Source: Thermodesulfobacteriota bacterium (GTDB lineage: Bacteria > Desulfobacterota > Desulfobacteria > Desulfobacterales > Desulfosudaceae). From it: a stretch of 64,000 bases of DNA. This document shows positions 1 through 64,000 of this stretch, one piece after another; the stretch's first letter is position 1, and every line of letters begins with the position of its first letter. Location of the stretch: positions 62,001-126,000 of the forward strand of contig JBFMDX010000004.1 of assembly GCA_040753795.1 (NCBI GenBank), read 5' to 3'. Made by a program: the position numbers and the translations under genes. Under the pieces are notes generated by a model. That model made no database searches and had not been told where the DNA came from. It saw nothing but the letters and a program-made list of their open reading frames with translations.

Positions 1-19
1 ATAGAACCTCCTGTTCTAT
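1..19 (-). promoter_or_regulatory. Shine-Dalgarno hairpin for a gene beyond the left edge
   Basis: Positions 1-7 and 13-19 are a perfect 7-bp inverted repeat (ATAGAAC / GTTCTAT). On the minus strand the loop holds AGGAGG (7-12), a strong ribosome binding site whose start codon must lie at or beyond the window edge. A further gene therefore continues the minus-strand methyltransferase operon. In the gap before it, only a 17-codon reading frame follows the stop at 62. Sequestering the ribosome site in a hairpin loop may modulate translation, which is inference. Confidence 0.45.
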
Positions 20-61
20 CCATAGATGTTTGGAGATTTACTCGGGCGGTAATGCTTTGGC

Positions 62-1642
62 TTACTCATCGCTCGACTCCGGGCTTGCCTCGTCGCTATC
101 GGCAGGCATCGGACGGACGATGGATTCGATGAAGGAGATCTCACGAGCGGAGAGGCCATATTTCGCGTAGAGGTCCTCGTCCGTCCACTGTTTCGTCCAC
201 TTCTGGGTCGGCACGAAGGAGTAGACCTTGCGAGTCGTGTCTTGGGATGGCTTATGCAGAAGAATCAAGAAGCGAGTTAGCCGACAAGTGAGGTAGGACA
301 AAACGCTTTCAGCCCGCTTTTTGGAGTCGAACGGGCCAATACAGAGATATGTCTCCGAAGAGATGGTGCCCGGTTCTCCGAGAAACGGCGTGCTGATGAT
401 TCTGTGCGGGTAGGTGTCTCTGTTTCCGGTCCCCGGAGCTGCCCGGCCCACATAGACCTTCCACTTGTCGATGAGGTCAGTACCAGTCGTGATTGAGCTT
501 CTGGGGGTGTATCCCGTCCCGCCGTTTTGATAGACCAGTAAGTCACCCGGCGACTCGATAGCTTTTCCCCGGAAGTACGTGCGGAGCCCGAAAGGTCTAA
601 GCGAACTAACCAGTTGGTCGAAACGCTTGCTGTTCGGCAGCGAAAGCGATCCAGGTTTTCCGTTTTCAACGGCAGAGACCTTCTTGAGGATCGACAAGCC
701 TTCATTGAAGCGGATGAAGACGTCAACGCCCTTTTCAAGAAGCGGACGGCTGGCGGTCGAGACAGGCCAATCCTTGAAATGGGTGGTAACTTGGCAGGGT
801 CCGGGATTGTCCCGGTCCCAGAGGAAATAGCAAACACCGCCCTTAAGGCCCACGCCCGGAAAGACGTCCGACGCACTGAGATAATCGTCAATCGACCGCA
901 ACCGGTCGTCGGCGAGCATCGACTCTCGGAACTCATCTAAGCCCTTTCCGCCCGCAAACCAACGAGAGGGAATAATCATCGTCAGGAATCGCGGGTTCAG
1001 TTTCTTTGCCTGTTCAACGAACAGGTGATAGATAGGACGGGCGCTTTCTCCAAAACCTGAATCGCTCAATTGATAAGGGGGGTTGCCGATAATGACATCA
1101 AATTTCATATTAAAAATTTCCTCCGACTTTTCTGTATGAATAAAGGCATAGGCGTGGCTTTCCAGTTCATCGCCCCGTTCATAATTCTCTTTGCTGGCGC
1201 CGCAGTGTAGGCAACGACCGTTTTTCCAGGTGTGTTCCACCCGCGCAAAATGGATGTTGCCTTCCGGGCTGTCAAAAGCTTCGCACACGGAATATTGGCC
1301 GTTGGCCGTCTTGGAGCAATATACGGATCGGCGAGAGAGCAGGGCGGTCAGCTCGGTGATGGCGAGCCCGTAAAGCTGGTTTTTAAAAATGTGGTTGATC
1401 CGCGTCTGGCGATCGGGGATCTGCTTCTCCAGCCCTTTGTCCAGACGCCTGGCGATCTCCCGCAGAAACACGCCGGACTTGCAGCCGGGATCGAGGAAGG
1501 TGGCCTTTTTGTCGGACCAGAGTTTTGCCGGAAGCAGGTCGAGAATCCGGTTGGCCAGTTGCGGCGGCGTGAACACCTCGTCACTGGAGAGATTAGCGAT
1601 GCAGGTGAGCACGTCGGGGTTGTAGCCGCTATTGTTGAGCAT
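62..1642 (-). CDS. Eco57I/N6-adenine type DNA methyltransferase, catalytic and target-recognition subunit
   Basis: A 526-aa adenine-specific DNA methyltransferase subunit. Visible motifs are a motif-I-like SAM loop 'FLDPGCKSG' at residues 49-57 (degenerate against DPxxGxG), the catalytic motif IV 'NPPYQ' at 187-191, and a CxxC pair near 144-147 that may bind metal. The C-terminal half resembles the target-recognition region of Eco57I/TaqI-type enzymes. It starts 14 nt inside the preceding gene, with GGAG 8 nt before the ATG, so the two are translationally coupled. The upstream gene carries a better motif I, so the two polypeptides probably form one split enzyme. A nuclease or helicase would be expected next, beyond the window edge. 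Confidence 0.75.
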
Positions 1643-2276
1643 GGGCGATCTCCAGGAAGTGGACCGGGGGATATTCCCTGACGGGCTCGTTTAAATCGGC
1701 GACATTGCCCTCGTCGCTGAACAGCAGCATTTGGTGCTGTTTCTCCACCAGAAACGACAACATGAAATCCCGCCGCTTCAGCATGCTGCCGTTCACCGGC
1801 GACCACTCGCAGAACCGAATCGGCACCCGGGGCTCGTCTTTGGTTTTAAGATCGAGGGCGTCGCCCCAGATGATGTTTTTCTCTAAGATAAAACGCACCG
1901 CTTCCCGGCAATCATCGTTTGTCTTGTGCTTGAACAACCGCAGATAGACCAGATCAAATATTCCGAAAAGCCGTTGCCGGCAGTGCTCGACATTATCTTT
2001 GAGTATATCAACGCCATAGATGGAAGAAACGGCCAGAACAGCGTAACGCTCAAAGTCGTGTTGCGACTGGCCGTATCGCTTCTCGACCACCGAGAGCTTC
2101 CTTTCCAGGATCACGACCAAAAAGTTTCCGGTGCCGCAAGCCGGCTCAAGAAACCGCGATTCGATCCGCTCGGTTTCCTGCTTCACCAGGTCGAGCATGG
2201 CGTTGACCTCTCGGTTCCCGGTCAGCACCTCGCCATGATCAGCAACCCGTTTCTTTGATATGACCTGCGATTCCAT
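1629..2276 (-). CDS. N6-adenine DNA methyltransferase, SAM-binding half (restriction subunit M-like)
   Basis: A 215-aa protein with a textbook motif I, '[10 protein letters not shown]', around residues 43-52, preceded by the '[20 protein letters not shown]' type N-terminal segment found in type I/IIG methylases. It has no NPPY motif, so on its own it lacks a catalytic loop. That loop is in the overlapping downstream gene. It is far shorter than single-chain family members (500-1000 aa). I read the pair as a naturally split methyltransferase rather than a frameshift, because the downstream gene has its own ribosome site and its own motif-I-like loop. No strong Shine-Dalgarno precedes this ATG. 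Confidence 0.65.
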
Positions 2277-2395
2277 TCGTTATTGTTTCTTTTCTCGGCC
2301 AACGGGGGCGTTGACCCGTGGCACACAGTTTGTGGGGCCAAAGACCATGCAAGCAAGTGACATCGGGCCCAATTTCCTGGTTGGCCCTTAACCAA

Positions 2396-4102
2396 TCAAT
2401 ACAATTTGCCCGCCTTTAGCATTTCATCAAGTACTGCCTGCCTCTTCAATCTGTCACCAGATATTTCGCCAAGGGACGTCACTATTGTCACAGCCTTCTT
2501 AATAGGGGTTATTGCCGCAGTTCCATGTTTAGAGAGTGCATCAACAATTTTTTGGCAGTAAGGCTCAATCTTTCTTGCATTTAGGGCTGGCATTTCTTTT
2601 CCAGAGATAATTACTCTAAGAATCGCAAGAATATGCCACTTATACTTACGCATGTTTTGGGGAATTGTCCCATTTGAAATAAGAAGATGGATTCTATATA
2701 AAGCCAATGACGCGCAGTAAAAGAGAATTTCCTTGTTGTCATCTGCAAATATCTTCTCGCCAAGATCCTCATACATCTGTTTAGGATATCGGTATGAAAG
2801 CTCTGGCCGGTGAAGAAACATTGCTGATACGCACTTTGCGGCAGTGTTTACTGAGAAAACCCTAACGGCAGGAATATCTCTGCCCACAAACTGTTTGTCT
2901 CTGCGCTCAAAATACAAGCGACCGTCGCTATCCTCAAAAGAATCAAAATATTGCTCAACCCTCTTTACAATTGGCCTTAGTGAGAAAAATTGAGTGTCTT
3001 CAATTTTAGATTGACTGTTAGTTGCCCGGACAAGTTCTGCGAAAACATCTTCGTTGGAAGTCTCAATAATTTTTAAGTTAACCATTATTCGATCATTAAG
3101 ATTCTTTCGATTCTCATAAAGAACATTTGACGTCTGGCAGCCATTTACAATTTGATAGTTTTCAAGATGAAGAATATTCCCTTGCACCCTTACATCCGGA
3201 CTAACGATTGTTATTCCGTTATTCAGGACTGGAAATCTAGTTGACGCTTTAGCGTCATTGATTGTTTCAGCGATAGACTTGTTTACTGGATTATCTATCC
3301 CCAAAAACGATCTGACATTTTCTTCAAATACCTGCGTTCGTAAATTGCCATCATCATTTTCAAGAAGGTTTTCAACAACATCTTTAGCCTTTGCAACCAC
3401 CAAATATGCTTCCTCAATTCCGGATATTTTAGGAAGCGGTGCATTGCTAAAAATCGGAAGTTGGGCTTGTATGCCAGCGTAAGTAGAAACCCAAAGATCG
3501 GTAAGCTCATCTCGACCAATGAATTTAACGTCAATGCCTGCAAAATATCCTGTTTCTTTTAAAGAGCGCTCTAGCTTTTTTTTGGCCTTCTCCAGTGCTT
3601 CTGGTTCTCGATAAACACCAGTTGCTATAAATCTTGCCGTGATTTGTGGCTTCCCTCCTCGGATTTTTGGAACATTTTTTAAACATACTTCGTAAATTTC
3701 ATGGGCATTTATCTGAACGTCATCATTTACTGTAAAATTATCTGAATCGACAAAACGGATAATTGATTCTTTAAACTTCAAAAACTCTCCTAGATCAAAC
3801 TGCTCACCTCGTTTTGCCTGTATGAACACAATTTCCACATCGTGATTTTTTTTGTCGGATTTGAATATGGTATTAGCGTCAGCATCTGATACGATGACCT
3901 CTTCGTCTATTAAAATCGCAACTCCATCCATGCCGTCATCGCTATTACTCGTGGTAATATCTTCAAGTTCGAACTCAGCACCTACTCGTGGAGTTATAAC
4001 GGTGTAGTTTGCAAACATCTCGAATTGTGTATTCTCGTCAAGGTCGATTATCTCAAAGCTTTTTGAAAAATTATCTAAATGAGATTTTATTATCCGATGC
4101 AT
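2396..4102 (-). CDS. AIPR-family abortive infection protein
   Basis: A 568-aa member of the AIPR (abortive infection phage resistance) family. Family hallmarks are 'VNGCQTSNVLYENR' and 'RATNSQSKIEDTQFFS' in the middle of the protein. The N-terminal part has a PD-(D/E)xK-like arrangement ('GMDGVAI' then 'VFIQAKRGEQFD'), suggesting a nuclease core. I chose the ATG at 4102 because GGAGGA lies 8 nt upstream. The frame stays open to 4165, but that start has no ribosome site. It is AT-richer than the surrounding genome. The AAA-TOPRIM gene lies 126 nt upstream on the same strand and the split methyltransferase 119 nt downstream, a defence context. Nuclease activity is inference. Confidence 0.8.
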   Translation of the reverse strand: MHRIIKSHLDNFSKSFEIIDLDENTQFEMFANYTVITPRVGAEFELEDITTSNSDDGMDGVAILIDEEVIVSDADANTIFKSDKKNHDVEIVFIQAKRGEQFDLGEFLKFKESIIRFVDSDNFTVNDDVQINAHEIYEVCLKNVPKIRGGKPQITARFIATGVYREPEALEKAKKKLERSLKETGYFAGIDVKFIGRDELTDLWVSTYAGIQAQLPIFSNAPLPKISGIEEAYLVVAKAKDVVENLLENDDGNLRTQVFEENVRSFLGIDNPVNKSIAETINDAKASTRFPVLNNGITIVSPDVRVQGNILHLENYQIVNGCQTSNVLYENRKNLNDRIMVNLKIIETSNEDVFAELVRATNSQSKIEDTQFFSLRPIVKRVEQYFDSFEDSDGRLYFERRDKQFVGRDIPAVRVFSVNTAAKCVSAMFLHRPELSYRYPKQMYEDLGEKIFADDNKEILFYCASLALYRIHLLISNGTIPQNMRKYKWHILAILRVIISGKEMPALNARKIEPYCQKIVDALSKHGTAAITPIKKAVTIVTSLGEISGDRLKRQAVLDEMLKAGKLY

Positions 4103-4228
4103 TAAAAGTATTCCTCCGTTTGCGACAGTCGTTGTCAAAAGATGAGGGCCAACGATCAAGCTCACCGGCAGTAATGGAGATTTGCGGTGGACCCTGTGCA
4201 GCGCCTTCGTTAGCCGATGGTGTACTCA

Positions 4229-6052
4229 TCATTGCGTAAAACTGTCAAAGATTGCGATAATATCGTTAAAAGGGTTACTTATAGCGTCCGTTTCCATGGC
4301 TTTCCTAATGTAAAGTGTCTTGAGGCGGTCCTCGTTCAGCTTAGCCTTCTGTGCGAAAACACTCAGAACCTGCTTGCCTGGGATGTCTTTTTTCCATGTG
4401 CCACTTTTTATTGCCTCTGAAAACGCCTCGAAATACTCATGCGTCTTTCTAACGATGGCTTCTTCGCAAAGCGCAGACCGAACTCGAGTTAACTCCTCCT
4501 CTGCGCGCTTGGCAGTGGCATTTTGAAGTTGACCACAATCCATGCTCTGACACCCACTCACCATTAAATCTACATTCCCAACGGAATCTCTTATAAACTT
4601 TGAGACGGTTAAACCTACGGCATAGCCGATGCGAGATTGAGCAATTTGTCGTAACTCATCCATCAATTTCTGTGGATCCCTTAACCACGACCCATCATCC
4701 TCCATCTCCTCAAAGACCTTCGATAAAATCACTTCGTCTAAAAAGTAGTTCTCCAAATGGTATCTATCGAGACACCTAACTCTATTATGTAGCCCACTCG
4801 CATCGATCTTTGTCGCCAACTCATGAGGAAATACATCACGATCAGCAAGTAGAAAGAATTCCACGCCCCAGATGGTTCTCGACAGAACCGAGTCTGCAAT
4901 ATGACCGAATGATTGTATCGTATGTTTGCCTTCACACGGCACGAGAACGAGGTTCGGAAATCTCCCCTTAATGATCTGCAGATAAGTTTTTTTATCCAAA
5001 GAGGCCTTTGTCCCCTCAATGAGCACGATTTTCTTTCCCAGAGACACCACACCTATCGATTGCCCAATTGCCTTTAACGCATCATAAGTGTCATTCTCGA
5101 TGCCTACAGCAACGGCCTGATTCTTAACCGCGTCTCCGTGCGGCTGGATAAAGATAACTGAGTTATCCAAGCTACCGGACAATAACTCCGCCGAGTGGGT
5201 GCAGAATATGAATTGATTTCCTTTCCCAACGGTCTTCAGTGTGGCTATAAGTTTGTTTGCCAGTTCTGGGTGTAGATGCAACTCAGGCTCATCAAAAAAC
5301 ACAATGCAGTCTGATGGCTGCCTCAGGATGAAGTCGAATACAATATTGAGAACCTCGCGCTCGCCTGAACTCAATGCCTTTTCTGTTATCTCAACTTCGC
5401 CGTCCTGAATTCGCAACGAATTATCCTGCATATTTACGCCCAGCAACTTCTTCGGTGACAGCAACTGCTCGAAAGCCTCGCGAAATGGATCGAGCGGGTC
5501 ACTGAATGACAGATTCATTGAATCCTTGCCTTCACTCTTCAATTGAATCGCTCTGTTGGCGATGGATGTCTTTTGGCTTTGTATCTTCTTGAAGATGCTA
5601 TGTATTGTATCCTGGGCACGACCTGTTAGTGGTCGGAAGGAGAAATCCCAACCTACCTGTTCCACGTATGGGTCTTTGTACTCCCAAGTGAATTGAAGAG
5701 GCTTCAGATTTGTAATCTGACGGTTGCTTTCATAATATAGGATGCTGCTGCAGAAATTCCTCCTGCTTTGGTTTTTCTGAAGTGTCTGCCGTAACTTCTG
5801 GCAATCCCCATTATCACTAAGATTGAGGGTGTTCTTGCTCCACTCGGTTTTCTCAGATTGTGATGTCGCTTCAACTATCATGTGCATGTTGGGATTCACC
5901 CTCGGATCACGTAAGTAGGCCAGAATTGCCTCAATCAGTCTAGATTTCCCGATTCCATTAGGACCTGCCAGAAAGACCATATCGGCAAGGTCATCGGCAC
6001 CGAAGTTCCGCACCGGAACGATATTTTTGGCAGTGATTGACTTGATTCTCAC
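4229..6052 (-). CDS. AAA family ATPase fused to TOPRIM-like DUF4435 (OLD/PARIS-like)
   Basis: A 607-aa two-domain defence protein. Residues 1-300 form an ABC/AAA_15-type ATPase, with Walker A 'GPNGIGKS' at 30-37, signature 'LSSGE' near 227-231, Walker B 'CIVFFDEPE' at 249-257 and the H-loop 'CTHSAE' near 284-289. Residues about 338-607 look like a TOPRIM-type DUF4435 domain: 'KIVLIEGT' with Glu346, then 'LLADRD' near 401-406 and 'LENYFLDE'. In PARIS systems these two domains are usually separate (AriA, AriB) but fused forms are known, and OLD-family nucleases share the layout. The PARIS assignment is inference. It sits between the 538-aa protein and AIPR on the same strand. Confidence 0.75.
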   Translation of the reverse strand: MRIKSITAKNIVPVRNFGADDLADMVFLAGPNGIGKSRLIEAILAYLRDPRVNPNMHMIVEATSQSEKTEWSKNTLNLSDNGDCQKLRQTLQKNQSRRNFCSSILYYESNRQITNLKPLQFTWEYKDPYVEQVGWDFSFRPLTGRAQDTIHSIFKKIQSQKTSIANRAIQLKSEGKDSMNLSFSDPLDPFREAFEQLLSPKKLLGVNMQDNSLRIQDGEVEITEKALSSGEREVLNIVFDFILRQPSDCIVFFDEPELHLHPELANKLIATLKTVGKGNQFIFCTHSAELLSGSLDNSVIFIQPHGDAVKNQAVAVGIENDTYDALKAIGQSIGVVSLGKKIVLIEGTKASLDKKTYLQIIKGRFPNLVLVPCEGKHTIQSFGHIADSVLSRTIWGVEFFLLADRDVFPHELATKIDASGLHNRVRCLDRYHLENYFLDEVILSKVFEEMEDDGSWLRDPQKLMDELRQIAQSRIGYAVGLTVSKFIRDSVGNVDLMVSGCQSMDCGQLQNATAKRAEEELTRVRSALCEEAIVRKTHEYFEAFSEAIKSGTWKKDIPGKQVLSVFAQKAKLNEDRLKTLYIRKAMETDAISNPFNDIIAIFDSFTQ

Positions 6053-6185
6053 CTAAATGACTCCGCTCTGTGGCTCTACTGTATTCTGGCTAAGGCCATG
6101 CTCATTAGCAGACAGGGCAATGCAGAATTTCAGACTGCTACGGCTACCCCGCCCTGGTTGTCTAATGAAGCTAAAGGTTCGACTT

Positions 6186-7802
6186 TCAGAAGTTATCCAT
6201 TAAATACAATTCAATTTGTCCAATCGAATCTTCACTTAGTGCTGCATCTGTCAAATCATCTATTTTAACAAAAAATGGAATAATTCCTTTAGAATCTAAA
6301 ACTTTTTTAAAATCATAGCATGATGAAGAATACTCACAATTAGAAACATACAAAATACAATTGCTTATTTCGGGGTTTGAAATATTTTTTTCAACCCCAT
6401 AAAGAAAGGATGGGGTTATTACTCCTGTATCGCTGTATAATGGAACAAATAAAATTCTGTTTTTTATATTTCGGAATAGGGGAGTTTCAAGATTATGAAT
6501 AAGCCAGGGCCTTTGTTTTCTATCCGTTTTGAATTCAAAACCTGGAATAATATGAAACGCTGCTTTCGCTGCTTCTGTAATTTTTTCAATACTATTTAAG
6601 CCGTCCATATCAGTTTCTTGAAGTAAATGAAGCTTAAAAAAATACATTAATAAATTATCACAATACTCAAATAAATTCTTAGCAAGATTGATTGCTATTT
6701 CAATATCCGTATCTTCGGAACTACTAGAAATTGATAACTGTTCACGAAGTAGTTTTACGCACCTATTAAATTCAATAATTGAAATACCTAAATTTCTTAA
6801 ATCTGATTTAATATCTACTTGTTCAAAGCACGTTGCATCAATTGCCTTGTCCTGTTCTATCAATACTATAATGCGATGGAGAGTATGAAGGGGTGCTAAA
6901 TAACCACACCCCATATATATACCGTAATATGCGAGAATGGCGGAGGAAGAATGGTGAACTGTTTCGCGAAATGAATATAAACAAGAGTCAATGATTCTCT
7001 TTTCATAATTATCTATCATATCCAAACAATGCTTTTTTGCCTTTTTATAATCATAATCAATAGATTCATAATCGAAAGCTGTTTCAACAAGCCAAGGATG
7101 CGGAGGTTGTAATGCTAATTCACGTGAAATTTTTATTAAACTCGAAAAATGTATGCGGTAAATCCCTAAGGATTTTACGGCTATTAAAATTTGATCTGCC
7201 ATTTCATTTTTATCGTCTTGGCTAATAAACTTCCGAAGGTGCTCAAATTTGCCAGCACCCCAGATAGATTCAATTAAGTGGGGAATAATCACATTATGTA
7301 TAAATTTATAATTTAATTCATGAAATCCGCCATCTTGTGAGATAACAATCAACTGCTGATTGGGTCGGCCATAAATTCTGACGTATTTATCTCCCCAAAA
7401 TTGCCTTCTCCTATCACAATAGCCAGATGAATCGTAATGATAAAGTGAGTTTGCTACTGCCCATCTAATATCGTCGGTACTAATCTTTTTTTGATCCCGG
7501 CTTAATCTTGTAAGCTCATATTCTGTTCTTGCAATGCTATGTAATGCGACATTGATAGGAATGCCAAGCAACGTTAAAGATGTAAAAAGCTTTTCACTTG
7601 AAAAGGTAAGCCTTGTATTTCCAGAAGTTGCAGAGAATAACCCTTCTGGAAAAATATCTGCTATTCGTTGGTCAAAGTTATCAAAGGATGGTTTTAAAAG
7701 CTCGTCATAGATTTCATTGAATTTTTTCGATAAATTAACGGCATTGATTATTATATCCCTGCCCGCAACAATATGTTCTTTTCCTTTTACTTTTTGAACC
7801 AT
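6186..7802 (-). CDS. Unknown 538-aa protein with ATP-cone-like segment and N-terminal AGRDI motif
   Basis: Not recognised as a named family. Residues 4-18 read 'KVKGKEHIVAGRDII', a short beta-type motif also present at the end of the small protein encoded just upstream. Residues 62-145 resemble an ATP-cone nucleotide-binding domain: 'RLTFSSEKLFTSL', 'KISTDDIRWAVANSLY' and 'DKYVRIYG' fall in the right order. The middle is helical. The C-terminal 100 residues ('NRILFVPLYSDTG', 'ILYVSNC', 'GIIPFFVKIDDL') look like an alternating beta/alpha effector or sensor fold. It is strongly AT-rich compared with flanking genes, suggesting transfer. The ATG is 1 nt after the stop of the small gene. A role as a nucleotide-sensing defence protein is inference only. 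Confidence 0.6.
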   Translation of the reverse strand: MVQKVKGKEHIVAGRDIIINAVNLSKKFNEIYDELLKPSFDNFDQRIADIFPEGLFSATSGNTRLTFSSEKLFTSLTLLGIPINVALHSIARTEYELTRLSRDQKKISTDDIRWAVANSLYHYDSSGYCDRRRQFWGDKYVRIYGRPNQQLIVISQDGGFHELNYKFIHNVIIPHLIESIWGAGKFEHLRKFISQDDKNEMADQILIAVKSLGIYRIHFSSLIKISRELALQPPHPWLVETAFDYESIDYDYKKAKKHCLDMIDNYEKRIIDSCLYSFRETVHHSSSAILAYYGIYMGCGYLAPLHTLHRIIVLIEQDKAIDATCFEQVDIKSDLRNLGISIIEFNRCVKLLREQLSISSSSEDTDIEIAINLAKNLFEYCDNLLMYFFKLHLLQETDMDGLNSIEKITEAAKAAFHIIPGFEFKTDRKQRPWLIHNLETPLFRNIKNRILFVPLYSDTGVITPSFLYGVEKNISNPEISNCILYVSNCEYSSSCYDFKKVLDSKGIIPFFVKIDDLTDAALSEDSIGQIELYLMDNF

Positions 7803-7803
7803 T

Positions 7804-7956
7804 TTATTGTGCCTTGATGTCTCTGCCCGCTGTTATGTTGCCTTCACCTTTAACCTTAAATGTATGAGAAATCTTTGTCACTTTATTGAAAATGAAAATA
7901 GAAACTAAAAAGGATAATATTGAGCACAAGCCAGCGATTATTGTAAAAATTTCCAA
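7804..7956 (-). CDS. Small single-span membrane protein with C-terminal AGRDI motif
   Basis: A 50-aa reading frame starting at TTG (7954-7956) with a strong AGGAGG 5 nt upstream. An in-frame ATG at 7983 would give 59 aa but has no ribosome site. Residues 3-23 are a hydrophobic span (IFTIIAGLCSILSFLVSIFI), followed by a basic stretch and 'FKVKGEGNITAGRDIKAQ'. That tail matches 'KVKGKEHIVAGRDI' at the start of the next protein. The stop is 1 nt before the next ATG, so translation is coupled. The shared motif argues that this is a real gene whose product works with its neighbour, perhaps as a membrane anchor or partner. The function is unknown. Confidence 0.6.
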   Translation of the reverse strand: MEIFTIIAGLCSILSFLVSIFIFNKVTKISHTFKVKGEGNITAGRDIKAQ

Positions 7957-7990
7957 AAGACCCTCCTTTTTATATTCCAACATTAATATT

Positions 7991-8326
7991 ATTGTGGTTC
8001 TTATTTTCCGCCCTGAAAAATATCCCCTGCCTTTGAATTTATCCTGACCGGAAACCCGCTGTCAACGGAAAATCAAAGAAAATAAGGATATTAACATATG
8101 ATATGGATGATGATGATTCCTTTGCTCCACGGAATGTGATGCCGGGACGATTCACTCTTCTGATTTTTTGCCTGATTATAATTTGTTAGCACAGGGTTTC
8201 GGCAAAAAGGTTTTTCGTTCTTGCGGGATTTTGTGCCAACAGGAAGATTATCCCGCGTCAGGTTTTTTGCCGGAAAAATGGTTTCCGGCAATCGGTTAAC
8301 TGGCGGCCTGAAGGCCGCTCCTACAT
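7991..8326. repeat. Dispersed repeat A, copy 1 (336 bp)
   Basis: Non-coding block nearly identical in order to 9120-9458. It begins with ATTGTG, passes through a GAATTTATCCTGACCGG segment and ends in a palindromic GGCGGCCTGAAGGCCGC followed by CCTACATG. The two copies differ by scattered substitutions and small indels. No terminal inverted repeats or transposase frame are visible. With repeat B it fills the 564 bp between the small membrane protein gene and the DUF4258 pair, where I see no other gene. Confidence 0.85.
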
Positions 8327-8365
8327 GGTTTTTGACCACTCGACAGGTTGCAGGGATTGTGGGTT

Positions 8366-8490
8366 AGTATACGAATTTCCCTCGCTCGATGTGAAATTAA
8401 TGGCACAAGATATTTATCACAGGCCCCCCCGGACAATTCCTCCATCAGGACAAAAGAGATGCGGGAAAAGAGTATCATGGCACCAAAATC
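8366..8490. repeat. Dispersed repeat B, copy 1 (125 bp)
   Basis: Matches 10479-10604 over its whole length with a few substitutions. The shared landmarks are ATACGAATTTCCCTCGCTCG, a run of seven or more C after ACAGG, and AGAGTATCATGGCACC. It is non-coding in both places. It lies directly after repeat A copy 1 and before the DUF4258 gene pair. Confidence 0.8.
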
Positions 8491-8520
8491 TGGCCTGGCT
8501 GTTTCTCCTGCGTTTCCTGG

Positions 8521-8748
8521 TTATGCCATCAAAGATGGAGAGACCCGGCGGAGTTCGTAGATTTGTCCATGAGCCGCCGCGGACTTTAAATCACCATGGC
8601 GAAGAGCCTCCCGTACGTCATCAAGCTTGAAAGCATCTTCAACGCTGATATAAGGGGACCAACCCGTATCGTCTTCCAACAGCGCTACTTCGACTTCCGC
8701 CACATATCGGCCTTCATGCACATATTTCACTTTTTTTCGCTGTGCCAT
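8521..8748 (-). CDS. Putative antitoxin partner of DUF4258 protein
   Basis: A 75-aa protein of the small 'YVAEVEVALLEDDTGWSPYISVEDAFKLDDVREALRHGD' type that is commonly found beside DUF4258 proteins. The key feature is the 'DDTGWSPY' motif around residues 26-33. GGAGG lies 8 nt before the ATG, and only 2 nt separate it from the stop of the DUF4258 gene, so the two are one transcription unit. The likely role is an antitoxin that neutralises the upstream partner and may bind DNA. This follows from gene arrangement, not from a recognised DNA-binding motif. Confidence 0.6.
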   Translation of the reverse strand: MAQRKKVKYVHEGRYVAEVEVALLEDDTGWSPYISVEDAFKLDDVREALRHGDLKSAAAHGQIYELRRVSPSLMA

Positions 8749-8750
8749 CG

Positions 8751-9071
8751 TTACAACCTCCGCGTAAATGTTTCATCCCACCGCTCCGAATCCGGGCGAT
8801 AGGCCGTAACCAGAACGGCTGGTTTATTATAACCCTTTGGAATTCCCCAGACAACATGAATTGCCGATCCCATTCGGTCCCGCTGGAGCAGTAGAACACA
8901 GGGGCCTTTGGAATAGTCCGAATATTCCTCGACCACAACCGCTTCAGGCACACCGGAAATAACTTCCCTTGCAGTAAGCCCATCATCCGCCAGCTCATCG
9001 TATCCGTGTTCAGAGATCCGGATATCCTTATTACGGACCAAAATCTTTATGCGGTTAAGAAATTCGCTCAA
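8751..9071 (-). CDS. DUF4258 domain protein, putative toxin
   Basis: A 106-aa protein with the DUF4258 pattern 'ISEHGYDELADDGLTAREV', then 'EYSDYSKGPCVLLLQRD', 'IHVVWGIPKG' and 'LVTAYRPD'. This is a BECR/RelE-like fold associated with toxin-antitoxin pairs. It starts at TTG (9069-9071) with GGAG 8 nt upstream. No ATG is available at the correct position. The gene is the first of a two-gene unit with the 75-aa protein. The pair is bracketed by the two copies of repeat A, which suggests that it arrived or is maintained with the repeats. Toxicity is inferred from the family. Confidence 0.65.
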   Translation of the reverse strand: MSEFLNRIKILVRNKDIRISEHGYDELADDGLTAREVISGVPEAVVVEEYSDYSKGPCVLLLQRDRMGSAIHVVWGIPKGYNKPAVLVTAYRPDSERWDETFTRRL

Positions 9072-9119
9072 GCCCTTTTCTCCATTTCAGGTTTGAAAAT
9101 ATTGAAGGCATCTATTCTT

Positions 9120-9458
9120 ATTGTGATTCTTCTTTTCCGTCCCTAAAAATATCCCCTGTTTTTGAATTTATCCTGACCGGAAAACCGCTGTCAACGAAAA
9201 AGTCAAATAAAATAAGCATATTAACATACGATATGGCTAATGGTGTTTCCTTTGCTCCACGGAAGGTGATGCCGGGGTGATTCATTCTTCTGATTTGTGT
9301 TTTGATTATAATTTGTTAGCACGAGGTTTCGGCAAAAAGAGTCTTTCGTTCTGGCGGGATTTTGTGCCAATAGGAAGGTTATTCCGCATCCGCTTTTTTT
9401 TCGGAAAAATTGTTACCGGCAATCGGTTAACTGGCGGCCTGAAGGCCGCCCCTACATG
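9120..9458. repeat. Dispersed repeat A, copy 2 (339 bp)
   Basis: Second copy of the block at 7991-8326, in the same orientation about 1.13 kb away. It shares the GAATTTATCCTGACCGG segment, the TTTGCTCCACGGAA segment and the terminal GGCGGCCTGAAGGCCGC palindrome. Together with repeat C copy 1 it fills the gap 9072-9498, in which I see no gene. Confidence 0.85.
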
Positions 9459-9464
9459 TTACTT

Positions 9465-9537
9465 GGTTGACCCGACATTCTTGGCCGACCTTGCTCGTTT
9501 ATGCGGATGCTGAAATCCGCTTTTCTACCTCAACGGA
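9465..9537. repeat. Dispersed repeat C, copy 1 (73 bp), overlapping antitoxin 3' end
   Basis: The segment from GGTTGACCCGACATTC to TCAACGGA recurs at 10658-10747. Its right part encodes, on the minus strand, the last 12 codons of the antitoxin gene ('SVEVEKRISASA' and stop). Its left part is the non-coding 3' flank. Confidence 0.85.
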
Positions 9538-9810
9538 CAGTTTCAGGCCGACACTACGAAGAACGGAGTTCAGGCTTTTTAATTTTGGATTTCCTTGCGT
9601 GGAAAGAATTCGATAAAGATTTTCGCGGTTGAGTTTCGTTTGCCGTGCTATTTCCGAAATGCCCTTGGCATTGGCAACGTCTTTTAAGGCCAATAAAAAC
9701 ACTTCCAGTGAACCATCCTCCAGCGCGGCGTTTAAATATTCGGCGGCTTCAACCGGATCACGAAGGTCTTCCTTGAGATTATTTTCGTATTTTTCCGTTG
9801 CTTTCCTCAT
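9499..9810 (-). CDS. Addiction module antidote protein (HigA-like, HTH)
   Basis: A 103-aa antitoxin of the 'putative addiction module antidote' family. The N-terminus 'EDLRDPVEAAEYLNAALEDGSLEVFLLALKDVANAKG' is followed by a helix-turn-helix 'ISEIARQTKLNRENLYRILS' near residues 55-75. The start at 9810 overlaps the toxin stop as ATGA, the usual coupling for this family. The frame is open upstream to 9891 but that part overlaps the toxin. It should bind the toxin and repress the shared promoter. Its 3' end lies inside repeat C, and a copy of this tail is attached to the methyltransferase at 10710. Confidence 0.8.
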   Translation of the reverse strand: MRKATEKYENNLKEDLRDPVEAAEYLNAALEDGSLEVFLLALKDVANAKGISEIARQTKLNRENLYRILSTQGNPKLKSLNSVLRSVGLKLSVEVEKRISASA

Positions 9811-10142
9811 TTCGTTCTCCGTTGGAAATCGGCCCAATATGCTTGAGCCAACTGAATATCTTTTGGCTGAGATTTTTTTGACCCCCCGCACAGTAACAGC
9901 ACTATGGCCTTCTCCAGCTTTCCATAATAAACCCGGTATCCCGGACCATAATCCAGGCGTAACTCACTGACGCCTTTCCCTACAGGTTTGCAATCTCCAA
10001 AGTTTCCAAGCCTTACACGATTCAACCTGACGCGAATCCGCGCCCGTGCGGATCGATCTTTCAGGGAGTTTAGCCAGCCATGAAATGGATTATCGCCGTC
10101 TTCGGTTACATATTCGAGAAGTTCTATCTTTGAATCATCCAT
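9807..10142 (-). CDS. RelE/HigB-like addiction module killer protein
   Basis: A 111-aa toxin of the 'addiction module killer protein' family (RelE/ParE superfamily). Features are 'NPFHGWLNSLKDRSARARIRVRLNRVRLGNFGDCKPVGKGVSELRLDYGPGYRVYYG', with the conserved 'ELR..YGPGYRVYY' core near residues 62-74. The family toxins cleave ribosome-associated mRNA. It is the first gene of the pair, with the antitoxin following through an ATGA overlap. No Shine-Dalgarno is visible. A -35/-10 pair lies immediately upstream, so the message may be almost leaderless. Confidence 0.8.
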   Translation of the reverse strand: MDDSKIELLEYVTEDGDNPFHGWLNSLKDRSARARIRVRLNRVRLGNFGDCKPVGKGVSELRLDYGPGYRVYYGKLEKAIVLLLCGGSKKSQPKDIQLAQAYWADFQRRTK

Positions 10143-10152
10143 GATTACGATA

Positions 10153-10181
10153 ATTTTGTAGCTTTAAAACAACTATGTCAA
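10153..10181 (-). promoter_or_regulatory. Promoter of the addiction module
   Basis: TTGACA at 10176-10181 and CAAAAT at 10153-10158, spaced by 17 bp, on the minus strand and ending 10 bp before the toxin ATG at 10142. The transcription start would fall only a few bases before the ATG. The antitoxin is the expected repressor. Confidence 0.45.
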
Positions 10182-10232
10182 GCGTTTTGTTCCGGCGGGT
10201 CTGTTCAGAAAAATCGCCCGGAGCATCCTCCC

Positions 10233-10295
10233 TCATAGCTCCCCGAATTCCGTGCGGCTGATGATCTCATCCTGCAGCGGTTTGCCAAGGTCCGT
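10233..10295 (-). pseudogene. 3' remnant of a glycyl radical enzyme gene
   Basis: The minus strand reads T-D-L-G-K-P-L-Q-D-E-I-I-S-R-T-E-F-G-E-L-stop, matching the last 20 residues of the intact glycyl radical enzyme ending at 11518, with about eight base differences over 63 bp. Homology stops abruptly upstream and there is no start or rest of the gene. It is the tail of a second, lost glycyl-radical-enzyme copy. It lies within 10143-10709, a 567-bp gene-free stretch that otherwise holds the addiction-module promoter and repeats B and C. Confidence 0.85.
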
Positions 10296-10478
10296 TTCCA
10301 GGCAATGGCCAATTGCCGAACTTCCTTTTTAGAGCGTCGTCCGCCACGTCCAGAAAGGCTCTTAATTCTCATTCAAATCGCTTCCTGAATTCCCGCTTGG
10401 CTGTTTGTTAATCCTGCCTTAGTACATGATGGCTTAAATACGATGACGTATTTTTGTTGCTTTTATGAATGTAGTGCC

Positions 10479-10604
10479 AGCATACGAATTTCCCTCGCTC
10501 GATGTGAAATTAATGGCATAAGATATTTCTCACAGGCCCCCCCGGCCCGATTCCTCCATCAGGACAAAAGAGATACGAGAAAAGAGTATCATGGCACCGA
10601 AATC
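10479..10604. repeat. Dispersed repeat B, copy 2 (126 bp)
   Basis: Second copy of the sequence at 8366-8490, in the same orientation. It shares the ATACGAATTTCCCTCGCTCG start, the poly-C run and the AGTATCATGGCACC end. It is followed at 10631-10650 by the same GGCGGCCTGAAGGCCG palindrome core that ends repeat A. Confidence 0.8.
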
Positions 10605-10657
10605 CAAGCCGTTCCCTCCGTAACATGTTAGCTGGCGGCCTGAAGGCCGACCCGACA

Positions 10658-10747
10658 GGTTGACCCGACATTGTTGGCCGACCCGACATTCTTGGCCGAC
10701 CTTGCTCGTTTATGCGGATGCTGAAATCCGCTTTTCTGCCTCAACGG
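10658..10747. repeat. Dispersed repeat C, copy 2 (90 bp), with internal 18-bp duplication
   Basis: Copy of 9465-9537, extended by a tandem duplication of an 18-bp unit (10662-10679 and 10680-10697, differing at one base). Its right part has become the 3' end of the methyltransferase gene, supplying the codons for 'EKRISASA' and the stop. Homology to copy 1 ends at 10747. Confidence 0.8.
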
Positions 10748-11495
10748 AGGGCCGCTCCATCAGCGCGAACACGCCCCAGCCCAGGTATTCACGCGTGTAG
10801 GCGGCGTAGCGCTCGGGTTCCGAGGTCAGTTTGGCTCGAACCTCTTTTGCCAACTCGTCGTCGGGATTGGCGTCAAGCCATCGGCGCATGGTGAGCCACT
10901 TGGCCGCCTCGTACCTGTCCCAGCCGTCCTGGTCCGCCAGAACCATTTCCACGACGTCGTAGCCGAGGCGGCCGAAAGACGCGAGAAGTTCCGGAAGCAG
11001 GAGAAAGTCGGAGATTGAGCCGGCCAGACACCCCCTGGCAACATCATCCGTCGGCGGTAACTGCCGCCAGTAGGGCTCGCCGATGAGGATGATCCCTCCT
11101 GGGCGGAGGCTCCGCGCCAGAAGCGCGATGGTGCCTACGACTCCCCCGGCGATCCAGGTGGCGCCGACACAGGCTGCCACACCGGCCTTCTCGTCGGAGA
11201 CGAAGCCGGCGGCGTCGCCATGGATGAACTTGACTTGATCGGCGACACCGAGTTCTTCAGCACGCAGTTTTGCTTGCTCGGTGAACAACCGGCTCATGTC
11301 GATGCCGGTGCCGATGACGCCGTAATCGCGTGCCCAGGTGCACAGCATCTCCCCCGAACCGCTGCCGAGGTCGAGCACGCGGGTCCCCGTTTCCAAGCGC
11401 AGCGCCTCGCCGAGAGTGGCGAGCTTTTCGGGTGTGAACGGATTATGGATGCGGTGAGCACTTTCGGTGATGTTGAAGAGCCGTGGAATGTCCAT
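10710..11495 (-). CDS. Class I SAM-dependent methyltransferase with replaced C-terminus
   Basis: A 261-aa small-molecule-type methyltransferase. Motif I is 'VLDLGSGSGEML', followed by 'GIDMS' and 'FIHGDA', and 'GGIILIGEPYW' is post-motif III. Start 11495 was chosen for AAGGAG 10 nt upstream, and the frame is open further to 11555 inside the preceding gene. It lies 22 nt after the glycyl radical enzyme stop and is probably co-transcribed with it. The last 12 residues ('SVEAEKRISASA') are not methyltransferase sequence. They are a copy of the tail of the addiction-module antitoxin, brought in with repeat C. The native stop is therefore lost. Whether the protein still works is unknown, since the catalytic core is intact. 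Confidence 0.75.
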   Translation of the reverse strand: MDIPRLFNITESAHRIHNPFTPEKLATLGEALRLETGTRVLDLGSGSGEMLCTWARDYGVIGTGIDMSRLFTEQAKLRAEELGVADQVKFIHGDAAGFVSDEKAGVAACVGATWIAGGVVGTIALLARSLRPGGIILIGEPYWRQLPPTDDVARGCLAGSISDFLLLPELLASFGRLGYDVVEMVLADQDGWDRYEAAKWLTMRRWLDANPDDELAKEVRAKLTSEPERYAAYTREYLGWGVFALMERPSVEAEKRISASA

Positions 11496-11517
11496 TGCGG
11501 AAAAGCTCCTTCTTCCC

Positions 11518-14016
11518 TTATATCTCTCCGAATTCCGTGCGGCTGATGATCTCATCCTGCAGGGGCTTGCCCAGGTCCGTGAACAGGGCTGAATAGCCGG
11601 ACACCCGCACGACCAGGTCTTTGTAGTCCTCGGGGTGAAGCTGGGCCTCTTTGAGGGTCCGGTTGGAGACCACGTTGGGCGAAAGCTCCATGCCGCCTTC
11701 GGTAAAATAGCCTTTGATCAGGGCCACCATCTTGTTGAGCCGCTCCTCGCCGGCAAACAGGGCCGGCGACAGCTTGATATTGACGGCCAGGCCGTTGGAA
11801 ATCTTAGAGTGATCCAGCCGGGACACGGACCGCAGCACGCCGGTGGGCCCTTTTTTCTCCGTGCCGTTGGACGGGGAGAGGCTGTTGGAGACCGGCTCGC
11901 CGGCCTTGCGGCCGTTGGGCAAGGCGCCGATATAAAGGCCCTCCAGCACGTGCATGCCGTAAGAGAAAAAGCTCGGCCGGAAGGGACCGTTGCGGATGGA
12001 GCGTCTGGCCGTCACCTGGTCGCAGAAAAAAGCGCACACCTCGGCCGCGATAGCGTCGGCGCCCGGGTTGTCGGCGCCGTATTTGGGCGCCTGATGAAGC
12101 AGCCGCTGGCGGAACACCTCCTGGTTTTCAAAATTGGCGTCCAGCATGTCGAGCAGGGCCGGCATGGTAAGGAGTTTCCGGTCAAAGACCATGTCCCTGA
12201 CCGCGGCCAGGGAATCCACGGCCGTGCCCAGGCCCCGGCCGCTGATGGAAGCAAAATTATATTTCGCCCCGCCGCGGGTCATGTCCCGGGCATTGTCCAC
12301 GCACCCGGTCAGGGTGGCGGAAATATAGGGGTTGTGAAACTCCCTGCCGTACACCTCGTCCTTGAGGTTCACTGCCCGGGCCACGGTATCCACCATGAAG
12401 GCCACCTGCTGTTTGAAGGCGTTCATCAGGTCGTCAAAAGTCGTAAACTTTCTGGCATCGCCGGTGGCCGGGCCGATGCGCTTGCCCATGACCCGCAGCC
12501 GGCCGTTGTTCAAGGCCATTTCCACGGCCGCGGCCAGGGAGATGTCGTTGCCCGAGGTGCAGCCGAAAGTATCGCCGTCGCCGGTGGGCTCCACGCACCC
12601 GATAACACCATAATTGCGGGCCTCGGCGGTCGGCATGCCGCAGCATTCCAGGGCCCGGACCACCATTTCATCGTTGAACAGGGCCGCCCCGGAAGTGCGG
12701 CGAAAGGTGGCCAGGGCTTTTTTCCAGAACCAGTCCGGATTTTTTTCAGACAACCGGATGGTGAAGCTGTTGCCCAGGGATTTAACGTTGGCAAAGGCGT
12801 CCAGGATGATGCCGGACAGTTCGTTGGCCGCGTCCCGGCCGTCGGCATCCACGCCGCCCACGGTGGGTACGCAGCTGTCCGAGCCCAGCTCGTTGCCGGT
12901 ATTCTTGCCGACATAAGGCAGAATCATGAGATTGGCGGCGCACTTGATCAGCAGCTCTTCCATGAGCCGGAGGGCCTGATCGCCGGTCAGCGTGCCGGCC
13001 GCCTTGTCCTGCGCGTACCAGGGATAAAGGTACTGGTCGAAACGGCCGATGGCCAGGATGCCGACCATGCCGTGGGACACCAGTCCGCCGACCAGGGTCA
13101 GCCACATGGCCTGCACCGCTTCATGAAAATTCCGGGGCGGATTCATGGGCACGTGCCGGCAGCGGTCGGCCATGGCCAGGAGCCGGGCTTTGTTTTCCGG
13201 GTCGGGGGACGCGGCTGCCTTGTCCGCGGCCAGGGCCGCGAAACGGTTGGCCAGGACCTCAATGGCTTCACAACTGATGATGACACCCTCCAGAAAACCG
13301 GCGCCGTCCGCGTCGTTTTCCCGCCGCGCCTGTTCCAGCCGCCGTTCGGCCCGGGCCTTTACCCCGGCAAACCCTTCGGCCAGAATATTGCGCAGTCCCA
13401 GAATCAGATGCCCCTGCACGTCAAACACGTTCATGACCATGGCCGGATTGTTGTGCAGCACTTCCTGCATTCCCTTCAGGGCGTATCCCAGACCCGTTCC
13501 CGGTACGCCGGTAAATTTTCTCAATCGGCCCAGGTTCAGGGCTTTTTTACGTTTGATGAGACTGAAAGGATTGATGGCCGGTTTGAAGTCCAGGCCGTTA
13601 ACCTTCCAGGCGGTTTTCTTGCGGTCCCGAACGGTCCGGCCTTTCCAGTAGGGCAGGATGTCCTGCTCCAGAATTCTGCGGTCTTCGGGGTCGATGTGAA
13701 ACGGCTGGCGATTGCGTTTGAGCAGCGGGTCCAGCTCCATGTCCAGAATGACGTTGACGTCCCCGCGCTCCACGGGCAAGACCACGCCCAGTGTTTTGCT
13801 GGAGCGGTTGCCCGCGATCTGCTCGCCGTCCAGGAGGTAGAGCGCCATATGCGACAGGGTGTGATGCAGGGCCCTGGCGGCCCTGATGGAGGGGTGTTGG
13901 CCTTCGGTTTGACGGAAACTTTCCGTGTAATATTTTGCCCGCTCAAGGCAGATTTCGTAGTCGGCGTTGAGGATCAGGTCTTTATAACATTGATTGAAAG
14001 GATGGATGTCGGTCAT
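11518..14016 (-). CDS. Glycyl radical enzyme (pyruvate formate-lyase / diol dehydratase family)
   Basis: An 832-aa oxygen-sensitive radical enzyme. The active-site cysteine is in 'GVIGCVEPTG' (about Cys474) and the radical glycine in 'RVSGYSA' (about Gly807). 'GCVEP' is the form seen in diol/glycerol dehydratases, choline and arylacetate lyases and related enzymes, not in pyruvate formate-lyase itself. The substrate cannot be assigned from sequence by eye. The ATG at 14016 matches the family N-terminus ('TDIHPFNQCYKDLIL'). An alternative ATG at 14052 adds 12 residues. Neither has a strong ribosome site. No radical-SAM activase is in the window, so activation must come from elsewhere. A remnant of a second copy lies at 10233. 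Confidence 0.9.
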   Translation of the reverse strand: MTDIHPFNQCYKDLILNADYEICLERAKYYTESFRQTEGQHPSIRAARALHHTLSHMALYLLDGEQIAGNRSSKTLGVVLPVERGDVNVILDMELDPLLKRNRQPFHIDPEDRRILEQDILPYWKGRTVRDRKKTAWKVNGLDFKPAINPFSLIKRKKALNLGRLRKFTGVPGTGLGYALKGMQEVLHNNPAMVMNVFDVQGHLILGLRNILAEGFAGVKARAERRLEQARRENDADGAGFLEGVIISCEAIEVLANRFAALAADKAAASPDPENKARLLAMADRCRHVPMNPPRNFHEAVQAMWLTLVGGLVSHGMVGILAIGRFDQYLYPWYAQDKAAGTLTGDQALRLMEELLIKCAANLMILPYVGKNTGNELGSDSCVPTVGGVDADGRDAANELSGIILDAFANVKSLGNSFTIRLSEKNPDWFWKKALATFRRTSGAALFNDEMVVRALECCGMPTAEARNYGVIGCVEPTGDGDTFGCTSGNDISLAAAVEMALNNGRLRVMGKRIGPATGDARKFTTFDDLMNAFKQQVAFMVDTVARAVNLKDEVYGREFHNPYISATLTGCVDNARDMTRGGAKYNFASISGRGLGTAVDSLAAVRDMVFDRKLLTMPALLDMLDANFENQEVFRQRLLHQAPKYGADNPGADAIAAEVCAFFCDQVTARRSIRNGPFRPSFFSYGMHVLEGLYIGALPNGRKAGEPVSNSLSPSNGTEKKGPTGVLRSVSRLDHSKISNGLAVNIKLSPALFAGEERLNKMVALIKGYFTEGGMELSPNVVSNRTLKEAQLHPEDYKDLVVRVSGYSALFTDLGKPLQDEIISRTEFGEI

Positions 14017-14145
14017 GGCGGCTTTCTTCTGCTGAAGGGATTCAAAACACATACATAATCATAATACCATGCCTGTTGATTTTGTTCCATTGCCATTCCC
14101 GGCGGATCAAAGATGAAAGGCGGAATCCGGCGCAAGGGTTTTGCG

Positions 14146-14175
14146 TTGACATTTTTTATTGTTCTGCCCTATAAA
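14146..14175 (+). promoter_or_regulatory. Sigma-70-type promoter of the MerB-like gene
   Basis: TTGACA at 14146-14151 and TATAAA at 14170-14175, spaced by 18 bp. It lies about 70 bp before the MerB-like ATG at 14246, which has AAGGAGG upstream. It is divergent from the glycyl radical enzyme. No MerR-type operator dyad is evident between the two hexamers. Confidence 0.6.
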
Positions 14176-14245
14176 AATTATCGTACCGATATTGCAACGC
14201 TTTCAACCAGGCTGACGGCCATTTATTCAATAAGGAGGCCCCCTT

Positions 14246-15088
14246 ATGGCAACGCTGTCCGATACCGCCCTGCAGGTTCGAAAAACCCTCATGGACCATA
14301 TTCTGGCCCACGGCACCTGTCCTGCCGTGGCGGAGCTGAGCCGGCGGCACAATATGACCGTGGAGGCCATGTCCGCCATCCTTCATGACCTGGAAGCGGC
14401 CCTGGTCGTCGCCCTTCAGACCGAGGCCCACGCCCGGCAGGAGACGTTTCAGGACGAACCCGTGGACGGGGGGCTGCCCAAGGCCGGCGAAATTTTTTAT
14501 GTGCGGCCGTTTGCCGCCTTTAAAAATCACTACCGGATCAGCGTGGACGGGGTGCAAAAATGGTACGGCGAATGCGCCGTGGAATGCTGCGGTATCTCAT
14601 CCATGTTTCCGGGAAAAGAGGTCGTGGTGGAGTCGCGCTGCCGTCAGACCGGCGAGCCGGTCCGGCTGGTCGGCCGGGACGGAGCGCTGATCAATTTTTC
14701 GCCCGCCACCCTGGTGGTGCACTTCGGCTTTCCGTTGCGGAAGCTGCCCGATAATGTCGTGGGCTGGTGCGATTTTAACAGCTTTTTCGCTTCCGAAGCC
14801 GCGGCCCGGGATTGGCAGAACAATCATCCCGGCGTCAAAGGTGCCCTGCGGGACCCGGAAACCACCGCCCGGTTTGTCGGCATCGTGGCCGAGGGCCGGT
14901 TGGATTACGACTACAAGCTGACCCTGCCCCTGTCCAGGATGGTGTTTCAACCCCGCCGGCACGGATTCACCAAACAGATCCCCGGCCTGGGGTTCCATTT
15001 TTTCGATCCGTTTTTCCTGCCCACGCCGGGCATGCTGCTGTCCATGCGCCGCCACGGTCTGAAGCCGTTTATGCGCATCACCTTCTGA
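14246..15088 (+). CDS. MerB-like (organomercurial lyase family) protein with Asp-to-Glu change
   Basis: A 280-aa protein of the alkylmercury lyase family. The N-terminal winged-helix-like segment (residues 5-60) is followed by the catalytic region 'WYGECAVECCGISSMFPGKEV.VESRC' (106-132) and 'VVGWCDFNSFFAS' (171-183). Cys110 and Cys175 align with E. coli MerB Cys96 and Cys159. The catalytic Asp99 position is Glu113, followed by two extra cysteines (114, 115). MerB would split carbon-mercury bonds. The Glu may be compatible or may mark a different activity. No merA, merR or merT lies nearby, so a mercury role is not supported by context. The start has AAGGAGG 8 nt upstream. Confidence 0.7.
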   Translation: MATLSDTALQVRKTLMDHILAHGTCPAVAELSRRHNMTVEAMSAILHDLEAALVVALQTEAHARQETFQDEPVDGGLPKAGEIFYVRPFAAFKNHYRISVDGVQKWYGECAVECCGISSMFPGKEVVVESRCRQTGEPVRLVGRDGALINFSPATLVVHFGFPLRKLPDNVVGWCDFNSFFASEAAARDWQNNHPGVKGALRDPETTARFVGIVAEGRLDYDYKLTLPLSRMVFQPRRHGFTKQIPGLGFHFFDPFFLPTPGMLLSMRRHGLKPFMRITF

Positions 15089-15095
15089 TGCCGAA

Positions 15096-15608
15096 TCAGG
15101 CGCCTTCGCCGACGGTCTTGAACTTCTCTTTGGGCGCGCCGCAGACCGGGCAGTTATCCGGCGCTTTCTTGTCGCTCACATACCCGCAGACCTGGCAGAC
15201 ATAATAGGCGCTGACCTTGTCCTTGATGACGTCGTAAATGGCCCGTTCATAAAGCTTGGCGTGATAGGACTCCGCGTCCCGGGCATGGCTGAACACCTGG
15301 GCCGCGACGGTTTCCCCTTCGTCCTCGGCGTCCTTGATGAAATCCGGATAAACGTTTTCGCTGACGGTTTTTTCCCGCTGAAAGGAATTTTCCAGGTTGG
15401 TATCCGTGTCCTTGACGACCAGGTCCTTGACCAGGGAAAGCTGTCGGGTGGCATGAACCCGCTCGGCTTCGGCAATGGCCCGGAACAGCAGGGCCATCTG
15501 GGGGATCTCTTCCTGCTCGGCTTTTTCGGCATAGGCGAGCAGCCGGAAATAGGCCTTGGCTTCGCCGACAAAGGCGGTATACACATTGCTTCTGGTTTTT
15601 TCTTTCAT
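15096..15608 (-). CDS. Rubrerythrin
   Basis: A 170-aa rubrerythrin. The N-terminal four-helix diiron domain shows 'GEAKAYFRLLAYAEKA', 'AEAERVHA', 'DAEDEGE' and 'DAESYHAKLY'. The C-terminal rubredoxin-type domain (about residues 136-165) has two CxxC pairs, 'CQVCGY' and 'CPVCGA'. It reduces hydrogen peroxide using electrons passed through the rubredoxin centre and is typical of anaerobes. It is downstream of and 8 nt from the ABM-domain gene, forming a two-gene unit. It converges with the MerB-like gene, whose stop is 7 nt away. Confidence 0.95.
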   Translation of the reverse strand: MKEKTRSNVYTAFVGEAKAYFRLLAYAEKAEQEEIPQMALLFRAIAEAERVHATRQLSLVKDLVVKDTDTNLENSFQREKTVSENVYPDFIKDAEDEGETVAAQVFSHARDAESYHAKLYERAIYDVIKDKVSAYYVCQVCGYVSDKKAPDNCPVCGAPKEKFKTVGEGA

Positions 15609-15616
15609 CGCGCCTC

Positions 15617-15916
15617 CTATGTTTTAGACCAACCGACCACGTATTCCTCGTAAGTGGCCGGTTCTTCCAACAGGATGTCCAGCTCGGCGTCCAGTTCCCG
15701 GCGGCGTTCGTTTTTTTGCCACTGGTGCCAGGAATCCAGACTCTGCCACGTTCCGATGACCAGCATCCGGCACGGATCACCCGGCCGGGTCAGGGTTTCA
15801 CCGGATATGTAGCCGGGCTGGGTCAAGGCCGCCCCCCGCAGGTTGTGCAGCAATTCGATGACTTCCGGGGTGAACTCCTGTTTAAAATGCCTTTTGATGA
15901 GGATTTTCGCCAGCAT
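15617..15916 (-). CDS. ABM-domain (antibiotic biosynthesis monooxygenase-like) protein
   Basis: A 99-aa dimeric ferredoxin-like protein of the ABM superfamily. Features are 'MLAKILIKRHFKQEF' at the start, 'GYISGETLTRPGDP' and 'IGTWQSLDSWHQW'. Family members range from quinone monooxygenases to haem-degrading or stress proteins, so the activity cannot be named. Pairing with rubrerythrin suggests an oxidative-stress role, which is inference. Start 15916 has GGAGG 6 nt upstream. A TATAAT lies at 15930-15935 without a recognisable -35, hinting at activator-dependent expression. Confidence 0.75.
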   Translation of the reverse strand: MLAKILIKRHFKQEFTPEVIELLHNLRGAALTQPGYISGETLTRPGDPCRMLVIGTWQSLDSWHQWQKNERRRELDAELDILLEEPATYEEYVVGWSKT

Positions 15917-16127
15917 GAAACACCTCCGTATTATAAGGTAACCTCGTTTCATGATCGTTTGAACCAACGGGCCGCTGAATATGTTTTAACAAAGGCCCCG
16001 CCGCGAATCAAGCAAAACGTCCCGGCCTCGTGTTTTGCGGAGGTTGAATTCTTTTGACATCATCGGCGGCCATGGATAAACTTTTTCATCAACCGGATAT
16101 CTCCTTATCCGTTGCGGGGAGGCGGAA

Positions 16128-17417
16128 ATGGCACGCATTGAAACCGATGTGGTCGTGGTCGGAACCGGGCCGGGCGGCGCTACCGTGGCCCGGCAACTGG
16201 CCGGACAGGGCAGGGACGTGGTGCTGGTGGAACGCGGCACCTGGAACCAGTGGGCGGTGGGCCGTTACGCCTCGCTGCTGACCATCAACAAACTGGTCCG
16301 GCCCAGGGGCGGCGGACTGATGGCCCGGGGCATCACCGTGGGCGGCTCGTCGGTGGTGTACAACGGCAACGCCTATGACCCGCCGTCTTGGCTGAAAACG
16401 GAACTGGGCATCGATCTTTCCGAGGAGACCCGCCAGACCAAGGAGGAGTTGATGATCGCGCCCCTGCCCGAATCGTTTTATAGAAAATGGCCCTGCACCC
16501 TGCGACTGGTGGAAGCGGCCGCGGACGTCGGCATTCAGCTCGTCCCCCAGCAGAAGTTCATCGATCCCGGCAAATGCCATCCTTCCTGCGACGACTGCAT
16601 GCTGGGTTGCCGCCGCGGGGCCAAGTGGACGGCCCGGAGTTATGTGCAGGAGGGTGAACAAAACGGTGCCAGGCTGTTTACCGGCGCGTTCGTCGACAGG
16701 GTCATCATCGAAAACGGCGCCGCTCGTGGAATTTTCGTAAAATCCCCCCATGTGGATGAAATCCGCGCTAATAAAATCGTCATTTCCGCCGGCGGCATCG
16801 GCACCCCGGCCATCCTGCTTCGCTCCGGCATAAAAAAAGCGGGAGAAGGCTTTTTCATCGATCCCATGAACGTGGTCTACGCCATCGGCCGGGAGCTGGG
16901 GCCGAAAAACGAAATGACCTTCTGCTTTGCCTCGGAGCAGTTCGTGGAAACGGAAGGGTTCCTGGTGGGCACCATCGGCGCGCTGCCGGTCTTCGGCAAC
17001 AAGATGCTGCGCCTGGCCAAATCCATGGGAACCGCTGCCGTCACCGGCAGGTTGCCCCGGGTCATGGGCATGTTTACCAAGATCGGGGACTCGCCCGGCG
17101 GAACCATCAGTATCAGGGAAAAAATCACCAAGCCTTATCTGCCCGAAGACCGGGAACGGTTTGTGCGGGGCACCGAAGCCTGTAAAAAAATCATGCTCAA
17201 AGCCGGGGCCGATCCGGACACCTTCATGGTCGATCACAATGTCGGCGGACACCCCGGCGGTACGGCCGCCATCGGGCGGGTGGTGGACGATCATCTGGAA
17301 GCGTTCGCGGCCAAAAATCTGTTTGTCTGCGACGCTTCGGTCTTTCCCCGTTCGCCGGGAAGGCCGCCCACCCTGACCCTTATCGCCCTGGCCAGGCATC
17401 TGGCCAAAACACTGTAA
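16128..17417 (+). CDS. GMC-type FAD-dependent oxidoreductase with Cys cluster
   Basis: A 429-aa flavoprotein. 'VVVVGTGPGGATVARQL' (residues 8-24) is the FAD dinucleotide-binding loop, 'VGGSSVVYNGNAYDPP' (71-86) is the GMC signature region, and 'VGGHPGGTAAIG' with 'VCDASVFPRSPGRPPTLT' are the C-terminal GMC motifs. It is shorter than typical GMC enzymes (500-600 aa). Unusual are four cysteines in the pattern Cx3Cx2Cx3C (150, 154, 157, 161), which could bind a metal or Fe-S cluster. The substrate is probably an alcohol or sterol-like alcohol but is not identifiable. The start has GGGGAGG about 6 nt upstream. It is probably monocistronic. An activase gene fragment follows directly. Confidence 0.8.
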   Translation: MARIETDVVVVGTGPGGATVARQLAGQGRDVVLVERGTWNQWAVGRYASLLTINKLVRPRGGGLMARGITVGGSSVVYNGNAYDPPSWLKTELGIDLSEETRQTKEELMIAPLPESFYRKWPCTLRLVEAAADVGIQLVPQQKFIDPGKCHPSCDDCMLGCRRGAKWTARSYVQEGEQNGARLFTGAFVDRVIIENGAARGIFVKSPHVDEIRANKIVISAGGIGTPAILLRSGIKKAGEGFFIDPMNVVYAIGRELGPKNEMTFCFASEQFVETEGFLVGTIGALPVFGNKMLRLAKSMGTAAVTGRLPRVMGMFTKIGDSPGGTISIREKITKPYLPEDRERFVRGTEACKKIMLKAGADPDTFMVDHNVGGHPGGTAAIGRVVDDHLEAFAAKNLFVCDASVFPRSPGRPPTLTLIALARHLAKTL

Positions 17418-17650
17418 TTTACCGGGGCGTTTTACTGCATCGGGCCGTTGCCGGGCGGGCCTGTTCCCTGGCCCTAAAAATCAATTACAGACCGCCGGCG
17501 GCCATTGTCGGAGGGGTGGCAAAAAACACCGGCGTGATGCACCATCTCCGGCAACTTCTGTCATCCGAAATCACCCCCCTGCCCGTGGACCCCGGAATCG
17601 TCGGCGCCATGGGCGCGGCCCTGCTGGCCCGAAATCCGCTATCAAAGTGA
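17418..17650 (+). pseudogene. 3' fragment of a BadF/BadG/BcrA-type activator ATPase
   Basis: Directly after the GMC stop, a frame ending at TGA 17648-17650 reads 'YRGVLLHRAVAGRACSLALKI', then 'AAIVGGVAKNTGVMHHLRQLL' and 'PLPVDPGIVGAMGAALLA'. These are the C-terminal motifs of the ASKHA activases, compare 'TGGVAKNSGV' in the genes at 54624-56245. There is no start codon and no N-terminal ATPase or Fe-S motifs, so it is a gene remnant. Its last 9 bp overlap the stop of the converging RND gene. Confidence 0.85.
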
Positions 17651-20600
17651 GCCGGCGGATTTTCGCCCGGATTCCAGCCAGTCATAAATGGTCGGCAGGA
17701 CAATCAGCGTCAAAACCGTGGACGTGACCAGCCCGCCCATGACCACTACCGCCAGCGGCTTCTGAATATCCGCCCCCGATCCTGTCGCGTAAAGCATGGG
17801 AAGATGCCCGATGAAGCTGGTCAGGGCCGTCATCAGAAGCGGTCTGAAGCGTAAATCGCAGCCGATCCGGACCGTTTCAGCAACGCTTTTGCCGCTTTGA
17901 CGGAGCTGGCTGAAAAAGGACATGAGTACCACGCCGTTCTGCACCGCGATGCCCAGCAGGACGATAAAGGAAACCGCGGCGGAAACGGAAAGCGGCATGC
18001 CGAAAACCCAGATTGCGATGACCCCCCCGACCAGGGCAAAGGGCAGGTTCAGAATCACCAGCAAAGAATCCCTGATCGATCCCAGCGCCAGATAAAGAAG
18101 CAGAAGGATCAGAACCAGCGCGATCGGCACCACGATGGCCAGACGTCGCATGGCCCGCTGCTGGTTTTCAAACTGGCCGCCATACTCCAGAAAATACCCG
18201 GCGGGAAGCTCCCGTTCCATGCCGGCCAGTTGTTCTTTTACTTCCGCCACAAATCCGCCCAGATCCCGGCCCCTGATATTGACCTCAACGGCTACCCGGC
18301 GCATGCCCTTTTCCCGGGTGATCTGGGCCGGGCCTTCCACTGTTGCGATATCGGCGATCCGGTTCAGCGGCACGCGCGCGCCACCGGCCCCGGGAACCAT
18401 GAGGCCCGCGATGGCAGTCATGTCGTTGCGGACATGCTCCGGAAATTTTACCACGGCGGCGATTCGCTTCTGGCCTTCCGCGACTTGTGTGGCCACGCGT
18501 CCGGCCAGGGCGGTTTCCACGACTTCATTTATATCCGCCACATTAATCCCGAACCGGGCCATCTCCCGCCGGTTATAGGCGATCTCGATCTGTTCCATTC
18601 CCGAGACCTGCTCCACCCTGACATCCCGGGCACCGGGAACGGCGTTGAGTTTCCCGGCGATACGGTCTGAAAATCCCTTCAGTTTTTCCAGGTCCTCGCC
18701 ATATATCTTTACCGCCAGATCGCTTTTCACGCCGGAGATCAGTTCGTTGACCCGCAGGGCAATGGGCTGCGAGAAGGAGAGACGGACACCGGGAACGGTC
18801 GACAGTTCCTTCTGGATTGCATCCACCAGCTCCGTTTTGGTCCTGCCCGTTTTCCATGCTTTCACGGGTTTTAACATGATGAAGAGATCGGTCTGTTCCG
18901 GTCCCATGGGATCTTCCGAAATTTCGGCCCGGCCGGTTTTGCTAATTACAGTTACGACTTCGGGAAAATTCTTCAGCAGCCGTTTTTCCATAAAAGTCGC
19001 CACATCCCTGGAACCGTCCAGTGAGGCATTGGGCAGGCGAACCACATTAACGGCAATGGCGCCTTCGTCCAGGTGGGGGATGAATTCCGTCCCGATCCGG
19101 GGGATGAGCAGCGCCGCGAAAAGAATGCTCAGCAGCGACAGTCCCACCGTCAGCTTTGTTTTTTTGCGGGCCGCGGTCAGCAGCCGCAGATAGCCGTTAT
19201 GAAATTTCCGGATGAAAGAAAATTGCTTCTCCCTTTCCTGTTTCAACACCATTTCCGACAAAACCGGCACGATGGTCAGGGCCACCACCAGGGAAACCAG
19301 AATGGCGATAATCATGGTCAGCGTCAGCGGCAGAAACATTTTTCCCTCGATGCCCTGAAGCGTGAACAGGGGAACCAGCACGATCACGATGATCAAAATG
19401 GAAAAGGCCACCGGGCGCGCCACTTCCCGCAGGGCTTCCACAACGATCTGCCGGCGGAGACCGTTGTCGGTCTGTTCGGCAAAATGCCGCCGGATATTCT
19501 CGACGATGACAATGGAAGCATCCACCACCATGCCCACGGAGAAAGCCAGCCCGCCCAGGCTCATGAGATTGGAACTGATACCCGCCCAGCCCATGATGAT
19601 AAAGGAGGCCAGAAAGGTGAGGGGAAGGGAGGCCACGACAATCAGGGCGGTCCGGAACTCGGCCACGAACAGGAACAGGATGAAAATGACAAAAACGGCG
19701 CCTTCGGTCAGCGCTTTCATGACGGTATGGATACAGGCTTCTATCAGGGCCGTGCGGTCGTAAAAGACGTTGATCCGGGCGCCCGCAGGAAGGCTGTTCT
19801 GGATTTCCGGAATGGCCGCCTTCACCCGGGCGACCACGTCCTTTGAATTTTCCCCGCGCAGCATGATGACCATGCCCGCCACCGCTTCGCCCTTGCCGTC
19901 CCGGGTCACCGCTCCCTGTCTGGGTTGCGGGCCGATTTCCACTGCCGCCACATCCCCGACATGAACCGGTATGCCGTCATGGGCGGAGATGACGATGCCG
20001 GCAATATCGCCGATACCGGTCAGCTGTCCGAGGCCCCGGATATAGGTCTGCTCGTCGCCGCGGACGATAACGCCTCCGGCGGCGTTGGCGTTATTGTTTC
20101 CCACCGCCTCCACCACGTCCCGCAGGGTCAGGTTATATTTGAGCAGGGCATCCGGATTCACCAGAACGTGATACTGACGGACAAAGCCGCCGAAGCTGTT
20201 GACCTCGTTGACTCCCCGGAGCGGCTTCAGGCGGGGGGCAACAAGAAAGTCCTGGAGGCTGCGCAATTCCATGGACGACAGGCTTTCGCTGTCCAGGGTG
20301 TACTGGAAGATCTCTCCAAGGCCGGTGCTGATGGGACCCAGCTCCGGTTCAACCGCCGGCGGCAGGCTGGACCGGGCCAGCTGAATCCGCTCGAATACCT
20401 GCTGCCGGGCAAAATAAATATCCACGTCATCTTCAAAAACCACCGATACCTGGGAAAGCCCGGCCTTGGAAAGAGAACGGACCGAAACCATGCCGGGGAC
20501 GCCGCCCATCTGCTGTTCGATGGGATAGGTCACCTGTTGTTCGATATCAGCCGCCGACAATCCTTCGGCTTCCGTCAGGACCATGACCTGAACAGTGGTC

Positions 20601-20722
20601 ACGTCCGGAAAAGCGTCGATGGGAAGCCTCGTCCAGGCGAGGGTCCCGACCAGAATGATCAGGCCGGTAACGGTCAGGGTCAGAAACCGGAACCGGAGAA
20701 TTCCTTCAAATAGTTTCGTCAT
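17642..20722 (-). CDS. CzcA/CusA-type heavy-metal RND efflux pump
   Basis: A 1026-aa inner-membrane proton antiporter of the heavy-metal-efflux RND family, of normal length. Features are the N-terminal span followed by 'RLPIDAFPDVTTVQVMVLTEAEGLSAADIEQQVTYPIE', the TM4 motif 'GMVVDASIVIVEN' with its proton-relay Asp, and 'GRAEISEDPMGPEQTDLF' as in CzcA/CnrA pumps. The last resembles divalent-cation pumps more than the methionine-rich copper pumps, but the substrate is not certain. It would export metal from periplasm and cytoplasm through the TolC-like channel. It is the last gene of a four-gene operon, 10 nt after the adaptor gene. Confidence 0.9.
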   Translation of the reverse strand: MTKLFEGILRFRFLTLTVTGLIILVGTLAWTRLPIDAFPDVTTVQVMVLTEAEGLSAADIEQQVTYPIEQQMGGVPGMVSVRSLSKAGLSQVSVVFEDDVDIYFARQQVFERIQLARSSLPPAVEPELGPISTGLGEIFQYTLDSESLSSMELRSLQDFLVAPRLKPLRGVNEVNSFGGFVRQYHVLVNPDALLKYNLTLRDVVEAVGNNNANAAGGVIVRGDEQTYIRGLGQLTGIGDIAGIVISAHDGIPVHVGDVAAVEIGPQPRQGAVTRDGKGEAVAGMVIMLRGENSKDVVARVKAAIPEIQNSLPAGARINVFYDRTALIEACIHTVMKALTEGAVFVIFILFLFVAEFRTALIVVASLPLTFLASFIIMGWAGISSNLMSLGGLAFSVGMVVDASIVIVENIRRHFAEQTDNGLRRQIVVEALREVARPVAFSILIIVIVLVPLFTLQGIEGKMFLPLTLTMIIAILVSLVVALTIVPVLSEMVLKQEREKQFSFIRKFHNGYLRLLTAARKKTKLTVGLSLLSILFAALLIPRIGTEFIPHLDEGAIAVNVVRLPNASLDGSRDVATFMEKRLLKNFPEVVTVISKTGRAEISEDPMGPEQTDLFIMLKPVKAWKTGRTKTELVDAIQKELSTVPGVRLSFSQPIALRVNELISGVKSDLAVKIYGEDLEKLKGFSDRIAGKLNAVPGARDVRVEQVSGMEQIEIAYNRREMARFGINVADINEVVETALAGRVATQVAEGQKRIAAVVKFPEHVRNDMTAIAGLMVPGAGGARVPLNRIADIATVEGPAQITREKGMRRVAVEVNIRGRDLGGFVAEVKEQLAGMERELPAGYFLEYGGQFENQQRAMRRLAIVVPIALVLILLLLYLALGSIRDSLLVILNLPFALVGGVIAIWVFGMPLSVSAAVSFIVLLGIAVQNGVVLMSFFSQLRQSGKSVAETVRIGCDLRFRPLLMTALTSFIGHLPMLYATGSGADIQKPLAVVVMGGLVTSTVLTLIVLPTIYDWLESGRKSAGSL

Positions 20723-20732
20723 GTTTTTTCTC

Positions 20733-22091
20733 CTAATCCGCGCAGCCCGCGCCCATTTTTTCCCTGAGCACGTCCGATTTCAGCAGAAACGAACCGTCGG
20801 CGATCACTGCCTGATCCCTGGCAAGGCCCTGGCGGATCTCCGTGAAGCCCCCGGAACTGTCGCCGGTTTCCACCGGACGTCGGACCCAGTATTCGCCGTC
20901 CTTGTGGACAAAGACAAACGTCCGCCCTTCATCGGAAAGTACCGCCCTGTCCGGAACCGCCAGAACGGCAGTGCCGGCGGTCCGGGAGATTACGTCCACG
21001 TTGACGAACATACCGGGCCGCAGGCGTCCGTCGGGATTCTTCACGCTGACCCGCGCCCGGATGGTCCGCGTGGTTTCATCCATTTTTCCGGAAACCGCCT
21101 CCAGCGTTCCCGGCAGGACGACGCCGTTTCCTCCCGGCGATCGGATCTCACAGGGAATAGGGCCGCCGGAAAGCGAAAGGGACTGGGCATCGGCTTCCCG
21201 GATATCGGCGTTGATCCACACTTCGGATATGTCGGAAACGAGCATGACCTCCTGTCCGGCCTCCACCCGGTCTCCGGGGCCGGCAAACCGCTCCAGGACC
21301 ATGCCGTCAATGGCCGCGGGTATCCGCAGAATGCCGTTGACGGCCGCCGGGCTGGCCGCGGCCAGGGATTCGATATCACCGGCAGATAGCCCCATCCGTT
21401 CCAGCCGGGAGCGCGAGCCGGCCAGTTCGATTTCCGCCTCCATCTGTCGGTTCCTGGCCTCCAGCACCTCCACTTCCGCGGCGATTTTTTTGGCAAACAG
21501 ACCGGCTTCGCGTTCGGCGGTCCGGCCCGCCAGAGTCGCGGCGGCAGCTTTCTTCAGATAATCCGCCCTGGCTTCGGCCGCCTCCGGGCTGTCGATTTCA
21601 AAAAGCGCCTCTCCTCTGGATACCCGTCCGCCGATATCGGTCATGATCTTTCGAATGACGCCGGAAACCACGCTCGCCGCCCGTACGGATTTCAGGTCGT
21701 TGGTGACCACTTCGCCGGTCAGGGATAACGGCCGGCCCATGGTTCGTTCTTCCGGTAGGGCCGTGGACACAAGGCCGTCGCGGCCGTCCGCGAAAAAAAT
21801 TTGGTCGGACAGCTTGACGACGCCCAGTTCATACCGGCACTCGTCACAGGTATAGTGGGGAATGTCATGTTCACAGACAGCGGCCCACAGGTCCTCCAGG
21901 GTTCGGTCAAGGTCAGATGTCTCGCCCGCAGCGCAGTGGTCATGGGTGTCGGCATGCTCGTGCGCGGCTTCCGCGTGTTCATCGGCCGGCCGGCCGGAAG
22001 AGGATTCGGCGTGGTTGTTTATTAATGAAAACCCGACACCCGCTGCCATCAGCAGGGCCAAAACCGCTATGATCAATGGTAGTTTTTTCAT
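20733..22091 (-). CDS. RND efflux periplasmic adaptor with His-rich metal-binding N-terminus
   Basis: A 452-aa membrane-fusion protein. The signal/anchor segment (residues 4-24) is followed by a His-rich stretch 'HAEAAHEHADTHDHC' (about 38-52), then 'CEHDIPHYTCDECRYELG' (72-89), a Cys/His cluster typical of metal-efflux adaptors. The rest shows barrel-sandwich and coiled-coil regions ('GEVVTNDLKSVRAASVVSGVI', 'GRVSRGEALFEIDSPE', 'PDRAVLSDEGRTFVFVH'). It connects the RND pump to the outer-membrane channel and probably captures metal. It lies between the channel (10 nt) and pump (10 nt) genes. Confidence 0.9.
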   Translation of the reverse strand: MKKLPLIIAVLALLMAAGVGFSLINNHAESSSGRPADEHAEAAHEHADTHDHCAAGETSDLDRTLEDLWAAVCEHDIPHYTCDECRYELGVVKLSDQIFFADGRDGLVSTALPEERTMGRPLSLTGEVVTNDLKSVRAASVVSGVIRKIMTDIGGRVSRGEALFEIDSPEAAEARADYLKKAAAATLAGRTAEREAGLFAKKIAAEVEVLEARNRQMEAEIELAGSRSRLERMGLSAGDIESLAAASPAAVNGILRIPAAIDGMVLERFAGPGDRVEAGQEVMLVSDISEVWINADIREADAQSLSLSGGPIPCEIRSPGGNGVVLPGTLEAVSGKMDETTRTIRARVSVKNPDGRLRPGMFVNVDVISRTAGTAVLAVPDRAVLSDEGRTFVFVHKDGEYWVRRPVETGDSSGGFTEIRQGLARDQAVIADGSFLLKSDVLREKMGAGCAD

Positions 22092-22100
22092 ATGTTCTCC

Positions 22101-23423
22101 TTACCGGGGTAAATTGACGGATGAAGGTGGTTCATGTATTTCACGGCCGATCAGACGTTCGATGTCCGCTTTTGATTTATGATAGTCGGCAATGGCGGAG
22201 ACATATTGCCGTCTGACTTCAACATAAGCTCTCCGGGTTTCCAGAACCGCGATATAATTGATCTTGCCCTCGCGGTATCCTTCCCTGGCCGCCGAAAACG
22301 CGGTCTCAGCCGCCGGAATTGCCGTTGTTGCGAGGGATTCAGCGGTTGAAAAGGAGGCTGTCAGGGTCTGGTACGCCTCACCCAGATCATTTTCCGCCTT
22401 CAGGATGGCGGCTTTCCGGCTCAGCCGGATTCCGGCCAGGTCCGATCGCGCTTCCCGGGTGGCTCCCTGATTACGATCGAATACCGGAACGGGCAGGGAC
22501 AGGCTCATGACAAAGGCGGTATCGTCGGATTCATTAAAATAGCGGGGTCCGGCAGCGACCGTCAGATCGGGGATCCGCTCCGCGTCGGCCATCCGGATCC
22601 GCATCCGTTGGATTTCCTCTTCCGTATCCCAACGAACGATGTCCGGGTTCCGGATCATCTCCGCCGTCAGGCTGCCCAGGGGCGGTGGCGGCGCCGGGGT
22701 GGCAAGGTCGGCGACCGCTTTTTCAAATTCCGGCCGGGCGCGTCCCCAGGTCGCGGCCAGCCGTTTCCGGGCGGTTTCCAGCATCCGTTCCGCCTGCTCA
22801 TGGTCGATCCGCGCGGTTGCCATGGTGACCTGCGCCTGGATCTCTTCGATGGGCGCTACTTTGCCCGACTTGACCCGTTCGGCCGCGACCTGATAAGCGT
22901 CCGCCGCAACCGCTGAGATTTCTCCGGCGATGGCGCAGTCTTCCTGGGCCGCGATAACGTCCCAGAAAGATTTGATGATACCGGCCTGTACCTCCAGGCG
23001 CCTGCTTTCGTACTCCTGCAGGGCGGTCTCTTTTTCGAGTTCCGCGGTCTGTTTTCTAACGGCGCGTTTTCCGCCCAGTTCGAATGTCTGGCGGATCTGA
23101 AGGGTGGTTTCCGCGCCGTCAAATTTTTCAAGCCCGTTGTCGCCACCGAAATTTTCAATGGCCGCCTCCAGTTCAGGGTTGGGCAGCAGGCCCGCCTGGA
23201 TTCTTCTTGCCTCCGCCGCGCGTACCGTCCATGAACAGGAGGCCAGTTCGGGATTCTGCGAGAAGCCCAGGGCAAGAGCCCGTTCCAGCGTGATCACGCC
23301 GGTGGGGTTCTCGGCGGGCATTTCCTCCGGATCCGCGGGCGGAGAAGAAGAAAACGCGACTCCGGATAATGCCGGCAGAACCAGCAGGATAAACATGATC
23401 CATAGTCGTCTGTCTGAAAACAT
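22101..23423 (-). CDS. TolC/CzcC-type outer-membrane efflux channel
   Basis: A 440-aa TolC-family protein. The N-terminal signal peptide (about residues 1-25) precedes 'ITLERALALGFSQNPELA' and 'AGLLPNPELEAAIENFGG', the CzcC-type signature. Two helical repeat halves follow ('LQIRQTFELGGKRAVRKQTAELEKE' and 'LSLPVPVFDRNQGATREAR'). It forms the trimeric outer-membrane duct for the metal pump. It is the second gene of the operon, 148 nt after the Cys-rich protein. Confidence 0.9.
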   Translation of the reverse strand: MFSDRRLWIMFILLVLPALSGVAFSSSPPADPEEMPAENPTGVITLERALALGFSQNPELASCSWTVRAAEARRIQAGLLPNPELEAAIENFGGDNGLEKFDGAETTLQIRQTFELGGKRAVRKQTAELEKETALQEYESRRLEVQAGIIKSFWDVIAAQEDCAIAGEISAVAADAYQVAAERVKSGKVAPIEEIQAQVTMATARIDHEQAERMLETARKRLAATWGRARPEFEKAVADLATPAPPPPLGSLTAEMIRNPDIVRWDTEEEIQRMRIRMADAERIPDLTVAAGPRYFNESDDTAFVMSLSLPVPVFDRNQGATREARSDLAGIRLSRKAAILKAENDLGEAYQTLTASFSTAESLATTAIPAAETAFSAAREGYREGKINYIAVLETRRAYVEVRRQYVSAIADYHKSKADIERLIGREIHEPPSSVNLPR

Positions 23424-23571
23424 GAAGTTCTCCTGAAAATAATCGTTTGTAAAATACCGTCATGTCCGGCTCGCGGGCTTGTGCGCGAAAAACCGACGGA
23501 CACTCCGGCAACAGGAACCTGACGGGTGGTGATTTATCCGGTGGTATGAAATTGGATTACTTCGGAAAACT

Positions 23572-23991
23572 TCAAATCAGCAAAACGGTAGTGCGGAGCG
23601 ATTCGTGAACGGAGTGGGTGCAAAGAAAAAAGGAAGAGAAAAAAAATCCGCTGCCCGGACAAGGCGGGCAAACGACTCCGGAGGTGAGCGCGGAAAGGCA
23701 GGGGTCAGGCATGATCTGCCCGCTTCCGCTGCTTGGAATCGCGGCATGTTCCGTTGCTTCTCTGGACAGGGGAATATCCACGCAGTAACAGGAAGACGGG
23801 TCTTGCGGCTGTTCGCCGGGCCGGGTGCAGGAAGCGCATCCCTCCTGGCCTTTGAACTCAATTTCGACCTGTCCGGCACTCCGGTAACAGAGCACGAGGT
23901 CGCCCGCGTGGCTGACCGGCAGGGACAGGAAGAAGGCCTGCAGAATCAATAGAATGTAACCGGTCTGTTTATGTCGGATCCATTGTCTCAT
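23572..23991 (-). CDS. Cys-rich exported protein, first gene of metal-efflux operon
   Basis: A 139-aa protein with no family I recognise. The N-terminal signal peptide 'GYILLILQAFFLSLPVSHA' gives cleavage near residue 29. The mature part has eight or more cysteines, including 'CASC', 'CYC' and 'CPPC', and ends in a hydrophobic 'LRTTVLLI'. Position at the head of an RND metal-efflux operon and the Cys pairs suggest a periplasmic metal-binding or sensing protein, comparable in place to CzcI. This is inference. The ATG at 23991 has no ribosome site but lies 8 bp after a -10 box, so translation is probably leaderless. An upstream TTG at 24027 falls within the -35 element. Confidence 0.6.
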   Translation of the reverse strand: MRQWIRHKQTGYILLILQAFFLSLPVSHAGDLVLCYRSAGQVEIEFKGQEGCASCTRPGEQPQDPSSCYCVDIPLSREATEHAAIPSSGSGQIMPDPCLSALTSGVVCPPCPGSGFFFSSFFLCTHSVHESLRTTVLLI

Positions 23992-23999
23992 GTTTTTAA

Positions 24000-24027
24000 A
24001 ATATAGCCGTGAAAGTTCCGTTGTCAA
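24000..24027 (-). promoter_or_regulatory. Strong promoter of the metal-efflux operon
   Basis: TTGACA at 24022-24027 and TATATT at 24000-24005 with a 16-bp spacer. The ATG of the first gene begins at 23991, 8 bp after the -10, so the predicted transcript starts at or next to the start codon. The 16-bp spacer contains no clear dyad for a MerR regulator. Confidence 0.6.
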
Positions 24028-24132
24028 CTAAGAAATGCCTCCGGGCAGGGACTCCCGGACAGCCTTTTCTTTTGTTTATCAGCCTTTCTCGCATGGTTAT
24101 GTTGTGGGTCCTCTTGGCGTTGAGCCTGACCC

Positions 24133-24166
24133 AAAAACCCCCGGGGAGAAAACCCCGGGGGTTTTT
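24133..24166 (-). terminator. Rho-independent terminator after the porin gene
   Basis: A perfect 14-bp stem, AAAAACCCCCGGGG (24133-24146) and CCCCGGGGGTTTTT (24153-24166), with loop AGAAAA. It is symmetric, so it can terminate in both directions. The minus-strand porin gene stops at 24210, 44 bp away. Confidence 0.85.
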
Positions 24167-24209
24167 TGGGTTTTGTTCATCGGTAATCTTAAGACTGGCT
24201 GCGTCCGTT

Positions 24210-25790
24210 TTAGAAGGTCACCTTGATCTCATTGGAGACCGCGAAGGTGGCATCCCCGTTACCCGCGGCCGGAAGGAGGGCGGTACCGGCCAAAATCTCG
24301 TCCCCTTCATCCAGATAACCGACATCAGCCAGGTAGACCAGGTTGTCCATGATCTTCCAGGTAAGGCCCAGGTCGACTTCAAAGCCTAGGTCATCATCGC
24401 CGCCGCTGTAATCGTCTTCATCGGTCCAGGCCTGGCCCAGAGCGCCCCGGAGGGTCAGCTTGTCGTTCAGCGGGAAGGAGGCGCCGGCATAGAGCAGGTT
24501 CACGCCGGAGAACATGGTGGTATAGCCGTTGTTGAGGGGCTGGCCGCCGGCATCGCCGGTCAGAATCATGAGCGGCCTGAAATCATCCCCGATTCCATGA
24601 TACAGCAGGTTGCCGATGGTGATATCCCCGTCCGTTTTCAGCAGCTCACCGTAATCCTGGCCCTGGGCCGAAGCGTAACCCAGATTGAAAGCTGCTTTTT
24701 CCAAATCTGCGGACGCTTCCACCTTAAAGGTCAGGGCGTCAATGTCGCGATCATCAAAGGCAACCGGCTGCAGGTTGGCATCAAGAAAGGTAATCCCTCT
24801 GTTGGCGGCTTCGTATTCACCCATTTCATAAATGACTTCCGCTTCCAGGCCAATGACACCGAAAGAGGCTTTGACATAGGGCGCCAGGGCGTAGTTCTGC
24901 AGATTTTCATAGCTGTAGTAGATGCCGGAAATCCCGGAGGCCAGAGGCGTCGCCGGGACGGGGACGCCCGTACCGGGAGGCAGGCCGTTGGCCGCGCCGA
25001 GGGTCTGTCCCAACGGTGAGGTGGCGGGCACGCTCTGCCGCAGGTCCATGTAATAGGTTCCCGTCGGATAGCCCACCATTGGCGCCAGGGCGGAAATGTC
25101 GGTGCCGGCCGAATACAGATCAACGACTTCAATCAGGGGAAGGTTGTCCACCAGGTCGGCGACCTCATCCACATCCTGATACCGCAAGGCCATGCCGGCC
25201 TCCACTTTGTCTTTCTTAAGGACGCCCAGCACGTAGTAGGAATCGCAGTCCCCTTCATCGTCGACATCGCCCAGGGTGTTGTCCTCGACCAGTTTTTCAT
25301 AAAGCGCGCCAAAAACAAGATCTTTTTCTTTGGTCGCCGCGAAATATTCGAGGCGGTCAAAGGAATAATCCACGCCGGTGTTGCCCAGGTCGGTTCCCCA
25401 GGCGCTGCCGCCGGGAATGCGGCCGCCCTTGAACAGGCCGATGGGAGACATGATGGTCATATAAACGGCGTCCACGTCAATGTCGTCATTATCCGCATGA
25501 CCGTCGCCATCGAAAAAAAGGTCTTCATCGCCGAAAGTTTGATCGTCAAACACATCCGCGCGGGTGGTTATGGACACCTTGTCATTGGCGTTAAGGACAG
25601 CCTGCAGCCGGAAACGGTGATCCAGCCAGGAGGCGGAATCTTTTTCCCCGTCATCCTGCAAGGTGGGATTGTCGTTATAAAACCCTCTGATCCGGTACTC
25701 TCCGGAAAAGTCGACATCCACGGCCAGTGCCGGCAACGTCAGCACCAGAGCCAGGGATGCCAATACGCATACCACTAGCCATTTTTTCAT
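24210..25790 (-). CDS. Outer-membrane beta-barrel porin
   Basis: A 526-aa exported protein. The signal peptide 'MKKWLVVCVLASLALVLTLPALA' is followed by 'VDVDFSGEYRIRGFYND' and repeated amphipathic strands with aromatic residues, ending in a terminal Phe ('SNEIKVTF'), the outer-membrane insertion signal. Acidic loops such as 'DDQTFGDEDLFFDGDGHADNDDIDVD' may bind divalent ions. It resembles the porins of sulfate-reducing Deltaproteobacteria. The substrate is unknown. The start has AGGAGAGG 4-5 nt upstream. It is monocistronic with a strong terminator. Confidence 0.8.
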   Translation of the reverse strand: MKKWLVVCVLASLALVLTLPALAVDVDFSGEYRIRGFYNDNPTLQDDGEKDSASWLDHRFRLQAVLNANDKVSITTRADVFDDQTFGDEDLFFDGDGHADNDDIDVDAVYMTIMSPIGLFKGGRIPGGSAWGTDLGNTGVDYSFDRLEYFAATKEKDLVFGALYEKLVEDNTLGDVDDEGDCDSYYVLGVLKKDKVEAGMALRYQDVDEVADLVDNLPLIEVVDLYSAGTDISALAPMVGYPTGTYYMDLRQSVPATSPLGQTLGAANGLPPGTGVPVPATPLASGISGIYYSYENLQNYALAPYVKASFGVIGLEAEVIYEMGEYEAANRGITFLDANLQPVAFDDRDIDALTFKVEASADLEKAAFNLGYASAQGQDYGELLKTDGDITIGNLLYHGIGDDFRPLMILTGDAGGQPLNNGYTTMFSGVNLLYAGASFPLNDKLTLRGALGQAWTDEDDYSGGDDDLGFEVDLGLTWKIMDNLVYLADVGYLDEGDEILAGTALLPAAGNGDATFAVSNEIKVTF

Positions 25791-26145
25791 GATACCTCTC
25801 CTTTTCTTTAAATATTACAAATGAAATGCTTAAAAACACGCACATCCTGATCAGCACATCGCTGCGCTGTTTGGAAAAACTAAGAGAGCATGGGTGTCAA
25901 ACCCGTTGCCGTATGACAAGCATCCCTCCTTCCCGTTAGATTATGAACCAGGGTTGGAAATAATCCACAAGAGAGGAACCGTCATCGTTTTCCGTCCTTT
26001 AACTTCTAATGTTTTTTTTGTCAACCTTTTTTGCTAACCGTACGCTAATATTTCAGGGCAACGTTAAACACCAGGGTTAAACAATGCCTTATGACGCGAT
26101 GCCGCGATTGCGCTCCATATTCAATCCGCGACATGCGCCCATTGA
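25791..26145. other. 355-bp intergenic region between porin and enoyl-CoA hydratase genes
   Basis: No gene seen. On the minus strand TTGACA at 26019-26024 followed after 17 bp by TAAAGG is a possible weak promoter for the porin about 230 bp downstream. An AT-rich tract (25800-25840) precedes the porin ribosome site. No RNA gene or riboswitch was recognised. Confidence 0.3.
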
Positions 26146-26946
26146 CTACCTGCCGGTGAACACGGGCGGCCGCTTTTCCAGAAAAGCGGTCTGGCCTTCA
26201 GCCAGGTCCCGGCTGGCAAAAGACTCCTTGATAATGATTTCCGCCCGGGCCAGATCCTGCGGTTTGAATTCAGCCGACCGGGCCAGCATGTTCATGATCT
26301 CTTTCATCCCCTTTAAGGACAGCGGGGCATTACCGGCGATCTGACGCGCGATGTCGAACGTGATGGTACGCAGGTCGGTCGCCGGTGCCAGGCGATGAAC
26401 GAATCCGGTTGCCAGCACTTCCGCGCCCTCATAGGTCCGGGCGGTAAAAAACACCTCCCGGGTAACCGCCGATCCCAGGACATCGGCGAACTGCTTCAAT
26501 CCGTCGGGATGATAAACCAGCCCCAGCCGGGCCGGCGGCATGCCGACCTTGATCGTGTCCACGGCAATGCGGATGTCGCAGCAGATGGCGAGATTCAGCC
26601 CGGCGCCGAAGGCGTATCCGTTCATCATTGCGATGACCGGATAGGGGTAGTTGCGGACGCTGTCCAGGGCCAGGGTCAGGGGATTTTGTGTTTTCAGCAA
26701 CTCGGCCATCTCGGGCGGAACATGGGTGGGAATGGCGGAGACATCATAGCCGGAAGAAAATGCTTTATCACTGCCGCCGCTGATGACTACCGCGCGGATG
26801 TCATCCGTCTGTGACCAGCGGGAAAGTGTCAGATGAATCATCACCAGCAATTCCGGAGAAAGAGCATTGCGTTTTTCCGGCCGGTTTATGGTCAGAAGAC
26901 CGATGTGGTCTTTCACCTCTTCGAGCAGTATGGGCTTGTCCGTCAT
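26146..26946 (-). CDS. Enoyl-CoA hydratase/isomerase (crotonase) family protein
   Basis: A 266-aa crotonase. The N-terminal 'IGLLTINRPEKRNALSPELL' and 'SDKAFSSGYDVSAIP' supply the first oxyanion-hole loop. 'MNGYAFGAGLNLAICCDIRIA' supplies the second. In 'MPPARLGLVYHPDGLKQF', where hydratases carry a catalytic Glu, Ala or Arg is present, so it may be an isomerase, a hydrolase or another crotonase type rather than a hydratase. It acts on a CoA thioester of unknown nature. Start 26946 was chosen because AAGGAA lies 6 nt upstream. An in-frame ATG at 26961 is five codons earlier. Confidence 0.8.
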   Translation of the reverse strand: MTDKPILLEEVKDHIGLLTINRPEKRNALSPELLVMIHLTLSRWSQTDDIRAVVISGGSDKAFSSGYDVSAIPTHVPPEMAELLKTQNPLTLALDSVRNYPYPVIAMMNGYAFGAGLNLAICCDIRIAVDTIKVGMPPARLGLVYHPDGLKQFADVLGSAVTREVFFTARTYEGAEVLATGFVHRLAPATDLRTITFDIARQIAGNAPLSLKGMKEIMNMLARSAEFKPQDLARAEIIIKESFASRDLAEGQTAFLEKRPPVFTGR

Positions 26947-27154
26947 TGTCAGTTCCTTCATTTGTTGTTATGGTTCACCGCCAATTTTTTTGTGACAACC
27001 GTAAGGATATATGGTTATCCATAAATAACAAGCGGGAAGACATCTTTCTTGCTGTTGCTTCTTCGGTTCAAATCGGATAACTTTTTTTCGTGAAAAGCGG
27101 AACGTCCGGCCGGAACCGTATGGTCCGGACAACACCATATCAAGAGGAGCAGTC

Positions 27155-27547
27155 ATGACATTCATCAGCACGGCCGTGGATAAAGACCGCTTCGCGGAAA
27201 CGGTCGGCGTTCGCCTGCTTGAGGTGTCGGCGGGTTATGCGAAAGCGGAAATGACCATCGAAGAAAAACATCTCAACGGGCTGGACATGGCCCACGGCGG
27301 CGCCATCTTCACCGTGGCCGATCTGGCCTTTGCCGCGGCCTGCAATTCCCACGGCATTGACGCCGTGGCGGTGTCCGTCAGTGTTTCCTTTCTGAAAGCC
27401 GCCGCGGTCGGCGACCGCCTGACCGCCGAGGCCAGAGAAGTCTCCGTCAGCCGCAAACTGGGCACCTACCTGATGACGGTCGCCAACGACCGGGGCGAGA
27501 CCGTGGCCTCCATGCAGGGCGTGGCCTTCCGCAAAACGCCGAAATAG
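27155..27547 (+). CDS. PaaI-family hotdog thioesterase
   Basis: A 130-aa hotdog-fold protein. 'LNGLDMAHGGAIFTVADLAFAAACNSHG' (residues 41-68) is the PaaI signature, with the catalytic Asp in 'VADLAF' and the 'HGG' turn. It hydrolyses acyl- or aryl-CoA thioesters. It is divergent from the crotonase gene 208 bp away and preceded by GGAG about 8 nt before the ATG. The intergenic region contains a GTCCGG...CCGGAC dyad (27104-27130) whose role is unknown. Confidence 0.85.
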   Translation: MTFISTAVDKDRFAETVGVRLLEVSAGYAKAEMTIEEKHLNGLDMAHGGAIFTVADLAFAAACNSHGIDAVAVSVSVSFLKAAAVGDRLTAEAREVSVSRKLGTYLMTVANDRGETVASMQGVAFRKTPK

Positions 27548-27583
27548 GTAACCACGGGGAGATGATGGAACAGGCTTGCCCGC

Positions 27584-27994
27584 TTATACAAACCAGTTTT
27601 CCAGGGACAACTTCTTAAACAGCTTGAAGTCGTTCAGATTGCGGGTGACAAGGGTCAGGTTGTTGATCATGGCAATGGCCGCAATCTGACCGTCAACAAA
27701 GGAGGGCGTTTTCCCCGTTGCGGACAACCGGGCTCTTTCGGCGGCATGCAAAGCCGCCACGGTTGCATCATAAGGGAGGATCCCCATCGTCTGCCGAATG
27801 ACGGTTTCAAGAAAGATCTCAAGCTGTTTCTTTCTGGATGAGGCCGGAAGCCGTTGACAGCCGAAGTTGAGTTCATGCCAGACCGGAGCAGCTGTGAAGA
27901 GTTTGTCCTGATGCAACTCAAGCTTATTCATCACGCCCGCGTTCGGCGTTTTTTTAACCATTTCCGAAATAATATTCGTATCCAGCAGAAACAT
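27584..27994 (-). CDS. VapC-type PIN-domain toxin
   Basis: A 136-aa PIN-domain ribonuclease. The acidic metal-binding residues are visible as Asp5 ('LLDTN'), Glu41 ('WHELNFG'), Asp101 ('SFVDGQIAAIA') and Asp122 ('TRNLNDF'). Family toxins cut tRNA or rRNA. The start overlaps the antitoxin stop by one base (TAATG), giving tight coupling. It converges with the thioesterase gene 36 bp away. Confidence 0.9.
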   Translation of the reverse strand: MFLLDTNIISEMVKKTPNAGVMNKLELHQDKLFTAAPVWHELNFGCQRLPASSRKKQLEIFLETVIRQTMGILPYDATVAALHAAERARLSATGKTPSFVDGQIAAIAMINNLTLVTRNLNDFKLFKKLSLENWFV

Positions 27995-28272
27995 TATTTG
28001 AATACCACTCTTCTACCCGCTGCCTTGTCCCGCAGGTTGTCAGGAAACTCATCTGTGGAAAAGTTACGGCGTTTTACTGTTTCTCGAAAAGCACAAAGGG
28101 CTTGCCAGAAAGAAGACCCCTGTTTTTTTGTTTTATTGTATTCATTGATCGATACCAGCACGGCAACCGGTTTGCCATGTCTTGTCAATTGAGCGGTTGC
28201 GCCAATTTCCACACGATGAATAATGGCAGGCAGTCGATTCTTTGCTTCTGAAATCGTATAGGTTTTTTTCAT
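27994..28272 (-). CDS. Phd/YefM-type antitoxin
   Basis: A 92-aa antitoxin. The N-terminal Phd fold 'YTISEAKNRLPAIIHRVEIGATAQLTRHGKPVAVLVS' is followed by a C-terminal toxin-binding tail with 'FSTDEFPDNLRD'. It should bind the operon promoter and neutralise VapC. It is the first gene of the pair, read from an upstream region at 28273-28330 that is AT-rich but shows no clear consensus promoter. Confidence 0.9.
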   Translation of the reverse strand: MKKTYTISEAKNRLPAIIHRVEIGATAQLTRHGKPVAVLVSINEYNKTKKQGSSFWQALCAFRETVKRRNFSTDEFPDNLRDKAAGRRVVFK

Positions 28273-28370
28273 GGTCGCACCTCTATGCTGTCTCTAAACA
28301 TTCACAATACCAGATTTGAAATGTAGCCTTTTTTCTGGCTATAATCAATAATTTCTTTTTAAAGATGCCC

Positions 28371-30311
28371 TCAACCCGGCCTTGTCGCGTCAAGCACAAC
28401 CCGCCGCTGCTCTTCCGTCAGCCCCAGGACAGTCATGATCAAACCGTCAATGGCATCGCCGACGTCTTCACCGGCCATGGCCCGGTCCACCAGATCCGCC
28501 AGCCGCTTCAATTGAGTCGCGCCCAGAAGGGGAAGGGGAAGGGTCTCCAGATCGCCCCGCAGGATCTTGTGCGTATGGAATTTTTTTAAGAACACGAATC
28601 CGCATACCCGTGAATTCAACACCCCCAGAACGGCCTTTACCGGATAACCGACCAGTTTCGGAATAAGAATATTGGCGCTGTTGAGGGTAAGGGCACCGCT
28701 GTTGTCACAGGCAAAAATCAGCCGCCTTGAAATGAACCGGTAAACCAGTTTTTCTTTTGCCCGGTATTTTTGCTCCGGCGCGGTCTGCTGGAACCGCTCC
28801 GGTGTAAAACGAAGATAGGCACCGGGTTTTTTCAGGCGATAGGGCTCGATGTCCTTGCCCCGATATACGGGCTCCATGCCTTGACGGCATTTATCCGTCA
28901 CGTATTTGCGGTTGTCGCCGGTGACAATGCCCAGGCCCCAGTCGGCCGCGCCGTTGAGCGTTACATGAGGAAAGTCGTATATTTTTTTTATCACGGCCGC
29001 CTCGGTTTCGGTCAGGCGGGCGTCAATCGTACGGTGTCCGTTTTTCAAAAACCGGGCTTGAGGCACGGCATGAACCCGCCCATTCTCGATGATCACGCGC
29101 GTCCGCGCCGTTTTCGCGGGGAGGTGTTTGCCGGCGTCAAGCCGGATCACCGGCGAAAGCACTCCCGAAAAGCGCCTTCCCAGAAATGTCACGCTGGTCA
29201 GGGAGGCGTGAGAGAGCAGGTGCTCCCGGATGTCATGGTGAGCCCGGATGTTCAGAAACGATTCCGGAAGAATGAAGGAGAGCCGGCCGTCTCTCTCCAG
29301 CGCCTCCAGGGCGGCGGCCAGAAAAAAGGAAAAAGACTCGCCGGAAGCGATAAAGGGATAAGCCTGCCTCAATTTTTTCCGCCGGGCCGGGGTGAAAACC
29401 GCCCCCCAGGGCGGATTGGTGGCGATCATTTCGAAACGCTGACCGCGGCAGGACGCCGCTTTTGGATCCAGAAAATCGGCGACAAAAATATGGGGCGAGA
29501 ATTCCTGGTCGGCAAAGGCCAGCAGCAGGTTGATGCGGGCCAGGCGGACGGCGATAGGATCCAGGTCTAAGCCGTACAGGTCTTCCGGCCGATAGCCGCG
29601 CCCGGCGGCGTGGACCAGGAACTGACCAGTGCCGCAGCAGGGGTCCAGAAACCGGCCCCCGGAACAAGGGCCGTCAAAAACACCATCCAGCAGTTCCACC
29701 GGCGTGTAGTAAAGACCCTGGCCGGACCGGCGGCCTTCAAACAGCAGGGATTGATAAATAAAGCCAAGAAGGTCCGCGTGCCCGACCCGGTCCAAAGAAC
29801 GGAATATGTCGGCGTACCCGGCACCCCGGCCGGTCGGCCGGCTTTTTAACTCCCGGAGCCAGTCCGTCATTTCCCGCTTAAGCGACAACCGACGCCAGTG
29901 CGTAAAGGCCCGGACGGAAAAAACATCGGCCCCGTTCCGTACCCGGACTTCGTTCTTTATCTCCAGCAGCCGGGCCGCCAGCACGAACAGGGTTTTTTCC
30001 AGATCAAGGCCCGCGCCGGCAAAGCGCCGGCAAAGCGCCTCTGCCATTCCAACCAGATCGGCGCTGCCGGCGTATTCGGAAGGCGTAATCGTTCGGCGCA
30101 GCCGGAGCTTGTTGGCCCGTTGGTTCAGCCGGTCGATGGATCCGGCGGCCAGTTGCTTTTTGAGGCGGATGACGTCGCTGTGCAAATACGCCTTGCGGGT
30201 GCCCGGCACACACGTCAGATATCCGTGCCGGACCCAGTTGCGCACCGTGGCCTCCGAGATATTCAGCAGCCGGGCCGCTTCCCCGGCCATGATGACGCGC
30301 CGTTCCGCCAT
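28371..30311 (-). CDS. Orphan N6-adenine DNA methyltransferase with MerR/excisionase-like HTH
   Basis: A 646-aa protein. Residues 8-50 are a MerR/excisionase-type helix-turn-helix ('GEAARLLNISEATVRNWVRHG'). The methyltransferase core has 'LYYTPVELLDG' (200-210), motif I 'FLDPCCGTGQFL' (221-232) and motif IV 'NPPW' (299-302). The C-terminal part looks like a TaqI/Eco57I-type target-recognition domain ('MEPVYRGKDIEPY', 'NSANILIPKL', 'ALTLNSAN'). No nuclease motif was found, so it may be a solitary modification or regulatory enzyme. Its ATG shares the A of the trpA stop (TGATG), so it is translated as the last gene of the trp operon. Confidence 0.8.
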   Translation of the reverse strand: MAERRVIMAGEAARLLNISEATVRNWVRHGYLTCVPGTRKAYLHSDVIRLKKQLAAGSIDRLNQRANKLRLRRTITPSEYAGSADLVGMAEALCRRFAGAGLDLEKTLFVLAARLLEIKNEVRVRNGADVFSVRAFTHWRRLSLKREMTDWLRELKSRPTGRGAGYADIFRSLDRVGHADLLGFIYQSLLFEGRRSGQGLYYTPVELLDGVFDGPCSGGRFLDPCCGTGQFLVHAAGRGYRPEDLYGLDLDPIAVRLARINLLLAFADQEFSPHIFVADFLDPKAASCRGQRFEMIATNPPWGAVFTPARRKKLRQAYPFIASGESFSFFLAAALEALERDGRLSFILPESFLNIRAHHDIREHLLSHASLTSVTFLGRRFSGVLSPVIRLDAGKHLPAKTARTRVIIENGRVHAVPQARFLKNGHRTIDARLTETEAAVIKKIYDFPHVTLNGAADWGLGIVTGDNRKYVTDKCRQGMEPVYRGKDIEPYRLKKPGAYLRFTPERFQQTAPEQKYRAKEKLVYRFISRRLIFACDNSGALTLNSANILIPKLVGYPVKAVLGVLNSRVCGFVFLKKFHTHKILRGDLETLPLPLLGATQLKRLADLVDRAMAGEDVGDAIDGLIMTVLGLTEEQRRVVLDATRPG

Positions 30312-31108
30312 CAGACCCTGGTGGCCGCTTTGTACTGTCGGACCCGTTCGGCCACAAGCTCCGGCAGGCCAGGGTTGTCCAGATTTTCCTCGATCAAACG
30401 CTCAAAAGCGCTGCCGATGACCACGCCGTCGGCCGCCTTTGATACCCGGGCCACATCGTCGGCGGTGGAGATGCCGAAGCCCACGCACACGGGCAGGGTC
30501 GTGGTTTTTCTGACCCGTAAGCAGAGATCGGCGATGGGATCGGTCTGCAGGCCGGCGGAGCCGGTAACACCGGTCATGGAGACCAGGTAGACAAATCCGC
30601 TGGCCGCGGTGGTGATGACGGCCACCCGCTCCGGCGGGGTGGTGGGCGCCACCAGCCGGATCAGGGAAAAACCCTTGCCGGTCCAGCAGGCGGTCAGTTC
30701 GTCGGACTCTTCCGGCGGCAGGTCCACCACCAGCACCCCGTCAGCGCCGGCGTCAACGGCGGCCCGGTAAAAAGATTCAACGCCGTAGGAAAAAATCGGG
30801 TTGTAATAAGAAAAGATGATGACGGGCACCTCGGTCTCTTTTCTCAAGTCGGCCGTCATGTCCAGCACGGTGGACAGGGTCGTCCCCTTTTTCAGGGCTC
30901 TTTCCGAGGAGCGCTGAATGACCGGCCCGTCGGCCGTGGGGTCGGAAAAGGGCACGCCCAGTTCCAGAATATCCAGGCCGGAGCGGCACATGGCGGATAT
31001 GATCTGTTTCGATACGGCCGGATTCGGATCCCCGGCGGTCACAAAGCCCACCAGCGCCTTTTCCTTTTGCGCGGCCAGCCGTTGAAAGGTTTCGTTGATG
31101 CGGTCCAT
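30311..31108 (-). CDS. trpA: Tryptophan synthase alpha subunit
   Basis: A 265-aa enzyme that cleaves indole-3-glycerol phosphate to indole and glyceraldehyde 3-phosphate. 'LELGVPFSDPTADGPVIQ' carries the catalytic Glu and Asp, and 'GVLVVDLPPEE' and 'GFVYLVSMTGVTG' are conserved. Start 31108 is preceded by GGGAG 8 nt upstream. The frame stays open 32 codons further to 31204, but that part is a REP-like element, not protein. It follows trpB by 92 nt and overlaps the DNA methyltransferase start by one base. Confidence 0.95.
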   Translation of the reverse strand: MDRINETFQRLAAQKEKALVGFVTAGDPNPAVSKQIISAMCRSGLDILELGVPFSDPTADGPVIQRSSERALKKGTTLSTVLDMTADLRKETEVPVIIFSYYNPIFSYGVESFYRAAVDAGADGVLVVDLPPEESDELTACWTGKGFSLIRLVAPTTPPERVAVITTAASGFVYLVSMTGVTGSAGLQTDPIADLCLRVRKTTTLPVCVGFGISTADDVARVSKAADGVVIGSAFERLIEENLDNPGLPELVAERVRQYKAATRV

Positions 31109-31147
31109 ATATGCGTCTCCCGTTGCTCGGTCCCTTTTTTGTTCGTC

Positions 31148-31170
31148 ATCACCCGGCTTGTCCGGGTGAT
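31148..31170. repeat. REP-like hairpin between trpB and trpA
   Basis: ATCACCCGG (31148-31156) and CCGGGTGAT (31162-31170) form a 9-bp stem with loop CTTGT. A variant of the same element lies at 33402-33420 with the same flanks (TTCGTCA before, CCAG after). Such REP-like units may stabilise mRNA or bind protein. Confidence 0.7.
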
Positions 31171-31200
31171 CCAGTTTATAAAAGCCCTGTTTCCGCCGGC

Positions 31201-32415
31201 TCATCCGCCGTGGGCTTCGATTATGCCTAAGTCCTTATCCCCCCGTCCGGACAGGTTAACCACGATGATGCTGTCCGCCGGCATTTGCGGAGCCATGCGG
31301 ATGGCGCCGGCCACGGCGTGGGCGCTCTCCAGTGCCGGAATAATGCCTTCCAGGGTGCACAGCCGGTGAAAGGCGGCCAGGGCTTCATCGTCGGTGGCGG
31401 TGAGGTAGCGCACCCGTTTCAGATCCTTGAGCAGGGAATGTTCCGGCCCCACGCCGGGATAATCCAGCCCCGCGGAAATGGAATGAACCGGCGCGATCTG
31501 GCCGTGCTCATCCTGCAGCACATAAGACTTGGAGCCGTGCAGGACGCCGGGGGTGCCGCGGTTGAGGGTGGCGGCATGGGCGGTAGTGTCCAGACCGTGG
31601 CCGCCGGCTTCCACGCCGATGATTTCCACCGGATCGTTTAAAAACGGATAAAACAGGCCCATGGCGTTGCTGCCGCCGCCCACACAGGCGATCAGCATAT
31701 CCGGCAGCCGCCCCTCCAGTGCCATCATCTGGTCGCGGGTCTCCTCGCCGATGATTTTCTGAAAATCCCTGACCATGGCCGGGTAGGGGTGGGGGCCGGC
31801 CACGGAGCCGATGACGTAAAAGGTGTCCCGCACGGTGGAGACCCAGTGGCGCATGGCCTCGTTCATGGCGTCCTTGAGGGTGCCGGTGCCGGACTTGACC
31901 GGCGTGACGGTGGCGCCCAGAAGCTTCATGCGCTTGACGTTGGGCGCCTGGCGCTCGATGTCCTCCACGCCCATGAAGACCTGACAGGCCATGCCCAGCA
32001 GGGCGGCGGCCGTGGCCGTGGCCACGCCGTGCTGACCGGCGCCGGTTTCGGCGATGACCCGTTTTTTGCCCATCCATTTAGCCAGCAGGGCCTGGCCGAT
32101 GGTGTTGTTGATTTTGTGGGCGCCGGTATGGGCCAGGTCTTCGCGCTTGAGATAAACGCGGCCGCCTTTTAAAAATTCCGTCAGGCGTTCGGCAAAATAA
32201 AGCGGGGTAGGCCGGCCCACGTAATCGGCCAGCAGGTGCTTGAGTTCCTGCTGAAAGACCTGATCGGGCATGATTTTCCGGCGCTTTTCATCCAGCTCCA
32301 GCACGGCCGGCATCAGGGTTTCGGCGATGTACATGCCGCCGTAAGCGCCGAAATGGCCGCGCTCGTCCGGATAAATCCCCACCGCCGGTATGACCTTATC
32401 AGATGGCGTTGTCAT
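31201..32415 (-). CDS. trpB: Tryptophan synthase beta subunit
   Basis: A 404-aa PLP enzyme that condenses indole with serine. The PLP-binding Lys is in '[17 protein letters not shown]', with '[19 protein letters not shown]' and the phosphate loop '[12 protein letters not shown]'. It is of normal length for the TrpB1 type. Its start overlaps the 3' end of trpF by 17 nt, and trpA follows after a REP-like hairpin. Confidence 0.97.
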
Positions 32416-33103
32416 TAAAGATCCTCCTTATGGTCCGGCCGGCCGGATAAGCGTCGCTGCTTTGGCGGACGGACGTGATGAATGTTTCCACTTTTTTCAG
32501 GTCTTTTGTGCCGGGCGCGGCTTCCACTCCGGAGCTGACGTCCACGGCATCGGGCAGGGCCGCCTTTATGGCCGCGGCGATGTTTTCCGGGCTCAGCCCG
32601 CCGGCCAGAATCAAAGGCGATTTGGCCTCCAGGTCTCTTGCCTGGCGCCAGTCCCAGGTCTCGGCATTGCCGCCGGGAAGCTTGCCCTGGCCGCACTCCA
32701 CCAGAAGGCCGTCGGCATTGTACCGGGCCGCGTCCTTGATAAACGGCGCCCGTTCGGCGAACAGGGCCTTGATCACCAGCACGCCGCTGTTCATGAGCAG
32801 GGTGACGTCATCCCGGGATTCCGTCCCGTGCAGTTGCGCGCCGGTCAGCCCGCAGGCATCCACGATTTCCATGACCGCCTCGGGTTTTTCATTGACGAAC
32901 ACCCCGATGACCTCCGCCCGGTCCCCGACGGCCGCGCAGATCTCCCTGGCCTGGTTCCGGCTGACATGGCGCGGGCTTTTGGCGAAAAACACGCAGCCGA
33001 CGGCATCCGCCCCCAGCCGCACGCACGCCTCCGCCTCTTCGGCCGAAGTCAGCCCGCAGATTTTTATCTGGGGGGTATGCAGATCCTGTTGTGTTTGATT
33101 CAT
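32399..33103 (-). CDS. trpF: Phosphoribosylanthranilate isomerase
   Basis: A 234-aa TIM-barrel enzyme of tryptophan synthesis. '[28 protein letters not shown]' carries the catalytic Cys, and '[20 protein letters not shown]' and '[10 protein letters not shown]' supply the substrate phosphate loops. The C-terminus (about 20 residues) extends past the usual end and overlaps trpB. There is no strong ribosome site. A 173-bp hairpin lies 32 bp upstream, separating trpF-B-A from trpE-G-D-C. Confidence 0.93.
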
Positions 33104-33134
33104 TTGGTTTCTCTTGGTCCTCTTGTCCGGAGCT

Positions 33135-33307
33135 GTAAAAACCCGCTTTGTTCGCTCACCCGATCATTTTGGGCGGGTTCAGCGCCCTTCGCTAAATTTC
33201 TCGAACTCGGGCTGCTCCCTCAAACAGCGAGAAATTTTTAACGCGAAGGACCTTGAACCCTTTTTCCCCAAAATGATCAACGTTCGCTCACAAAGGACTT
33301 TTTACGC
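33135..33307. repeat. Long imperfect hairpin 1 upstream of trpF
   Basis: A nested foldback of about 173 bp. Paired segments from outside in are GTAAAAA/TTTTTAC, GATCATTTTGGG (33162-33173)/CCCAAAATGATC (33267-33278), GGGTTCA/TTGAACCC, CCTTCGC (33186-33192)/GCGAAGG (33243-33249), and AAATTTCTCG/CGAGAAATTT around a 24-nt loop. The core (33186-33249) recurs inverted at 33532-33590. The surrounding 33104-33836 region is 733 bp without a gene. It holds this hairpin, a REP-like unit and hairpin 2. In 33644-33836 I see nothing further apart from a short GTCGCA/TGCGAC dyad. Confidence 0.85.
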
Positions 33308-33401
33308 GCCCGGCCTGGCATATAACTCCTTGGCATAAAGATCATTAAGAACATTTTCCCCATGCCCCGCGCTTGTTTCCCGGCCTTTCTTTGTTCGTCA
33401 C

Positions 33402-33420
33402 CACCCGGCCTGACCGGGTG
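33402..33420. repeat. REP-like hairpin, second copy
   Basis: CACCCGG (33402-33408) and CCGGGTG (33414-33420) with loop CCTGA, flanked by TTCGTCA and ATCCAG as at 31148-31170. It lies between the two long hairpins. Confidence 0.65.
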
Positions 33421-33464
33421 ATCCAGAGTCAAAATGACCTTATTCCTTTTTCATAAATTTTCCC

Positions 33465-33643
33465 GTGGGGCCGGAGATGGTTTTTGGAGCGACGGTGATT
33501 GCTTTCGGGAAACAATTCAGCAAAACCCTGAGCGTTAAAAATTTCTCGCTGTTTGAGGGCGCAGCCCGAGTTCGAGAAATTTAGCGAAGGACTTTGCTGA
33601 ATCCCGAAAGCGATCCGTCGCGAAAAAAACATCCCGGCCCCAC
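33465..33643. repeat. Long imperfect hairpin 2
   Basis: A 179-bp foldback. The outer arms are GTGGGGCCGG (33465-33474) and CCGGCCCCAC (33634-33643). Inner arms include GCGACGG/CCGTCGC, GCTTTCGGGA/TCCCGAAAGC, ATTCAGCAAA/TTTGCTGAAT and AAATTTCTCG/CGAGAAATTT. The central 59 bp (33532-33590) is the reverse complement of the core of hairpin 1, whereas the outer arms are unrelated to those of hairpin 1. Confidence 0.85.
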
Positions 33644-33836
33644 TTCCTTCTTTTGCTCATGTAATCATATCGTTCAGCGCTCCATAAACACCAGCGGTGC
33701 TTTTCGCCGATCACCCCAGCCTTTACTTGATGTCGCAATCTGCGACTTCAAACTTTACATCTTCTCTGATTAGTTGAAAGTCTTTGTTATAATATGCCCC
33801 ATAGTCTTGTAAGTTGCATTCGCATGCCACTCACGC

Positions 33837-34259
33837 CTACTCTTTTGAATCCTTTCCGATCCTGGCGATGGTGCCCTGGGCCACCGCGCACAAATTCTCT
33901 TTGCCTTCACTGTTCACGAAGATCTCACAGCGGCAAACCGCTTGAGTCTTACTGGAGTAGATGACTGTCGCTCTGGCGATCAACTTGTCGCCTATGGCCG
34001 GCCGCAGGTAGTTGATCTTGAACTCCGACGTCACCACCGCCGGCCCGAGCACGCTTCCGCCCACAAACGTCAGGGCGTTGTCGGCGGCGTAGCTGATCAC
34101 GCCGCCGTGCACAAACCCGTGCTGCTGTTTCAATTGAGGCGTGACGGGAATAGTCAGTTCCGTCACCCCCGGCCCGAAGGCCGTCATCTCCGCACCGACC
34201 AGGACGCTGAACGGCTGCGTCGCCAGGACCTCTTTTCCCAGCTTCAAAAACTCATCCAT
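33837..34259 (-). CDS. PaaI-family hotdog thioesterase inside the trp operon
   Basis: A 140-aa hotdog protein. 'QQHGFVHGGVISYAADNALTFVGG' (about residues 44-67) is the PaaI-type active-site helix, with Asp in 'AADNA', and 'SEFKINYLRPAIGDKLIARATV' is the second conserved block. It probably hydrolyses an acyl-CoA. Its ATG follows the trpC stop after 1 nt, so it is translationally coupled to tryptophan genes. The metabolic link is not obvious. It is distinct from the other PaaI protein at 27155. Confidence 0.85.
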   Translation of the reverse strand: MDEFLKLGKEVLATQPFSVLVGAEMTAFGPGVTELTIPVTPQLKQQHGFVHGGVISYAADNALTFVGGSVLGPAVVTSEFKINYLRPAIGDKLIARATVIYSSKTQAVCRCEIFVNSEGKENLCAVAQGTIARIGKDSKE

Positions 34260-34260
34260 G

Positions 34261-35058
34261 TCACTCCGCCCCCTTGATCAGCCCCCGCAAAAACCCCACG
34301 GTGTCCTCGGCCCGGACAATGCTCTCACCGATGAGAAAGATGTTGATGCCCGCCTTCCGGGTCGCGCGGATGTCATCGGCCGTGCTGATGCCGCTGGCCG
34401 CCACCGGAACCTGGCCGTCCCTAAACTGCGACACCAGCCGGGTGGCCACGGCAATGTCGGTCTTAAAGGTTTTCAAATCACGGTTGTTGATGCCGATCAG
34501 CTCGGCCCCGGCTGCCGTGGCCTTGTCCAGGTCGGCAGCGTCATGCACCTCCACCAGCGGGTCAAGCCGCAGTTCCCGGCACAGAGCCAGCAGATCAGTC
34601 AGTTGCTCCGAAGACAGCATGCGCACGATCAGCAGAGCCGCGTCCGCTCCGGCGGCCGCGGCTTCGTAAAACTGGTAGGGGTCAATCAGAAAGTCCTTAC
34701 GCAGCACCGGCAGACTCACGGCCTTTCGCGCGGCGACCAGGTCGTCCAGGAAGCCTTTGAAAAACTGCTGGTCCGTAAGCACGGAAATGGCGGCGGCCCC
34801 GCCCGCCTCATACCGCCGGGCATAGTCGCCGGCGTCCATATCGCCGCGGATGATGCCCTTGGAGGGCGAGGCCCGCTTGATCTCGGCAATGATGCCGATG
34901 CCATTTTCATGGGCCTGACGCAGTCGGCCGATAAACGGACGTTGGCCCTCCCGCTGCTCGGCTCGGTTCCGCAGGGCACTCGCCGGTTCCCTTTTCCTGG
35001 CCGCCGCGATTTCTTCCTTTTTGGCGGCCGCTATTTTTTCTAAAATGTTTTCGGCCAT
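34261..35058 (-). CDS. trpC: Indole-3-glycerol phosphate synthase
   Basis: A 265-aa TIM-barrel enzyme. 'IIAEIKRASPSKGII' has the catalytic Lys and phosphate-binding residues, followed by 'SVLTDQQFFKG', 'VLRKDFLIDPYQ' and 'IGINNRDLKTFKTD'. It converts carboxyphenylamino-deoxyribulose phosphate to indole-3-glycerol phosphate. It is monofunctional, since trpF is a separate gene in the same operon. It lies 14 nt after trpD and just before the thioesterase gene. Confidence 0.97.
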   Translation of the reverse strand: MAENILEKIAAAKKEEIAAARKREPASALRNRAEQREGQRPFIGRLRQAHENGIGIIAEIKRASPSKGIIRGDMDAGDYARRYEAGGAAAISVLTDQQFFKGFLDDLVAARKAVSLPVLRKDFLIDPYQFYEAAAAGADAALLIVRMLSSEQLTDLLALCRELRLDPLVEVHDAADLDKATAAGAELIGINNRDLKTFKTDIAVATRLVSQFRDGQVPVAASGISTADDIRATRKAGINIFLIGESIVRAEDTVGFLRGLIKGAE

Positions 35059-35072
35059 GATCTTTTCCCGGG

Positions 35073-36092
35073 CTATCCGTTTCGCCGCGTAAAATCCACC
35101 AGTTGCTCCAGCTTGGCCAGAGCCTTGCCGCTTTCAATGATTTCATTGGCCAGCTGAACACCTTCAGCCAACTTGTCGGCCTTTCCCGCCGCCACCAGGG
35201 CCGCCCCGGCATTAATGGCCACGATGTTCCTCCGGGCGCCTCTTTCCCGTCCGCTTAAAATATTCAGCGTAATCTCCGCGTTCTCTTCCGGAGCGCCGCC
35301 GTTAAGATCATCCGGGCGAGCGGTTTCCCCGAAGAATTGCTCCGGAGAAATGTCGTAGGTGGTCACGGCCTTATCCTTCAGCTCCGAAACGCGGGTGGGG
35401 GCGCACACGGAGATTTCATCCAGCCCGTCGTGGCCATGAACCACAAAGGCCCGCCGGGTGCCCAGCAGGTTGAGGGAATTGGCCACCATCTCCGTGAGCT
35501 GGGGGGCGAACACGCCCAGCACCTGGCAGTTGGCGCCGGCCGGATTGGTCAACGGGCCCAGGATGTTAAAGATACTGCGCACACCCAGTTCCTTGCGGGG
35601 ACCGGCGGCGAACTTCATGGCCCCGTGAAACAACGGCGCGAACAGAAAACCGATGTTGATTTCATTGATGGCCTCTTCGGCCACCTCCGGCTCGGTGTTC
35701 AGTTTCACGCCCAGGGCCTCCAGCACGTCGGCGCTGCCGCATTTGCTGGAAATGGAGCGGTTGCCGTGCTTGGCCACGGTGACGCCGGCGCCGGCCACGA
35801 CAAAGGCGGCGGTGGTGGAAATGTTGAAGGTGCCGGACTTGTCGCCGCCGGTGCCGCAGGTGTCCACCACGATGGTCGACGAGGCCTGGACACGGGTGGC
35901 TTTCTGGCGCATGGCCTCGGCCGCTCCGGCCAGCTCTTCAAAAGTTTCGCCCTTGGCGGCCAGGGTCGCGATAAAGGCGCCGATCTGGGCATCGGTCAGG
36001 TTTCCGGAAAAAATTTCGGAAAACACGGCCGCGATCTCTTCCCGGGCCAGATTCTGCCGGGCAATGAGTTTGGTTAGTATCTGTGAAAACAT
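35073..36092 (-). CDS. trpD: Anthranilate phosphoribosyltransferase
   Basis: A 339-aa enzyme. The PRPP-binding loop is 'VDTCGTGGDKSGTFNISTTAA', followed by 'KHGNRSISSKCGSADVLEALG' and the anthranilate site 'FAPLFHGAMKF'. It transfers phosphoribose from PRPP to anthranilate. It is of normal length and is monofunctional, with the glutamine amidotransferase TrpG encoded separately 48 nt upstream. Confidence 0.97.
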   Translation of the reverse strand: MFSQILTKLIARQNLAREEIAAVFSEIFSGNLTDAQIGAFIATLAAKGETFEELAGAAEAMRQKATRVQASSTIVVDTCGTGGDKSGTFNISTTAAFVVAGAGVTVAKHGNRSISSKCGSADVLEALGVKLNTEPEVAEEAINEINIGFLFAPLFHGAMKFAAGPRKELGVRSIFNILGPLTNPAGANCQVLGVFAPQLTEMVANSLNLLGTRRAFVVHGHDGLDEISVCAPTRVSELKDKAVTTYDISPEQFFGETARPDDLNGGAPEENAEITLNILSGRERGARRNIVAINAGAALVAAGKADKLAEGVQLANEIIESGKALAKLEQLVDFTRRNG

Positions 36093-36140
36093 TTTCCCCT
36101 CCTAATTAATTATCCCCTTTTTATTCATAATTCAGCCGCC

Positions 36141-36710
36141 TTATACTGTCAACCGCAGGAAATTTTTAATGATTCTTTTCCCCTTGGGCGTCATGATCGA
36201 CTCGGGGTGGAACTGAATACCCTCGGTAGGATGAGTCCGGTGCCGGATGCCCATGATTTCGCCGTCGGCCGTCTCGGCCGTGATTTCCAGGCAGTCCGGC
36301 ATGGTCTCCCGGACCACCGCCAGGGAGTGATAGCGCATGGCATCAAACGGCGAGGGAATGCCTTCGAAAATGGTTTTCCCGTCGGTGGTCACGGCCGAGG
36401 TCTTGCCGTGCATGATGGACTTGGCCAGGTCCACCTTGCCGCCGAAGGCCTCGGCAATGGCCTGGTGTCCCAGACAGACACCGAGAATCGGGATCTTTCC
36501 GGACAGGGCCCGGATCAGCTCCATGGATATACCCGCTTCCGCCGGCCGCCCCGGCCCGGGCGAGATGACCAGATGCGACGGCGTCATCCCGCATACTTCG
36601 GCCACGGTCCGGTCGTCGTTGCGAATGACCGCGACATCGGCCGACAGCATCCGCAGATACTGGACCAGGTTGTAAGTAAAGGAATCGTAATTGTCTATCA
36701 TCAGGATCAT
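36141..36710 (-). CDS. trpG: Anthranilate synthase glutamine amidotransferase subunit
   Basis: A 189-aa class I amidotransferase. The triad is visible as Cys in 'GVCLGHQAIAEAFGG', and His and Glu in 'GIQFHPESIMTPKG'. It supplies ammonia from glutamine to TrpE. It could also serve para-aminobenzoate synthase, but its position directly after trpE (15 nt) fixes its main role. 'SPGPGRPAEAG' is the conserved loop. Confidence 0.97.
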   Translation of the reverse strand: MILMIDNYDSFTYNLVQYLRMLSADVAVIRNDDRTVAEVCGMTPSHLVISPGPGRPAEAGISMELIRALSGKIPILGVCLGHQAIAEAFGGKVDLAKSIMHGKTSAVTTDGKTIFEGIPSPFDAMRYHSLAVVRETMPDCLEITAETADGEIMGIRHRTHPTEGIQFHPESIMTPKGKRIIKNFLRLTV

Positions 36711-36725
36711 GGCAAGCTCCTTCTT

Positions 36726-38243
<1,518 letters not shown>

Positions 38244-38266
38244 AGTCTCTCCTTGTCATAAAATAC

Positions 38267-38299
38267 AACAGGCCGCGGGTTGTCTTGCCGCGGCCTGTT
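38267..38299 (-). promoter_or_regulatory. Second leader hairpin next to the trpE ribosome site
   Basis: A perfect 12-bp stem, AACAGGCCGCGG (38267-38278) and CCGCGGCCTGTT (38288-38299), with a 9-nt loop. Together with the attenuator stem the leader carries three copies of the self-complementary CCGCGG, so alternative pairings with the attenuator are possible. On the minus strand it is followed by GTATTTTA and then the trpE ribosome site. Confidence 0.7.
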
Positions 38300-38304
38300 C
38301 CAAA

Positions 38305-38344
38305 ACAAAAAACCGCGGACATCATTTTGCGATTGCCCACGGTT
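38305..38344 (-). terminator. trp operon attenuator
   Basis: On the minus strand AACCGTGGGC (38335-38344) pairs with GTCCGCGGTT (38311-38320) across a 14-nt loop and is followed by a run of T. It sits 34 bp after the stop of the leader peptide, which contains four Trp codons, so it is the regulated transcription terminator of the trp operon. Confidence 0.8.
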
Positions 38345-38378
38345 TTGATTTTTTCGTTTTATTTGTTGATTCGGCTGA

Positions 38379-38483
38379 TCAGACTCCGTCGGCAGACCGC
38401 AAACGCCAGGCCCGCCACCACCAGTTGCCGTTGTAATTAATTCTGACTTTTTTTGCCTGTTGAATATTCATTCGAATTTCCAT
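38379..38483 (-). CDS. trpL: trp leader peptide
   Basis: A 34-codon frame (ATG 38481-38483, stop 38379-38381) with a Trp-rich stretch 'NWWWRAW' at residues 20-26, four Trp codons out of six. A second in-frame ATG at 38471 would give 30 aa and has GGA 8 nt upstream, so it may be the true start. When charged tRNA-Trp is scarce, the ribosome would stall on these codons and prevent formation of the attenuator at 38305-38344. The gene is too short for routine annotation. Confidence 0.85.
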   Translation of the reverse strand: MEIRMNIQQAKKVRINYNGNWWWRAWRLRSADGV

Positions 38484-38505
38484 AAAAACAATTTGTATGG
38501 GCTTT

Positions 38506-38534
38506 TTAATATGGTATTGAAAACCAGTTGTCAA
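38506..38534 (-). promoter_or_regulatory. Promoter of the trp operon
   Basis: TTGACA at 38529-38534 and TATTAA at 38506-38511 with a 17-bp spacer, on the minus strand. Transcription would start near 38499, 15-30 bp before the leader peptide. The -35 lies just upstream of the divergent cinA start at 38558. No TrpR-type operator was recognised. Confidence 0.7.
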
Positions 38535-38557
38535 TAACATTTTTAAGGCGTGTTCCT

Positions 38558-39799
38558 ATGCGTGCTGAAATCCTGGCCACCGGCAACGAGGTGCTGACCG
38601 GAACCATCGTCGACAGCAACTCCGCCTTTATCGCGGCGGCCCTGGAAGAGACCGGCATCGAGGTCCGGCGCCACACCTGCGTGGGCGACGATATTGAGCT
38701 GATCGCCGCCGCCGTGCGGGAAATCGCCGGCCGGGCCGACGTGGCCCTGATCACCGGCGGGCTGGGGCCGACCGGCGACGACCTGACGGCCGAGGCCGTG
38801 GCCCGGGCCGCCGGCGTGAGACTGGCCTTTGACGAAACAGCCGGTGCCTCGGTGCGGCGGTTCTTTGAAGAACGCGGCATGAAAATGCGGGAAACCGATC
38901 CCAAGCAAACCCTGCTTCCCGAAGGAGCGGTCTGCATCCCCAACAGCGTCGGTTCAGCGCCCGGCTTTTCTCTGAATGTGGGCAGGTGCCGGGTGTATGT
39001 GATGCCGGGTGTGCCCTTTGAAATGGAAATCATGATGACCGCCTCCGTGCTGCCGGATATCGTTTCCCGCCAGGCCGGAGGGAACCTTCATGCAGCCGGC
39101 CGGACCCTGTCGGTGTTCGGTCTTCCGGAATCCGAGGTGGGGCGCCTGATCGCCGGCATCCCGGAGCGGTTTCCCGGCGCGCGCTACGGCATCCGTGTCT
39201 CTTTCCCGGAAATGTTCGTCAGGATCTCCACCCGCGACCAGCGCAAGGACGCCGCTGAAGCTTTGGTGGAAAAGGCCGCCCGCTGGACGCAGGAGACCAT
39301 CGGCGAGTGCGTTTTTTCCGGGCAGGGGCTGTCCCTTCCGGCCGAGGTGGGCCGGCTGCTGGCGGAAAAGAAGAAAACCGTGGCCGTAGCGGAAAGCTGC
39401 ACCGGCGGCCTGGTGGGCCACCTGCTGACCAACAATCCCGGCAGTTCCGATTATTTTCTGCTTTCCGCGGTCACCTATGCCAACACGGCCAAGACGGCCG
39501 TGATCGGGGTCCCGCAGGAAACCATCGACCGGTATGGCGCCGTCTCCGAAGAAACCGCCCGGGCCATGGCCGCCGGCGTCCGCCGCCTGACCGGCGCCGA
39601 CTACGGGCTGGCCATAAGCGGCATTGCCGGTCCGTCCGGCGGATCCACCGACAAGCCCGTCGGCACCGTCTGCATCGGCCTGGCCGCGCCCGAAGGAGAA
39701 TTCGGACGTACGCTGAAACTTTCCTTTCAGAACCGGTCCATGAACAAGCGGATTTTCGCCTTCGCCGCCCTGGAAATGCTGCGCAGGCAGCTCCGGTAG
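38558..39799 (+). CDS. cinA: CinA family nicotinamide mononucleotide deamidase / competence-damage protein
   Basis: A 413-aa two-domain protein. The N-terminal MoaB-like domain has 'AEILATGNEVLTGTIVDSN' and 'LITGGLGPTGDDLTAEAVA'. The C-terminal PncC amidohydrolase domain has 'AESCTGGLVGHLLTNNPGSSDYF' and 'GIAGPSGGSTDKPVGTVCIGLA'. Together they would hydrolyse ADP-ribose-type pyrophosphates and deamidate NMN in pyridine-nucleotide salvage. The ATG at 38558 gives the standard family N-terminus. The frame is open from a TTG at 38528. It is divergent from the trp operon. Confidence 0.93.
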   Translation: MRAEILATGNEVLTGTIVDSNSAFIAAALEETGIEVRRHTCVGDDIELIAAAVREIAGRADVALITGGLGPTGDDLTAEAVARAAGVRLAFDETAGASVRRFFEERGMKMRETDPKQTLLPEGAVCIPNSVGSAPGFSLNVGRCRVYVMPGVPFEMEIMMTASVLPDIVSRQAGGNLHAAGRTLSVFGLPESEVGRLIAGIPERFPGARYGIRVSFPEMFVRISTRDQRKDAAEALVEKAARWTQETIGECVFSGQGLSLPAEVGRLLAEKKKTVAVAESCTGGLVGHLLTNNPGSSDYFLLSAVTYANTAKTAVIGVPQETIDRYGAVSEETARAMAAGVRRLTGADYGLAISGIAGPSGGSTDKPVGTVCIGLAAPEGEFGRTLKLSFQNRSMNKRIFAFAALEMLRRQLR

Positions 39800-39855
39800 T
39801 GCGGACCCTGTTTCCTTGATGACAGCAAAACTTCCGGATAGGACTTTGTTGCCTG

Positions 39856-40041
39856 AAGGGTTCAAGGGTCCGAGGATTCAAGGGGTCGAGGGTAAGGAAT
39901 TTTTTATAGTAGATTATAGCTCAAGGTTGGATAATCAATGAACAGGGTTGACTAATGGCTGTAAAATTGGACGCAAGGCTGGATGGATTGAGAGCTTCTA
40001 TAATCCCTTGACCCCTTGAATCCTCTACCCCTAGAACCCTT
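39856..40041. repeat. Long inverted repeat between cinA and amidohydrolase
   Basis: Arms of about 37 bp, 39856-39892 and 40005-40041, are imperfect inverted copies made of GGGTTCAAGG / GGATTCAAGGGG type units, enclosing about 112 bp of AT-richer sequence. It has no coding content. It occupies most of the 264-bp gap, and it may also act as a terminator for cinA. Confidence 0.75.
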
Positions 40042-40063
40042 TTTGCAAGCGAAAGTATAGCCA

Positions 40064-41248
40064 GTGACACCCAGTCTTAACTATATCAGCAACGCCATCG
40101 TCAAGGCCGGCTCCCTTATCAACGGCATGGGCAGCCCGGTGAGAATCAGTGTTTTTCTGCATATTGAAAACGGTCGCATCGCGGCCATATCCGGTATCCG
40201 GCCGAATGTTGACCTGCCGCTGGTGGATCTGGGCGGCTGCACGATTCTGCCCGGTTTTATCGACTGCCATGTGCATCTGTTCATGAACGCCGAAACTTCC
40301 GGAGAAACCCGCGCCAACCTTTTTTCGGCGGATTACGACACCCTCCGGCCGGTCATCCGCCGGAATGTCGATCGGCTGGCAGCGCGTGGCGTGGCGGCCG
40401 TCCGGGACGGGGGAGATCCCGGCGCCCATGCCGTCCGCTATAAAAACGAATTCCTCAGCGGCGAAAACACCCCCCTGCGCGTCATGGCCGCGGGCCGGGC
40501 CTTCTACAAGCCGGGCCGTTACGGAAAAATCGTCGGTGGTCCGGCCGTCAACGGCAACCGGCTGCTGGCCGCCGTCGGCCGCAGTATGGAAACCGCCGAC
40601 CACGTCAAGCTGATCAACTCCGGCATCAACAGCCTGAAGATATTCGGCGAGCAGACCGAGCCGCAATTCCTCGTCGATGAACTCAAGGCCGTGGTCCGCC
40701 TGGCCAGGAAGAACAGGAAGAAGATCATGGTTCACGCCAACGGTGAGGTTCCGGTCAAAGAAGCCGTTGAGGCCGGGGTCGATTCCATCGAACACGGATA
40801 TTTCATGGGCCGGGACAACCTGGAGCGCATGGCGGAAAAAGGCGTCTTCTGGGTGCCCACCGCCAGCCCCATGCAGGCTTTCGCCCAGATGGGCCAGGAA
40901 GGCGGCGACGTGGCTGCCCGGAACCTGGAAAGCCAGATGGAACAGATTGCGTTTGCCAGACGAATCGGGGTACAGATCGCCCTGGGAACCGACGCGGGCA
41001 GTCCCGGCGTCTACCATGGCGACAGCGTCATTAAGGAACTGAGCCTGCTGCTGGACGCGGGCTATTCCGTGGAACAAGCGGTTCATTGCGCGACTTCAAA
41101 CGGGGCCGAGTTGCTGGGATTGACCAATCTCGGCTGCCTGGCGCCCGGTCTGCCGGCTTTTTTTATCGCCGTCCCGGGCTCTGTTGAAAACATCCCCAAA
41201 AGCTTAAAGCAGATTCAGGTGTTCCGGCCGGCCGACGGAGAAGGGTAG
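40064..41248 (+). CDS. Metal-dependent amidohydrolase
   Basis: A 394-aa amidohydrolase of the imidazolonepropionase/prolidase-like group. Metal ligands are visible as HxH in 'IDCHVHLF', His in 'IMVHANGEV', His in 'DSIEHGYF' and Asp in 'LGTDAGSPG'. The N-terminal 'ENGRIAAISG' and C-terminal 'TSNGAELLGL' form the composite beta domain. The substrate is not known, perhaps an amide or a cyclic amide. The start is GTG at 40064, with no good ribosome site and no nearby ATG that keeps the N-terminal domain. No operon partner. Confidence 0.8.
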   Translation: MTPSLNYISNAIVKAGSLINGMGSPVRISVFLHIENGRIAAISGIRPNVDLPLVDLGGCTILPGFIDCHVHLFMNAETSGETRANLFSADYDTLRPVIRRNVDRLAARGVAAVRDGGDPGAHAVRYKNEFLSGENTPLRVMAAGRAFYKPGRYGKIVGGPAVNGNRLLAAVGRSMETADHVKLINSGINSLKIFGEQTEPQFLVDELKAVVRLARKNRKKIMVHANGEVPVKEAVEAGVDSIEHGYFMGRDNLERMAEKGVFWVPTASPMQAFAQMGQEGGDVAARNLESQMEQIAFARRIGVQIALGTDAGSPGVYHGDSVIKELSLLLDAGYSVEQAVHCATSNGAELLGLTNLGCLAPGLPAFFIAVPGSVENIPKSLKQIQVFRPADGEG

Positions 41249-41330
41249 CTACCGGATCTCTCCTGGCGTCGCTGGATTTTTGGCGGCAACTGCGATATGG
41301 TCGATGTGTTAAAAATTCAGGACCATTGAT

Positions 41331-42320
41331 ATGAACCGCACCCGCTGGCTTGTTTTTTCCATCAGCGTTTTTGTGTTTTCCACCATCGCCCTGGGCATCT
41401 CCCTGTGGCTGTTTATTTACTGGTACATCAAGGTCAGGAGCGGGCTCCAGTCTTTGATGATCCGGTTTAACATCAGCCAGACGGACGTGGCCTCGGTTCA
41501 CACCTGGGTGGTCATCACCGTGCTCTCCATCCTGGTGGGGCTGATTCTGATCGGGCTCTTCCTCATCTTTTATTATAACCTGAAAGCCTTTCAGCTCTTC
41601 CGCATGCAGAAGAACTTCATCGACAACTTCACCCATGAACTGAAAACGCCGGTCACCTCCCTGCGGCTTTTTCTGGAAACCTTTCTGCGGCACGATCTCA
41701 AAAGAGAGGAGCAGGTCAAGTACCTGAATGCCATGATCGAGGACGTCAACCGCCTCTCCTCGACCATCGGCAGCATCCTTAACCTGGCCGAGATCCAGGG
41801 AAAAACCTACGCCGGCCACTTTGAGGTCCGGGACATTGTCTCCTTTACCTCCCGGTTTATCGAAAAAAACCGGCATGTGTTTAAAAACGCCGTCATCCGC
41901 ATGGACAACCGGACCAGCGATCCCTGCTGTTTCTGCCGCATCAACGACAACCTGTTTGAAATGCTGCTGATGAACCTGCTGACCAATGCCGTTAAATACA
42001 ACACCTCCCGAACCCCCCGGGTCGATATTCTTTTTGAACAGCAGAACAACAAATATATTGTCCGCTTCATCGACAACGGCATCGGCATTCCCCGGTCCGA
42101 ACGGAAAAAAATATTCAAAAAATTCTACCAGGCCGGCGATGCCCAGACGCGGTCGGCCAAGGGCAACGGCCTGGGCCTCTATCTGGTCGCCGGCATCGTC
42201 AAGGTTCACCGCGGAACCATTCAGGTAGAGGCCGCTCCCGGCGACAGCGGTACGGATTTTACGGTGACCCTGCCGGCTGCCGAAACGCCGGCGGCAGGAG
42301 AAGAGGAGGGCCGGACATGA
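41331..42320 (+). CDS. Membrane sensor histidine kinase
   Basis: A 329-aa kinase with two transmembrane spans (about residues 6-32 and 58-82) enclosing a short periplasmic loop of about 25 residues. The phosphorylated histidine is His102 in 'NFTHELKTPVTSL'. ATP-binding boxes are 'LLTNAVKYN' (N), 'DNGIGIP' (G1) and 'GNGLGLYLVAGIVKVHRG' (G2). The very short sensor loop suggests sensing within the membrane or through a partner. Its stop overlaps the response regulator ATG by 4 nt. The stimulus is unknown. Confidence 0.93.
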   Translation: MNRTRWLVFSISVFVFSTIALGISLWLFIYWYIKVRSGLQSLMIRFNISQTDVASVHTWVVITVLSILVGLILIGLFLIFYYNLKAFQLFRMQKNFIDNFTHELKTPVTSLRLFLETFLRHDLKREEQVKYLNAMIEDVNRLSSTIGSILNLAEIQGKTYAGHFEVRDIVSFTSRFIEKNRHVFKNAVIRMDNRTSDPCCFCRINDNLFEMLLMNLLTNAVKYNTSRTPRVDILFEQQNNKYIVRFIDNGIGIPRSERKKIFKKFYQAGDAQTRSAKGNGLGLYLVAGIVKVHRGTIQVEAAPGDSGTDFTVTLPAAETPAAGEEEGRT

Positions 42321-43042
42321 ACCACTCAAGCGCCAGACGGATTCTGATCATCGAGGATGAAAGCCATATCGCCGAGGCATTGAAACTGAACCTGTCCATG
42401 AAGGACTATGAGGTGATCTGGGCGCCGGACGGTATGTCCGGCCTGGATCTATGGAAAAAGGAAAATCCGGACCTGATCGTGCTGGATATCATGCTGCCGG
42501 GCATCGACGGTTTTTCGGTTCTCCAGCGCATCCGCCTGGAGGACGAAAAGCTGCCGGTTCTGATCCTGTCGGCCAAAACGGAACCGGCCGACAAGGTAAA
42601 AGGCCTGTCCTGCGGGGTGGACGACTACCTGACCAAACCCTTTGACCTGGAGGAATTCCTGCTGCGGGTGGAGCGCCTGCTGACCCGGTCCGCCTGGAGC
42701 AAGCAGCAGATGCCCGCGGCTTCGGTTCCATCCGTTTATTCCTTCGGCGGCAACACCATCAATTTTGACACCCTCCAGGCCGACTGTCGCATGGGCCTGA
42801 TCACCCTGACCGAGCAGGAGGCCACGCTCTTAAAGCTTTTCATCGCCAACCAGGGAAAGAATCTTTCGCGCAAGCAACTGCTGGAAATCGGCTGGGGATA
42901 CACCGGCGGCACCACCACCCGGACCATCGACAACTTTATCGTGCGGCTGCGCAAGTATTTTGAGAAGAACCCGAAAAAACCCCGGCACTTTCAAAGCGTC
43001 CGGGCCGTGGGTTATCTGTTCGATCCTGATCCGGGAAAGTAA
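42317..43042 (+). CDS. OmpR-family response regulator
   Basis: A 241-aa two-domain regulator. The receiver domain has acidic residues in 'IIEDESH', phospho-acceptor Asp57 in 'LIVLDIMLPG' and Lys in 'LTKPFDLEEF'. The C-terminal winged helix ends with 'TRTIDNFIVRLRKYFEKNPKKPRHFQSVRAVGYLF'. It is coupled to the histidine kinase by an ATGA overlap. Target genes are not identifiable. It converges with the PaaK-like gene, with 5 bp between stops. Confidence 0.95.
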   Translation: MNHSSARRILIIEDESHIAEALKLNLSMKDYEVIWAPDGMSGLDLWKKENPDLIVLDIMLPGIDGFSVLQRIRLEDEKLPVLILSAKTEPADKVKGLSCGVDDYLTKPFDLEEFLLRVERLLTRSAWSKQQMPAASVPSVYSFGGNTINFDTLQADCRMGLITLTEQEATLLKLFIANQGKNLSRKQLLEIGWGYTGGTTTRTIDNFIVRLRKYFEKNPKKPRHFQSVRAVGYLFDPDPGK

Positions 43043-43047
43043 GACTG

Positions 43048-44340
43048 CTATAGCCGCCGCAGATCCCTGACCTTTTCCGCCGGGTCAAAGGCCGTCCGCT
43101 CCACCATGCGGATGGTTACGTCCCAGCCCAGAAACTCGCTGACCGCCTGATGCAGCTTTTCAACATACTCCCGCTGCCTGCCCATCTCGTCAAAAAAAGT
43201 CTTGTCGCTGATCTGAATCAGCACCGTCAACTGGTCCTGACCGTGCCGGTTTTCCACCAGCAGCTGATAGGCCGGCATATGGCCGCCTTCGGAAGCCAGC
43301 AGCGCGCCGATCTGGTCGGGCACGATGCTGCCGCCCCGCATGACGATGGTGCCGTCACAGCGCTTGAATATCCGGGCAAGGCGGCAATGGGTGCGGCCGC
43401 AGGCGCAGGGTTGGAAATCAAGGCGGGTCAGGTCGCCGGTGCGGAACCGGATCAGGGGATAGGCCTCCTTGGTCAGGGTAGTGATGACCAGTTCGCCTTC
43501 GCTGCCCGGGGGCAGGGGCTGGAGGGTTTGCGGATCGATGATTTCCGGAATGAAATGGTCCTCGAACAGGTGCAGACCGTTTTTGGCCGGGCATTCCCAG
43601 GCCAGACCCGGACCGAAGACCTCCTTGAGGCCGTAAATATCCGTGGCCGTTATCCGCAGGGCCGACTCCAGGGTCTCCCGGGTCGACTCGGACCAGGGTT
43701 CCGAACCGAACAGGCCGTGTTTTAAAGACAGGTCCATGACGCGGATATTCTGTTTTTCCATGGCGTCGATCAGGCGCAGGGCAAAGGAAGGGGTGGAGAC
43801 AAAAGCCGTGGCCCGGAAATCCCGCATGATCCTGGCCTGGCTGGCCATGCGCCCCACCGACATGGGAATGGCCGAAGCCCCGATCTGCTCGGTGCCCAGT
43901 TGAAAACCGAAGGGACCGATCAGCTTGCCGGGGACCAGGGCCACCTGGACCACGTCCTCGTTGTTGACGCCGACGGCGGACAGGCCCCGGGCCATGAGCA
44001 TGCCCCAGTTTTTCAGATCGTTTTTGGTGAATCCCACCACCTGGGGCTTGTCCATGGTCAGGGCCGGCGCGTGCAGCCGGACAACCTCCCGCAGGGGAAC
44101 GGCGAACATATCGTAAGGATAGTTTTCCCGCAGGATATCGCGGGTGGTAAAGGGCAGCTTTTTCAGGTCATCCAGGCCGGTCAGATCGTCCGGCATGAAA
44201 TCGATGCCGCGAAACGTCTGATGATAATGGCGGACGTTCTTGTAGACCCGGTGCAGGGTGGCCTGAAGCCGTTCCAGCTGAACCTGCCGGATCTCCTCCC
44301 GGTCCAGGCATTCGTTCCGTTGATCCCAGAATTTGCTCAT
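43048..44340 (-). CDS. PaaK-like (phenylacetate-CoA ligase family) protein lacking the ATP loop
   Basis: A 430-aa adenylate-forming-enzyme homologue of the PaaK type ('LKKLPFTTRDILRENYPYDMFAVPLREVVRLH', 'GPGLAWECPAKNGLHLFEDHFIPEIIDP', 'PLIRFRTGDLT'). The family P-loop SSGTTGKP is replaced by 'PALTMDKP' (residues 92-99), YGLTE is 'YGLKE', and the GGLGxHYG region is 'GPFGFQLG'. It therefore probably cannot bind ATP in the usual way and may be an acyl-CoA- or acid-binding protein, or an unusual ligase. A 'CACGRTHCR' metal-type cluster is kept. GGAGGAG precedes the ATG. It is 22 nt after livF, as the last gene of the transporter operon. Confidence 0.8.
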   Translation of the reverse strand: MSKFWDQRNECLDREEIRQVQLERLQATLHRVYKNVRHYHQTFRGIDFMPDDLTGLDDLKKLPFTTRDILRENYPYDMFAVPLREVVRLHAPALTMDKPQVVGFTKNDLKNWGMLMARGLSAVGVNNEDVVQVALVPGKLIGPFGFQLGTEQIGASAIPMSVGRMASQARIMRDFRATAFVSTPSFALRLIDAMEKQNIRVMDLSLKHGLFGSEPWSESTRETLESALRITATDIYGLKEVFGPGLAWECPAKNGLHLFEDHFIPEIIDPQTLQPLPPGSEGELVITTLTKEAYPLIRFRTGDLTRLDFQPCACGRTHCRLARIFKRCDGTIVMRGGSIVPDQIGALLASEGGHMPAYQLLVENRHGQDQLTVLIQISDKTFFDEMGRQREYVEKLHQAVSEFLGWDVTIRMVERTAFDPAEKVRDLRRL

Positions 44341-44362
44341 CTGGCTCCTCCGGTTAGTTTTA

Positions 44363-45109
44363 TCATTCCCATATTTCCCGCTGATCCTTCCCCAGATACG
44401 CCCGCTTGACCTCCTGGTTGGCCAGCAGGGCCTGGGCCGAATCCTCCAGGATGATCCGCCCGGTTTCCATTACATACCCGCGGTCAGCCACACTCAGGGC
44501 GGCCCGGGCGTTCTGTTCCACCAGCAGCACGGTCAGATCGGTTTCCTTTTTCAGGCGGTCGATGATCTGGAATATCTCTCTTACGATCAGCGGCGCCAGG
44601 CCCATGGACGGCTCGTCCAGCAGCAGAAGCCGGGGCCGGATCATCAGCGCCATGGCAATGGCCAGCATCTGCTGCTCGCCGCCGCTTAAAGACCCGGCGT
44701 ACTGTTTTTTCCGCTGCCGTAAAATCGGAAACAGGTCGAGCATTTCGTCTATGGTCGCGTCCAGTTGCTTGCGGCCGCGCATTTTGTAAACCAGAAAACC
44801 GCCCATCTCCAGGTTTTCAAACACCGTCATGGGCCAGAAGATCTGCCGGCCCTCGGGCACCTGGGCGATCCCCAGGCGGACCTTTTTTTCCACCGGCAGT
44901 CCGGTGATATCGCGGCCTTCAAAGGAAATAGATCCCTCGCGGATAGGCTGCAGCCCGCTGATGGACCGCAGCAGGGTGGTCTTGCCGGCGCCGTTGGCGC
45001 CGATCAGCGTGACGGTCTCGCCCTTGTTGATATGAAGCGACACGTTTTTGAGCACGTGGGCCAGGCCGTAGTAGCTGTTGATATTCTGAATCCGAAGCAT
45101 GGCCGACAT
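44363..45109 (-). CDS. livF: Branched-chain amino acid-type ABC transporter ATPase
   Basis: A 248-aa ABC ATPase of the LivF type. Walker A is 'GANGAGKTTLLRSISG', the signature 'SLSGGEQQMLAIAMALM', Walker B 'LLLLDEPSMGLAP' and the H-loop 'LLVEQNARAAL'. It energises uptake together with LivG and LivH/M. In catabolic clusters of anaerobes, Liv-type transporters often carry aromatic or other carboxylates. With the PaaK-like gene downstream, that is plausible here but not proven. Confidence 0.9.
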   Translation of the reverse strand: MSAMLRIQNINSYYGLAHVLKNVSLHINKGETVTLIGANGAGKTTLLRSISGLQPIREGSISFEGRDITGLPVEKKVRLGIAQVPEGRQIFWPMTVFENLEMGGFLVYKMRGRKQLDATIDEMLDLFPILRQRKKQYAGSLSGGEQQMLAIAMALMIRPRLLLLDEPSMGLAPLIVREIFQIIDRLKKETDLTVLLVEQNARAALSVADRGYVMETGRIILEDSAQALLANQEVKRAYLGKDQREIWE

Positions 45110-45139
45110 GCGTGGCGCTGCCTTTCTTAAAAAAGTCCG

Positions 45140-45901
45140 TCATTCGCCCAGGTAGGCGGCGATCACTTCCGGGTTGAGTTGCACTTCCCGGGGGGTGCCC
45201 CGGGCGATCAGGCTGCCGAAATTGATCACGTTGATCTGCTCGGAAATGTCCATGACCAGTTCCATATCGTGCTCGACCAGCACCACCGTGATCCCCATAT
45301 CCCGGATCTTCCGGATCAGTTCGCCCATGGCCAGGGTTTCGCGCGCGTTCAACCCCGAGGCCGGCTCATCGAGCAGAATCATGCGGGGCTCCATGGCCAG
45401 TCCCCGGGCGATCTCCAGAATCCGCTGGCTGCCCAGGGGCAGGCTGGCCGCCGACAGCCGCGCCAGCTCTCCCAGGCCGGCAAAATCCAGCCAGTGGGCG
45501 GCCTTTTCCCGGATCTCTTTTTCCTCGCGCCGGAAAAACGGCGGAATCAGCAGCGAGGCCAGGAACCCGGACCGGGACTGCAGGTGACGGCCGACCATGA
45601 CGTTTTCCAGCACGCTCAGGTTGGGAAAGATCTGAACGTTCTGAAACGTGCGGGCGATCCCCATTTCGGCGATGGCGTATACCGGACTGGACTGGATCTC
45701 CCGGTCGCCGAAGCGGATGGCGCCCCGGGTCGGCCGGATAAAGCCGGTGATCATGTTGAACACCGTGGTTTTTCCGGCGCCGTTGGGTCCGATGATGGCG
45801 GTGATGCTGCCCTGGGCCACCGCCAGGTCCAGTTCGTTGACCGCCACGACCCCGCCAAAAACCTTGCACAGGGACCGGATTTCCAGAATCAGCCCGCTCA
45901 C
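45140..45901 (-). CDS. livG: Branched-chain amino acid-type ABC transporter ATPase
   Basis: A 253-aa ABC ATPase of the LivG type. Walker A is 'GPNGAGKTTVFNMITGF', followed by 'GIARTFQNVQIFPNLSVLENVMVG', the signature-like 'LPLGSQRILEIARGLA' (degenerate LSGGQ, usual for LivG), Walker B 'MILLDEPASGLN' and 'VLVEHDMELVM'. It pairs with LivF. It overlaps the 3' end of livM by 4 nt. Confidence 0.92.
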   Translation of the reverse strand: MSGLILEIRSLCKVFGGVVAVNELDLAVAQGSITAIIGPNGAGKTTVFNMITGFIRPTRGAIRFGDREIQSSPVYAIAEMGIARTFQNVQIFPNLSVLENVMVGRHLQSRSGFLASLLIPPFFRREEKEIREKAAHWLDFAGLGELARLSAASLPLGSQRILEIARGLAMEPRMILLDEPASGLNARETLAMGELIRKIRDMGITVVLVEHDMELVMDISEQINVINFGSLIARGTPREVQLNPEVIAAYLGE

Positions 45902-46905
45902 TTTTCCGTCCCGGCTCCCCGTGAATCCATGATTTTTCTCGTTTTTTCCGCCAGATCGGCCAGCCCGCCGGCGATCCCTTCCGGCAGAAACAGCATGACC
46001 AGCAGGAGGATGGCCCCGTAAATCAGGGTGTCGTAATCCGACTGGTATTGGATGCCGGTATCTTCAAAATATTCGGACAGAAGGGAAAGCAGTTCCGGCA
46101 GCAGGGACAGGAACACCGCGCCGCCGACCGCGCCCCAGATGTAATGCATGCCGCCCACCGCCACCATGGTGACCAGCAGCACCGAATGCATGACCCCGAA
46201 AGGCCCGGGATCGATGTAGTTGACGTAATGGGCGTAAAGGCTTCCGGCGATGCCGGCGTAGATGGCGCTTAACACGAATACCTGGATCTTGTAGCGGGCG
46301 GTGTTGACCCCCAGGGAACCGGCCGCGTCCTCGCTGCCGTGGACCGCCATCAACCCCCGCCCCACCCGGGAGTGGATGAGGTTTAAGGCGAAAAACAGGC
46401 CGGCAAAGACCAGCGCCCAGGTGAAATAAAAAAACCGGGTGTCCGAATCCAGCGCCAGGCCGAACAGCCGCAGCCGGGGGATGTTGTTGATTCCTTCCGG
46501 CCCGCCGGTGATGCCGGTGGCCGCCACGGCCACAATATAGAGGATTTCACCAAAGCCGAGGGTGGCCATGGCCAGATAGTGGCCCTTGAGCTTCAAGGCG
46601 GGAATGCCGATGACCAGGGCCATCAAAACGCAGCCACCCACGCCGGCAGCCATGGCCGGCCAGATTCCCACGCCCATTTTTACGGTCAGGTACCCGGAGA
46701 CATAGGCGCCGATGCCGATGAAGGCCGCGTGGCCCAGGGAGATCTGCCCGGCGTAGCCCATGAGCAGGGACAGGCCGATGCAGGCCAGACAGTTGATGCC
46801 GGCGAACACCAGCATGCCCAGGTAGTAGTCGTTGCCCACGGCCTGAGGCGTGACCAGGATCAGCAGCAGCAGCACCACCAGTCCAATATAGTGTTTCGCA
46901 CCCAT
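45898..46905 (-). CDS. livM: Branched-chain amino acid-type ABC transporter permease
   Basis: A 335-aa polytopic membrane permease with about 9 spans. 'LSLLMGYAGQISLGHAAFIGIGAYVSGYL' is the LivM signature, and 'NLIHSRVGRGLMAVHGSEDAAGSLGVN' is the cytoplasmic coupling loop that contacts the ATPases. It is the second permease of the heterodimer. It lies 2 nt after livH and overlaps livG. Confidence 0.92.
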   Translation of the reverse strand: MGAKHYIGLVVLLLLILVTPQAVGNDYYLGMLVFAGINCLACIGLSLLMGYAGQISLGHAAFIGIGAYVSGYLTVKMGVGIWPAMAAGVGGCVLMALVIGIPALKLKGHYLAMATLGFGEILYIVAVAATGITGGPEGINNIPRLRLFGLALDSDTRFFYFTWALVFAGLFFALNLIHSRVGRGLMAVHGSEDAAGSLGVNTARYKIQVFVLSAIYAGIAGSLYAHYVNYIDPGPFGVMHSVLLVTMVAVGGMHYIWGAVGGAVFLSLLPELLSLLSEYFEDTGIQYQSDYDTLIYGAILLLVMLFLPEGIAGGLADLAEKTRKIMDSRGAGTEK

Positions 46906-46907
46906 GG

Positions 46908-47810
46908 TCAGAACTCTTTGAACCGCGCCGCTTCACGGTCCCCGAAGATGCCGCTGGGCCGGACGAAGAGAACGATCAGCAGAATCAGCAGGGCCACGGC
47001 GTCCATGTAATGGGAGGAAATGTATCCCGCGGCCATGGCCTCGATCACGCCCAGGATCAGGCCCGCCGCCACGGCGCCGAAGCTGTTGCCCAGTCCCCCG
47101 ACCACGGCCGCGCCGAAGCCTTTCAGGCCCAGTAGCGCCCCCCGGCCGTAATCCATTTGAATGACCGGCGTGATGATGATGCCGGCAATGGCGCCGATGG
47201 CGGCCGACAGGGCGAAGGACAGCATGATCAGGTTGCGGTCGTTGATGCCCGCCAGCCGGGCGGCGTCCCGGTTGATGGCGCAGGCGCGCATACTTTTACC
47301 GGTCATGGTGTAATTGAAGAAGTAAACAAACAGGCCCACCGTCAGGACCAGGGCGCCGATGATCCAGAGGGTCTGGGGAAGAATAGTGGCGCCCAGCACA
47401 TGAAGGCTTTCTTCACCGGAGAAATGCCGCATGTGGCGGGACTCCTTACCCCAGAAAAGCATGGCCAGCCCCTTTATCAATATGGATACCGCGATGGTGA
47501 TGATGATCAGCCGCAGCACCGAGGGGTTTTTCACCGGGTTGATGGTGGCGCGCTCCATCAGCACGCCCACGGCCATGACAAAGGCCGCCGTCAGCATAAA
47601 GGCGACGGGCAGGGGCAGGGGCAGGACCATGGTCAGGGTGACCATCATCAGCCCGCCCAGGACCACGAACTCGCCCTGGGCGAAATTGATGATGCCGGTG
47701 GCGTTGTAGATGATGTTGAACCCCATGGCCACCATGGCGTAGATGCAGCCCCGCTGGATGCCCATGAACAGGAACTGCAGGAAATCGGAAAACTGGCCGC
47801 CGCTATCCAT
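46908..47810 (-). CDS. livH: Branched-chain amino acid-type ABC transporter permease
   Basis: A 300-aa permease. 'GCIYAMVAMGFNIIYNATGIINFAQGEFVVLGG' is the LivH signature, and the loop 'GKSMRACAINRDAARLAGIN' is the coupling helix. The ATG at 47810 ('MDSGGQFSDFLQFL') fits the family. The frame is open another 38 codons to 47924, but that part covers the strong hairpin at 47836-47873 and is not protein. It is the third gene of the transport operon. Confidence 0.9.
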   Translation of the reverse strand: MDSGGQFSDFLQFLFMGIQRGCIYAMVAMGFNIIYNATGIINFAQGEFVVLGGLMMVTLTMVLPLPLPVAFMLTAAFVMAVGVLMERATINPVKNPSVLRLIIITIAVSILIKGLAMLFWGKESRHMRHFSGEESLHVLGATILPQTLWIIGALVLTVGLFVYFFNYTMTGKSMRACAINRDAARLAGINDRNLIMLSFALSAAIGAIAGIIITPVIQMDYGRGALLGLKGFGAAVVGGLGNSFGAVAAGLILGVIEAMAAGYISSHYMDAVALLILLIVLFVRPSGIFGDREAARFKEF

Positions 47811-47835
47811 TATGGTTTTTCTGCCTATAATTATA

Positions 47836-47873
47836 AAGACGCGTGGGGGGAGCGTATTCCCCCCACGCGTCTT
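47836..47873 (-). terminator. Intra-operon hairpin between substrate-binding protein and livH
   Basis: A perfect 15-bp stem, AAGACGCGTGGGGGG (47836-47850) and CCCCCCACGCGTCTT (47859-47873), with an 8-nt loop. On the minus strand only TTATAATTA follows, not a T run. It is therefore likely a leaky terminator or an mRNA-end stabiliser that raises the binding-protein level above the permeases. Confidence 0.7.
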
Positions 47874-47895
47874 ATTCTTGCCGCAGAAACGGCGA

Positions 47896-49047
47896 TCAGT
47901 CTTCCAGCACCACGAACTTTCCACCCTTGACGGTCAGCATTTCAAAGGCGTTCTTGTCCAGCCCGCTGTGATCCTGGGCCGACATCTTGAACGCGCCGCC
48001 GGTGCCCGTGAACTCGGTGGTTTCAATGGCGTCGCGCAGTTTGGCCGGGTCATCGCCGACTTTCTTGAGGGCGTTGACGACAATGTGCAGGGCGTCAAAG
48101 GCATGTCCGCCGAAGGTGCTGACCGGCTCGTTGAACTTGGCTTCATATTTGGTTTTGTATTCGGTCAGAACCGCCTTCTGGGGATGATCGGCGGCCAGGG
48201 TATCGACAGCCAGGAGCCGGCCGGCCGGGAAAATAATTCCTTCGCCGGCTTCGCCGGCTGCTTCCGCGTATTTGATGTTACCGAAGCCGTGGCTCTGATA
48301 CAGCGGGATCGTCAGATTCAGCTGTTTCATGTTTTTGGGAACAATGGCCTGGGCCGGCTCGATGGACCAGTTGATGACGGCCTGGGCATTGGCTTTACGG
48401 ATGTTGACCAGCTGGGCGGTCATGTCCGTGTCGGTGGGCGCGTAGGTTTCGTCGGCCACGAGATTGATCTTGTATTCCGCGGCCAGGGCCTTGAGCTGGG
48501 TGCGGCCGGCATCGCCAAAGCCGCTGGTGGCGGTGATCAGGCCCACGTCCTTGATGCCCTTGGAGATCATGTGCTCGTAAATCCGGCGGACGGCGTCGCT
48601 GTCCTTCTGGGGGGTCTTGAAAATCCAGTATCTTTCCGCCACGGGTTCAACAATGGCGGCGGCGGCGGCACAGGAGACCAGCGGAATCTTGGCTTCCTGC
48701 ATGATCGGGATAATGGCCATGGTGGTGCCGGTAACCGACGGTCCGATGATGGCGCAGACCTTGTCCTTCTCGATCAGCTTCTTGACGGCGGTGACCGCCC
48801 GGGTATTGTCGGCCTGATCGTCTTCAATGATGAGTTTGATCTTGCGGCCGTTAATGCCACCAGCGGCGTTGATTTCATCGGCCAGCATTTCGGCGGTTTT
48901 CTTTTCCGGTTCACCCAGCCAGGCCGCTTTGCCGGTCACGGCAAACAGGCAGCCGATCCGGATTTCTTCGGTTTCGGCATAAACCATTCCACCCCAAACG
49001 GTTAAAAGAACCAATCCTACTGCCAATGCCAGAACTGTTTTTTTCAT
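47896..49047 (-). CDS. Periplasmic substrate-binding protein of Liv-type ABC transporter
   Basis: A 383-aa exported protein. The signal peptide 'MKKTVLALAVGLVLLTVWGGMVYA' is followed by 'IRIGCLFAVTGKAAWLGEPEKKTAEMLADEINAAGGI', the LivJ/K-type (Peripla_BP_6) start, and 'IIEDDQADNTRAVTAVKKLIEKDKVCAIIGP'. It captures the transported ligand. Its size is typical. The ligand could be a branched-chain amino acid, but members in aromatic-degradation loci bind aromatic acids. Operon position is between the ACT gene (94 nt) and livH. Confidence 0.88.
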   Translation of the reverse strand: MKKTVLALAVGLVLLTVWGGMVYAETEEIRIGCLFAVTGKAAWLGEPEKKTAEMLADEINAAGGINGRKIKLIIEDDQADNTRAVTAVKKLIEKDKVCAIIGPSVTGTTMAIIPIMQEAKIPLVSCAAAAAIVEPVAERYWIFKTPQKDSDAVRRIYEHMISKGIKDVGLITATSGFGDAGRTQLKALAAEYKINLVADETYAPTDTDMTAQLVNIRKANAQAVINWSIEPAQAIVPKNMKQLNLTIPLYQSHGFGNIKYAEAAGEAGEGIIFPAGRLLAVDTLAADHPQKAVLTEYKTKYEAKFNEPVSTFGGHAFDALHIVVNALKKVGDDPAKLRDAIETTEFTGTGGAFKMSAQDHSGLDKNAFEMLTVKGGKFVVLED

Positions 49048-49141
49048 TCCCTTCCTCCCTTTTATCGTTATTATGGTTTCACCCGGGGCCGCCCCGCCGG
49101 GAAAGCCCTTTTTTCAAGAGCTATCCGCGTTCGCGAGGTTT

Positions 49142-49564
49142 TTACTCCAGCATCCGGATGTTGGCTCCCTTGAGAAGCGCGATGGCCCGATCCACGTCGT
49201 CAAAGCGGAAAATCAGCATGGCCGATTCCCCCGGCTTTTCGATGAACGCGTACAGGTACTCGATATTCAGGCCCTGCTCCTCGATCCCGGCCAAGGTCCG
49301 GCCCAGGGCCCCGGCCTCATCCGGAACCTGCACGGCCACCACTTCGTTCTGCTTGACGATAAAGCCCCGCTCCTTCAATGCGGCCAGGGCTTTTTCGTTG
49401 TCGTTCACTATCAGTCGGAGAATACCGAAATCGGAGCTGTCCGCCAGGGCCATGGCCCGGATATTCACACCGGCCTCTCCCAGCGCGGTGGCAATATGGG
49501 CGATCCGGCCGGACCGGTTTTCCAGAAACACGGAAAGCTGGGTAATCCTGTTGTGGGCAGTCAA
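49142..49564 (-). CDS. Tandem ACT-domain protein
   Basis: A 140-aa protein built of two ACT domains (residues 6-70 'QLSVFLENRSGRIAHIATALGEAGVNIRAMAL' and 74-138 'VVAVQVPDEAGALGRTLAGIEEQGLNIEYLYAF'). ACT domains bind amino acids or related small ligands, and stand-alone pairs are often found beside PaaK-like ligases, as here. It is the first gene of the minus-strand transport operon. It probably acts as a ligand sensor or modulator. The ligand is unknown. Confidence 0.85.
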   Translation of the reverse strand: MTAHNRITQLSVFLENRSGRIAHIATALGEAGVNIRAMALADSSDFGILRLIVNDNEKALAALKERGFIVKQNEVVAVQVPDEAGALGRTLAGIEEQGLNIEYLYAFIEKPGESAMLIFRFDDVDRAIALLKGANIRMLE

Positions 49565-49752
49565 AATAATCGTCCTTATCCGTTCAGGGGTAAAAGGTCA
49601 GCAGGCGCTGTCCATCCCCCGGACTGTTTGAAATGTTTAGTTATAATGATAAAGACACTGCTTTTATACCCTTTGCCTATAACAGGATCGGTCAGTCCTG
49701 TCAATATTTTACAGTTTTTTTCAAGGAGGATCCGGAAGGAGAACCCGTTTTT

Positions 49753-49809
49753 ATTGTTGACAATCAAAAAACCAGGTTGTATTTTGTCGACAATCGACTG
49801 TTGACAGTC
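49753..49809 (+). promoter_or_regulatory. GntR operator cluster and autoregulated promoter
   Basis: Three related palindromes lie just before the GntR gene: ATTGTTGACAAT (49753-49764), TTGTCGACAA (49784-49793) and GACTGTTGACAGTC (49796-49809), all sharing TGT(C/T)GACA. A promoter is embedded in them. TTGACA (49757-49762) lies in site 1, and after 17 bp TATTTT (49780-49785) touches site 2. A repressor bound to these sites would block RNA polymerase. The start codon of the GntR gene is at 49829. Confidence 0.65.
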
Positions 49810-49828
49810 AAAAGAAAAGGCTGCTTCA

Positions 49829-50563
49829 ATGACATTCATGGCCGCACAAAGTTTGCCGGAACAGATTGCCGACCACATCCGGGAAAAAATCATCCGGTTT
49901 GAGCTCAAACCGGGCGAAAACATTCGTGAAGCGCAACTGGCCGCCGATCTCCAGGTCAGCCGCAGCCCGGTCCGCGAGGCACTGAAGTTACTGGAAAAGC
50001 AGCGGCTGGTGGAACAGACCCCGCGCAAGGGAACCAAGGTCACCGGCCTTTCCAGTGAATACATCACCTCTCTTTACAATATTACCGGCGCCCTGATTAT
50101 GCTGGCCGCCAAAGAGTGTACGGAAAAAAGCACACCGGAGGACCTGCGAAAGATCAACCAGACCGTCCTTGACGCGGCCGACGCCGTGCGCCGTAAGGAT
50201 ATTCACGCTTATTACACGGCCTTTTTCGATTTCAGCCTGGCCTGTCTGAAGGCCGCCCGGGACCCGCTGCTGGAGGAAATGATTCTGGATCTGCTGCCGG
50301 GTGTCCGCCGCATGCAATATCTGACGTTTACGCTGCGTAGAGAAAGCCTGTATGAAAACCTGGCGGTTATCGAAAGAGGCAACGGCTATCTGCAGCAGGG
50401 AAACAGCAACATGGCCGTGGAAACGGTTTTTGAATACATCACCAAGGAAAAAGAGGTCGCCCTGAAAACACTGGAAACCGGACTTCAGATTATCAAGGAC
50501 CTGCCGGTCAGCACCGTCAGGGAACCTGCCGTCAAATCAAACGAACACCGGGAGCAATTATAA
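49829..50563 (+). CDS. GntR/FadR-family transcriptional regulator
   Basis: A 244-aa regulator. The N-terminal winged helix is 'IADHIREKIIRFELKPGENIREAQLAADLQVSRSPVREALKLLEKQRLVEQTPRKGTKV' (about residues 12-70), and the C-terminal helical FCD-type ligand domain begins at about residue 80. FadR-like regulators respond to organic acids or acyl-CoAs. It is the first gene of the plus-strand operon and probably represses it, given the three palindromes upstream. A second in-frame ATG is three codons in. The effector is probably a substrate or CoA ester of the reductase pathway, which is inference. Confidence 0.9.
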   Translation: MTFMAAQSLPEQIADHIREKIIRFELKPGENIREAQLAADLQVSRSPVREALKLLEKQRLVEQTPRKGTKVTGLSSEYITSLYNITGALIMLAAKECTEKSTPEDLRKINQTVLDAADAVRRKDIHAYYTAFFDFSLACLKAARDPLLEEMILDLLPGVRRMQYLTFTLRRESLYENLAVIERGNGYLQQGNSNMAVETVFEYITKEKEVALKTLETGLQIIKDLPVSTVREPAVKSNEHREQL

Positions 50564-50567
50564 CATT

Positions 50568-52043
50568 ATGGAAAAACAAGAAAAATTCTCTTTACCATCA
50601 GGGGCAACGGAAAACCCGGCTTTTCGGGAACTGCTGGAGCAGATCAGCAACACCAGAGAAATGCGGTTGCTGGCCGGAAACCTTATCCCCGAGCTGATCC
50701 GCCTGTGGGCGGTCAGCGGAACCGGCGCGGGCATGGCCAGAAGCACCTTCCGGAAAAGCGTCGCGGCTGCTGCCGGCGGTAGCATCAGAAACGCCATGCT
50801 GGATGAACAAGGGCTGGCCCAGGCGCCGGAACTGCATACGCTTGCGGGCGATCCGGGGTTCGCACGCCGGGCCTCCGCCCAGGCCGGGGAAATGGCCGGC
50901 AGCGTGCTGGCCGTGCTGACGAAAACCGCCGGAGTGATCGAAAGCCTTGACGTGAACGTGAAAAAGGAGCTGATCGAAACGATCATCCGCGATCTTTCCA
51001 CCGGCAAAAGCGCCACCCTGATCACCTCCTGCCTGCGCGCCGTAAACGACATTCATAAAAACGAACCCGGGTTCCTGGCCCGCGTTCTGGCCCCGGAGTT
51101 TGAAAAATGGCTCCGTAACATGGACTTCGGCGAACTAAAAGAGGTCCTCGAATCCAGCACCCCGGGAATTTCCACACTGGTCCAGATGATCAATACGACC
51201 CTGTGGAAATACCCTGCCAAGGTGATCTCGCTGGTGGTTCTGCTGCCCTCCTTCATTAATATAGCCCTGGACGCCATCGCCCAAACAGCCGGCTCCTTCA
51301 ACGAAAAAGGCACTCCCGACATGGTGGCCGACGTCCTGCTCTCCGTTTTAAAAGAAACGGACGCCCGGGCGGTGGCCCGGCTGATTAACGAACAGGCCGA
51401 AATGATCCGGGGCTTTCATGTGGGCTGCGCCCTGATCGGCGAGCCCGGCTCACCCCAGTTGCCCAACGATCTGTCCACCGTGCTCGATGCCGTTTTCAAA
51501 GGAATAAACCGTGACGTGCTGTGGAAAGCCAGGGGCGCGCTGGCGGATTTGAAAAGCCAGGCCAGTTGCGCTCTCACGGATGTCCTGGCGGACAATCCGG
51601 ACATACTGACCGGCATCCTGGCCTCGAACAGCGCGGTTCACAATGCCCGCATCCGGGCCATCAGCCACCGGCTGTCCACCCTGGAGGGGTTTGTTCCCGA
51701 GGCCATCACCGGCGCGATGGGTCATTCCCTGGCCGGACTGGATGTTCAGGAAGGCGCCAGTATTATAAATTCCGCGGCCGCGCTCCTGACCCGGCTGCTT
51801 GACGCCCGGCCTGAAGAAATCAAAGACAAGGCCAAAGCCCTGGTTGACGCCCTGGATCTCTACGGTGTTTCGCAGCTCATGGAAACAACCGGAGCGGTGG
51901 TCGGCCAGGCCCTTCGGCCGCTGGCCCGGGCCGTCGTCCCCGGTCTGGCGCGGGGGCTCTTCAGTGCCCTGACGGCCGAGGATGACGAATTCGAGGATAC
52001 CGCTGAAGCCGCACGGAAGACGCTGGCTGATTTACTCAAGTAA
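50568..52043 (+). CDS. Unknown helical protein in the reductase operon
   Basis: A 491-aa protein I do not recognise. It is almost entirely predicted alpha-helical, Ala/Leu-rich, with repeated patterns of 30-40 residues ('ELIETIIRDLSTGKSATLITSCLRAVNDIHKNEPG', 'MVADVLLSVLKETDARAVARLINEQAEMIRGF'). One hydrophobic stretch is 'VISLVVLLPSFINIALDAIA' (near residues 222-241). There are no Fe-S cysteine motifs and no signal peptide. It lies 4 nt after the GntR gene and 16 nt before the first reductase subunit, so it belongs to the operon. A scaffold or chaperone for the reductase complex is a guess. Confidence 0.55.
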   Translation: MEKQEKFSLPSGATENPAFRELLEQISNTREMRLLAGNLIPELIRLWAVSGTGAGMARSTFRKSVAAAAGGSIRNAMLDEQGLAQAPELHTLAGDPGFARRASAQAGEMAGSVLAVLTKTAGVIESLDVNVKKELIETIIRDLSTGKSATLITSCLRAVNDIHKNEPGFLARVLAPEFEKWLRNMDFGELKEVLESSTPGISTLVQMINTTLWKYPAKVISLVVLLPSFINIALDAIAQTAGSFNEKGTPDMVADVLLSVLKETDARAVARLINEQAEMIRGFHVGCALIGEPGSPQLPNDLSTVLDAVFKGINRDVLWKARGALADLKSQASCALTDVLADNPDILTGILASNSAVHNARIRAISHRLSTLEGFVPEAITGAMGHSLAGLDVQEGASIINSAAALLTRLLDARPEEIKDKAKALVDALDLYGVSQLMETTGAVVGQALRPLARAVVPGLARGLFSALTAEDDEFEDTAEAARKTLADLLK

Positions 52044-52059
52044 AGGGAGGCTGAATATA

Positions 52060-53199
52060 ATGTTTGATTCTTTTTACGAGGCCACGACCACCATTTTCAA
52101 CCAGTCGATTCAGGCCTGGAAGGAAAGCGGTAAAAAAGTCGTCGGCTACACCTGTTCCTATGTGCCGGCGGAAATTTTCTTCGCCGCCGATATTCTGCCG
52201 GTCCGCATCCGGGGCATTGAAACCGAAGGCATGGATATCGGCGACGCCTACTTCGGCCCCTTTATCTGCTCTTTTCCCAAATGCATCCTGCAGCTGGCCG
52301 GCAAGGGCAAATACCGCTTTCTGGACGGCGCCATCATTACCCCCGGCTGCGACGCCATGCGCCGGCTGGACGAATGCTGGCGGAAGGCCGGGGAGGATTA
52401 CCAGGGAATCGTGCCGCCGTTTTTCTATTATTTTGACGTACCCCATAAGACCCTGCCCCACGGCATGAAATGGTTCCAGGAGGAAATCCGGTATCTGATC
52501 GATTTCGTGCAAAAGCACTTCGGTCTCTCCATCAGCGACGAGGCCCTGCGAAAAGCCATCGCGCTTTACAACCAGGGCCGGCAGATGCTCCGGGAGCTGG
52601 AGGAGATCCGTACCCGGGCCGACGTGCCCATTACCGGGACCGAGGCGTTTGCCGTGACCGTGGCCGGCACGGTCATGCCCCGGGACGTGTACACGGAAAA
52701 ACTGGGCCGGCTCCTGGAAAGCCTCAAGACCCGACCGCCGGTTTCGGCCGGAAAAAAGCGGCTCATGGTCATCGGCAGCATCAGCGACGACATTGAGATC
52801 GTCGAGCTGATCGAAAAAAATCCCAACGCCCTGGTGGTGGCCGAAAACCTCTGCTTCGGCGTGCGCTACGAGGGAAACCTGGTGGCGGAAACCGGCGATC
52901 CGGTCATGGCCATGGCCGAGAGCTATCTGGGCGAGTGTACCTGCCCCCGGATGTTCGGCAAGTACCCGGAGCGACTGGAAATCCTCAAGGAAAAAATCGC
53001 CGCTGCCGCCATCGACGGCGTCATCATGCAGAACATCCGTTTCTGTGACCTGCACGGATCGGAACACGGTCTGCTGGAGCGGGACCTGGAAAAAGCGGGC
53101 ATTCCCTGCCTGAAAATCGAACGGGAATACGGCCCGCTGACGGACACCGGCCGCATGCAGATGAGAATTCAGGCCTTTCTGGAGAGAATCTCCAAATAG
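52060..53199 (+). CDS. 2-hydroxyacyl-CoA dehydratase / benzoyl-CoA reductase family subunit (BzdN/BcrC-like)
   Basis: A 379-aa Fe-S subunit of the HgdB/BcrC family. Likely cluster-ligand cysteines are in 'VVGYTCSYVPAEIFFAADILPVRI' (about Cys32), 'ITPGCDAMRRLDE' and 'QNIRFCDLHGSE'. Its size fits BzdN (about 380 aa) of the Azoarcus-type class I benzoyl-CoA reductase. Start 52060 has GGGAGG 9 nt upstream. The frame is open earlier, inside the preceding gene. With the next three genes it follows the order bzdN-O-P-Q. The actual substrate may be benzoyl-CoA, a substituted aroyl-CoA or another acyl-CoA. Confidence 0.85.
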   Translation: MFDSFYEATTTIFNQSIQAWKESGKKVVGYTCSYVPAEIFFAADILPVRIRGIETEGMDIGDAYFGPFICSFPKCILQLAGKGKYRFLDGAIITPGCDAMRRLDECWRKAGEDYQGIVPPFFYYFDVPHKTLPHGMKWFQEEIRYLIDFVQKHFGLSISDEALRKAIALYNQGRQMLRELEEIRTRADVPITGTEAFAVTVAGTVMPRDVYTEKLGRLLESLKTRPPVSAGKKRLMVIGSISDDIEIVELIEKNPNALVVAENLCFGVRYEGNLVAETGDPVMAMAESYLGECTCPRMFGKYPERLEILKEKIAAAAIDGVIMQNIRFCDLHGSEHGLLERDLEKAGIPCLKIEREYGPLTDTGRMQMRIQAFLERISK

Positions 53200-53226
53200 A
53201 ACCTACCGAAATTCAGGAGGACGGGT

Positions 53227-54627
53227 ATGAGAGCGGAAGTAAAGGAATATAATTTTGACTGGATGATGAACCGCGGCGTCGCGGCGGCTTCTCTGGCCGC
53301 GGACGGTACGGTCAAGGAAAGGGATCTTTTGCTGCGGTATGTGCCCTACTTCAAAGGCCCCCTGGAGGCCATTCTGGGGGAAGGCGAGCCGGGCGCGGAG
53401 TTTCTGAAAATGATGGCCAAATTCTTCGATAACCTGCTGACGGCCCACCAGAAAGGGAAAAAAATCGCCGCCACCACCTTTTGCTTTTCCCCGGCGATCC
53501 TTTATGCCGTGGACGCCGTGCCGGTGACCTTTGAAATCCTCACCGCCCTGGCCAGCATGATGTGGAAACGCGGCGCCTTCGACTACCTGGATTTCGCCTG
53601 CGAGGCCGGCCTGACGGAAACCTCCTGTTCCTCGCAGAGAGGCGCCATCGGCGCCTATTTCGCGGGGCTGGGAGAAGAACCCGACTTCATGGTCTGCGAC
53701 ACGCCCGGCGTCTGCGACACCAACGCCAATGCCTTTGCCTTTGCCTCCAACTACCTCAACAAACCCTTCTTCCAGCTCAACTATCCCCAGCGACTCAATG
53801 ACGGCCGCACCAGCCAGTATCATATCGACGATTTCAAGGCGCTGATCACGTTCCTGGAGGAGCAGACCGGCAACAAGATGGATTACGACCGGCTCAAACG
53901 CGTTCTCCTGGAAGTGGAAAAGCAGGACACCATCATCGCCGACATGGAAGACATGCAGATGGCCGTTCCCAGTCCGGTGCCGCCCCTGTACAACATGTTC
54001 ATCTACGCCGGCCGCTTCATCTGCTCCGGCCTGCCCGAGTACACCACGGCCCTTGAAAAAATGCGGACTGCCGTCCGGCGGAACCTGGAGAACGGAATCT
54101 GCGGCCTGAAATCAGGGGTCGAGAAAAAGCGGTTGTTCATGTGTTATATCGATCACTACACCGTGGACATGACCTTCTGGAAATGGCTCGACTACAAAGG
54201 ACTCTCTCACCTGGGTTCCATCCTGTCCAAAACCTTCATGGAAGGCACGGGCTATACCAAAGACATCGACGGGTCGGCCTATAAAATGGACACCAGTTCC
54301 GAGGAGGCCATGCTCAACAGCATCGCCCAGCTCAACGCCCGCCTGCCCATGGTCCGTTCCATCCGCGGTCCTTATGACCAGCCCAACATGTGGCTGGACG
54401 AAACCCTGGCCGTGGCCCGGGCCTACAAGGCGGATTGCATCATCTACAACGGCACGCCGGGCTGCCGCAACACCTGGGGCATGGTCAAACCGTTTGCCCG
54501 GGATCTTGAAAAAATGGGATATCCGACTTTTATCATGTATGACGACGCTTTTGACGATCGGGTGGAATCGTGGGAAAACACCAGAGCCCGGCTGGAAGAA
54601 TTTTTTACCGTAAGGGGGTTGCTATGA
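53227..54627 (+). CDS. 2-hydroxyacyl-CoA dehydratase / benzoyl-CoA reductase family subunit (BzdO/BcrB-like)
   Basis: A 466-aa larger subunit. Conserved features are 'TTFCFSPAILYAVDAVPVTFE' (Fe-S Cys), 'EAGLTETSCSSQRGAIGAYFAG', 'VCDTPGVCDTNANAFAFASNY', 'MDTSSEEAMLNSIAQLNAR' and 'YNGTPGCRNTWGMVKPFARDLEKMG'. Its size matches BzdO/BcrB. With the 379-aa subunit it would form the catalytic heterodimer that receives electrons from the ATP-driven activator. AGGAGG precedes the ATG. The stop overlaps the activase ATG by 4 nt. Confidence 0.85.
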   Translation: MRAEVKEYNFDWMMNRGVAAASLAADGTVKERDLLLRYVPYFKGPLEAILGEGEPGAEFLKMMAKFFDNLLTAHQKGKKIAATTFCFSPAILYAVDAVPVTFEILTALASMMWKRGAFDYLDFACEAGLTETSCSSQRGAIGAYFAGLGEEPDFMVCDTPGVCDTNANAFAFASNYLNKPFFQLNYPQRLNDGRTSQYHIDDFKALITFLEEQTGNKMDYDRLKRVLLEVEKQDTIIADMEDMQMAVPSPVPPLYNMFIYAGRFICSGLPEYTTALEKMRTAVRRNLENGICGLKSGVEKKRLFMCYIDHYTVDMTFWKWLDYKGLSHLGSILSKTFMEGTGYTKDIDGSAYKMDTSSEEAMLNSIAQLNARLPMVRSIRGPYDQPNMWLDETLAVARAYKADCIIYNGTPGCRNTWGMVKPFARDLEKMGYPTFIMYDDAFDDRVESWENTRARLEEFFTVRGLL

Positions 54628-55466
54628 GTATTGTCGCCGGATGCGATGTCGGTTCGCTGACATCCAAGGCCGTTATCATGAACGGCCAGAAAATTATCGG
54701 ATCAGCTATCATCCGCTCCAAGGCCCGGCCCGAGGAGTCGGCCATGGCGGCCATGGATGAGGCCCTGGGGTCGGCCGCAAAGGCGGCGGCCATGGACAAA
54801 CCCCTGGCGGCGGCCGGGACAACACTGAACCAGATCGCCTATTCCGTCGGTACCGGATACGGCCGGGATAAAATACCCTTCATCAACGAAACCCGCTCGG
54901 AAATCGCCTGCCACGGCAAAGGCGCCCGCTGGATGGTGCCGACGGTGAGAACCGTGATCGACATCGGCGGTCAGGACTGCAAGGCCATCAAGTTAAATGA
55001 CGCCGGCGAAGTGGAAAATTTCATCACCAACGACAAATGCGCCTCGGGCACCGGCCGCTTTCTGGAGGTCATGGCCGATGTCCTGAATGTGGGCATCCAT
55101 GAGCTGGGAGAAATGTCCGCCCGGGCGCGTTCCCCGATCATGCTGGCCTCCACCTGTACGGTCTGGGCCCAGGCGGATGTCATCAAGTACCTGAACTCGG
55201 GGTACCTGCTGGAAGATATCGGCGCCGGCATCAACAGCGCCATGGCCAAGCGGGTGGCCATCCTGGCCAACACCATCAAGGTGGAAAAAGAGATCTGCAT
55301 GACCGGCGGCGTGGCCAAAAACAGCGGCGTGGTCGCCACCCTGGAAAAGATTCTCGGGCACCGCATCCGGAAAATCAGGCGGGCCGATCCCCAACTGGCG
55401 GGCGCCATTGGAGCGGCGGTATTCGCGTTTGAAAAACTCAATGGGCAGCAGGGAGAAAAGATATGA
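54624..55466 (+). CDS. BadF/BcrA-type activator ATPase 1 (BzdP-like)
   Basis: A 280-aa ASKHA-fold ATPase. 'AGCDVGSLTSKAVIM' is phosphate loop 1, 'VIDIGGQDCKAIKL' phosphate 2, and 'MTGGVAKNSGV' the adenosine motif. The bridging [4Fe-4S] cysteines are in 'NDKCASGTGRFLEVM' and 'ASTCTVWAQADV'. ATP hydrolysis drives low-potential electron transfer to the partner subunits. It overlaps the preceding and following genes (ATGA each) and probably forms a heterodimer with the next gene product, as BzdP/BzdQ or BcrA/BcrD do. Confidence 0.9.
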   Translation: MSIVAGCDVGSLTSKAVIMNGQKIIGSAIIRSKARPEESAMAAMDEALGSAAKAAAMDKPLAAAGTTLNQIAYSVGTGYGRDKIPFINETRSEIACHGKGARWMVPTVRTVIDIGGQDCKAIKLNDAGEVENFITNDKCASGTGRFLEVMADVLNVGIHELGEMSARARSPIMLASTCTVWAQADVIKYLNSGYLLEDIGAGINSAMAKRVAILANTIKVEKEICMTGGVAKNSGVVATLEKILGHRIRKIRRADPQLAGAIGAAVFAFEKLNGQQGEKI

Positions 55467-56245
55467 TTACAGCAGGCTGTGATATCGGTTCGCTGACCGC
55501 CAAGGCCGTTATATTAAAAGACAATAAAATAATCGGCCAGGAAGTGATCCGCGTCAAAACCAATCCGGCGGAATCCGCCAACGAGGTCCTGCGGCTGGCC
55601 CTTGAAAAGGCCGGGGTTTCCCAGTCGGATATCCGGGCCGCGGTCGGTACCGGTTACGGCAAGGATCATATCTCCTTTGCCGCTTCGACCCAGTCCGAAA
55701 TCTCCTGCCACGCCAAGGGCGCCTGGTGGAACCTGCCGTCAGTCCGCACCATCATCGACATCGGCGGTCAGGACGCCAAGGCCATCCGCATCGATGAAAA
55801 AGGCAACGTCGCCCGCTATATTTATAATGACAAATGCGCTGCCGGCACCGGCCGTTTTCTTGAGGTCATGGCCAGGGCGATGGAAGTGAAGCTGGAAGAG
55901 ATGGGCGCTCTTTCCGCGCAGGCAAAGGAAAAAATCCGGATTTCCAACCAGTGCGTCATCTTCGCCGAAACCGAGGTGGTCTCGCTGATCAACGAAGGAC
56001 GGGATGTCCGCGATATCATCAACGGCCTGCACCATGCCATGGCCAACCGGGTGGCATCCCTGGCCAAAAGCATCGAGGTTCACGAAGACGTGGTCATGAC
56101 CGGCGGCGTGGCCAAAAACAGCGGCATGTTCAACGCCCTGTCCGAAGGACTGGGGGTTCCGGTCAAGGCCCTGCCCATCGATCCGCAGATCAACGGCGCC
56201 CTGGGCGCCGCCCTGTTCGCCGCGGAACTGGCGGCCGGAAAGTGA
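55463..56245 (+). CDS. BadG/BcrD-type activator ATPase 2 (BzdQ-like)
   Basis: A 260-aa ASKHA ATPase paralogous to the previous one. It has 'AGCDIGSLTAKAVIL', 'IIDIGGQDAKAIRID', Fe-S cysteines in 'NDKCAAGTGRFLEVM' and 'SNQCVIFAETEV', and 'MTGGVAKNSGMFNALS'. All nucleotide and cluster motifs are intact. Together with the upstream ATPase it would make the electron-activating module of the class I reductase. It is followed by the 246-aa Cys-motif protein 9 nt later. Confidence 0.9.
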   Translation: MITAGCDIGSLTAKAVILKDNKIIGQEVIRVKTNPAESANEVLRLALEKAGVSQSDIRAAVGTGYGKDHISFAASTQSEISCHAKGAWWNLPSVRTIIDIGGQDAKAIRIDEKGNVARYIYNDKCAAGTGRFLEVMARAMEVKLEEMGALSAQAKEKIRISNQCVIFAETEVVSLINEGRDVRDIINGLHHAMANRVASLAKSIEVHEDVVMTGGVAKNSGMFNALSEGLGVPVKALPIDPQINGALGAALFAAELAAGK

Positions 56246-56254
56246 CGTCCGCAC

Positions 56255-56995
56255 ATGGGCCTGTTTGATCATCACCTGGAGCAGATCAGGGCGTTTCTTG
56301 GCACCCGGACCGGACAATCGCCGGAAATGGTGTTTACCGCCGCGCCCGACCCGGACTGGCCTTCCGGCGGTAACAGCAATCTGGTGCTGTCGGCCGACAC
56401 GGCCGTGGAGCTGGGCAGCCCTAAAACCGCCGCCACCTCGTTTCTGCTGTGGACGGACCGCCCCGCCGCCGTCGATCACGGCAAAATCCACCTGATCGGA
56501 CCGGACATCTTCCGGGAAACCCGGCCGCTGACCCCTTTTGGTAAAGCGGTTCTGGTGGAGGTTTCCGGTTTTGACGAAACCAACAGCTACGATCGCTGGC
56601 GGGAGATGGAACTGGCCAAGTACGATGTCAGCCTGGCCGGCTACATGATGCGGGCGGTATCCCAGTACCAGCGGGAGTGGAGCCGGATCAGCCGGAAAGC
56701 GGTGGCTGACGGCTTTTCCCTTGCCCTGCTGGGCGGCTCCCTAATCCGGGAGTTGAGGAAAAAGCCCTATGTCCGGGGCGTGGAAATCGTTTTTGTCACC
56801 TCGACCGAAGCGGATGTGCTGGCCCTGAAGACCATCGGCGACGGCGTGGCGGAAATCACCGGCGCCATGAACAAAATGGTCGAGGAGATGGATTTTGATT
56901 GTTCGTCCTGCGAATTCAAGCCGGTCTGTGACGATGTGTCGGAACTGCGCAGCATGCGCAAGGCCATGAAGGAAAAAACAAAAACCAGCGGATGA
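56255..56995 (+). CDS. Unknown protein with C-terminal CxxCx5C motif, faint resemblance to acetyl-CoA synthase beta region
   Basis: A 246-aa protein not clearly assigned. The middle contains 'AGYMMRAVSQYQREWSRISRKAVADGFSLALLGGSLIRELR' and 'VEIVFVTSTEADVLALKTIGDGVAEITGAMNKM'. The end is 'DFDCSSCEFKPVCDDVSELRSMRKAMKE', giving CxxCx5C at about residues 217-226. This order reminds me of a segment of the CODH/ACS beta subunit (CdhC/AcsB), but the protein lacks the rest of that enzyme. It sits between the two reductase/activase modules and may be an electron-transfer or scaffold protein. That is inference. No strong ribosome site. Confidence 0.5.
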   Translation: MGLFDHHLEQIRAFLGTRTGQSPEMVFTAAPDPDWPSGGNSNLVLSADTAVELGSPKTAATSFLLWTDRPAAVDHGKIHLIGPDIFRETRPLTPFGKAVLVEVSGFDETNSYDRWREMELAKYDVSLAGYMMRAVSQYQREWSRISRKAVADGFSLALLGGSLIRELRKKPYVRGVEIVFVTSTEADVLALKTIGDGVAEITGAMNKMVEEMDFDCSSCEFKPVCDDVSELRSMRKAMKEKTKTSG

Positions 56996-57004
56996 AAGTG
57001 TCGG

Positions 57005-58123
57005 ATGAAAACCAACCTGTTTGACCCTTTTCTGGAAGAACCCGCCGGCCCCCTGGTCCAGCAGGCCATGGAAAACGGCGGCATCGCCGTCGGCTACACG
57101 TGCAGCTACGTCCCGTCCGTGCTGCTGTCAATTCCGCCGCTGTTTCCTGTCCGAATGCGGGCTCCGGGAGCGTCCGGAACGGAACTGGCCGATATTTATC
57201 TGTCCAAGCTGACCTGCTCCTACACCCGCAGCCTGCTGGAATTTTCCATGGATTTTCGCTATGACTTTCTGGGCGGCTGGGTCCATGCCGCCAGCTGCGA
57301 CCACCTGCGGCGGCTGAACGACAACATGACCTACCTGCTGTCCCCGGATTTTTCCCACATCATCGACGTGCCGCACCGGGCCGGAAAAGAAGGGTTGGAC
57401 TGGTTCCTGGAGGAGCTGAAAATTCTGATCGGGCGGCTTGAAACTCACTTTGGCCTGACCATCTCCGACGACGATCTTGCCCGGGCCATTGCCGATTACA
57501 ATAACTTTGTCGGGCTGCTGACCTCCGTTGCCGAGCGCCGCAAAGAAGACCTTCCGCCGCTGTCAGGAACGGAATTTCATAAAATGATGCTGGCGGCTTT
57601 CACCTCTCCCCGCCATCTGATCCGGAAACCCATCGAAACCTTTCGGGACAGCGTCCGGGAACGGAAAAACATCAAGGCCCCGCGGGCCCGGCTGATGCTG
57701 GTCGGCGGGCAGATGGACGATCCCCGCTATATCGATACCATCGAATCCACCGGCGCCGTGGTGGTGGCCGACCGGTTCTGCACCGGCTCCATCCCCGGGC
57801 TGGATCCCATTGGTCCGGCGGAATCTCCGCTTCGCGCCATCGCGGAGCACACGCTGCTGGCCCCCTCCTGCCCGCGCATGATGGAGGATTTTGACCGGCG
57901 GCTGAAACAGATCGTGGACACGGCCGCGGCCTACCGAGTGGACGGCATCCTTCTGGAGTTTATCAAATTCTGCGACACCTGGGGCGTCGAGTCAGCCTCG
58001 CTGGTGGCCGCCTTGCGGGAATCCGGTCTCCGGGTTTTATCTCTGGAACGGGAATACAGCGGCACCGGCCTGGGACAGCTTCAGACCCGGGTACAGGCCT
58101 TTCTGGAAAGCATGGGAAAATAA
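57005..58123 (+). CDS. 2-hydroxyacyl-CoA dehydratase family small subunit, second module
   Basis: A 372-aa paralogue of the BzdN/BcrC-like protein at 52060. It has 'AVGYTCSYVPSVLLSIPPLFPVRM', 'HAASCDHLRRLND', 'SPDFSHIIDVPHRAGKEGLDWF' and 'LLEFIKFCDTWGVESA', so the three family cysteines are kept. It is clearly diverged from the first copy (for example PGCD becomes ASCD), so it is unlikely to be redundant. It lies 9 nt after the 246-aa gene and 2 nt before its partner. The substrate is unknown. Confidence 0.85.
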   Translation: MKTNLFDPFLEEPAGPLVQQAMENGGIAVGYTCSYVPSVLLSIPPLFPVRMRAPGASGTELADIYLSKLTCSYTRSLLEFSMDFRYDFLGGWVHAASCDHLRRLNDNMTYLLSPDFSHIIDVPHRAGKEGLDWFLEELKILIGRLETHFGLTISDDDLARAIADYNNFVGLLTSVAERRKEDLPPLSGTEFHKMMLAAFTSPRHLIRKPIETFRDSVRERKNIKAPRARLMLVGGQMDDPRYIDTIESTGAVVVADRFCTGSIPGLDPIGPAESPLRAIAEHTLLAPSCPRMMEDFDRRLKQIVDTAAAYRVDGILLEFIKFCDTWGVESASLVAALRESGLRVLSLEREYSGTGLGQLQTRVQAFLESMGK

Positions 58124-58125
58124 TA

Positions 58126-59526
58126 ATGAACCTTGTCCGCTCGACGCTATATGCCAAACACGTGATTTCGAACTGGACGGCCATCGCCGGCATGGGCTGG
58201 CGCAACGGTCCGATAAAAACCCTTCGCAATCTTGAGCGTTATCCCTGGATGAAGGTCTTGCTGCGGGCCAACCTGCTAAACGAAAAATTCGGAAAAAACC
58301 GGGATGACGCTTATTATGAAGCCACCCTGCTGGTGATTTCCTATGTGGTCAAGGGGTTTGTCGAAATTCTGGACGACATGTTCCTGCGGGGCGAACGGCT
58401 GATCATTCACGAGGACATGGTTCCGCCGGAAATTTTTCGGGCCATGGGGCTGACGCCGTTCATGGCCGAACTCCTGGGCATCGCCCTGCCCATGATCGAT
58501 CCCCATGCCGTGGAACCATACATCGACCGCTCGGAAAACGCGGGCGTGCCGCCGGATGTCTGCAGTCTGCCCAAGAGCACCATGGGTTTCGTCCTGGCCG
58601 GTGAGCTACCCCCGGGCCTGGCGCTGATCTCCTCCAACCTGCCCTGCGACGGCGGCATGTCGTCCTATACCCTGATTGAGCGCACCCTTAACCTGCCAAC
58701 GTTCCGACTGGACATTCCCCATCATTTCTACAACGACCGGGCGAGAGACTATTTTACGGAAGAACTGCGGCGGCTTATCCGCTGGCTGGAGACCCACACC
58801 CCGGGAAAAATGAACTGGGACAGGCTGGCCGCCATCTGCAATGAACGGAACCGCATGGTGGAGCAGGAACTGGAGCTTTGGGACATGCTCAAAACCCGGC
58901 CGGCGCCGCTGGCCGCCGAACCGATTTATTTGAGCCATCTCTGGGGCGCCAACGTGTCTCCGGGAAAGCCACAAACCACCCTGCTGTTCAAACGCCTGTG
59001 CGATCTGGCCCGGAAAAACCTTCAGTCCGGAAAAGGCGCCCTTCCCAATGAAAAGTACCGGGCTTTGCTGTGGAACCCGCCGCTGCTGCATGCCGTGGAC
59101 CTGTTTAACTGGGCGGAAACCGCCTACGGCGTATCGCTGATTATCGACAGCATGTCTTACAATCGCCGGGAACCCTATATCGACACCTCCTCCGAAGAGA
59201 CCATGCTGCGGGGCCTGGGCATGAACATCATGGAGGGTCCCATGGCCCGTCACACCCGCGGTCCGGCCCAGAACTATCTGGATGATATTTTCGACATGAT
59301 CAAGCAGTTCGACATTGACATGCTCTGGGTGGCCGGCCACGTAGGCTGTAAAAACACGGCCGCCTTAAACGGCGTGCTGCGGGAAAAATGCCGGGAACAC
59401 AAACTGCCCCTGCTGATCATCAACTACGATTTGAGCGACCCGCGCATCGTCTCCAGAGACGGCATTCTGGAGCAGGTCAACCATTTCATGGAAAACATCA
59501 TGAAGGCCCGGCGCCTGGATATATGA
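58126..59526 (+). CDS. 2-hydroxyacyl-CoA dehydratase family large subunit, second module
   Basis: A 466-aa paralogue of the BzdO/BcrB-like protein, more diverged. 'GVPPDVCSLPKSTMGFVLAG' carries a Cys, followed by 'ISSNLPCDGGMSSYTLIERTLNLPTFRLDIPHHF', 'IDTSSEETMLRGLGMN' and 'VAGHVGCKNTAALNGVLREKC'. The N-terminal family segment 'C.SP.I..A....P' present in the first copy is missing and replaced by a different helical region. The latter may indicate another substrate or electron route. It overlaps the region before the third ATPase gene. Confidence 0.8.
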   Translation: MNLVRSTLYAKHVISNWTAIAGMGWRNGPIKTLRNLERYPWMKVLLRANLLNEKFGKNRDDAYYEATLLVISYVVKGFVEILDDMFLRGERLIIHEDMVPPEIFRAMGLTPFMAELLGIALPMIDPHAVEPYIDRSENAGVPPDVCSLPKSTMGFVLAGELPPGLALISSNLPCDGGMSSYTLIERTLNLPTFRLDIPHHFYNDRARDYFTEELRRLIRWLETHTPGKMNWDRLAAICNERNRMVEQELELWDMLKTRPAPLAAEPIYLSHLWGANVSPGKPQTTLLFKRLCDLARKNLQSGKGALPNEKYRALLWNPPLLHAVDLFNWAETAYGVSLIIDSMSYNRREPYIDTSSEETMLRGLGMNIMEGPMARHTRGPAQNYLDDIFDMIKQFDIDMLWVAGHVGCKNTAALNGVLREKCREHKLPLLIINYDLSDPRIVSRDGILEQVNHFMENIMKARRLDI

Positions 59527-59537
59527 CGGGAGAAAAA

Positions 59538-60344
59538 ATGAGTTCTGAAAACGGTTTCTACGCCGGCTGCGACGTGGGCTCCACCACCGGCAAAGCGGTC
59601 ATCATTAAAGAAAACAAAATCGTCGGGTCGGCCATCATGCCCGGGGAGATCGATCCCGGGGAAACCGCCTCCCGCGTGCTGGAAATGGCCTGCCGGCAGG
59701 TTGCGGGCCTGTCGGGCATCAGCGGCCTCACCCGGCTGATCGGAACCGGATACGGCCGCAACGAAGTCCCCTTTGCCCATGATAATATCTCGGAAATCAC
59801 CTGCCATGCGTCCGGCGTCTTTTTCTGCAAACCGGACGTTCGCACCGTCCTGGATATCGGCGGCCAGGACGTCAAAGCCATCGCCATGGACGAAAACGGC
59901 CGGGTCCGCGAGTTTGTCATGAACGACAAGTGCGCCGCCGGCACCGGCCGTTTTCTGGAAATGATGAGCCGAATCTTCAAAATGGACCTGGACCAGTTTT
60001 CCGATCTCTCCCTCCAGGCCCGAGCCGTCATTCCCATCACCTCCCAATGCAGCGTTTTTGCTGAAACCGAGGTCATCAGCCTGCTCAGCAAAAAAAAGCC
60101 CGCCGCCGACATCGCCGCCGGCATCCAGGCATCCATTGCCAAACGCAGCTTCACGCTTTTAAAACGGGTCGGCATCCAGCCCAAAGTGACCGTTACCGGC
60201 GGCTGCTCCAAAAGCAAGGGGCTGATCATACACCTGGCCCGCCTGTTGAGAATGGAACCGGAACCGCTGCCCGTCGATCCCCAGTTGATGGGCGCCCTGG
60301 GCGCCGCGGCCGAAGCCCGAAAGCAGGCCACCGGTAATAGATAA
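59538..60344 (+). CDS. BadF-type activator ATPase 3
   Basis: A 268-aa ASKHA activase for the second module. It has 'AGCDVGSTTGKAVII', 'VLDIGGQDVKAIAMD', Fe-S cysteines in 'NDKCAAGTGRFLEMM' and 'TSQCSVFAETEV', and 'VTGGCSKSKGLI' in place of the usual GGVAKN. As a lone ATPase for its module it may be a homodimer, as in 2-hydroxyacyl-CoA dehydratase activators (HgdC/CompA). The ATG at 59538 has GGGAG 5 nt upstream. An earlier in-frame ATG at 59523 overlaps the preceding stop. It is the last gene of the operon. Confidence 0.88.
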   Translation: MSSENGFYAGCDVGSTTGKAVIIKENKIVGSAIMPGEIDPGETASRVLEMACRQVAGLSGISGLTRLIGTGYGRNEVPFAHDNISEITCHASGVFFCKPDVRTVLDIGGQDVKAIAMDENGRVREFVMNDKCAAGTGRFLEMMSRIFKMDLDQFSDLSLQARAVIPITSQCSVFAETEVISLLSKKKPAADIAAGIQASIAKRSFTLLKRVGIQPKVTVTGGCSKSKGLIIHLARLLRMEPEPLPVDPQLMGALGAAAEARKQATGNR

Positions 60345-60403
60345 TATCAAAGCCAAAAAGAGAATAACCGGTTTTAGCCACTCCCGAGGCGGAGGAAAAG
60401 CAC

Positions 60404-60424
60404 CGGCATACACGCCGTTTTTTT
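60404..60424 (+). terminator. Weak rho-independent terminator after the activase operon
   Basis: CGGC (60404-60407) and GCCG (60414-60417) with a 6-nt loop, followed by seven T. The stem is only 4 bp, so termination may be partial, allowing read-through into the DUF1302 gene. Confidence 0.4.
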
Positions 60425-60454
60425 GCGTGGTCCGGAAGGTATGTCCAAAAAATA

Positions 60455-60485
60455 TTGACTTCTGTTGCCCCTTCAGGTGTATAAT
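60455..60485 (+). promoter_or_regulatory. Promoter of the DUF1302/DUF1329 genes
   Basis: TTGACT at 60455-60460 and a perfect TATAAT at 60480-60485, preceded by TG, spaced by 19 bp. The resulting leader of about 95 nt is pyrimidine-rich with repeated TTTGTCTTT-like units before the AGGAGG ribosome site of the DUF1302 gene. Confidence 0.6.
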
Positions 60486-60584
60486 AAATCCGCTTTCATG
60501 ATGTTCTTTTGTCTTTTGTCTTTATTTTTGTCTTTACCGTTGTCTTGGTTTTTGTCCCTAATTAACTCTTTTTCAGGAGGGCTT

Positions 60585-62531
60585 ATGAAACACAAAACAT
60601 CACACCAACGTTTCCCCTGGTTGTTTTCAAAAGGATTTCTTTTGGTTGCGGCGGTTCTCTTATCCGGCGCACTAAATCCGGCGTCCGCTTTCCAGTTTGA
60701 AAAAGGCGACCTGAGGGGCAGTCTGGACACGACGCTATCTTATGGCCTGCAATGGCGTGTCCAGTCTCAGGATGATTCCATTATCGGCCTGACCAACGGC
60801 GGGAAGGCTTATTCCGTCAACGGCGACAACGGCAATTTGAACTTTGATAAAGGTCTGGTCAGCAATGTACCCAAAATTTCATCCGAACTGGAGCTGAAGT
60901 ATAAGAATTTCGGTGCGTTTGCCAGAGGCTGGGCCTTTTATGACTTTGCGGTGGAAAACCACCATATGGACAAAGCCGAGCTGACGAATGATGCCCTTGA
61001 CCTGGTGGGCAGTGATGTCAAGCTTCTGGACGCGTATGTTTCGGGAAATTTTGACATCGCCGACAAGCCGCTTGGCATTCGCGTGGGAGACCAGGTGGTC
61101 AGCTGGGGGGAGGGAACCTTTTTTACGGGTGGCATTAACACCATCAACCCCATGGATGTCAGCGCCATCCGGCTTCCCGGCGCCGAATTGAAGGAAGCCC
61201 TTATCCCCGAAGGAATGGTTGTCGCCTCCATGGGGATTTCGAGCAACGCCTCTTTTGAAGGCCTCTATCTGTATGACTGGGACTACACCGACATTGATCC
61301 GTCCGGATCTCTTTTTTCCACTTCAGACTCCGTCGGCGAGGGCGGTGAAAAGGTGGTGCTGGCGTTTGGATCCATTTCCGATGAAGGCACCGATCTGGGC
61401 TCCATGGGATTTGATCCGGACTTTCTGATGGTATCGCGGGGCCCCTCCGACAAGGCGGATGATAACGGGCAATATGGCCTGGCCTTCCGGTATTTAGCGG
61501 AAGCCATGAACGACACGGAGTTCGGTCTTTATTATGTGAATTACCACAGCCGCCTGCCCATATTAAGTACCCGGACGGGAACCGCCACGGGCGTGGCGTC
61601 AGCGTCAGCCGCTGCCTTCAACCAGACGGTAACGGCCATAACGCAACAGCTGATGGCCGCCGGAATGGATGCCGCGACCGCGCAGGCCACGGCCGTATCA
61701 AAAAGCGCCCCTTTGCTGGTCGATGCCTACGCTCAAACCGGTTATTATTATACCGAATATCCGGAAGACATCCCCATGTGCGGCCTGAGTTTCAATACCA
61801 GCCTCGGCTCAACCGGAGTCGCCCTGCAGGGTGAAGTCTCCTATCGTAATGACATGCCGCTGCAGATCGATGACGTGGAGATGGTTCTGGCCTACCTGTC
61901 ACCCATTGAATTCAATCCCTCGTACAAGGACAACCAGGTCGGCATCTTCGGCGCTGATGAGATCATTCACGGCTATATTGAAAAGGACGTTATCCAGACA
62001 CAGGTAACCGCTACCCAGGTCTTCGGGCCGACCCTGGGCTCGAACAGCTTTACGCTGCTCGGTGAAGTCGGTTACACCCGCGTGCAAGACATGCCGGATA
62101 AAAGCGAACTGCGCCTGGAATCCGCCGGTACCTATACCTCCGGTAACCCCTCTCAGGCGGTTCTGCCGCAGACGGATCCCACCAAGCCCTTTGGCGGCGC
62201 CCATTACGGGAAGGCGGCCGAATCGTCCGACCATTTCGCCGACGCCGATTCGTGGGGATACCGGTTGATGGCCAAACTCAACTACGAGAACGCCATCGGC
62301 CCGGTGGGACTGTCCCCATATTGCGCCTGGCAGCATGATGTTGCGGGAAACTCGCCCGCGCCCGGCGGCAATTTCATCGAGGACCGCAAGGCGGTTACGG
62401 TAGGCCTGACGGGGCTTTATTTAAGCGCCTGGTCGGTGGATGTAAGCTATACGAACTTTTTCGGCGCCGACCGGTACAACCTGATTAACGATCGTGACTT
62501 TATTCAAACCAACATCAAGTATTCATTCTAA
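60585..62531 (+). CDS. DUF1302 outer-membrane protein
   Basis: A 648-aa exported barrel protein. The signal peptide covers about residues 1-35 ('FLLVAAVLLSGALNPASA'). The DUF1302 hallmarks are 'DTTLSYGLQWRVQ', 'GVRVGDQVVSWGEGTFFTGGINTINPMD' (with I for the second residue), 'RLPGAELKEALIPEGMV' and a C-terminal 'INDRDFIQTNIKYSF' ending in Phe. Such proteins accompany DUF1329 proteins and are linked to uptake or envelope handling of hydrophobic or aromatic compounds. The ATG at 60585 has AGGAGG 5 nt upstream. The frame is open 40 codons earlier, which would cover the promoter. Confidence 0.85.
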   Translation: MKHKTSHQRFPWLFSKGFLLVAAVLLSGALNPASAFQFEKGDLRGSLDTTLSYGLQWRVQSQDDSIIGLTNGGKAYSVNGDNGNLNFDKGLVSNVPKISSELELKYKNFGAFARGWAFYDFAVENHHMDKAELTNDALDLVGSDVKLLDAYVSGNFDIADKPLGIRVGDQVVSWGEGTFFTGGINTINPMDVSAIRLPGAELKEALIPEGMVVASMGISSNASFEGLYLYDWDYTDIDPSGSLFSTSDSVGEGGEKVVLAFGSISDEGTDLGSMGFDPDFLMVSRGPSDKADDNGQYGLAFRYLAEAMNDTEFGLYYVNYHSRLPILSTRTGTATGVASASAAAFNQTVTAITQQLMAAGMDAATAQATAVSKSAPLLVDAYAQTGYYYTEYPEDIPMCGLSFNTSLGSTGVALQGEVSYRNDMPLQIDDVEMVLAYLSPIEFNPSYKDNQVGIFGADEIIHGYIEKDVIQTQVTATQVFGPTLGSNSFTLLGEVGYTRVQDMPDKSELRLESAGTYTSGNPSQAVLPQTDPTKPFGGAHYGKAAESSDHFADADSWGYRLMAKLNYENAIGPVGLSPYCAWQHDVAGNSPAPGGNFIEDRKAVTVGLTGLYLSAWSVDVSYTNFFGADRYNLINDRDFIQTNIKYSF

Positions 62532-62553
62532 CCAAAAGAATAGGAGATCGATT

Positions 62554-63915
62554 ATGCTGAAAAAAACGCTTTTACCCATAGGTCTTTTGCTGTTGTTCGC
62601 CATGGTCGCTTCTTCAGCCTGGGCCGTGTTATCTTCCGAGGAAATCGCCCGGCTGGGCAAGGATCTGACGCCGCTGGGAGGCGAAAAGGCCGGGAATGCC
62701 GCCGGCACCATTCCCGCCTGGGACGGGGGCATTACCACGCCGCCGGCCGAGTATAAGCCCGGCATGCATTATCCGGACCCCTATGCCGGCGACAAAAGCC
62801 TGGTTACCATTACCAAGAGCAATATGAGCCAGTACGCCGATAAACTGACAGCCGCCCACAAAGCCATGCTGGAACAGTATGATACGTTTAAAATGAACGT
62901 CTACCCGACCCACCGGAGCGCCGCCTGCCCGGAACGGATTTACGAGGCCACCAAAAAATCCGCGGCTACGGCCGAGCTGCTGGACAATGGCTACGGCGTA
63001 AAGAATACCGCTATCGGTATTCCCTTCCCCATTCCCAAAACCGGACTGGATGTGATCTGGAACCACATCCTGCGGTATCGCTGCGATAGAGCTGCCCGCT
63101 CCATCGCTCAGGCGGTGCTGACCCGGGGGGGCGAGTACACCCTGGTCGAAATGAAAGACGAGTTTGACATGCTTTACGCCCATGAAGGGATGACCCCGGA
63201 AACACTGGGGAATGTAATCACTTATTTTAAACAGGAAGTGGTCGCGCCGGCGCGTCTGGCCGGCGGCATCCTGCTGGTACATGAAACCATGGACCAGGTC
63301 AAGGAACCCCGGTCGGCCTGGATTTACAACCCGGGCCAGCGCCGGGTCCGGAGAGCGCCCAATGTCGCCTATGACAATCCCGGGACGGCTTCCGACGGCG
63401 TCAGAACGACGGACCAGTTTGACATGTTCAGCGGGGCCACGGACCGCTATGACTGGAAACTGGTGGGAAAAAAGGAAATCTACGTTCCTTATAACGCCTA
63501 CAAGCTTCACAGCGACAAGCTGACCTACAAGGAAATCCTGACCCCCCTGCACATCAATCCCGATGTCTGCCGGTACGAGCTTCACCGGGTCTGGGTCGTG
63601 GAAGCCACCTTGAAGGACGGCAGCCGTCATATTTATAAGCGCCGGACGTTCTATGTGGATGAAGACTCCTGGCAGATTGTTTTCTCCGATATCTATGATA
63701 ATCGGGATCAGCTCTGGCGTTTTTCCGAAGGCCATGTCATCAACTACTATAACGTGCCGTCCTTATGGACGACCCTGGAAGTCCACGGCGATCTTCAGTC
63801 CGGCCGATATCTCGCCCTGGGTCTGTATAATGAAAGCAGTGTGTATGATTTTGACATCAAACGGACCAAGGAAGACTATATGCCGGCCGCCTTACGGCGC
63901 GAAGGCACCAGGTAG
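62554..63915 (+). CDS. DUF1329 exported protein (LolB/LolA-like)
   Basis: A 453-aa exported protein. The signal peptide is 'LLPIGLLLLFAMVASSAWA', followed by 'LSSEEIARLGKDLTPLGGEKAGNAAGTIPAWDGGITTPPA', the DUF1329 start, and 'PFPIPKTGLDVIWNH', 'YNPGQRRVRRAPNVAYDNPG' and 'RRTFYVDEDSWQIVFSDIYDNRDQLWRF'. The fold is related to lipoprotein carriers, and it acts with the DUF1302 partner in the periplasm. AGGAGAT precedes the ATG, 22 nt after the DUF1302 stop. The two are co-transcribed and end at a strong terminator. Confidence 0.87.
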   Translation: MLKKTLLPIGLLLLFAMVASSAWAVLSSEEIARLGKDLTPLGGEKAGNAAGTIPAWDGGITTPPAEYKPGMHYPDPYAGDKSLVTITKSNMSQYADKLTAAHKAMLEQYDTFKMNVYPTHRSAACPERIYEATKKSAATAELLDNGYGVKNTAIGIPFPIPKTGLDVIWNHILRYRCDRAARSIAQAVLTRGGEYTLVEMKDEFDMLYAHEGMTPETLGNVITYFKQEVVAPARLAGGILLVHETMDQVKEPRSAWIYNPGQRRVRRAPNVAYDNPGTASDGVRTTDQFDMFSGATDRYDWKLVGKKEIYVPYNAYKLHSDKLTYKEILTPLHINPDVCRYELHRVWVVEATLKDGSRHIYKRRTFYVDEDSWQIVFSDIYDNRDQLWRFSEGHVINYYNVPSLWTTLEVHGDLQSGRYLALGLYNESSVYDFDIKRTKEDYMPAALRREGTR

Positions 63916-63950
63916 TCAAAGGAGCGCTGCTTCATTGTTGTAAATCACCG

Positions 63951-63982
63951 AACCGGGAGGGCAGATGCCCTCCCGGTTTTAT
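63951..63982 (+). terminator. Rho-independent terminator after DUF1329
   Basis: A perfect 12-bp stem, AACCGGGAGGGC (63951-63962) and GCCCTCCCGGTT (63967-63978), with loop AGAT, followed by TTAT. It is 35 bp after the DUF1329 stop codon. Confidence 0.85.
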
Positions 63983-64000
63983 CCTTCAATTTGACGACAG

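Follow-up and report, generated by a model that had tools for sequence, protein, structure and literature searches.

The genes at positions 52060–60344 of the window, as we call the whole stretch of 64,000 nucleotides that was analysed, belong to a cassette which recurs in other genomes and which we suggest, with a probability of about 0.58, to encode an ATP-driven very-low-potential reductase, that is a new group of the benzoyl-CoA reductase/2-hydroxyacyl-CoA dehydratase/double-cubane superfamily with a partner derived from acetyl-CoA synthase (ACS). Some of the strongest reductants in biology belong to this superfamily; substrates are known for only a few of its members. By joining a reductase, an acetyl-CoA synthase relic and a nickel-type ATPase, the cassette would connect ATP-driven Birch-type reduction with the nickel enzymes that act in one-carbon metabolism, and it suggests a chemistry for which we found no assay in the literature. 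No description of the cassette was found in the searchable literature.

An earlier note on this DNA had described seven genes in two modules, module 1 with 379, 466, 280 and 260 aa and module 2 with 372, 466 and 268 aa. Sizes and order are as stated there, and all seven genes score far above the Pfam gathering scores for HGD-D and BcrAD_BadFG (28.4 and 31.5). Because of these domain scores and the conservation of the order in other genomes, a chance origin of the seven-gene set is excluded. In addition, a 246-aa gene (ACSL) which the note did not mention, and which is the most informative of the set, sits between the two modules, and the operon begins upstream of 52060 with a GntR regulator, which is followed after 4 bp by the gene for a 491-aa protein (U491) and after a further gap of 16 bp by M1S. 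Throughout the operon the genes overlap by 4 bp or are separated by 2–27 bp. The features are:

49829..50563, + strand, GntR/FCD regulator, first gene of the operon (Pfam GntR 66.9 bits, FCD 40.4 bits)
50568..52043, + strand, U491, 491-aa all-helical protein directly upstream of M1S
52060..53199, + strand, M1S, 379 aa, small subunit of module 1 (HGD-D 302 bits)
53227..54627, + strand, M1L, 466 aa, large subunit of module 1 (HGD-D 166 bits)
54624..55466, + strand, M1A1, 280 aa, activase with altered motif (BcrAD_BadFG 195 bits; TIGR00241 233.3)
55463..56245, + strand, M1A2, 260 aa, activase with the usual FAETE motif (BcrAD_BadFG 212 bits; TIGR00241 258.6)
56255..56995, + strand, ACSL, 246 aa, CdhC-domain protein (Pfam CdhC 41.7 bits, cut-off 24)
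57005..58123, + strand, M2S, 372 aa, small subunit of module 2 (HGD-D 263 bits)
58126..59526, + strand, M2L, 466 aa, large subunit of module 2 (HGD-D 198 bits)
59538..60344, + strand, M2A (A3), 268 aa, single activase of module 2 with FAETE motif (186 bits; TIGR00241 229)
60465–62531, + strand, DUF1302 gene flanking the operon
62494–63915, + strand, DUF1329 gene flanking the operon

In agreement with the note, the sequences of the two modules have diverged strongly, with identities of 33.5% between S1 and S2 and of 23.7% between L1 and L2; A1 and A2 share 48%, and A3 is 39–46% identical to them. Of 80 cassette loci, 23 have a GntR homologue, on either strand, within the sequence fetched. A promoter-like TTGACA-17-TATTTT (49757–49785) precedes the GntR gene, a weak call since 8 promoter-like sites were found and 4.5 were expected. 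The DUF1302 and DUF1329 genes are probably a separate transcription unit; beyond the window they are followed by genes for a YCF48-like and an MMPL protein, and we take the whole set to be a probable transporter for a hydrophobic compound.

The order of the cassette is helical protein, S1, L1, A1, A2, ACSL and CooC (a nickel-type ATPase), in some loci preceded by a flavoprotein and followed by S2, L2 and A3. The genomes that carry it are labelled Desulfobacterota and Spirochaetota, and the hosts are anaerobes, nearly all of them uncultured. All loci in which 2.5 kb or more precede M1S carry a U491 homologue (56/56). Where the flank is long enough, ACSL is present in 49/52 loci and CooC in 49/52, the cassettes in which ACSL was not found being L064, L128 and L134, and CooC follows immediately after ACSL in 54 of 55 cases. 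Of the 37 cassettes whose sequence extends 4 kb or more past CooC, only 19 contain module 2, and two loci (L172, L199) carry this module together with ACSL and CooC and with no module 1 nearby. Thus, two modules acting in consecutive steps, as the note had proposed, are not required. The flavoprotein is of the GMC type in 32 of 45 loci, an acyl-CoA dehydrogenase pair is present in 7, never both, and 6 have neither; these partners suggest that the substrate of the redox reaction is organic and perhaps an acyl compound. Among the annotated recurrent neighbours (7 proteins, 6 families) there is no ring-cleavage gene and no CODH gene. U491 itself matches no Pfam or NCBIfam family at E ≤ 0.001. With its AF2 model (pLDDT 87.2, 61 sequences) Foldseek found no similar fold at E ≤ 0.001, and the best VIA Z was 5.0.

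The cofactors of both modules can be predicted from conserved residues. M1S carries six Cys (C32, C70, C97, C265, C295, C329) kept in 70 of 71 full-coverage homologues, and M2S six (C33, C71, C98, C259, C289, C323) kept in 25/25; in the alignment these are the columns of BzdN C36, C73, C100, C263, C293 and C327, and from the shared columns we infer that they would bind an [8Fe-9S] double cubane. Among solved structures BzdN (8s02_B, E 1.5e-44) is closest to M1S, followed by HadC. The printed alignments show HadC without two of the six Cys and MbdN without three. The BzdNO structure paper places four basic residues at the distal sub-cluster of BzdN. Here R53 (72/72), R267 (69/72, Lys in the other 3) and H330 (72/72) are conserved in M1S and R290 is not kept; M2S retains only R53 (25/26). 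In the large subunits three Cys and a Glu (the counterpart of BzdO Glu65) align to BzdO, namely C134, C163, C413 and E103 of M1L (90/90 homologues) and C146, C174, C408 and E115 of M2L (27–28 of 28), and they are predicted to form an active-site [4Fe-4S] cluster with a catalytic Glu. M1L has an additional invariant Cys, C86 (90/90). At the position of the acid/base residue His131 of BzdO there is Asn in M1L (90/90) and Gly in M2L (24/28); in the printed alignment this His is also missing from MbdO of a 3-methylbenzoyl-CoA reductase.

All three activases, with 229–259 bits, exceed the cut-off of the acyl-CoA dehydratase activase domain TIGR00241 (125.4 bits), and the two cluster Cys of this domain are present in each. 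In M1A1 the motif FAE(S/T)E is replaced by WAQAD, and W-(A/V)-Q-A-(D/E) is found in 71/71 homologues above 250 bits; M1A2 has the FAE motif, as do 70 of 71 homologues. Compared with the BzdPQ-type genes of the phylum, M1A1 is altered at the same Glu that BzdQ-type genes change, and M1A1 and M1A2 presumably pair as a heterodimer. M2A homologues are present in 22 of 80 loci. In the activase tree the BzdP-type rows (99/98) and the BzdQ-type rows (100/100) each form their own group, and the three window activases join without either, with a support of only 85/79. The bzdN-O-P-Q order, the double-cubane Cys, the cluster Cys with Glu and the two activases of module 1 lend support to the low-potential, ATP-driven reductase-type system proposed in the note. 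Fused two-activase proteins of PlsA-like appearance are encoded by separate genes elsewhere in the same genome.

ACSL could be aligned to ACS by hhalign (prob 98.2, E 3e-14) and derives from the part of the ACS domain that precedes the A-cluster motif and reaches into it. A complete A-cluster has four [4Fe-4S] Cys and a C-G-C nickel motif. The C-terminus of ACSL holds the first three of these Cys (C216, C219, C225), which are present in 62/62 rows covering the site and in 31/31 ACSL-chosen rows, 5 records being common to both sets. Unlike AcsB/CdhC, the 246-aa protein ends after the third Cys and has neither the fourth nor the C-G-C motif. An HGD-D gene adjoins ACSL in 30 of 38 ACSL loci (21 of 29 without the 9 records common to the M1L-chosen set) and was not seen nearby in the other 8, among them L053, L201 and L202 with 11–20 kb fetched. 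AcsB/CdhC has a nickel ATPase, AcsF/CooC, and in the cassette a CooC-type P-loop ATPase with a CxC motif (57/57 cassette proteins) stands behind ACSL; its best solved relative, the best of 17 solved matches, is CooC (3kje, E 9.7e-15), and it may bind nickel. The operon of the window has no CooC of its own, and the nearest CooC-family homologue in this genome follows a second module-1-like set on a different contig.

We suggest that ferredoxin-type electrons would enter the activases, an A1/A2 heterodimer for module 1 and an A3 homodimer for module 2, whose ATP hydrolysis would lower the electron potential. The electrons would then pass to the double cubane of the small subunit and on to the three-Cys [4Fe-4S] cluster of the large subunit, where the substrate, probably a CoA ester, would be reduced by single electrons with the conserved Glu as acid/base. 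ACSL might be a dedicated Fe-S partner, either for electron entry or as docking subunit, and might be loaded with nickel; the CooC-type ATPase would probably serve it. One step further, a CooC-loaded ACSL with a nickel- or site-differentiated [4Fe-4S] centre and a double-cubane HGD-D heterodimer whose active site has four Cys could form an undescribed ATP-driven nickel-iron-sulfur reductase complex for a substrate too hard for ordinary ferredoxin enzymes; we put this forward as a doubtful possibility.

Several known systems share features with the proposed reductase. The double-cubane protein DCCP with its reductase has the six-Cys set and the ATP-driven reduction predicted here, and the large subunits have DCCP among their best solved matches. 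Nevertheless, both subunits of the DCCP homodimer carry a double cubane (PMC11971306), whereas the genes here are paired and the predicted heterodimer would have a single [8Fe-9S] and a single [4Fe-4S] cluster, and the scores are below the NF040772 cut-off of 350 bits (M1S 182.7, M2S 150.5, M2L 60.8, M1L 34.1). The isr operon of a putative isoprene reductase encodes, according to the accessible part of its report (PMC10134865), a flavoprotein, a ferredoxin and the nickel chaperones HypA/HypB, and resembles the cassette in that nickel chaperones are dedicated to a reductase operon from which a classical nickel enzyme is absent; that part mentions no HGD-D or ACS-derived protein, and the chaperones differ.

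The note had read module 1 as bzdN-O-P-Q, and it is conceivable, if unlikely, that module 1 or perhaps both modules are a divergent class I benzoyl-CoA reductase acting on an aromatic or polycyclic acid, with ACSL as an accessory. Gene order and subunit sizes, the six Cys of the small subunit, the three Cys and Glu of the large subunit and the asymmetric activases are indeed as in BzdNOPQ (BzdNO 8s02), and BzdN is the closest solved relative of M1S. However, the NCBIfam equivalog cut-offs (bzdN 453.8, bzdO 448.6, bzdQ 380.2 bits) are all missed: M1S reaches 151.8 and M2S 89.9 bits with bzdN, M2L 23.8 bits with bzdO, for which M1L has no match at E ≤ 0.001, and the activases 165–204 bits. On the Bcr profiles (TIGR02259, 02260, 02261, 02263) M1S scores 126.9 against 421.15, M1L 24.6 against 486.55, and the activases 106–185 bits against 312.85 and 578. 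In the unrooted large-subunit tree a 100/98 branch separates all M1L and M2L rows from BzdO (10 rows, 100/99), HadB, MbdO and DCCP. We therefore rejected the identity of module 1 with BzdNOPQ. The replaced His131, the extra Cys86 of M1L, the missing ring-cleavage gene among those neighbours and the constant partners ACSL, CooC and U491, as well as GMC, also set the cassette apart; to our knowledge ACSL, CooC and U491 accompany no benzoyl-CoA reductase. The substrate of the cassette may nevertheless be aromatic. The accessible part of PMC12016498 describes an ATP-dependent class I type tetrahydronaphthoyl-CoA reductase in the naphthalene-degrading cultures N47 and NaphS2, which favours an aryl-CoA reductase; together with the finding that 5 of the 297 genomes sampled from the phylum have a BzdN scoring above the cut-off, it softens the statement that an ATP-driven set is notable in Deltaproteobacteria.

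Alternatively, the HGD-D modules could be reductive activators and the ACSL/CooC product the catalyst, with an ACS-derived nickel-iron-sulfur site which, like corrinoid and ACS centres, needs ATP-driven reduction. The invariant CxC of CooC and its place right behind ACSL, the three A-cluster Cys in every ACSL row covering the site and the occurrence of ACSL with several kinds of HGD-D module would fit. We consider this quite unlikely, as ACSL stops before the fourth Cys and C-G-C, and the large subunits retain the full catalytic Cys/Glu set, needless in pure activators.

The PlsA/Ger type comprises lipid- and terpenoid-modifying reductases of the same superfamily. A reductase of this kind, whose hydrophobic substrate is handled by the DUF1302/DUF1329/YCF48/MMPL transporter, would agree with the transporter genes after the operon and with the weak similarity, below cut-offs, of the GMC flavoprotein to choline dehydrogenase and cholesterol oxidase. 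It is very improbable, since the DUF1302/DUF1329 neighbours occur at only 1 of 80 loci, this copy, although many loci end before that point, and the PlsA-like fused activases are encoded separately. Finally, 2-hydroxyacyl-CoA dehydratases of the amino-acid fermentation type, such as 2-hydroxyisocaproyl-CoA dehydratase HadBC, which works with its own activase, share the superfamily, the HGD-D heterodimer and the three-Cys cluster with Glu, and HadC ranks second among the solved relatives of M1S, but such an assignment is hardly credible given that HadC lacks two of the six Cys kept by M1S and M2S, that module 1 has two activases, one of them altered, instead of one, that the HadBC cut-offs of 700 and 750 bits are far from reached (M1S 157.5, M2S 73.6, M1L 45.5), and that HadB and HadC fall apart from both modules in the trees (one split from HadC being weak, 89/36) and do not show the clear grouping with amino-acid dehydratases by which the note would have been refuted.

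The proposed ATP-driven reductase is open to experiment in an isolate, as the complete genome of Desulfoluna limicola ASN36 carries GMC, U491, module 1, ACSL and CooC.

The best-supported reading of the operon is that it encodes an ATP-driven reductase which works like class I BCR, forms a group of its own and has the ACS-derived protein ACSL as a dedicated Fe–S partner. All seven reductase and activase genes proposed in the earlier note are present with the sizes given there, and together with two further genes they are arranged as follows:

50568–52043, + strand: U491, a helical protein of 491 aa
52060–56245, + strand: module 1 with small subunit (M1S), large subunit (M1L) and two activases (M1A1, M1A2)
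56255–56995, + strand: ACSL, a protein of 246 aa derived from acetyl-CoA synthase (ACS)
57005–60344, + strand: module 2 with small subunit (M2S), large subunit (M2L) and a single activase (M2A)

The operon genes are separated by gaps of 2 to 27 bp or overlap by 4 bp, and the flanking DUF1302 and DUF1329 genes found 3′ of the operon are on the same strand. YCF48-like and MMPL genes follow further on, outside the window, and by its look we take this gene set to be a transporter of hydrophobic compounds. An Rfam scan of the window at gathering scores gave no match. The source genome (G000) comprises 4.75 Mb in 41 contigs, and the genome G001 belongs to the same family.

The earlier note gives module 1 the order and sizes of bzdN-O-P-Q. 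An identity with BzdNOPQ is not supported, as the operon subunits score well under every equivalog cut-off of NCBIfam (M1S reaches 152 bits against bzdN with a cut-off of 454, and M1L is absent from the bzdO matches) and as the large subunits are separated from BzdO by a well-supported branch. In the unrooted large-subunit tree (n = 73) all 57 M1L, M2L, and other ACSL-linked rows share one side of this branch (100/98), and the opposite side holds the solved BzdO, HadB, MbdO, and DCCP, three further modules of the source genome and nine BzdO-type rows; the BzdO, BzdP, and BzdQ comparison rows were identified from their motifs and their location next to BzdN-type genes, with BzdN over the cut-off in 5 of these 10 loci. 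The trees were built on samples of the M1S, M1L, and activase rows and, in the small-subunit tree with more BzdN-type rows, of the M2S rows. M1S and M2S form groups of their own in the small-subunit tree (100/99 and 100/100) and join each other at 98/89 together with two further rows from cassette or ACSL loci. This join is kept when more BzdN-type rows are included (98/91); the split from BzdN, HadC, and MbdN is then supported by only 89/36, and several reference sequences in the small-subunit trees sit on branches flagged as long. Membership in the Bzd, Bcr, Had, or DCCP families is thus ruled out by the NCBIfam cut-offs and the trees, the newer small-subunit tree concurring with a weak deepest split. 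By sequence the closest solved relative is BzdN (E 1.5e-44 for M1S and 1.1e-26 for M2S). The large subunits are distant from HadB, BzdO, MbdO, and DCCP, with E values of 1.7e-13 to 2.6e-5 for the M1L profile (HadB best) and all around 1e-13 for the M2L profile. Of the 297 genomes sampled from the phylum, 5 have a BzdN above its cut-off, and the source genome has no BzdN match at E ≤ 1e-70.

According to the BzdNO structure study, BzdN binds an [8Fe-9S] double cubane by six Cys and has four basic residues placed at the distal sub-cluster, and BzdO binds a [4Fe-4S]-OH2 cluster by C95, C128, and C380, with Glu65 and His131 (PMC11971306). We infer from the sequences that the six double-cubane ligands would be the Cys common to BzdN, M1S, and M2S (36, 73, 100, 263, 293, and 327 in BzdN). 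Counting rows above 400 (M1S), 200 (M2S), 500 (M1L), and 150 (M2L) bits, the set is complete in 70 of 71 M1S rows and in 25/25 M2S rows with full coverage; the sole incomplete M1S row is L043, a paralogue in the source genome. The basic residues of the distal sub-cluster are kept in M1S at R53 (72/72), R267 (69/72, with K in three), and H330 (72/72), R290 is not kept, and M2S retains R53 in 25 of 26 rows. A reading as amino-acid dehydratases is ruled out by the Cys set and the trees. All 90 M1L rows have the three Cys and the Glu, an Asn in place of His131 and an additional Cys86; M2L has the cluster Cys in 27–28 of 28 rows and the Glu in 27. In a profile–profile alignment with six BzdO-type sequences, M1L and BzdO coincide at all three cluster Cys and at the Glu, and Cys86 stands opposite a gap. 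Thus, Cys86 is a feature of M1L without a BzdO counterpart, and it would be close, in sequence, to the segment lining the benzoyl pocket.

All three operon activases carry both of the Cys which we take to be the cluster ligands. Among rows above 250 bits the usual FAE motif is found in 70 of 71 M1A2 and 21 of 22 M2A rows and is changed to W-(A/V)-Q-A-(D/E) in all 71 M1A1 rows. The same Glu is altered in the BzdQ-type genes of the phylum (FAK or YAK in 4/4), the BzdP-type partners having FAE in 5/5. As M1A1 and BzdQ are altered at the same Glu, an asymmetric activase pair is common to module 1 and class I BCR. In the activase tree M1A1 and M1A2 are not paired with BzdQ and BzdP, with weak support (85/79). 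Elsewhere in the source genome, three long open frames of 1052–1467 aa (C1:539–541 kb, C2:202–204 kb, and C21:57–60 kb) have two activase-family matches each and resemble the PlsA/Ger lipid enzymes.

The source genome has a single ACSL and also a genuine ACS; counting this genome, ACSL occurs in 25 of the 297 genomes sampled from the phylum. Its residues 31–227 align to 336–536 of this ACS (744-residue open frame; hhalign probability 98.2, E 3e-14), and C216-x2-C219-x5-C225 coincides with the CTLC...HVC segment, which by numbering we take to be the first three [4Fe-4S] ligands of the A-cluster. ACSL has neither the fourth Cys nor the C-G-C nickel motif that follows in ACS. The three Cys are present in all 62 rows covering the site (L082 ends ahead of it) and in 31/31 rows chosen by ACSL itself, five of which are the same records as among the 62; the count takes in rows below 240 bits, which were excluded from the ACSL alignment.

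When named genome contigs were searched with the M1L profile, 94 places were confirmed, and the best 80 of them were taken and yielded 78 loci. Eleven carry Spirochaet- labels, four Smithella, and most others Desulfobacterales or Delta-/Proteobacteria; all titles are MAGs except Desulfoluna limicola ASN36, a complete genome. With genes located by profile matches over all frames and the duplicates L058, L094, and L118 removed ahead of counting, the 80 non-redundant loci have, with few exceptions, the order [GMC flavoprotein or two acyl-CoA dehydrogenases]-U491-M1S-M1L-M1A1-M1A2-[second M1L]-[Fer4 protein]-ACSL-CooC-[M2S-M2L-M2A]-[AOR]. Neighbours were counted in the 79 loci besides the window and corrected for contig ends. 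U491 is present in 56/56 loci, ACSL in 49/52 (absent from L064, L128, and L134), and CooC in 49/52; in 54 of 55 cases CooC is the next gene 3′ of ACSL and has the same orientation. GMC is found in 32 of 45, the acyl-CoA dehydrogenase pair in 7, both in none, and neither in 6. Extra M1L copies within the cassette (L060, L069, L074, L078, L084, L087, L101, L124, L125, and L128) suggest alternative active sites for one small subunit. As these loci had been selected via M1L, a second survey was started from ACSL. Of its 38 loci (source genome excluded) 30 have an HGD-D gene nearby, 29 an activase, and 22 CooC; HGD-D remains in 21 of 29 once nine records shared with the M1L-chosen set are removed (five by identical ACSL, and L051, L052, L054, and L055). 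Several of the eight loci without HGD-D are at contig ends, and L053, L201, and L202 span 11–20 kb without one. In L053 (G015:C48) an ACSL with the conserved Cys (9209–9931) adjoins recC/recB/recD-like genes, with no HGD-D within 20 kb.

The idea that the second module carries out a required next step is not borne out, as M2S occurs in 19 of 37 loci and as ACSL-CooC-module 2 stands without a nearby module 1 in L172 and L199. The flavoprotein or acyl-CoA dehydrogenase neighbours may hint at the substrate, as may the adjacent putative transporter of the window copy; in the fetched stretches, short for many loci, transporter genes lie beside the cassette in 1 of 80 loci, the window copy. We found no description of the cassette in the open-licence literature searched, with long result lists covered in part, nor in passages of PMC13416013 (benzene-degrading BzS1), PMC10418091, and PMC7306483.

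The nearest solved relative of the cassette P-loop ATPase is CooC (3kje, E 9.7e-15), and its CxC pair is present in 57/57. In CooC1 this pair binds nickel, and a nickel reading of the cassette would have the CooC neighbour as its sole basis. CooC is absent from the window operon itself; the closest homologue in the source genome (C26:16624–17346, 52% identity) lies behind a second U491-small-large subunit set of the module 1 kind. In this second set with CooC (L043, G000:C26:16.6–21.2 kb) the small subunit has lost three of the six double-cubane Cys and thereby offers a naturally occurring variant to compare with. The AF2 model of U491 reached a pLDDT of 46.4 with 6 sequences and 87.2 with 61 rows; the latter model gave no Foldseek match at E ≤ 0.001 and VIA-align Z values of at most 5.0, with rows mainly over residues 11–106.

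Homologues of the GMC flavoprotein with E below 1e-70 are found at four places in the source genome, one inside the window. The gene at 16104–17417 (+) is a homologue of the flavoprotein heading many of the cassettes (37%, E 2.4e-73), and immediately behind it lies a fragment with a match to the last part of the activase family (17435–17629, +, 31 bits); both are perhaps the remnant of another cassette. A pyruvate-formate-lyase-like glycyl radical enzyme (11518–14052, −) adjoins a methyltransferase (10710–11555, −) and is followed by an alkylmercury-lyase-like gene (14246–15088); no activating enzyme was found among ten proteins scanned. At 62–6052 (−) Eco57I/MmeI-type methylases, an AIPR protein and an AAA ATPase are adjacent to each other and perhaps form a phage-defence island. 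Finally, at 28371–32415 (−) a TaqI/N6-type DNA methylase gene overlaps trpA by one base at the end of a trpEGDC-BA run, which is an odd coupling.
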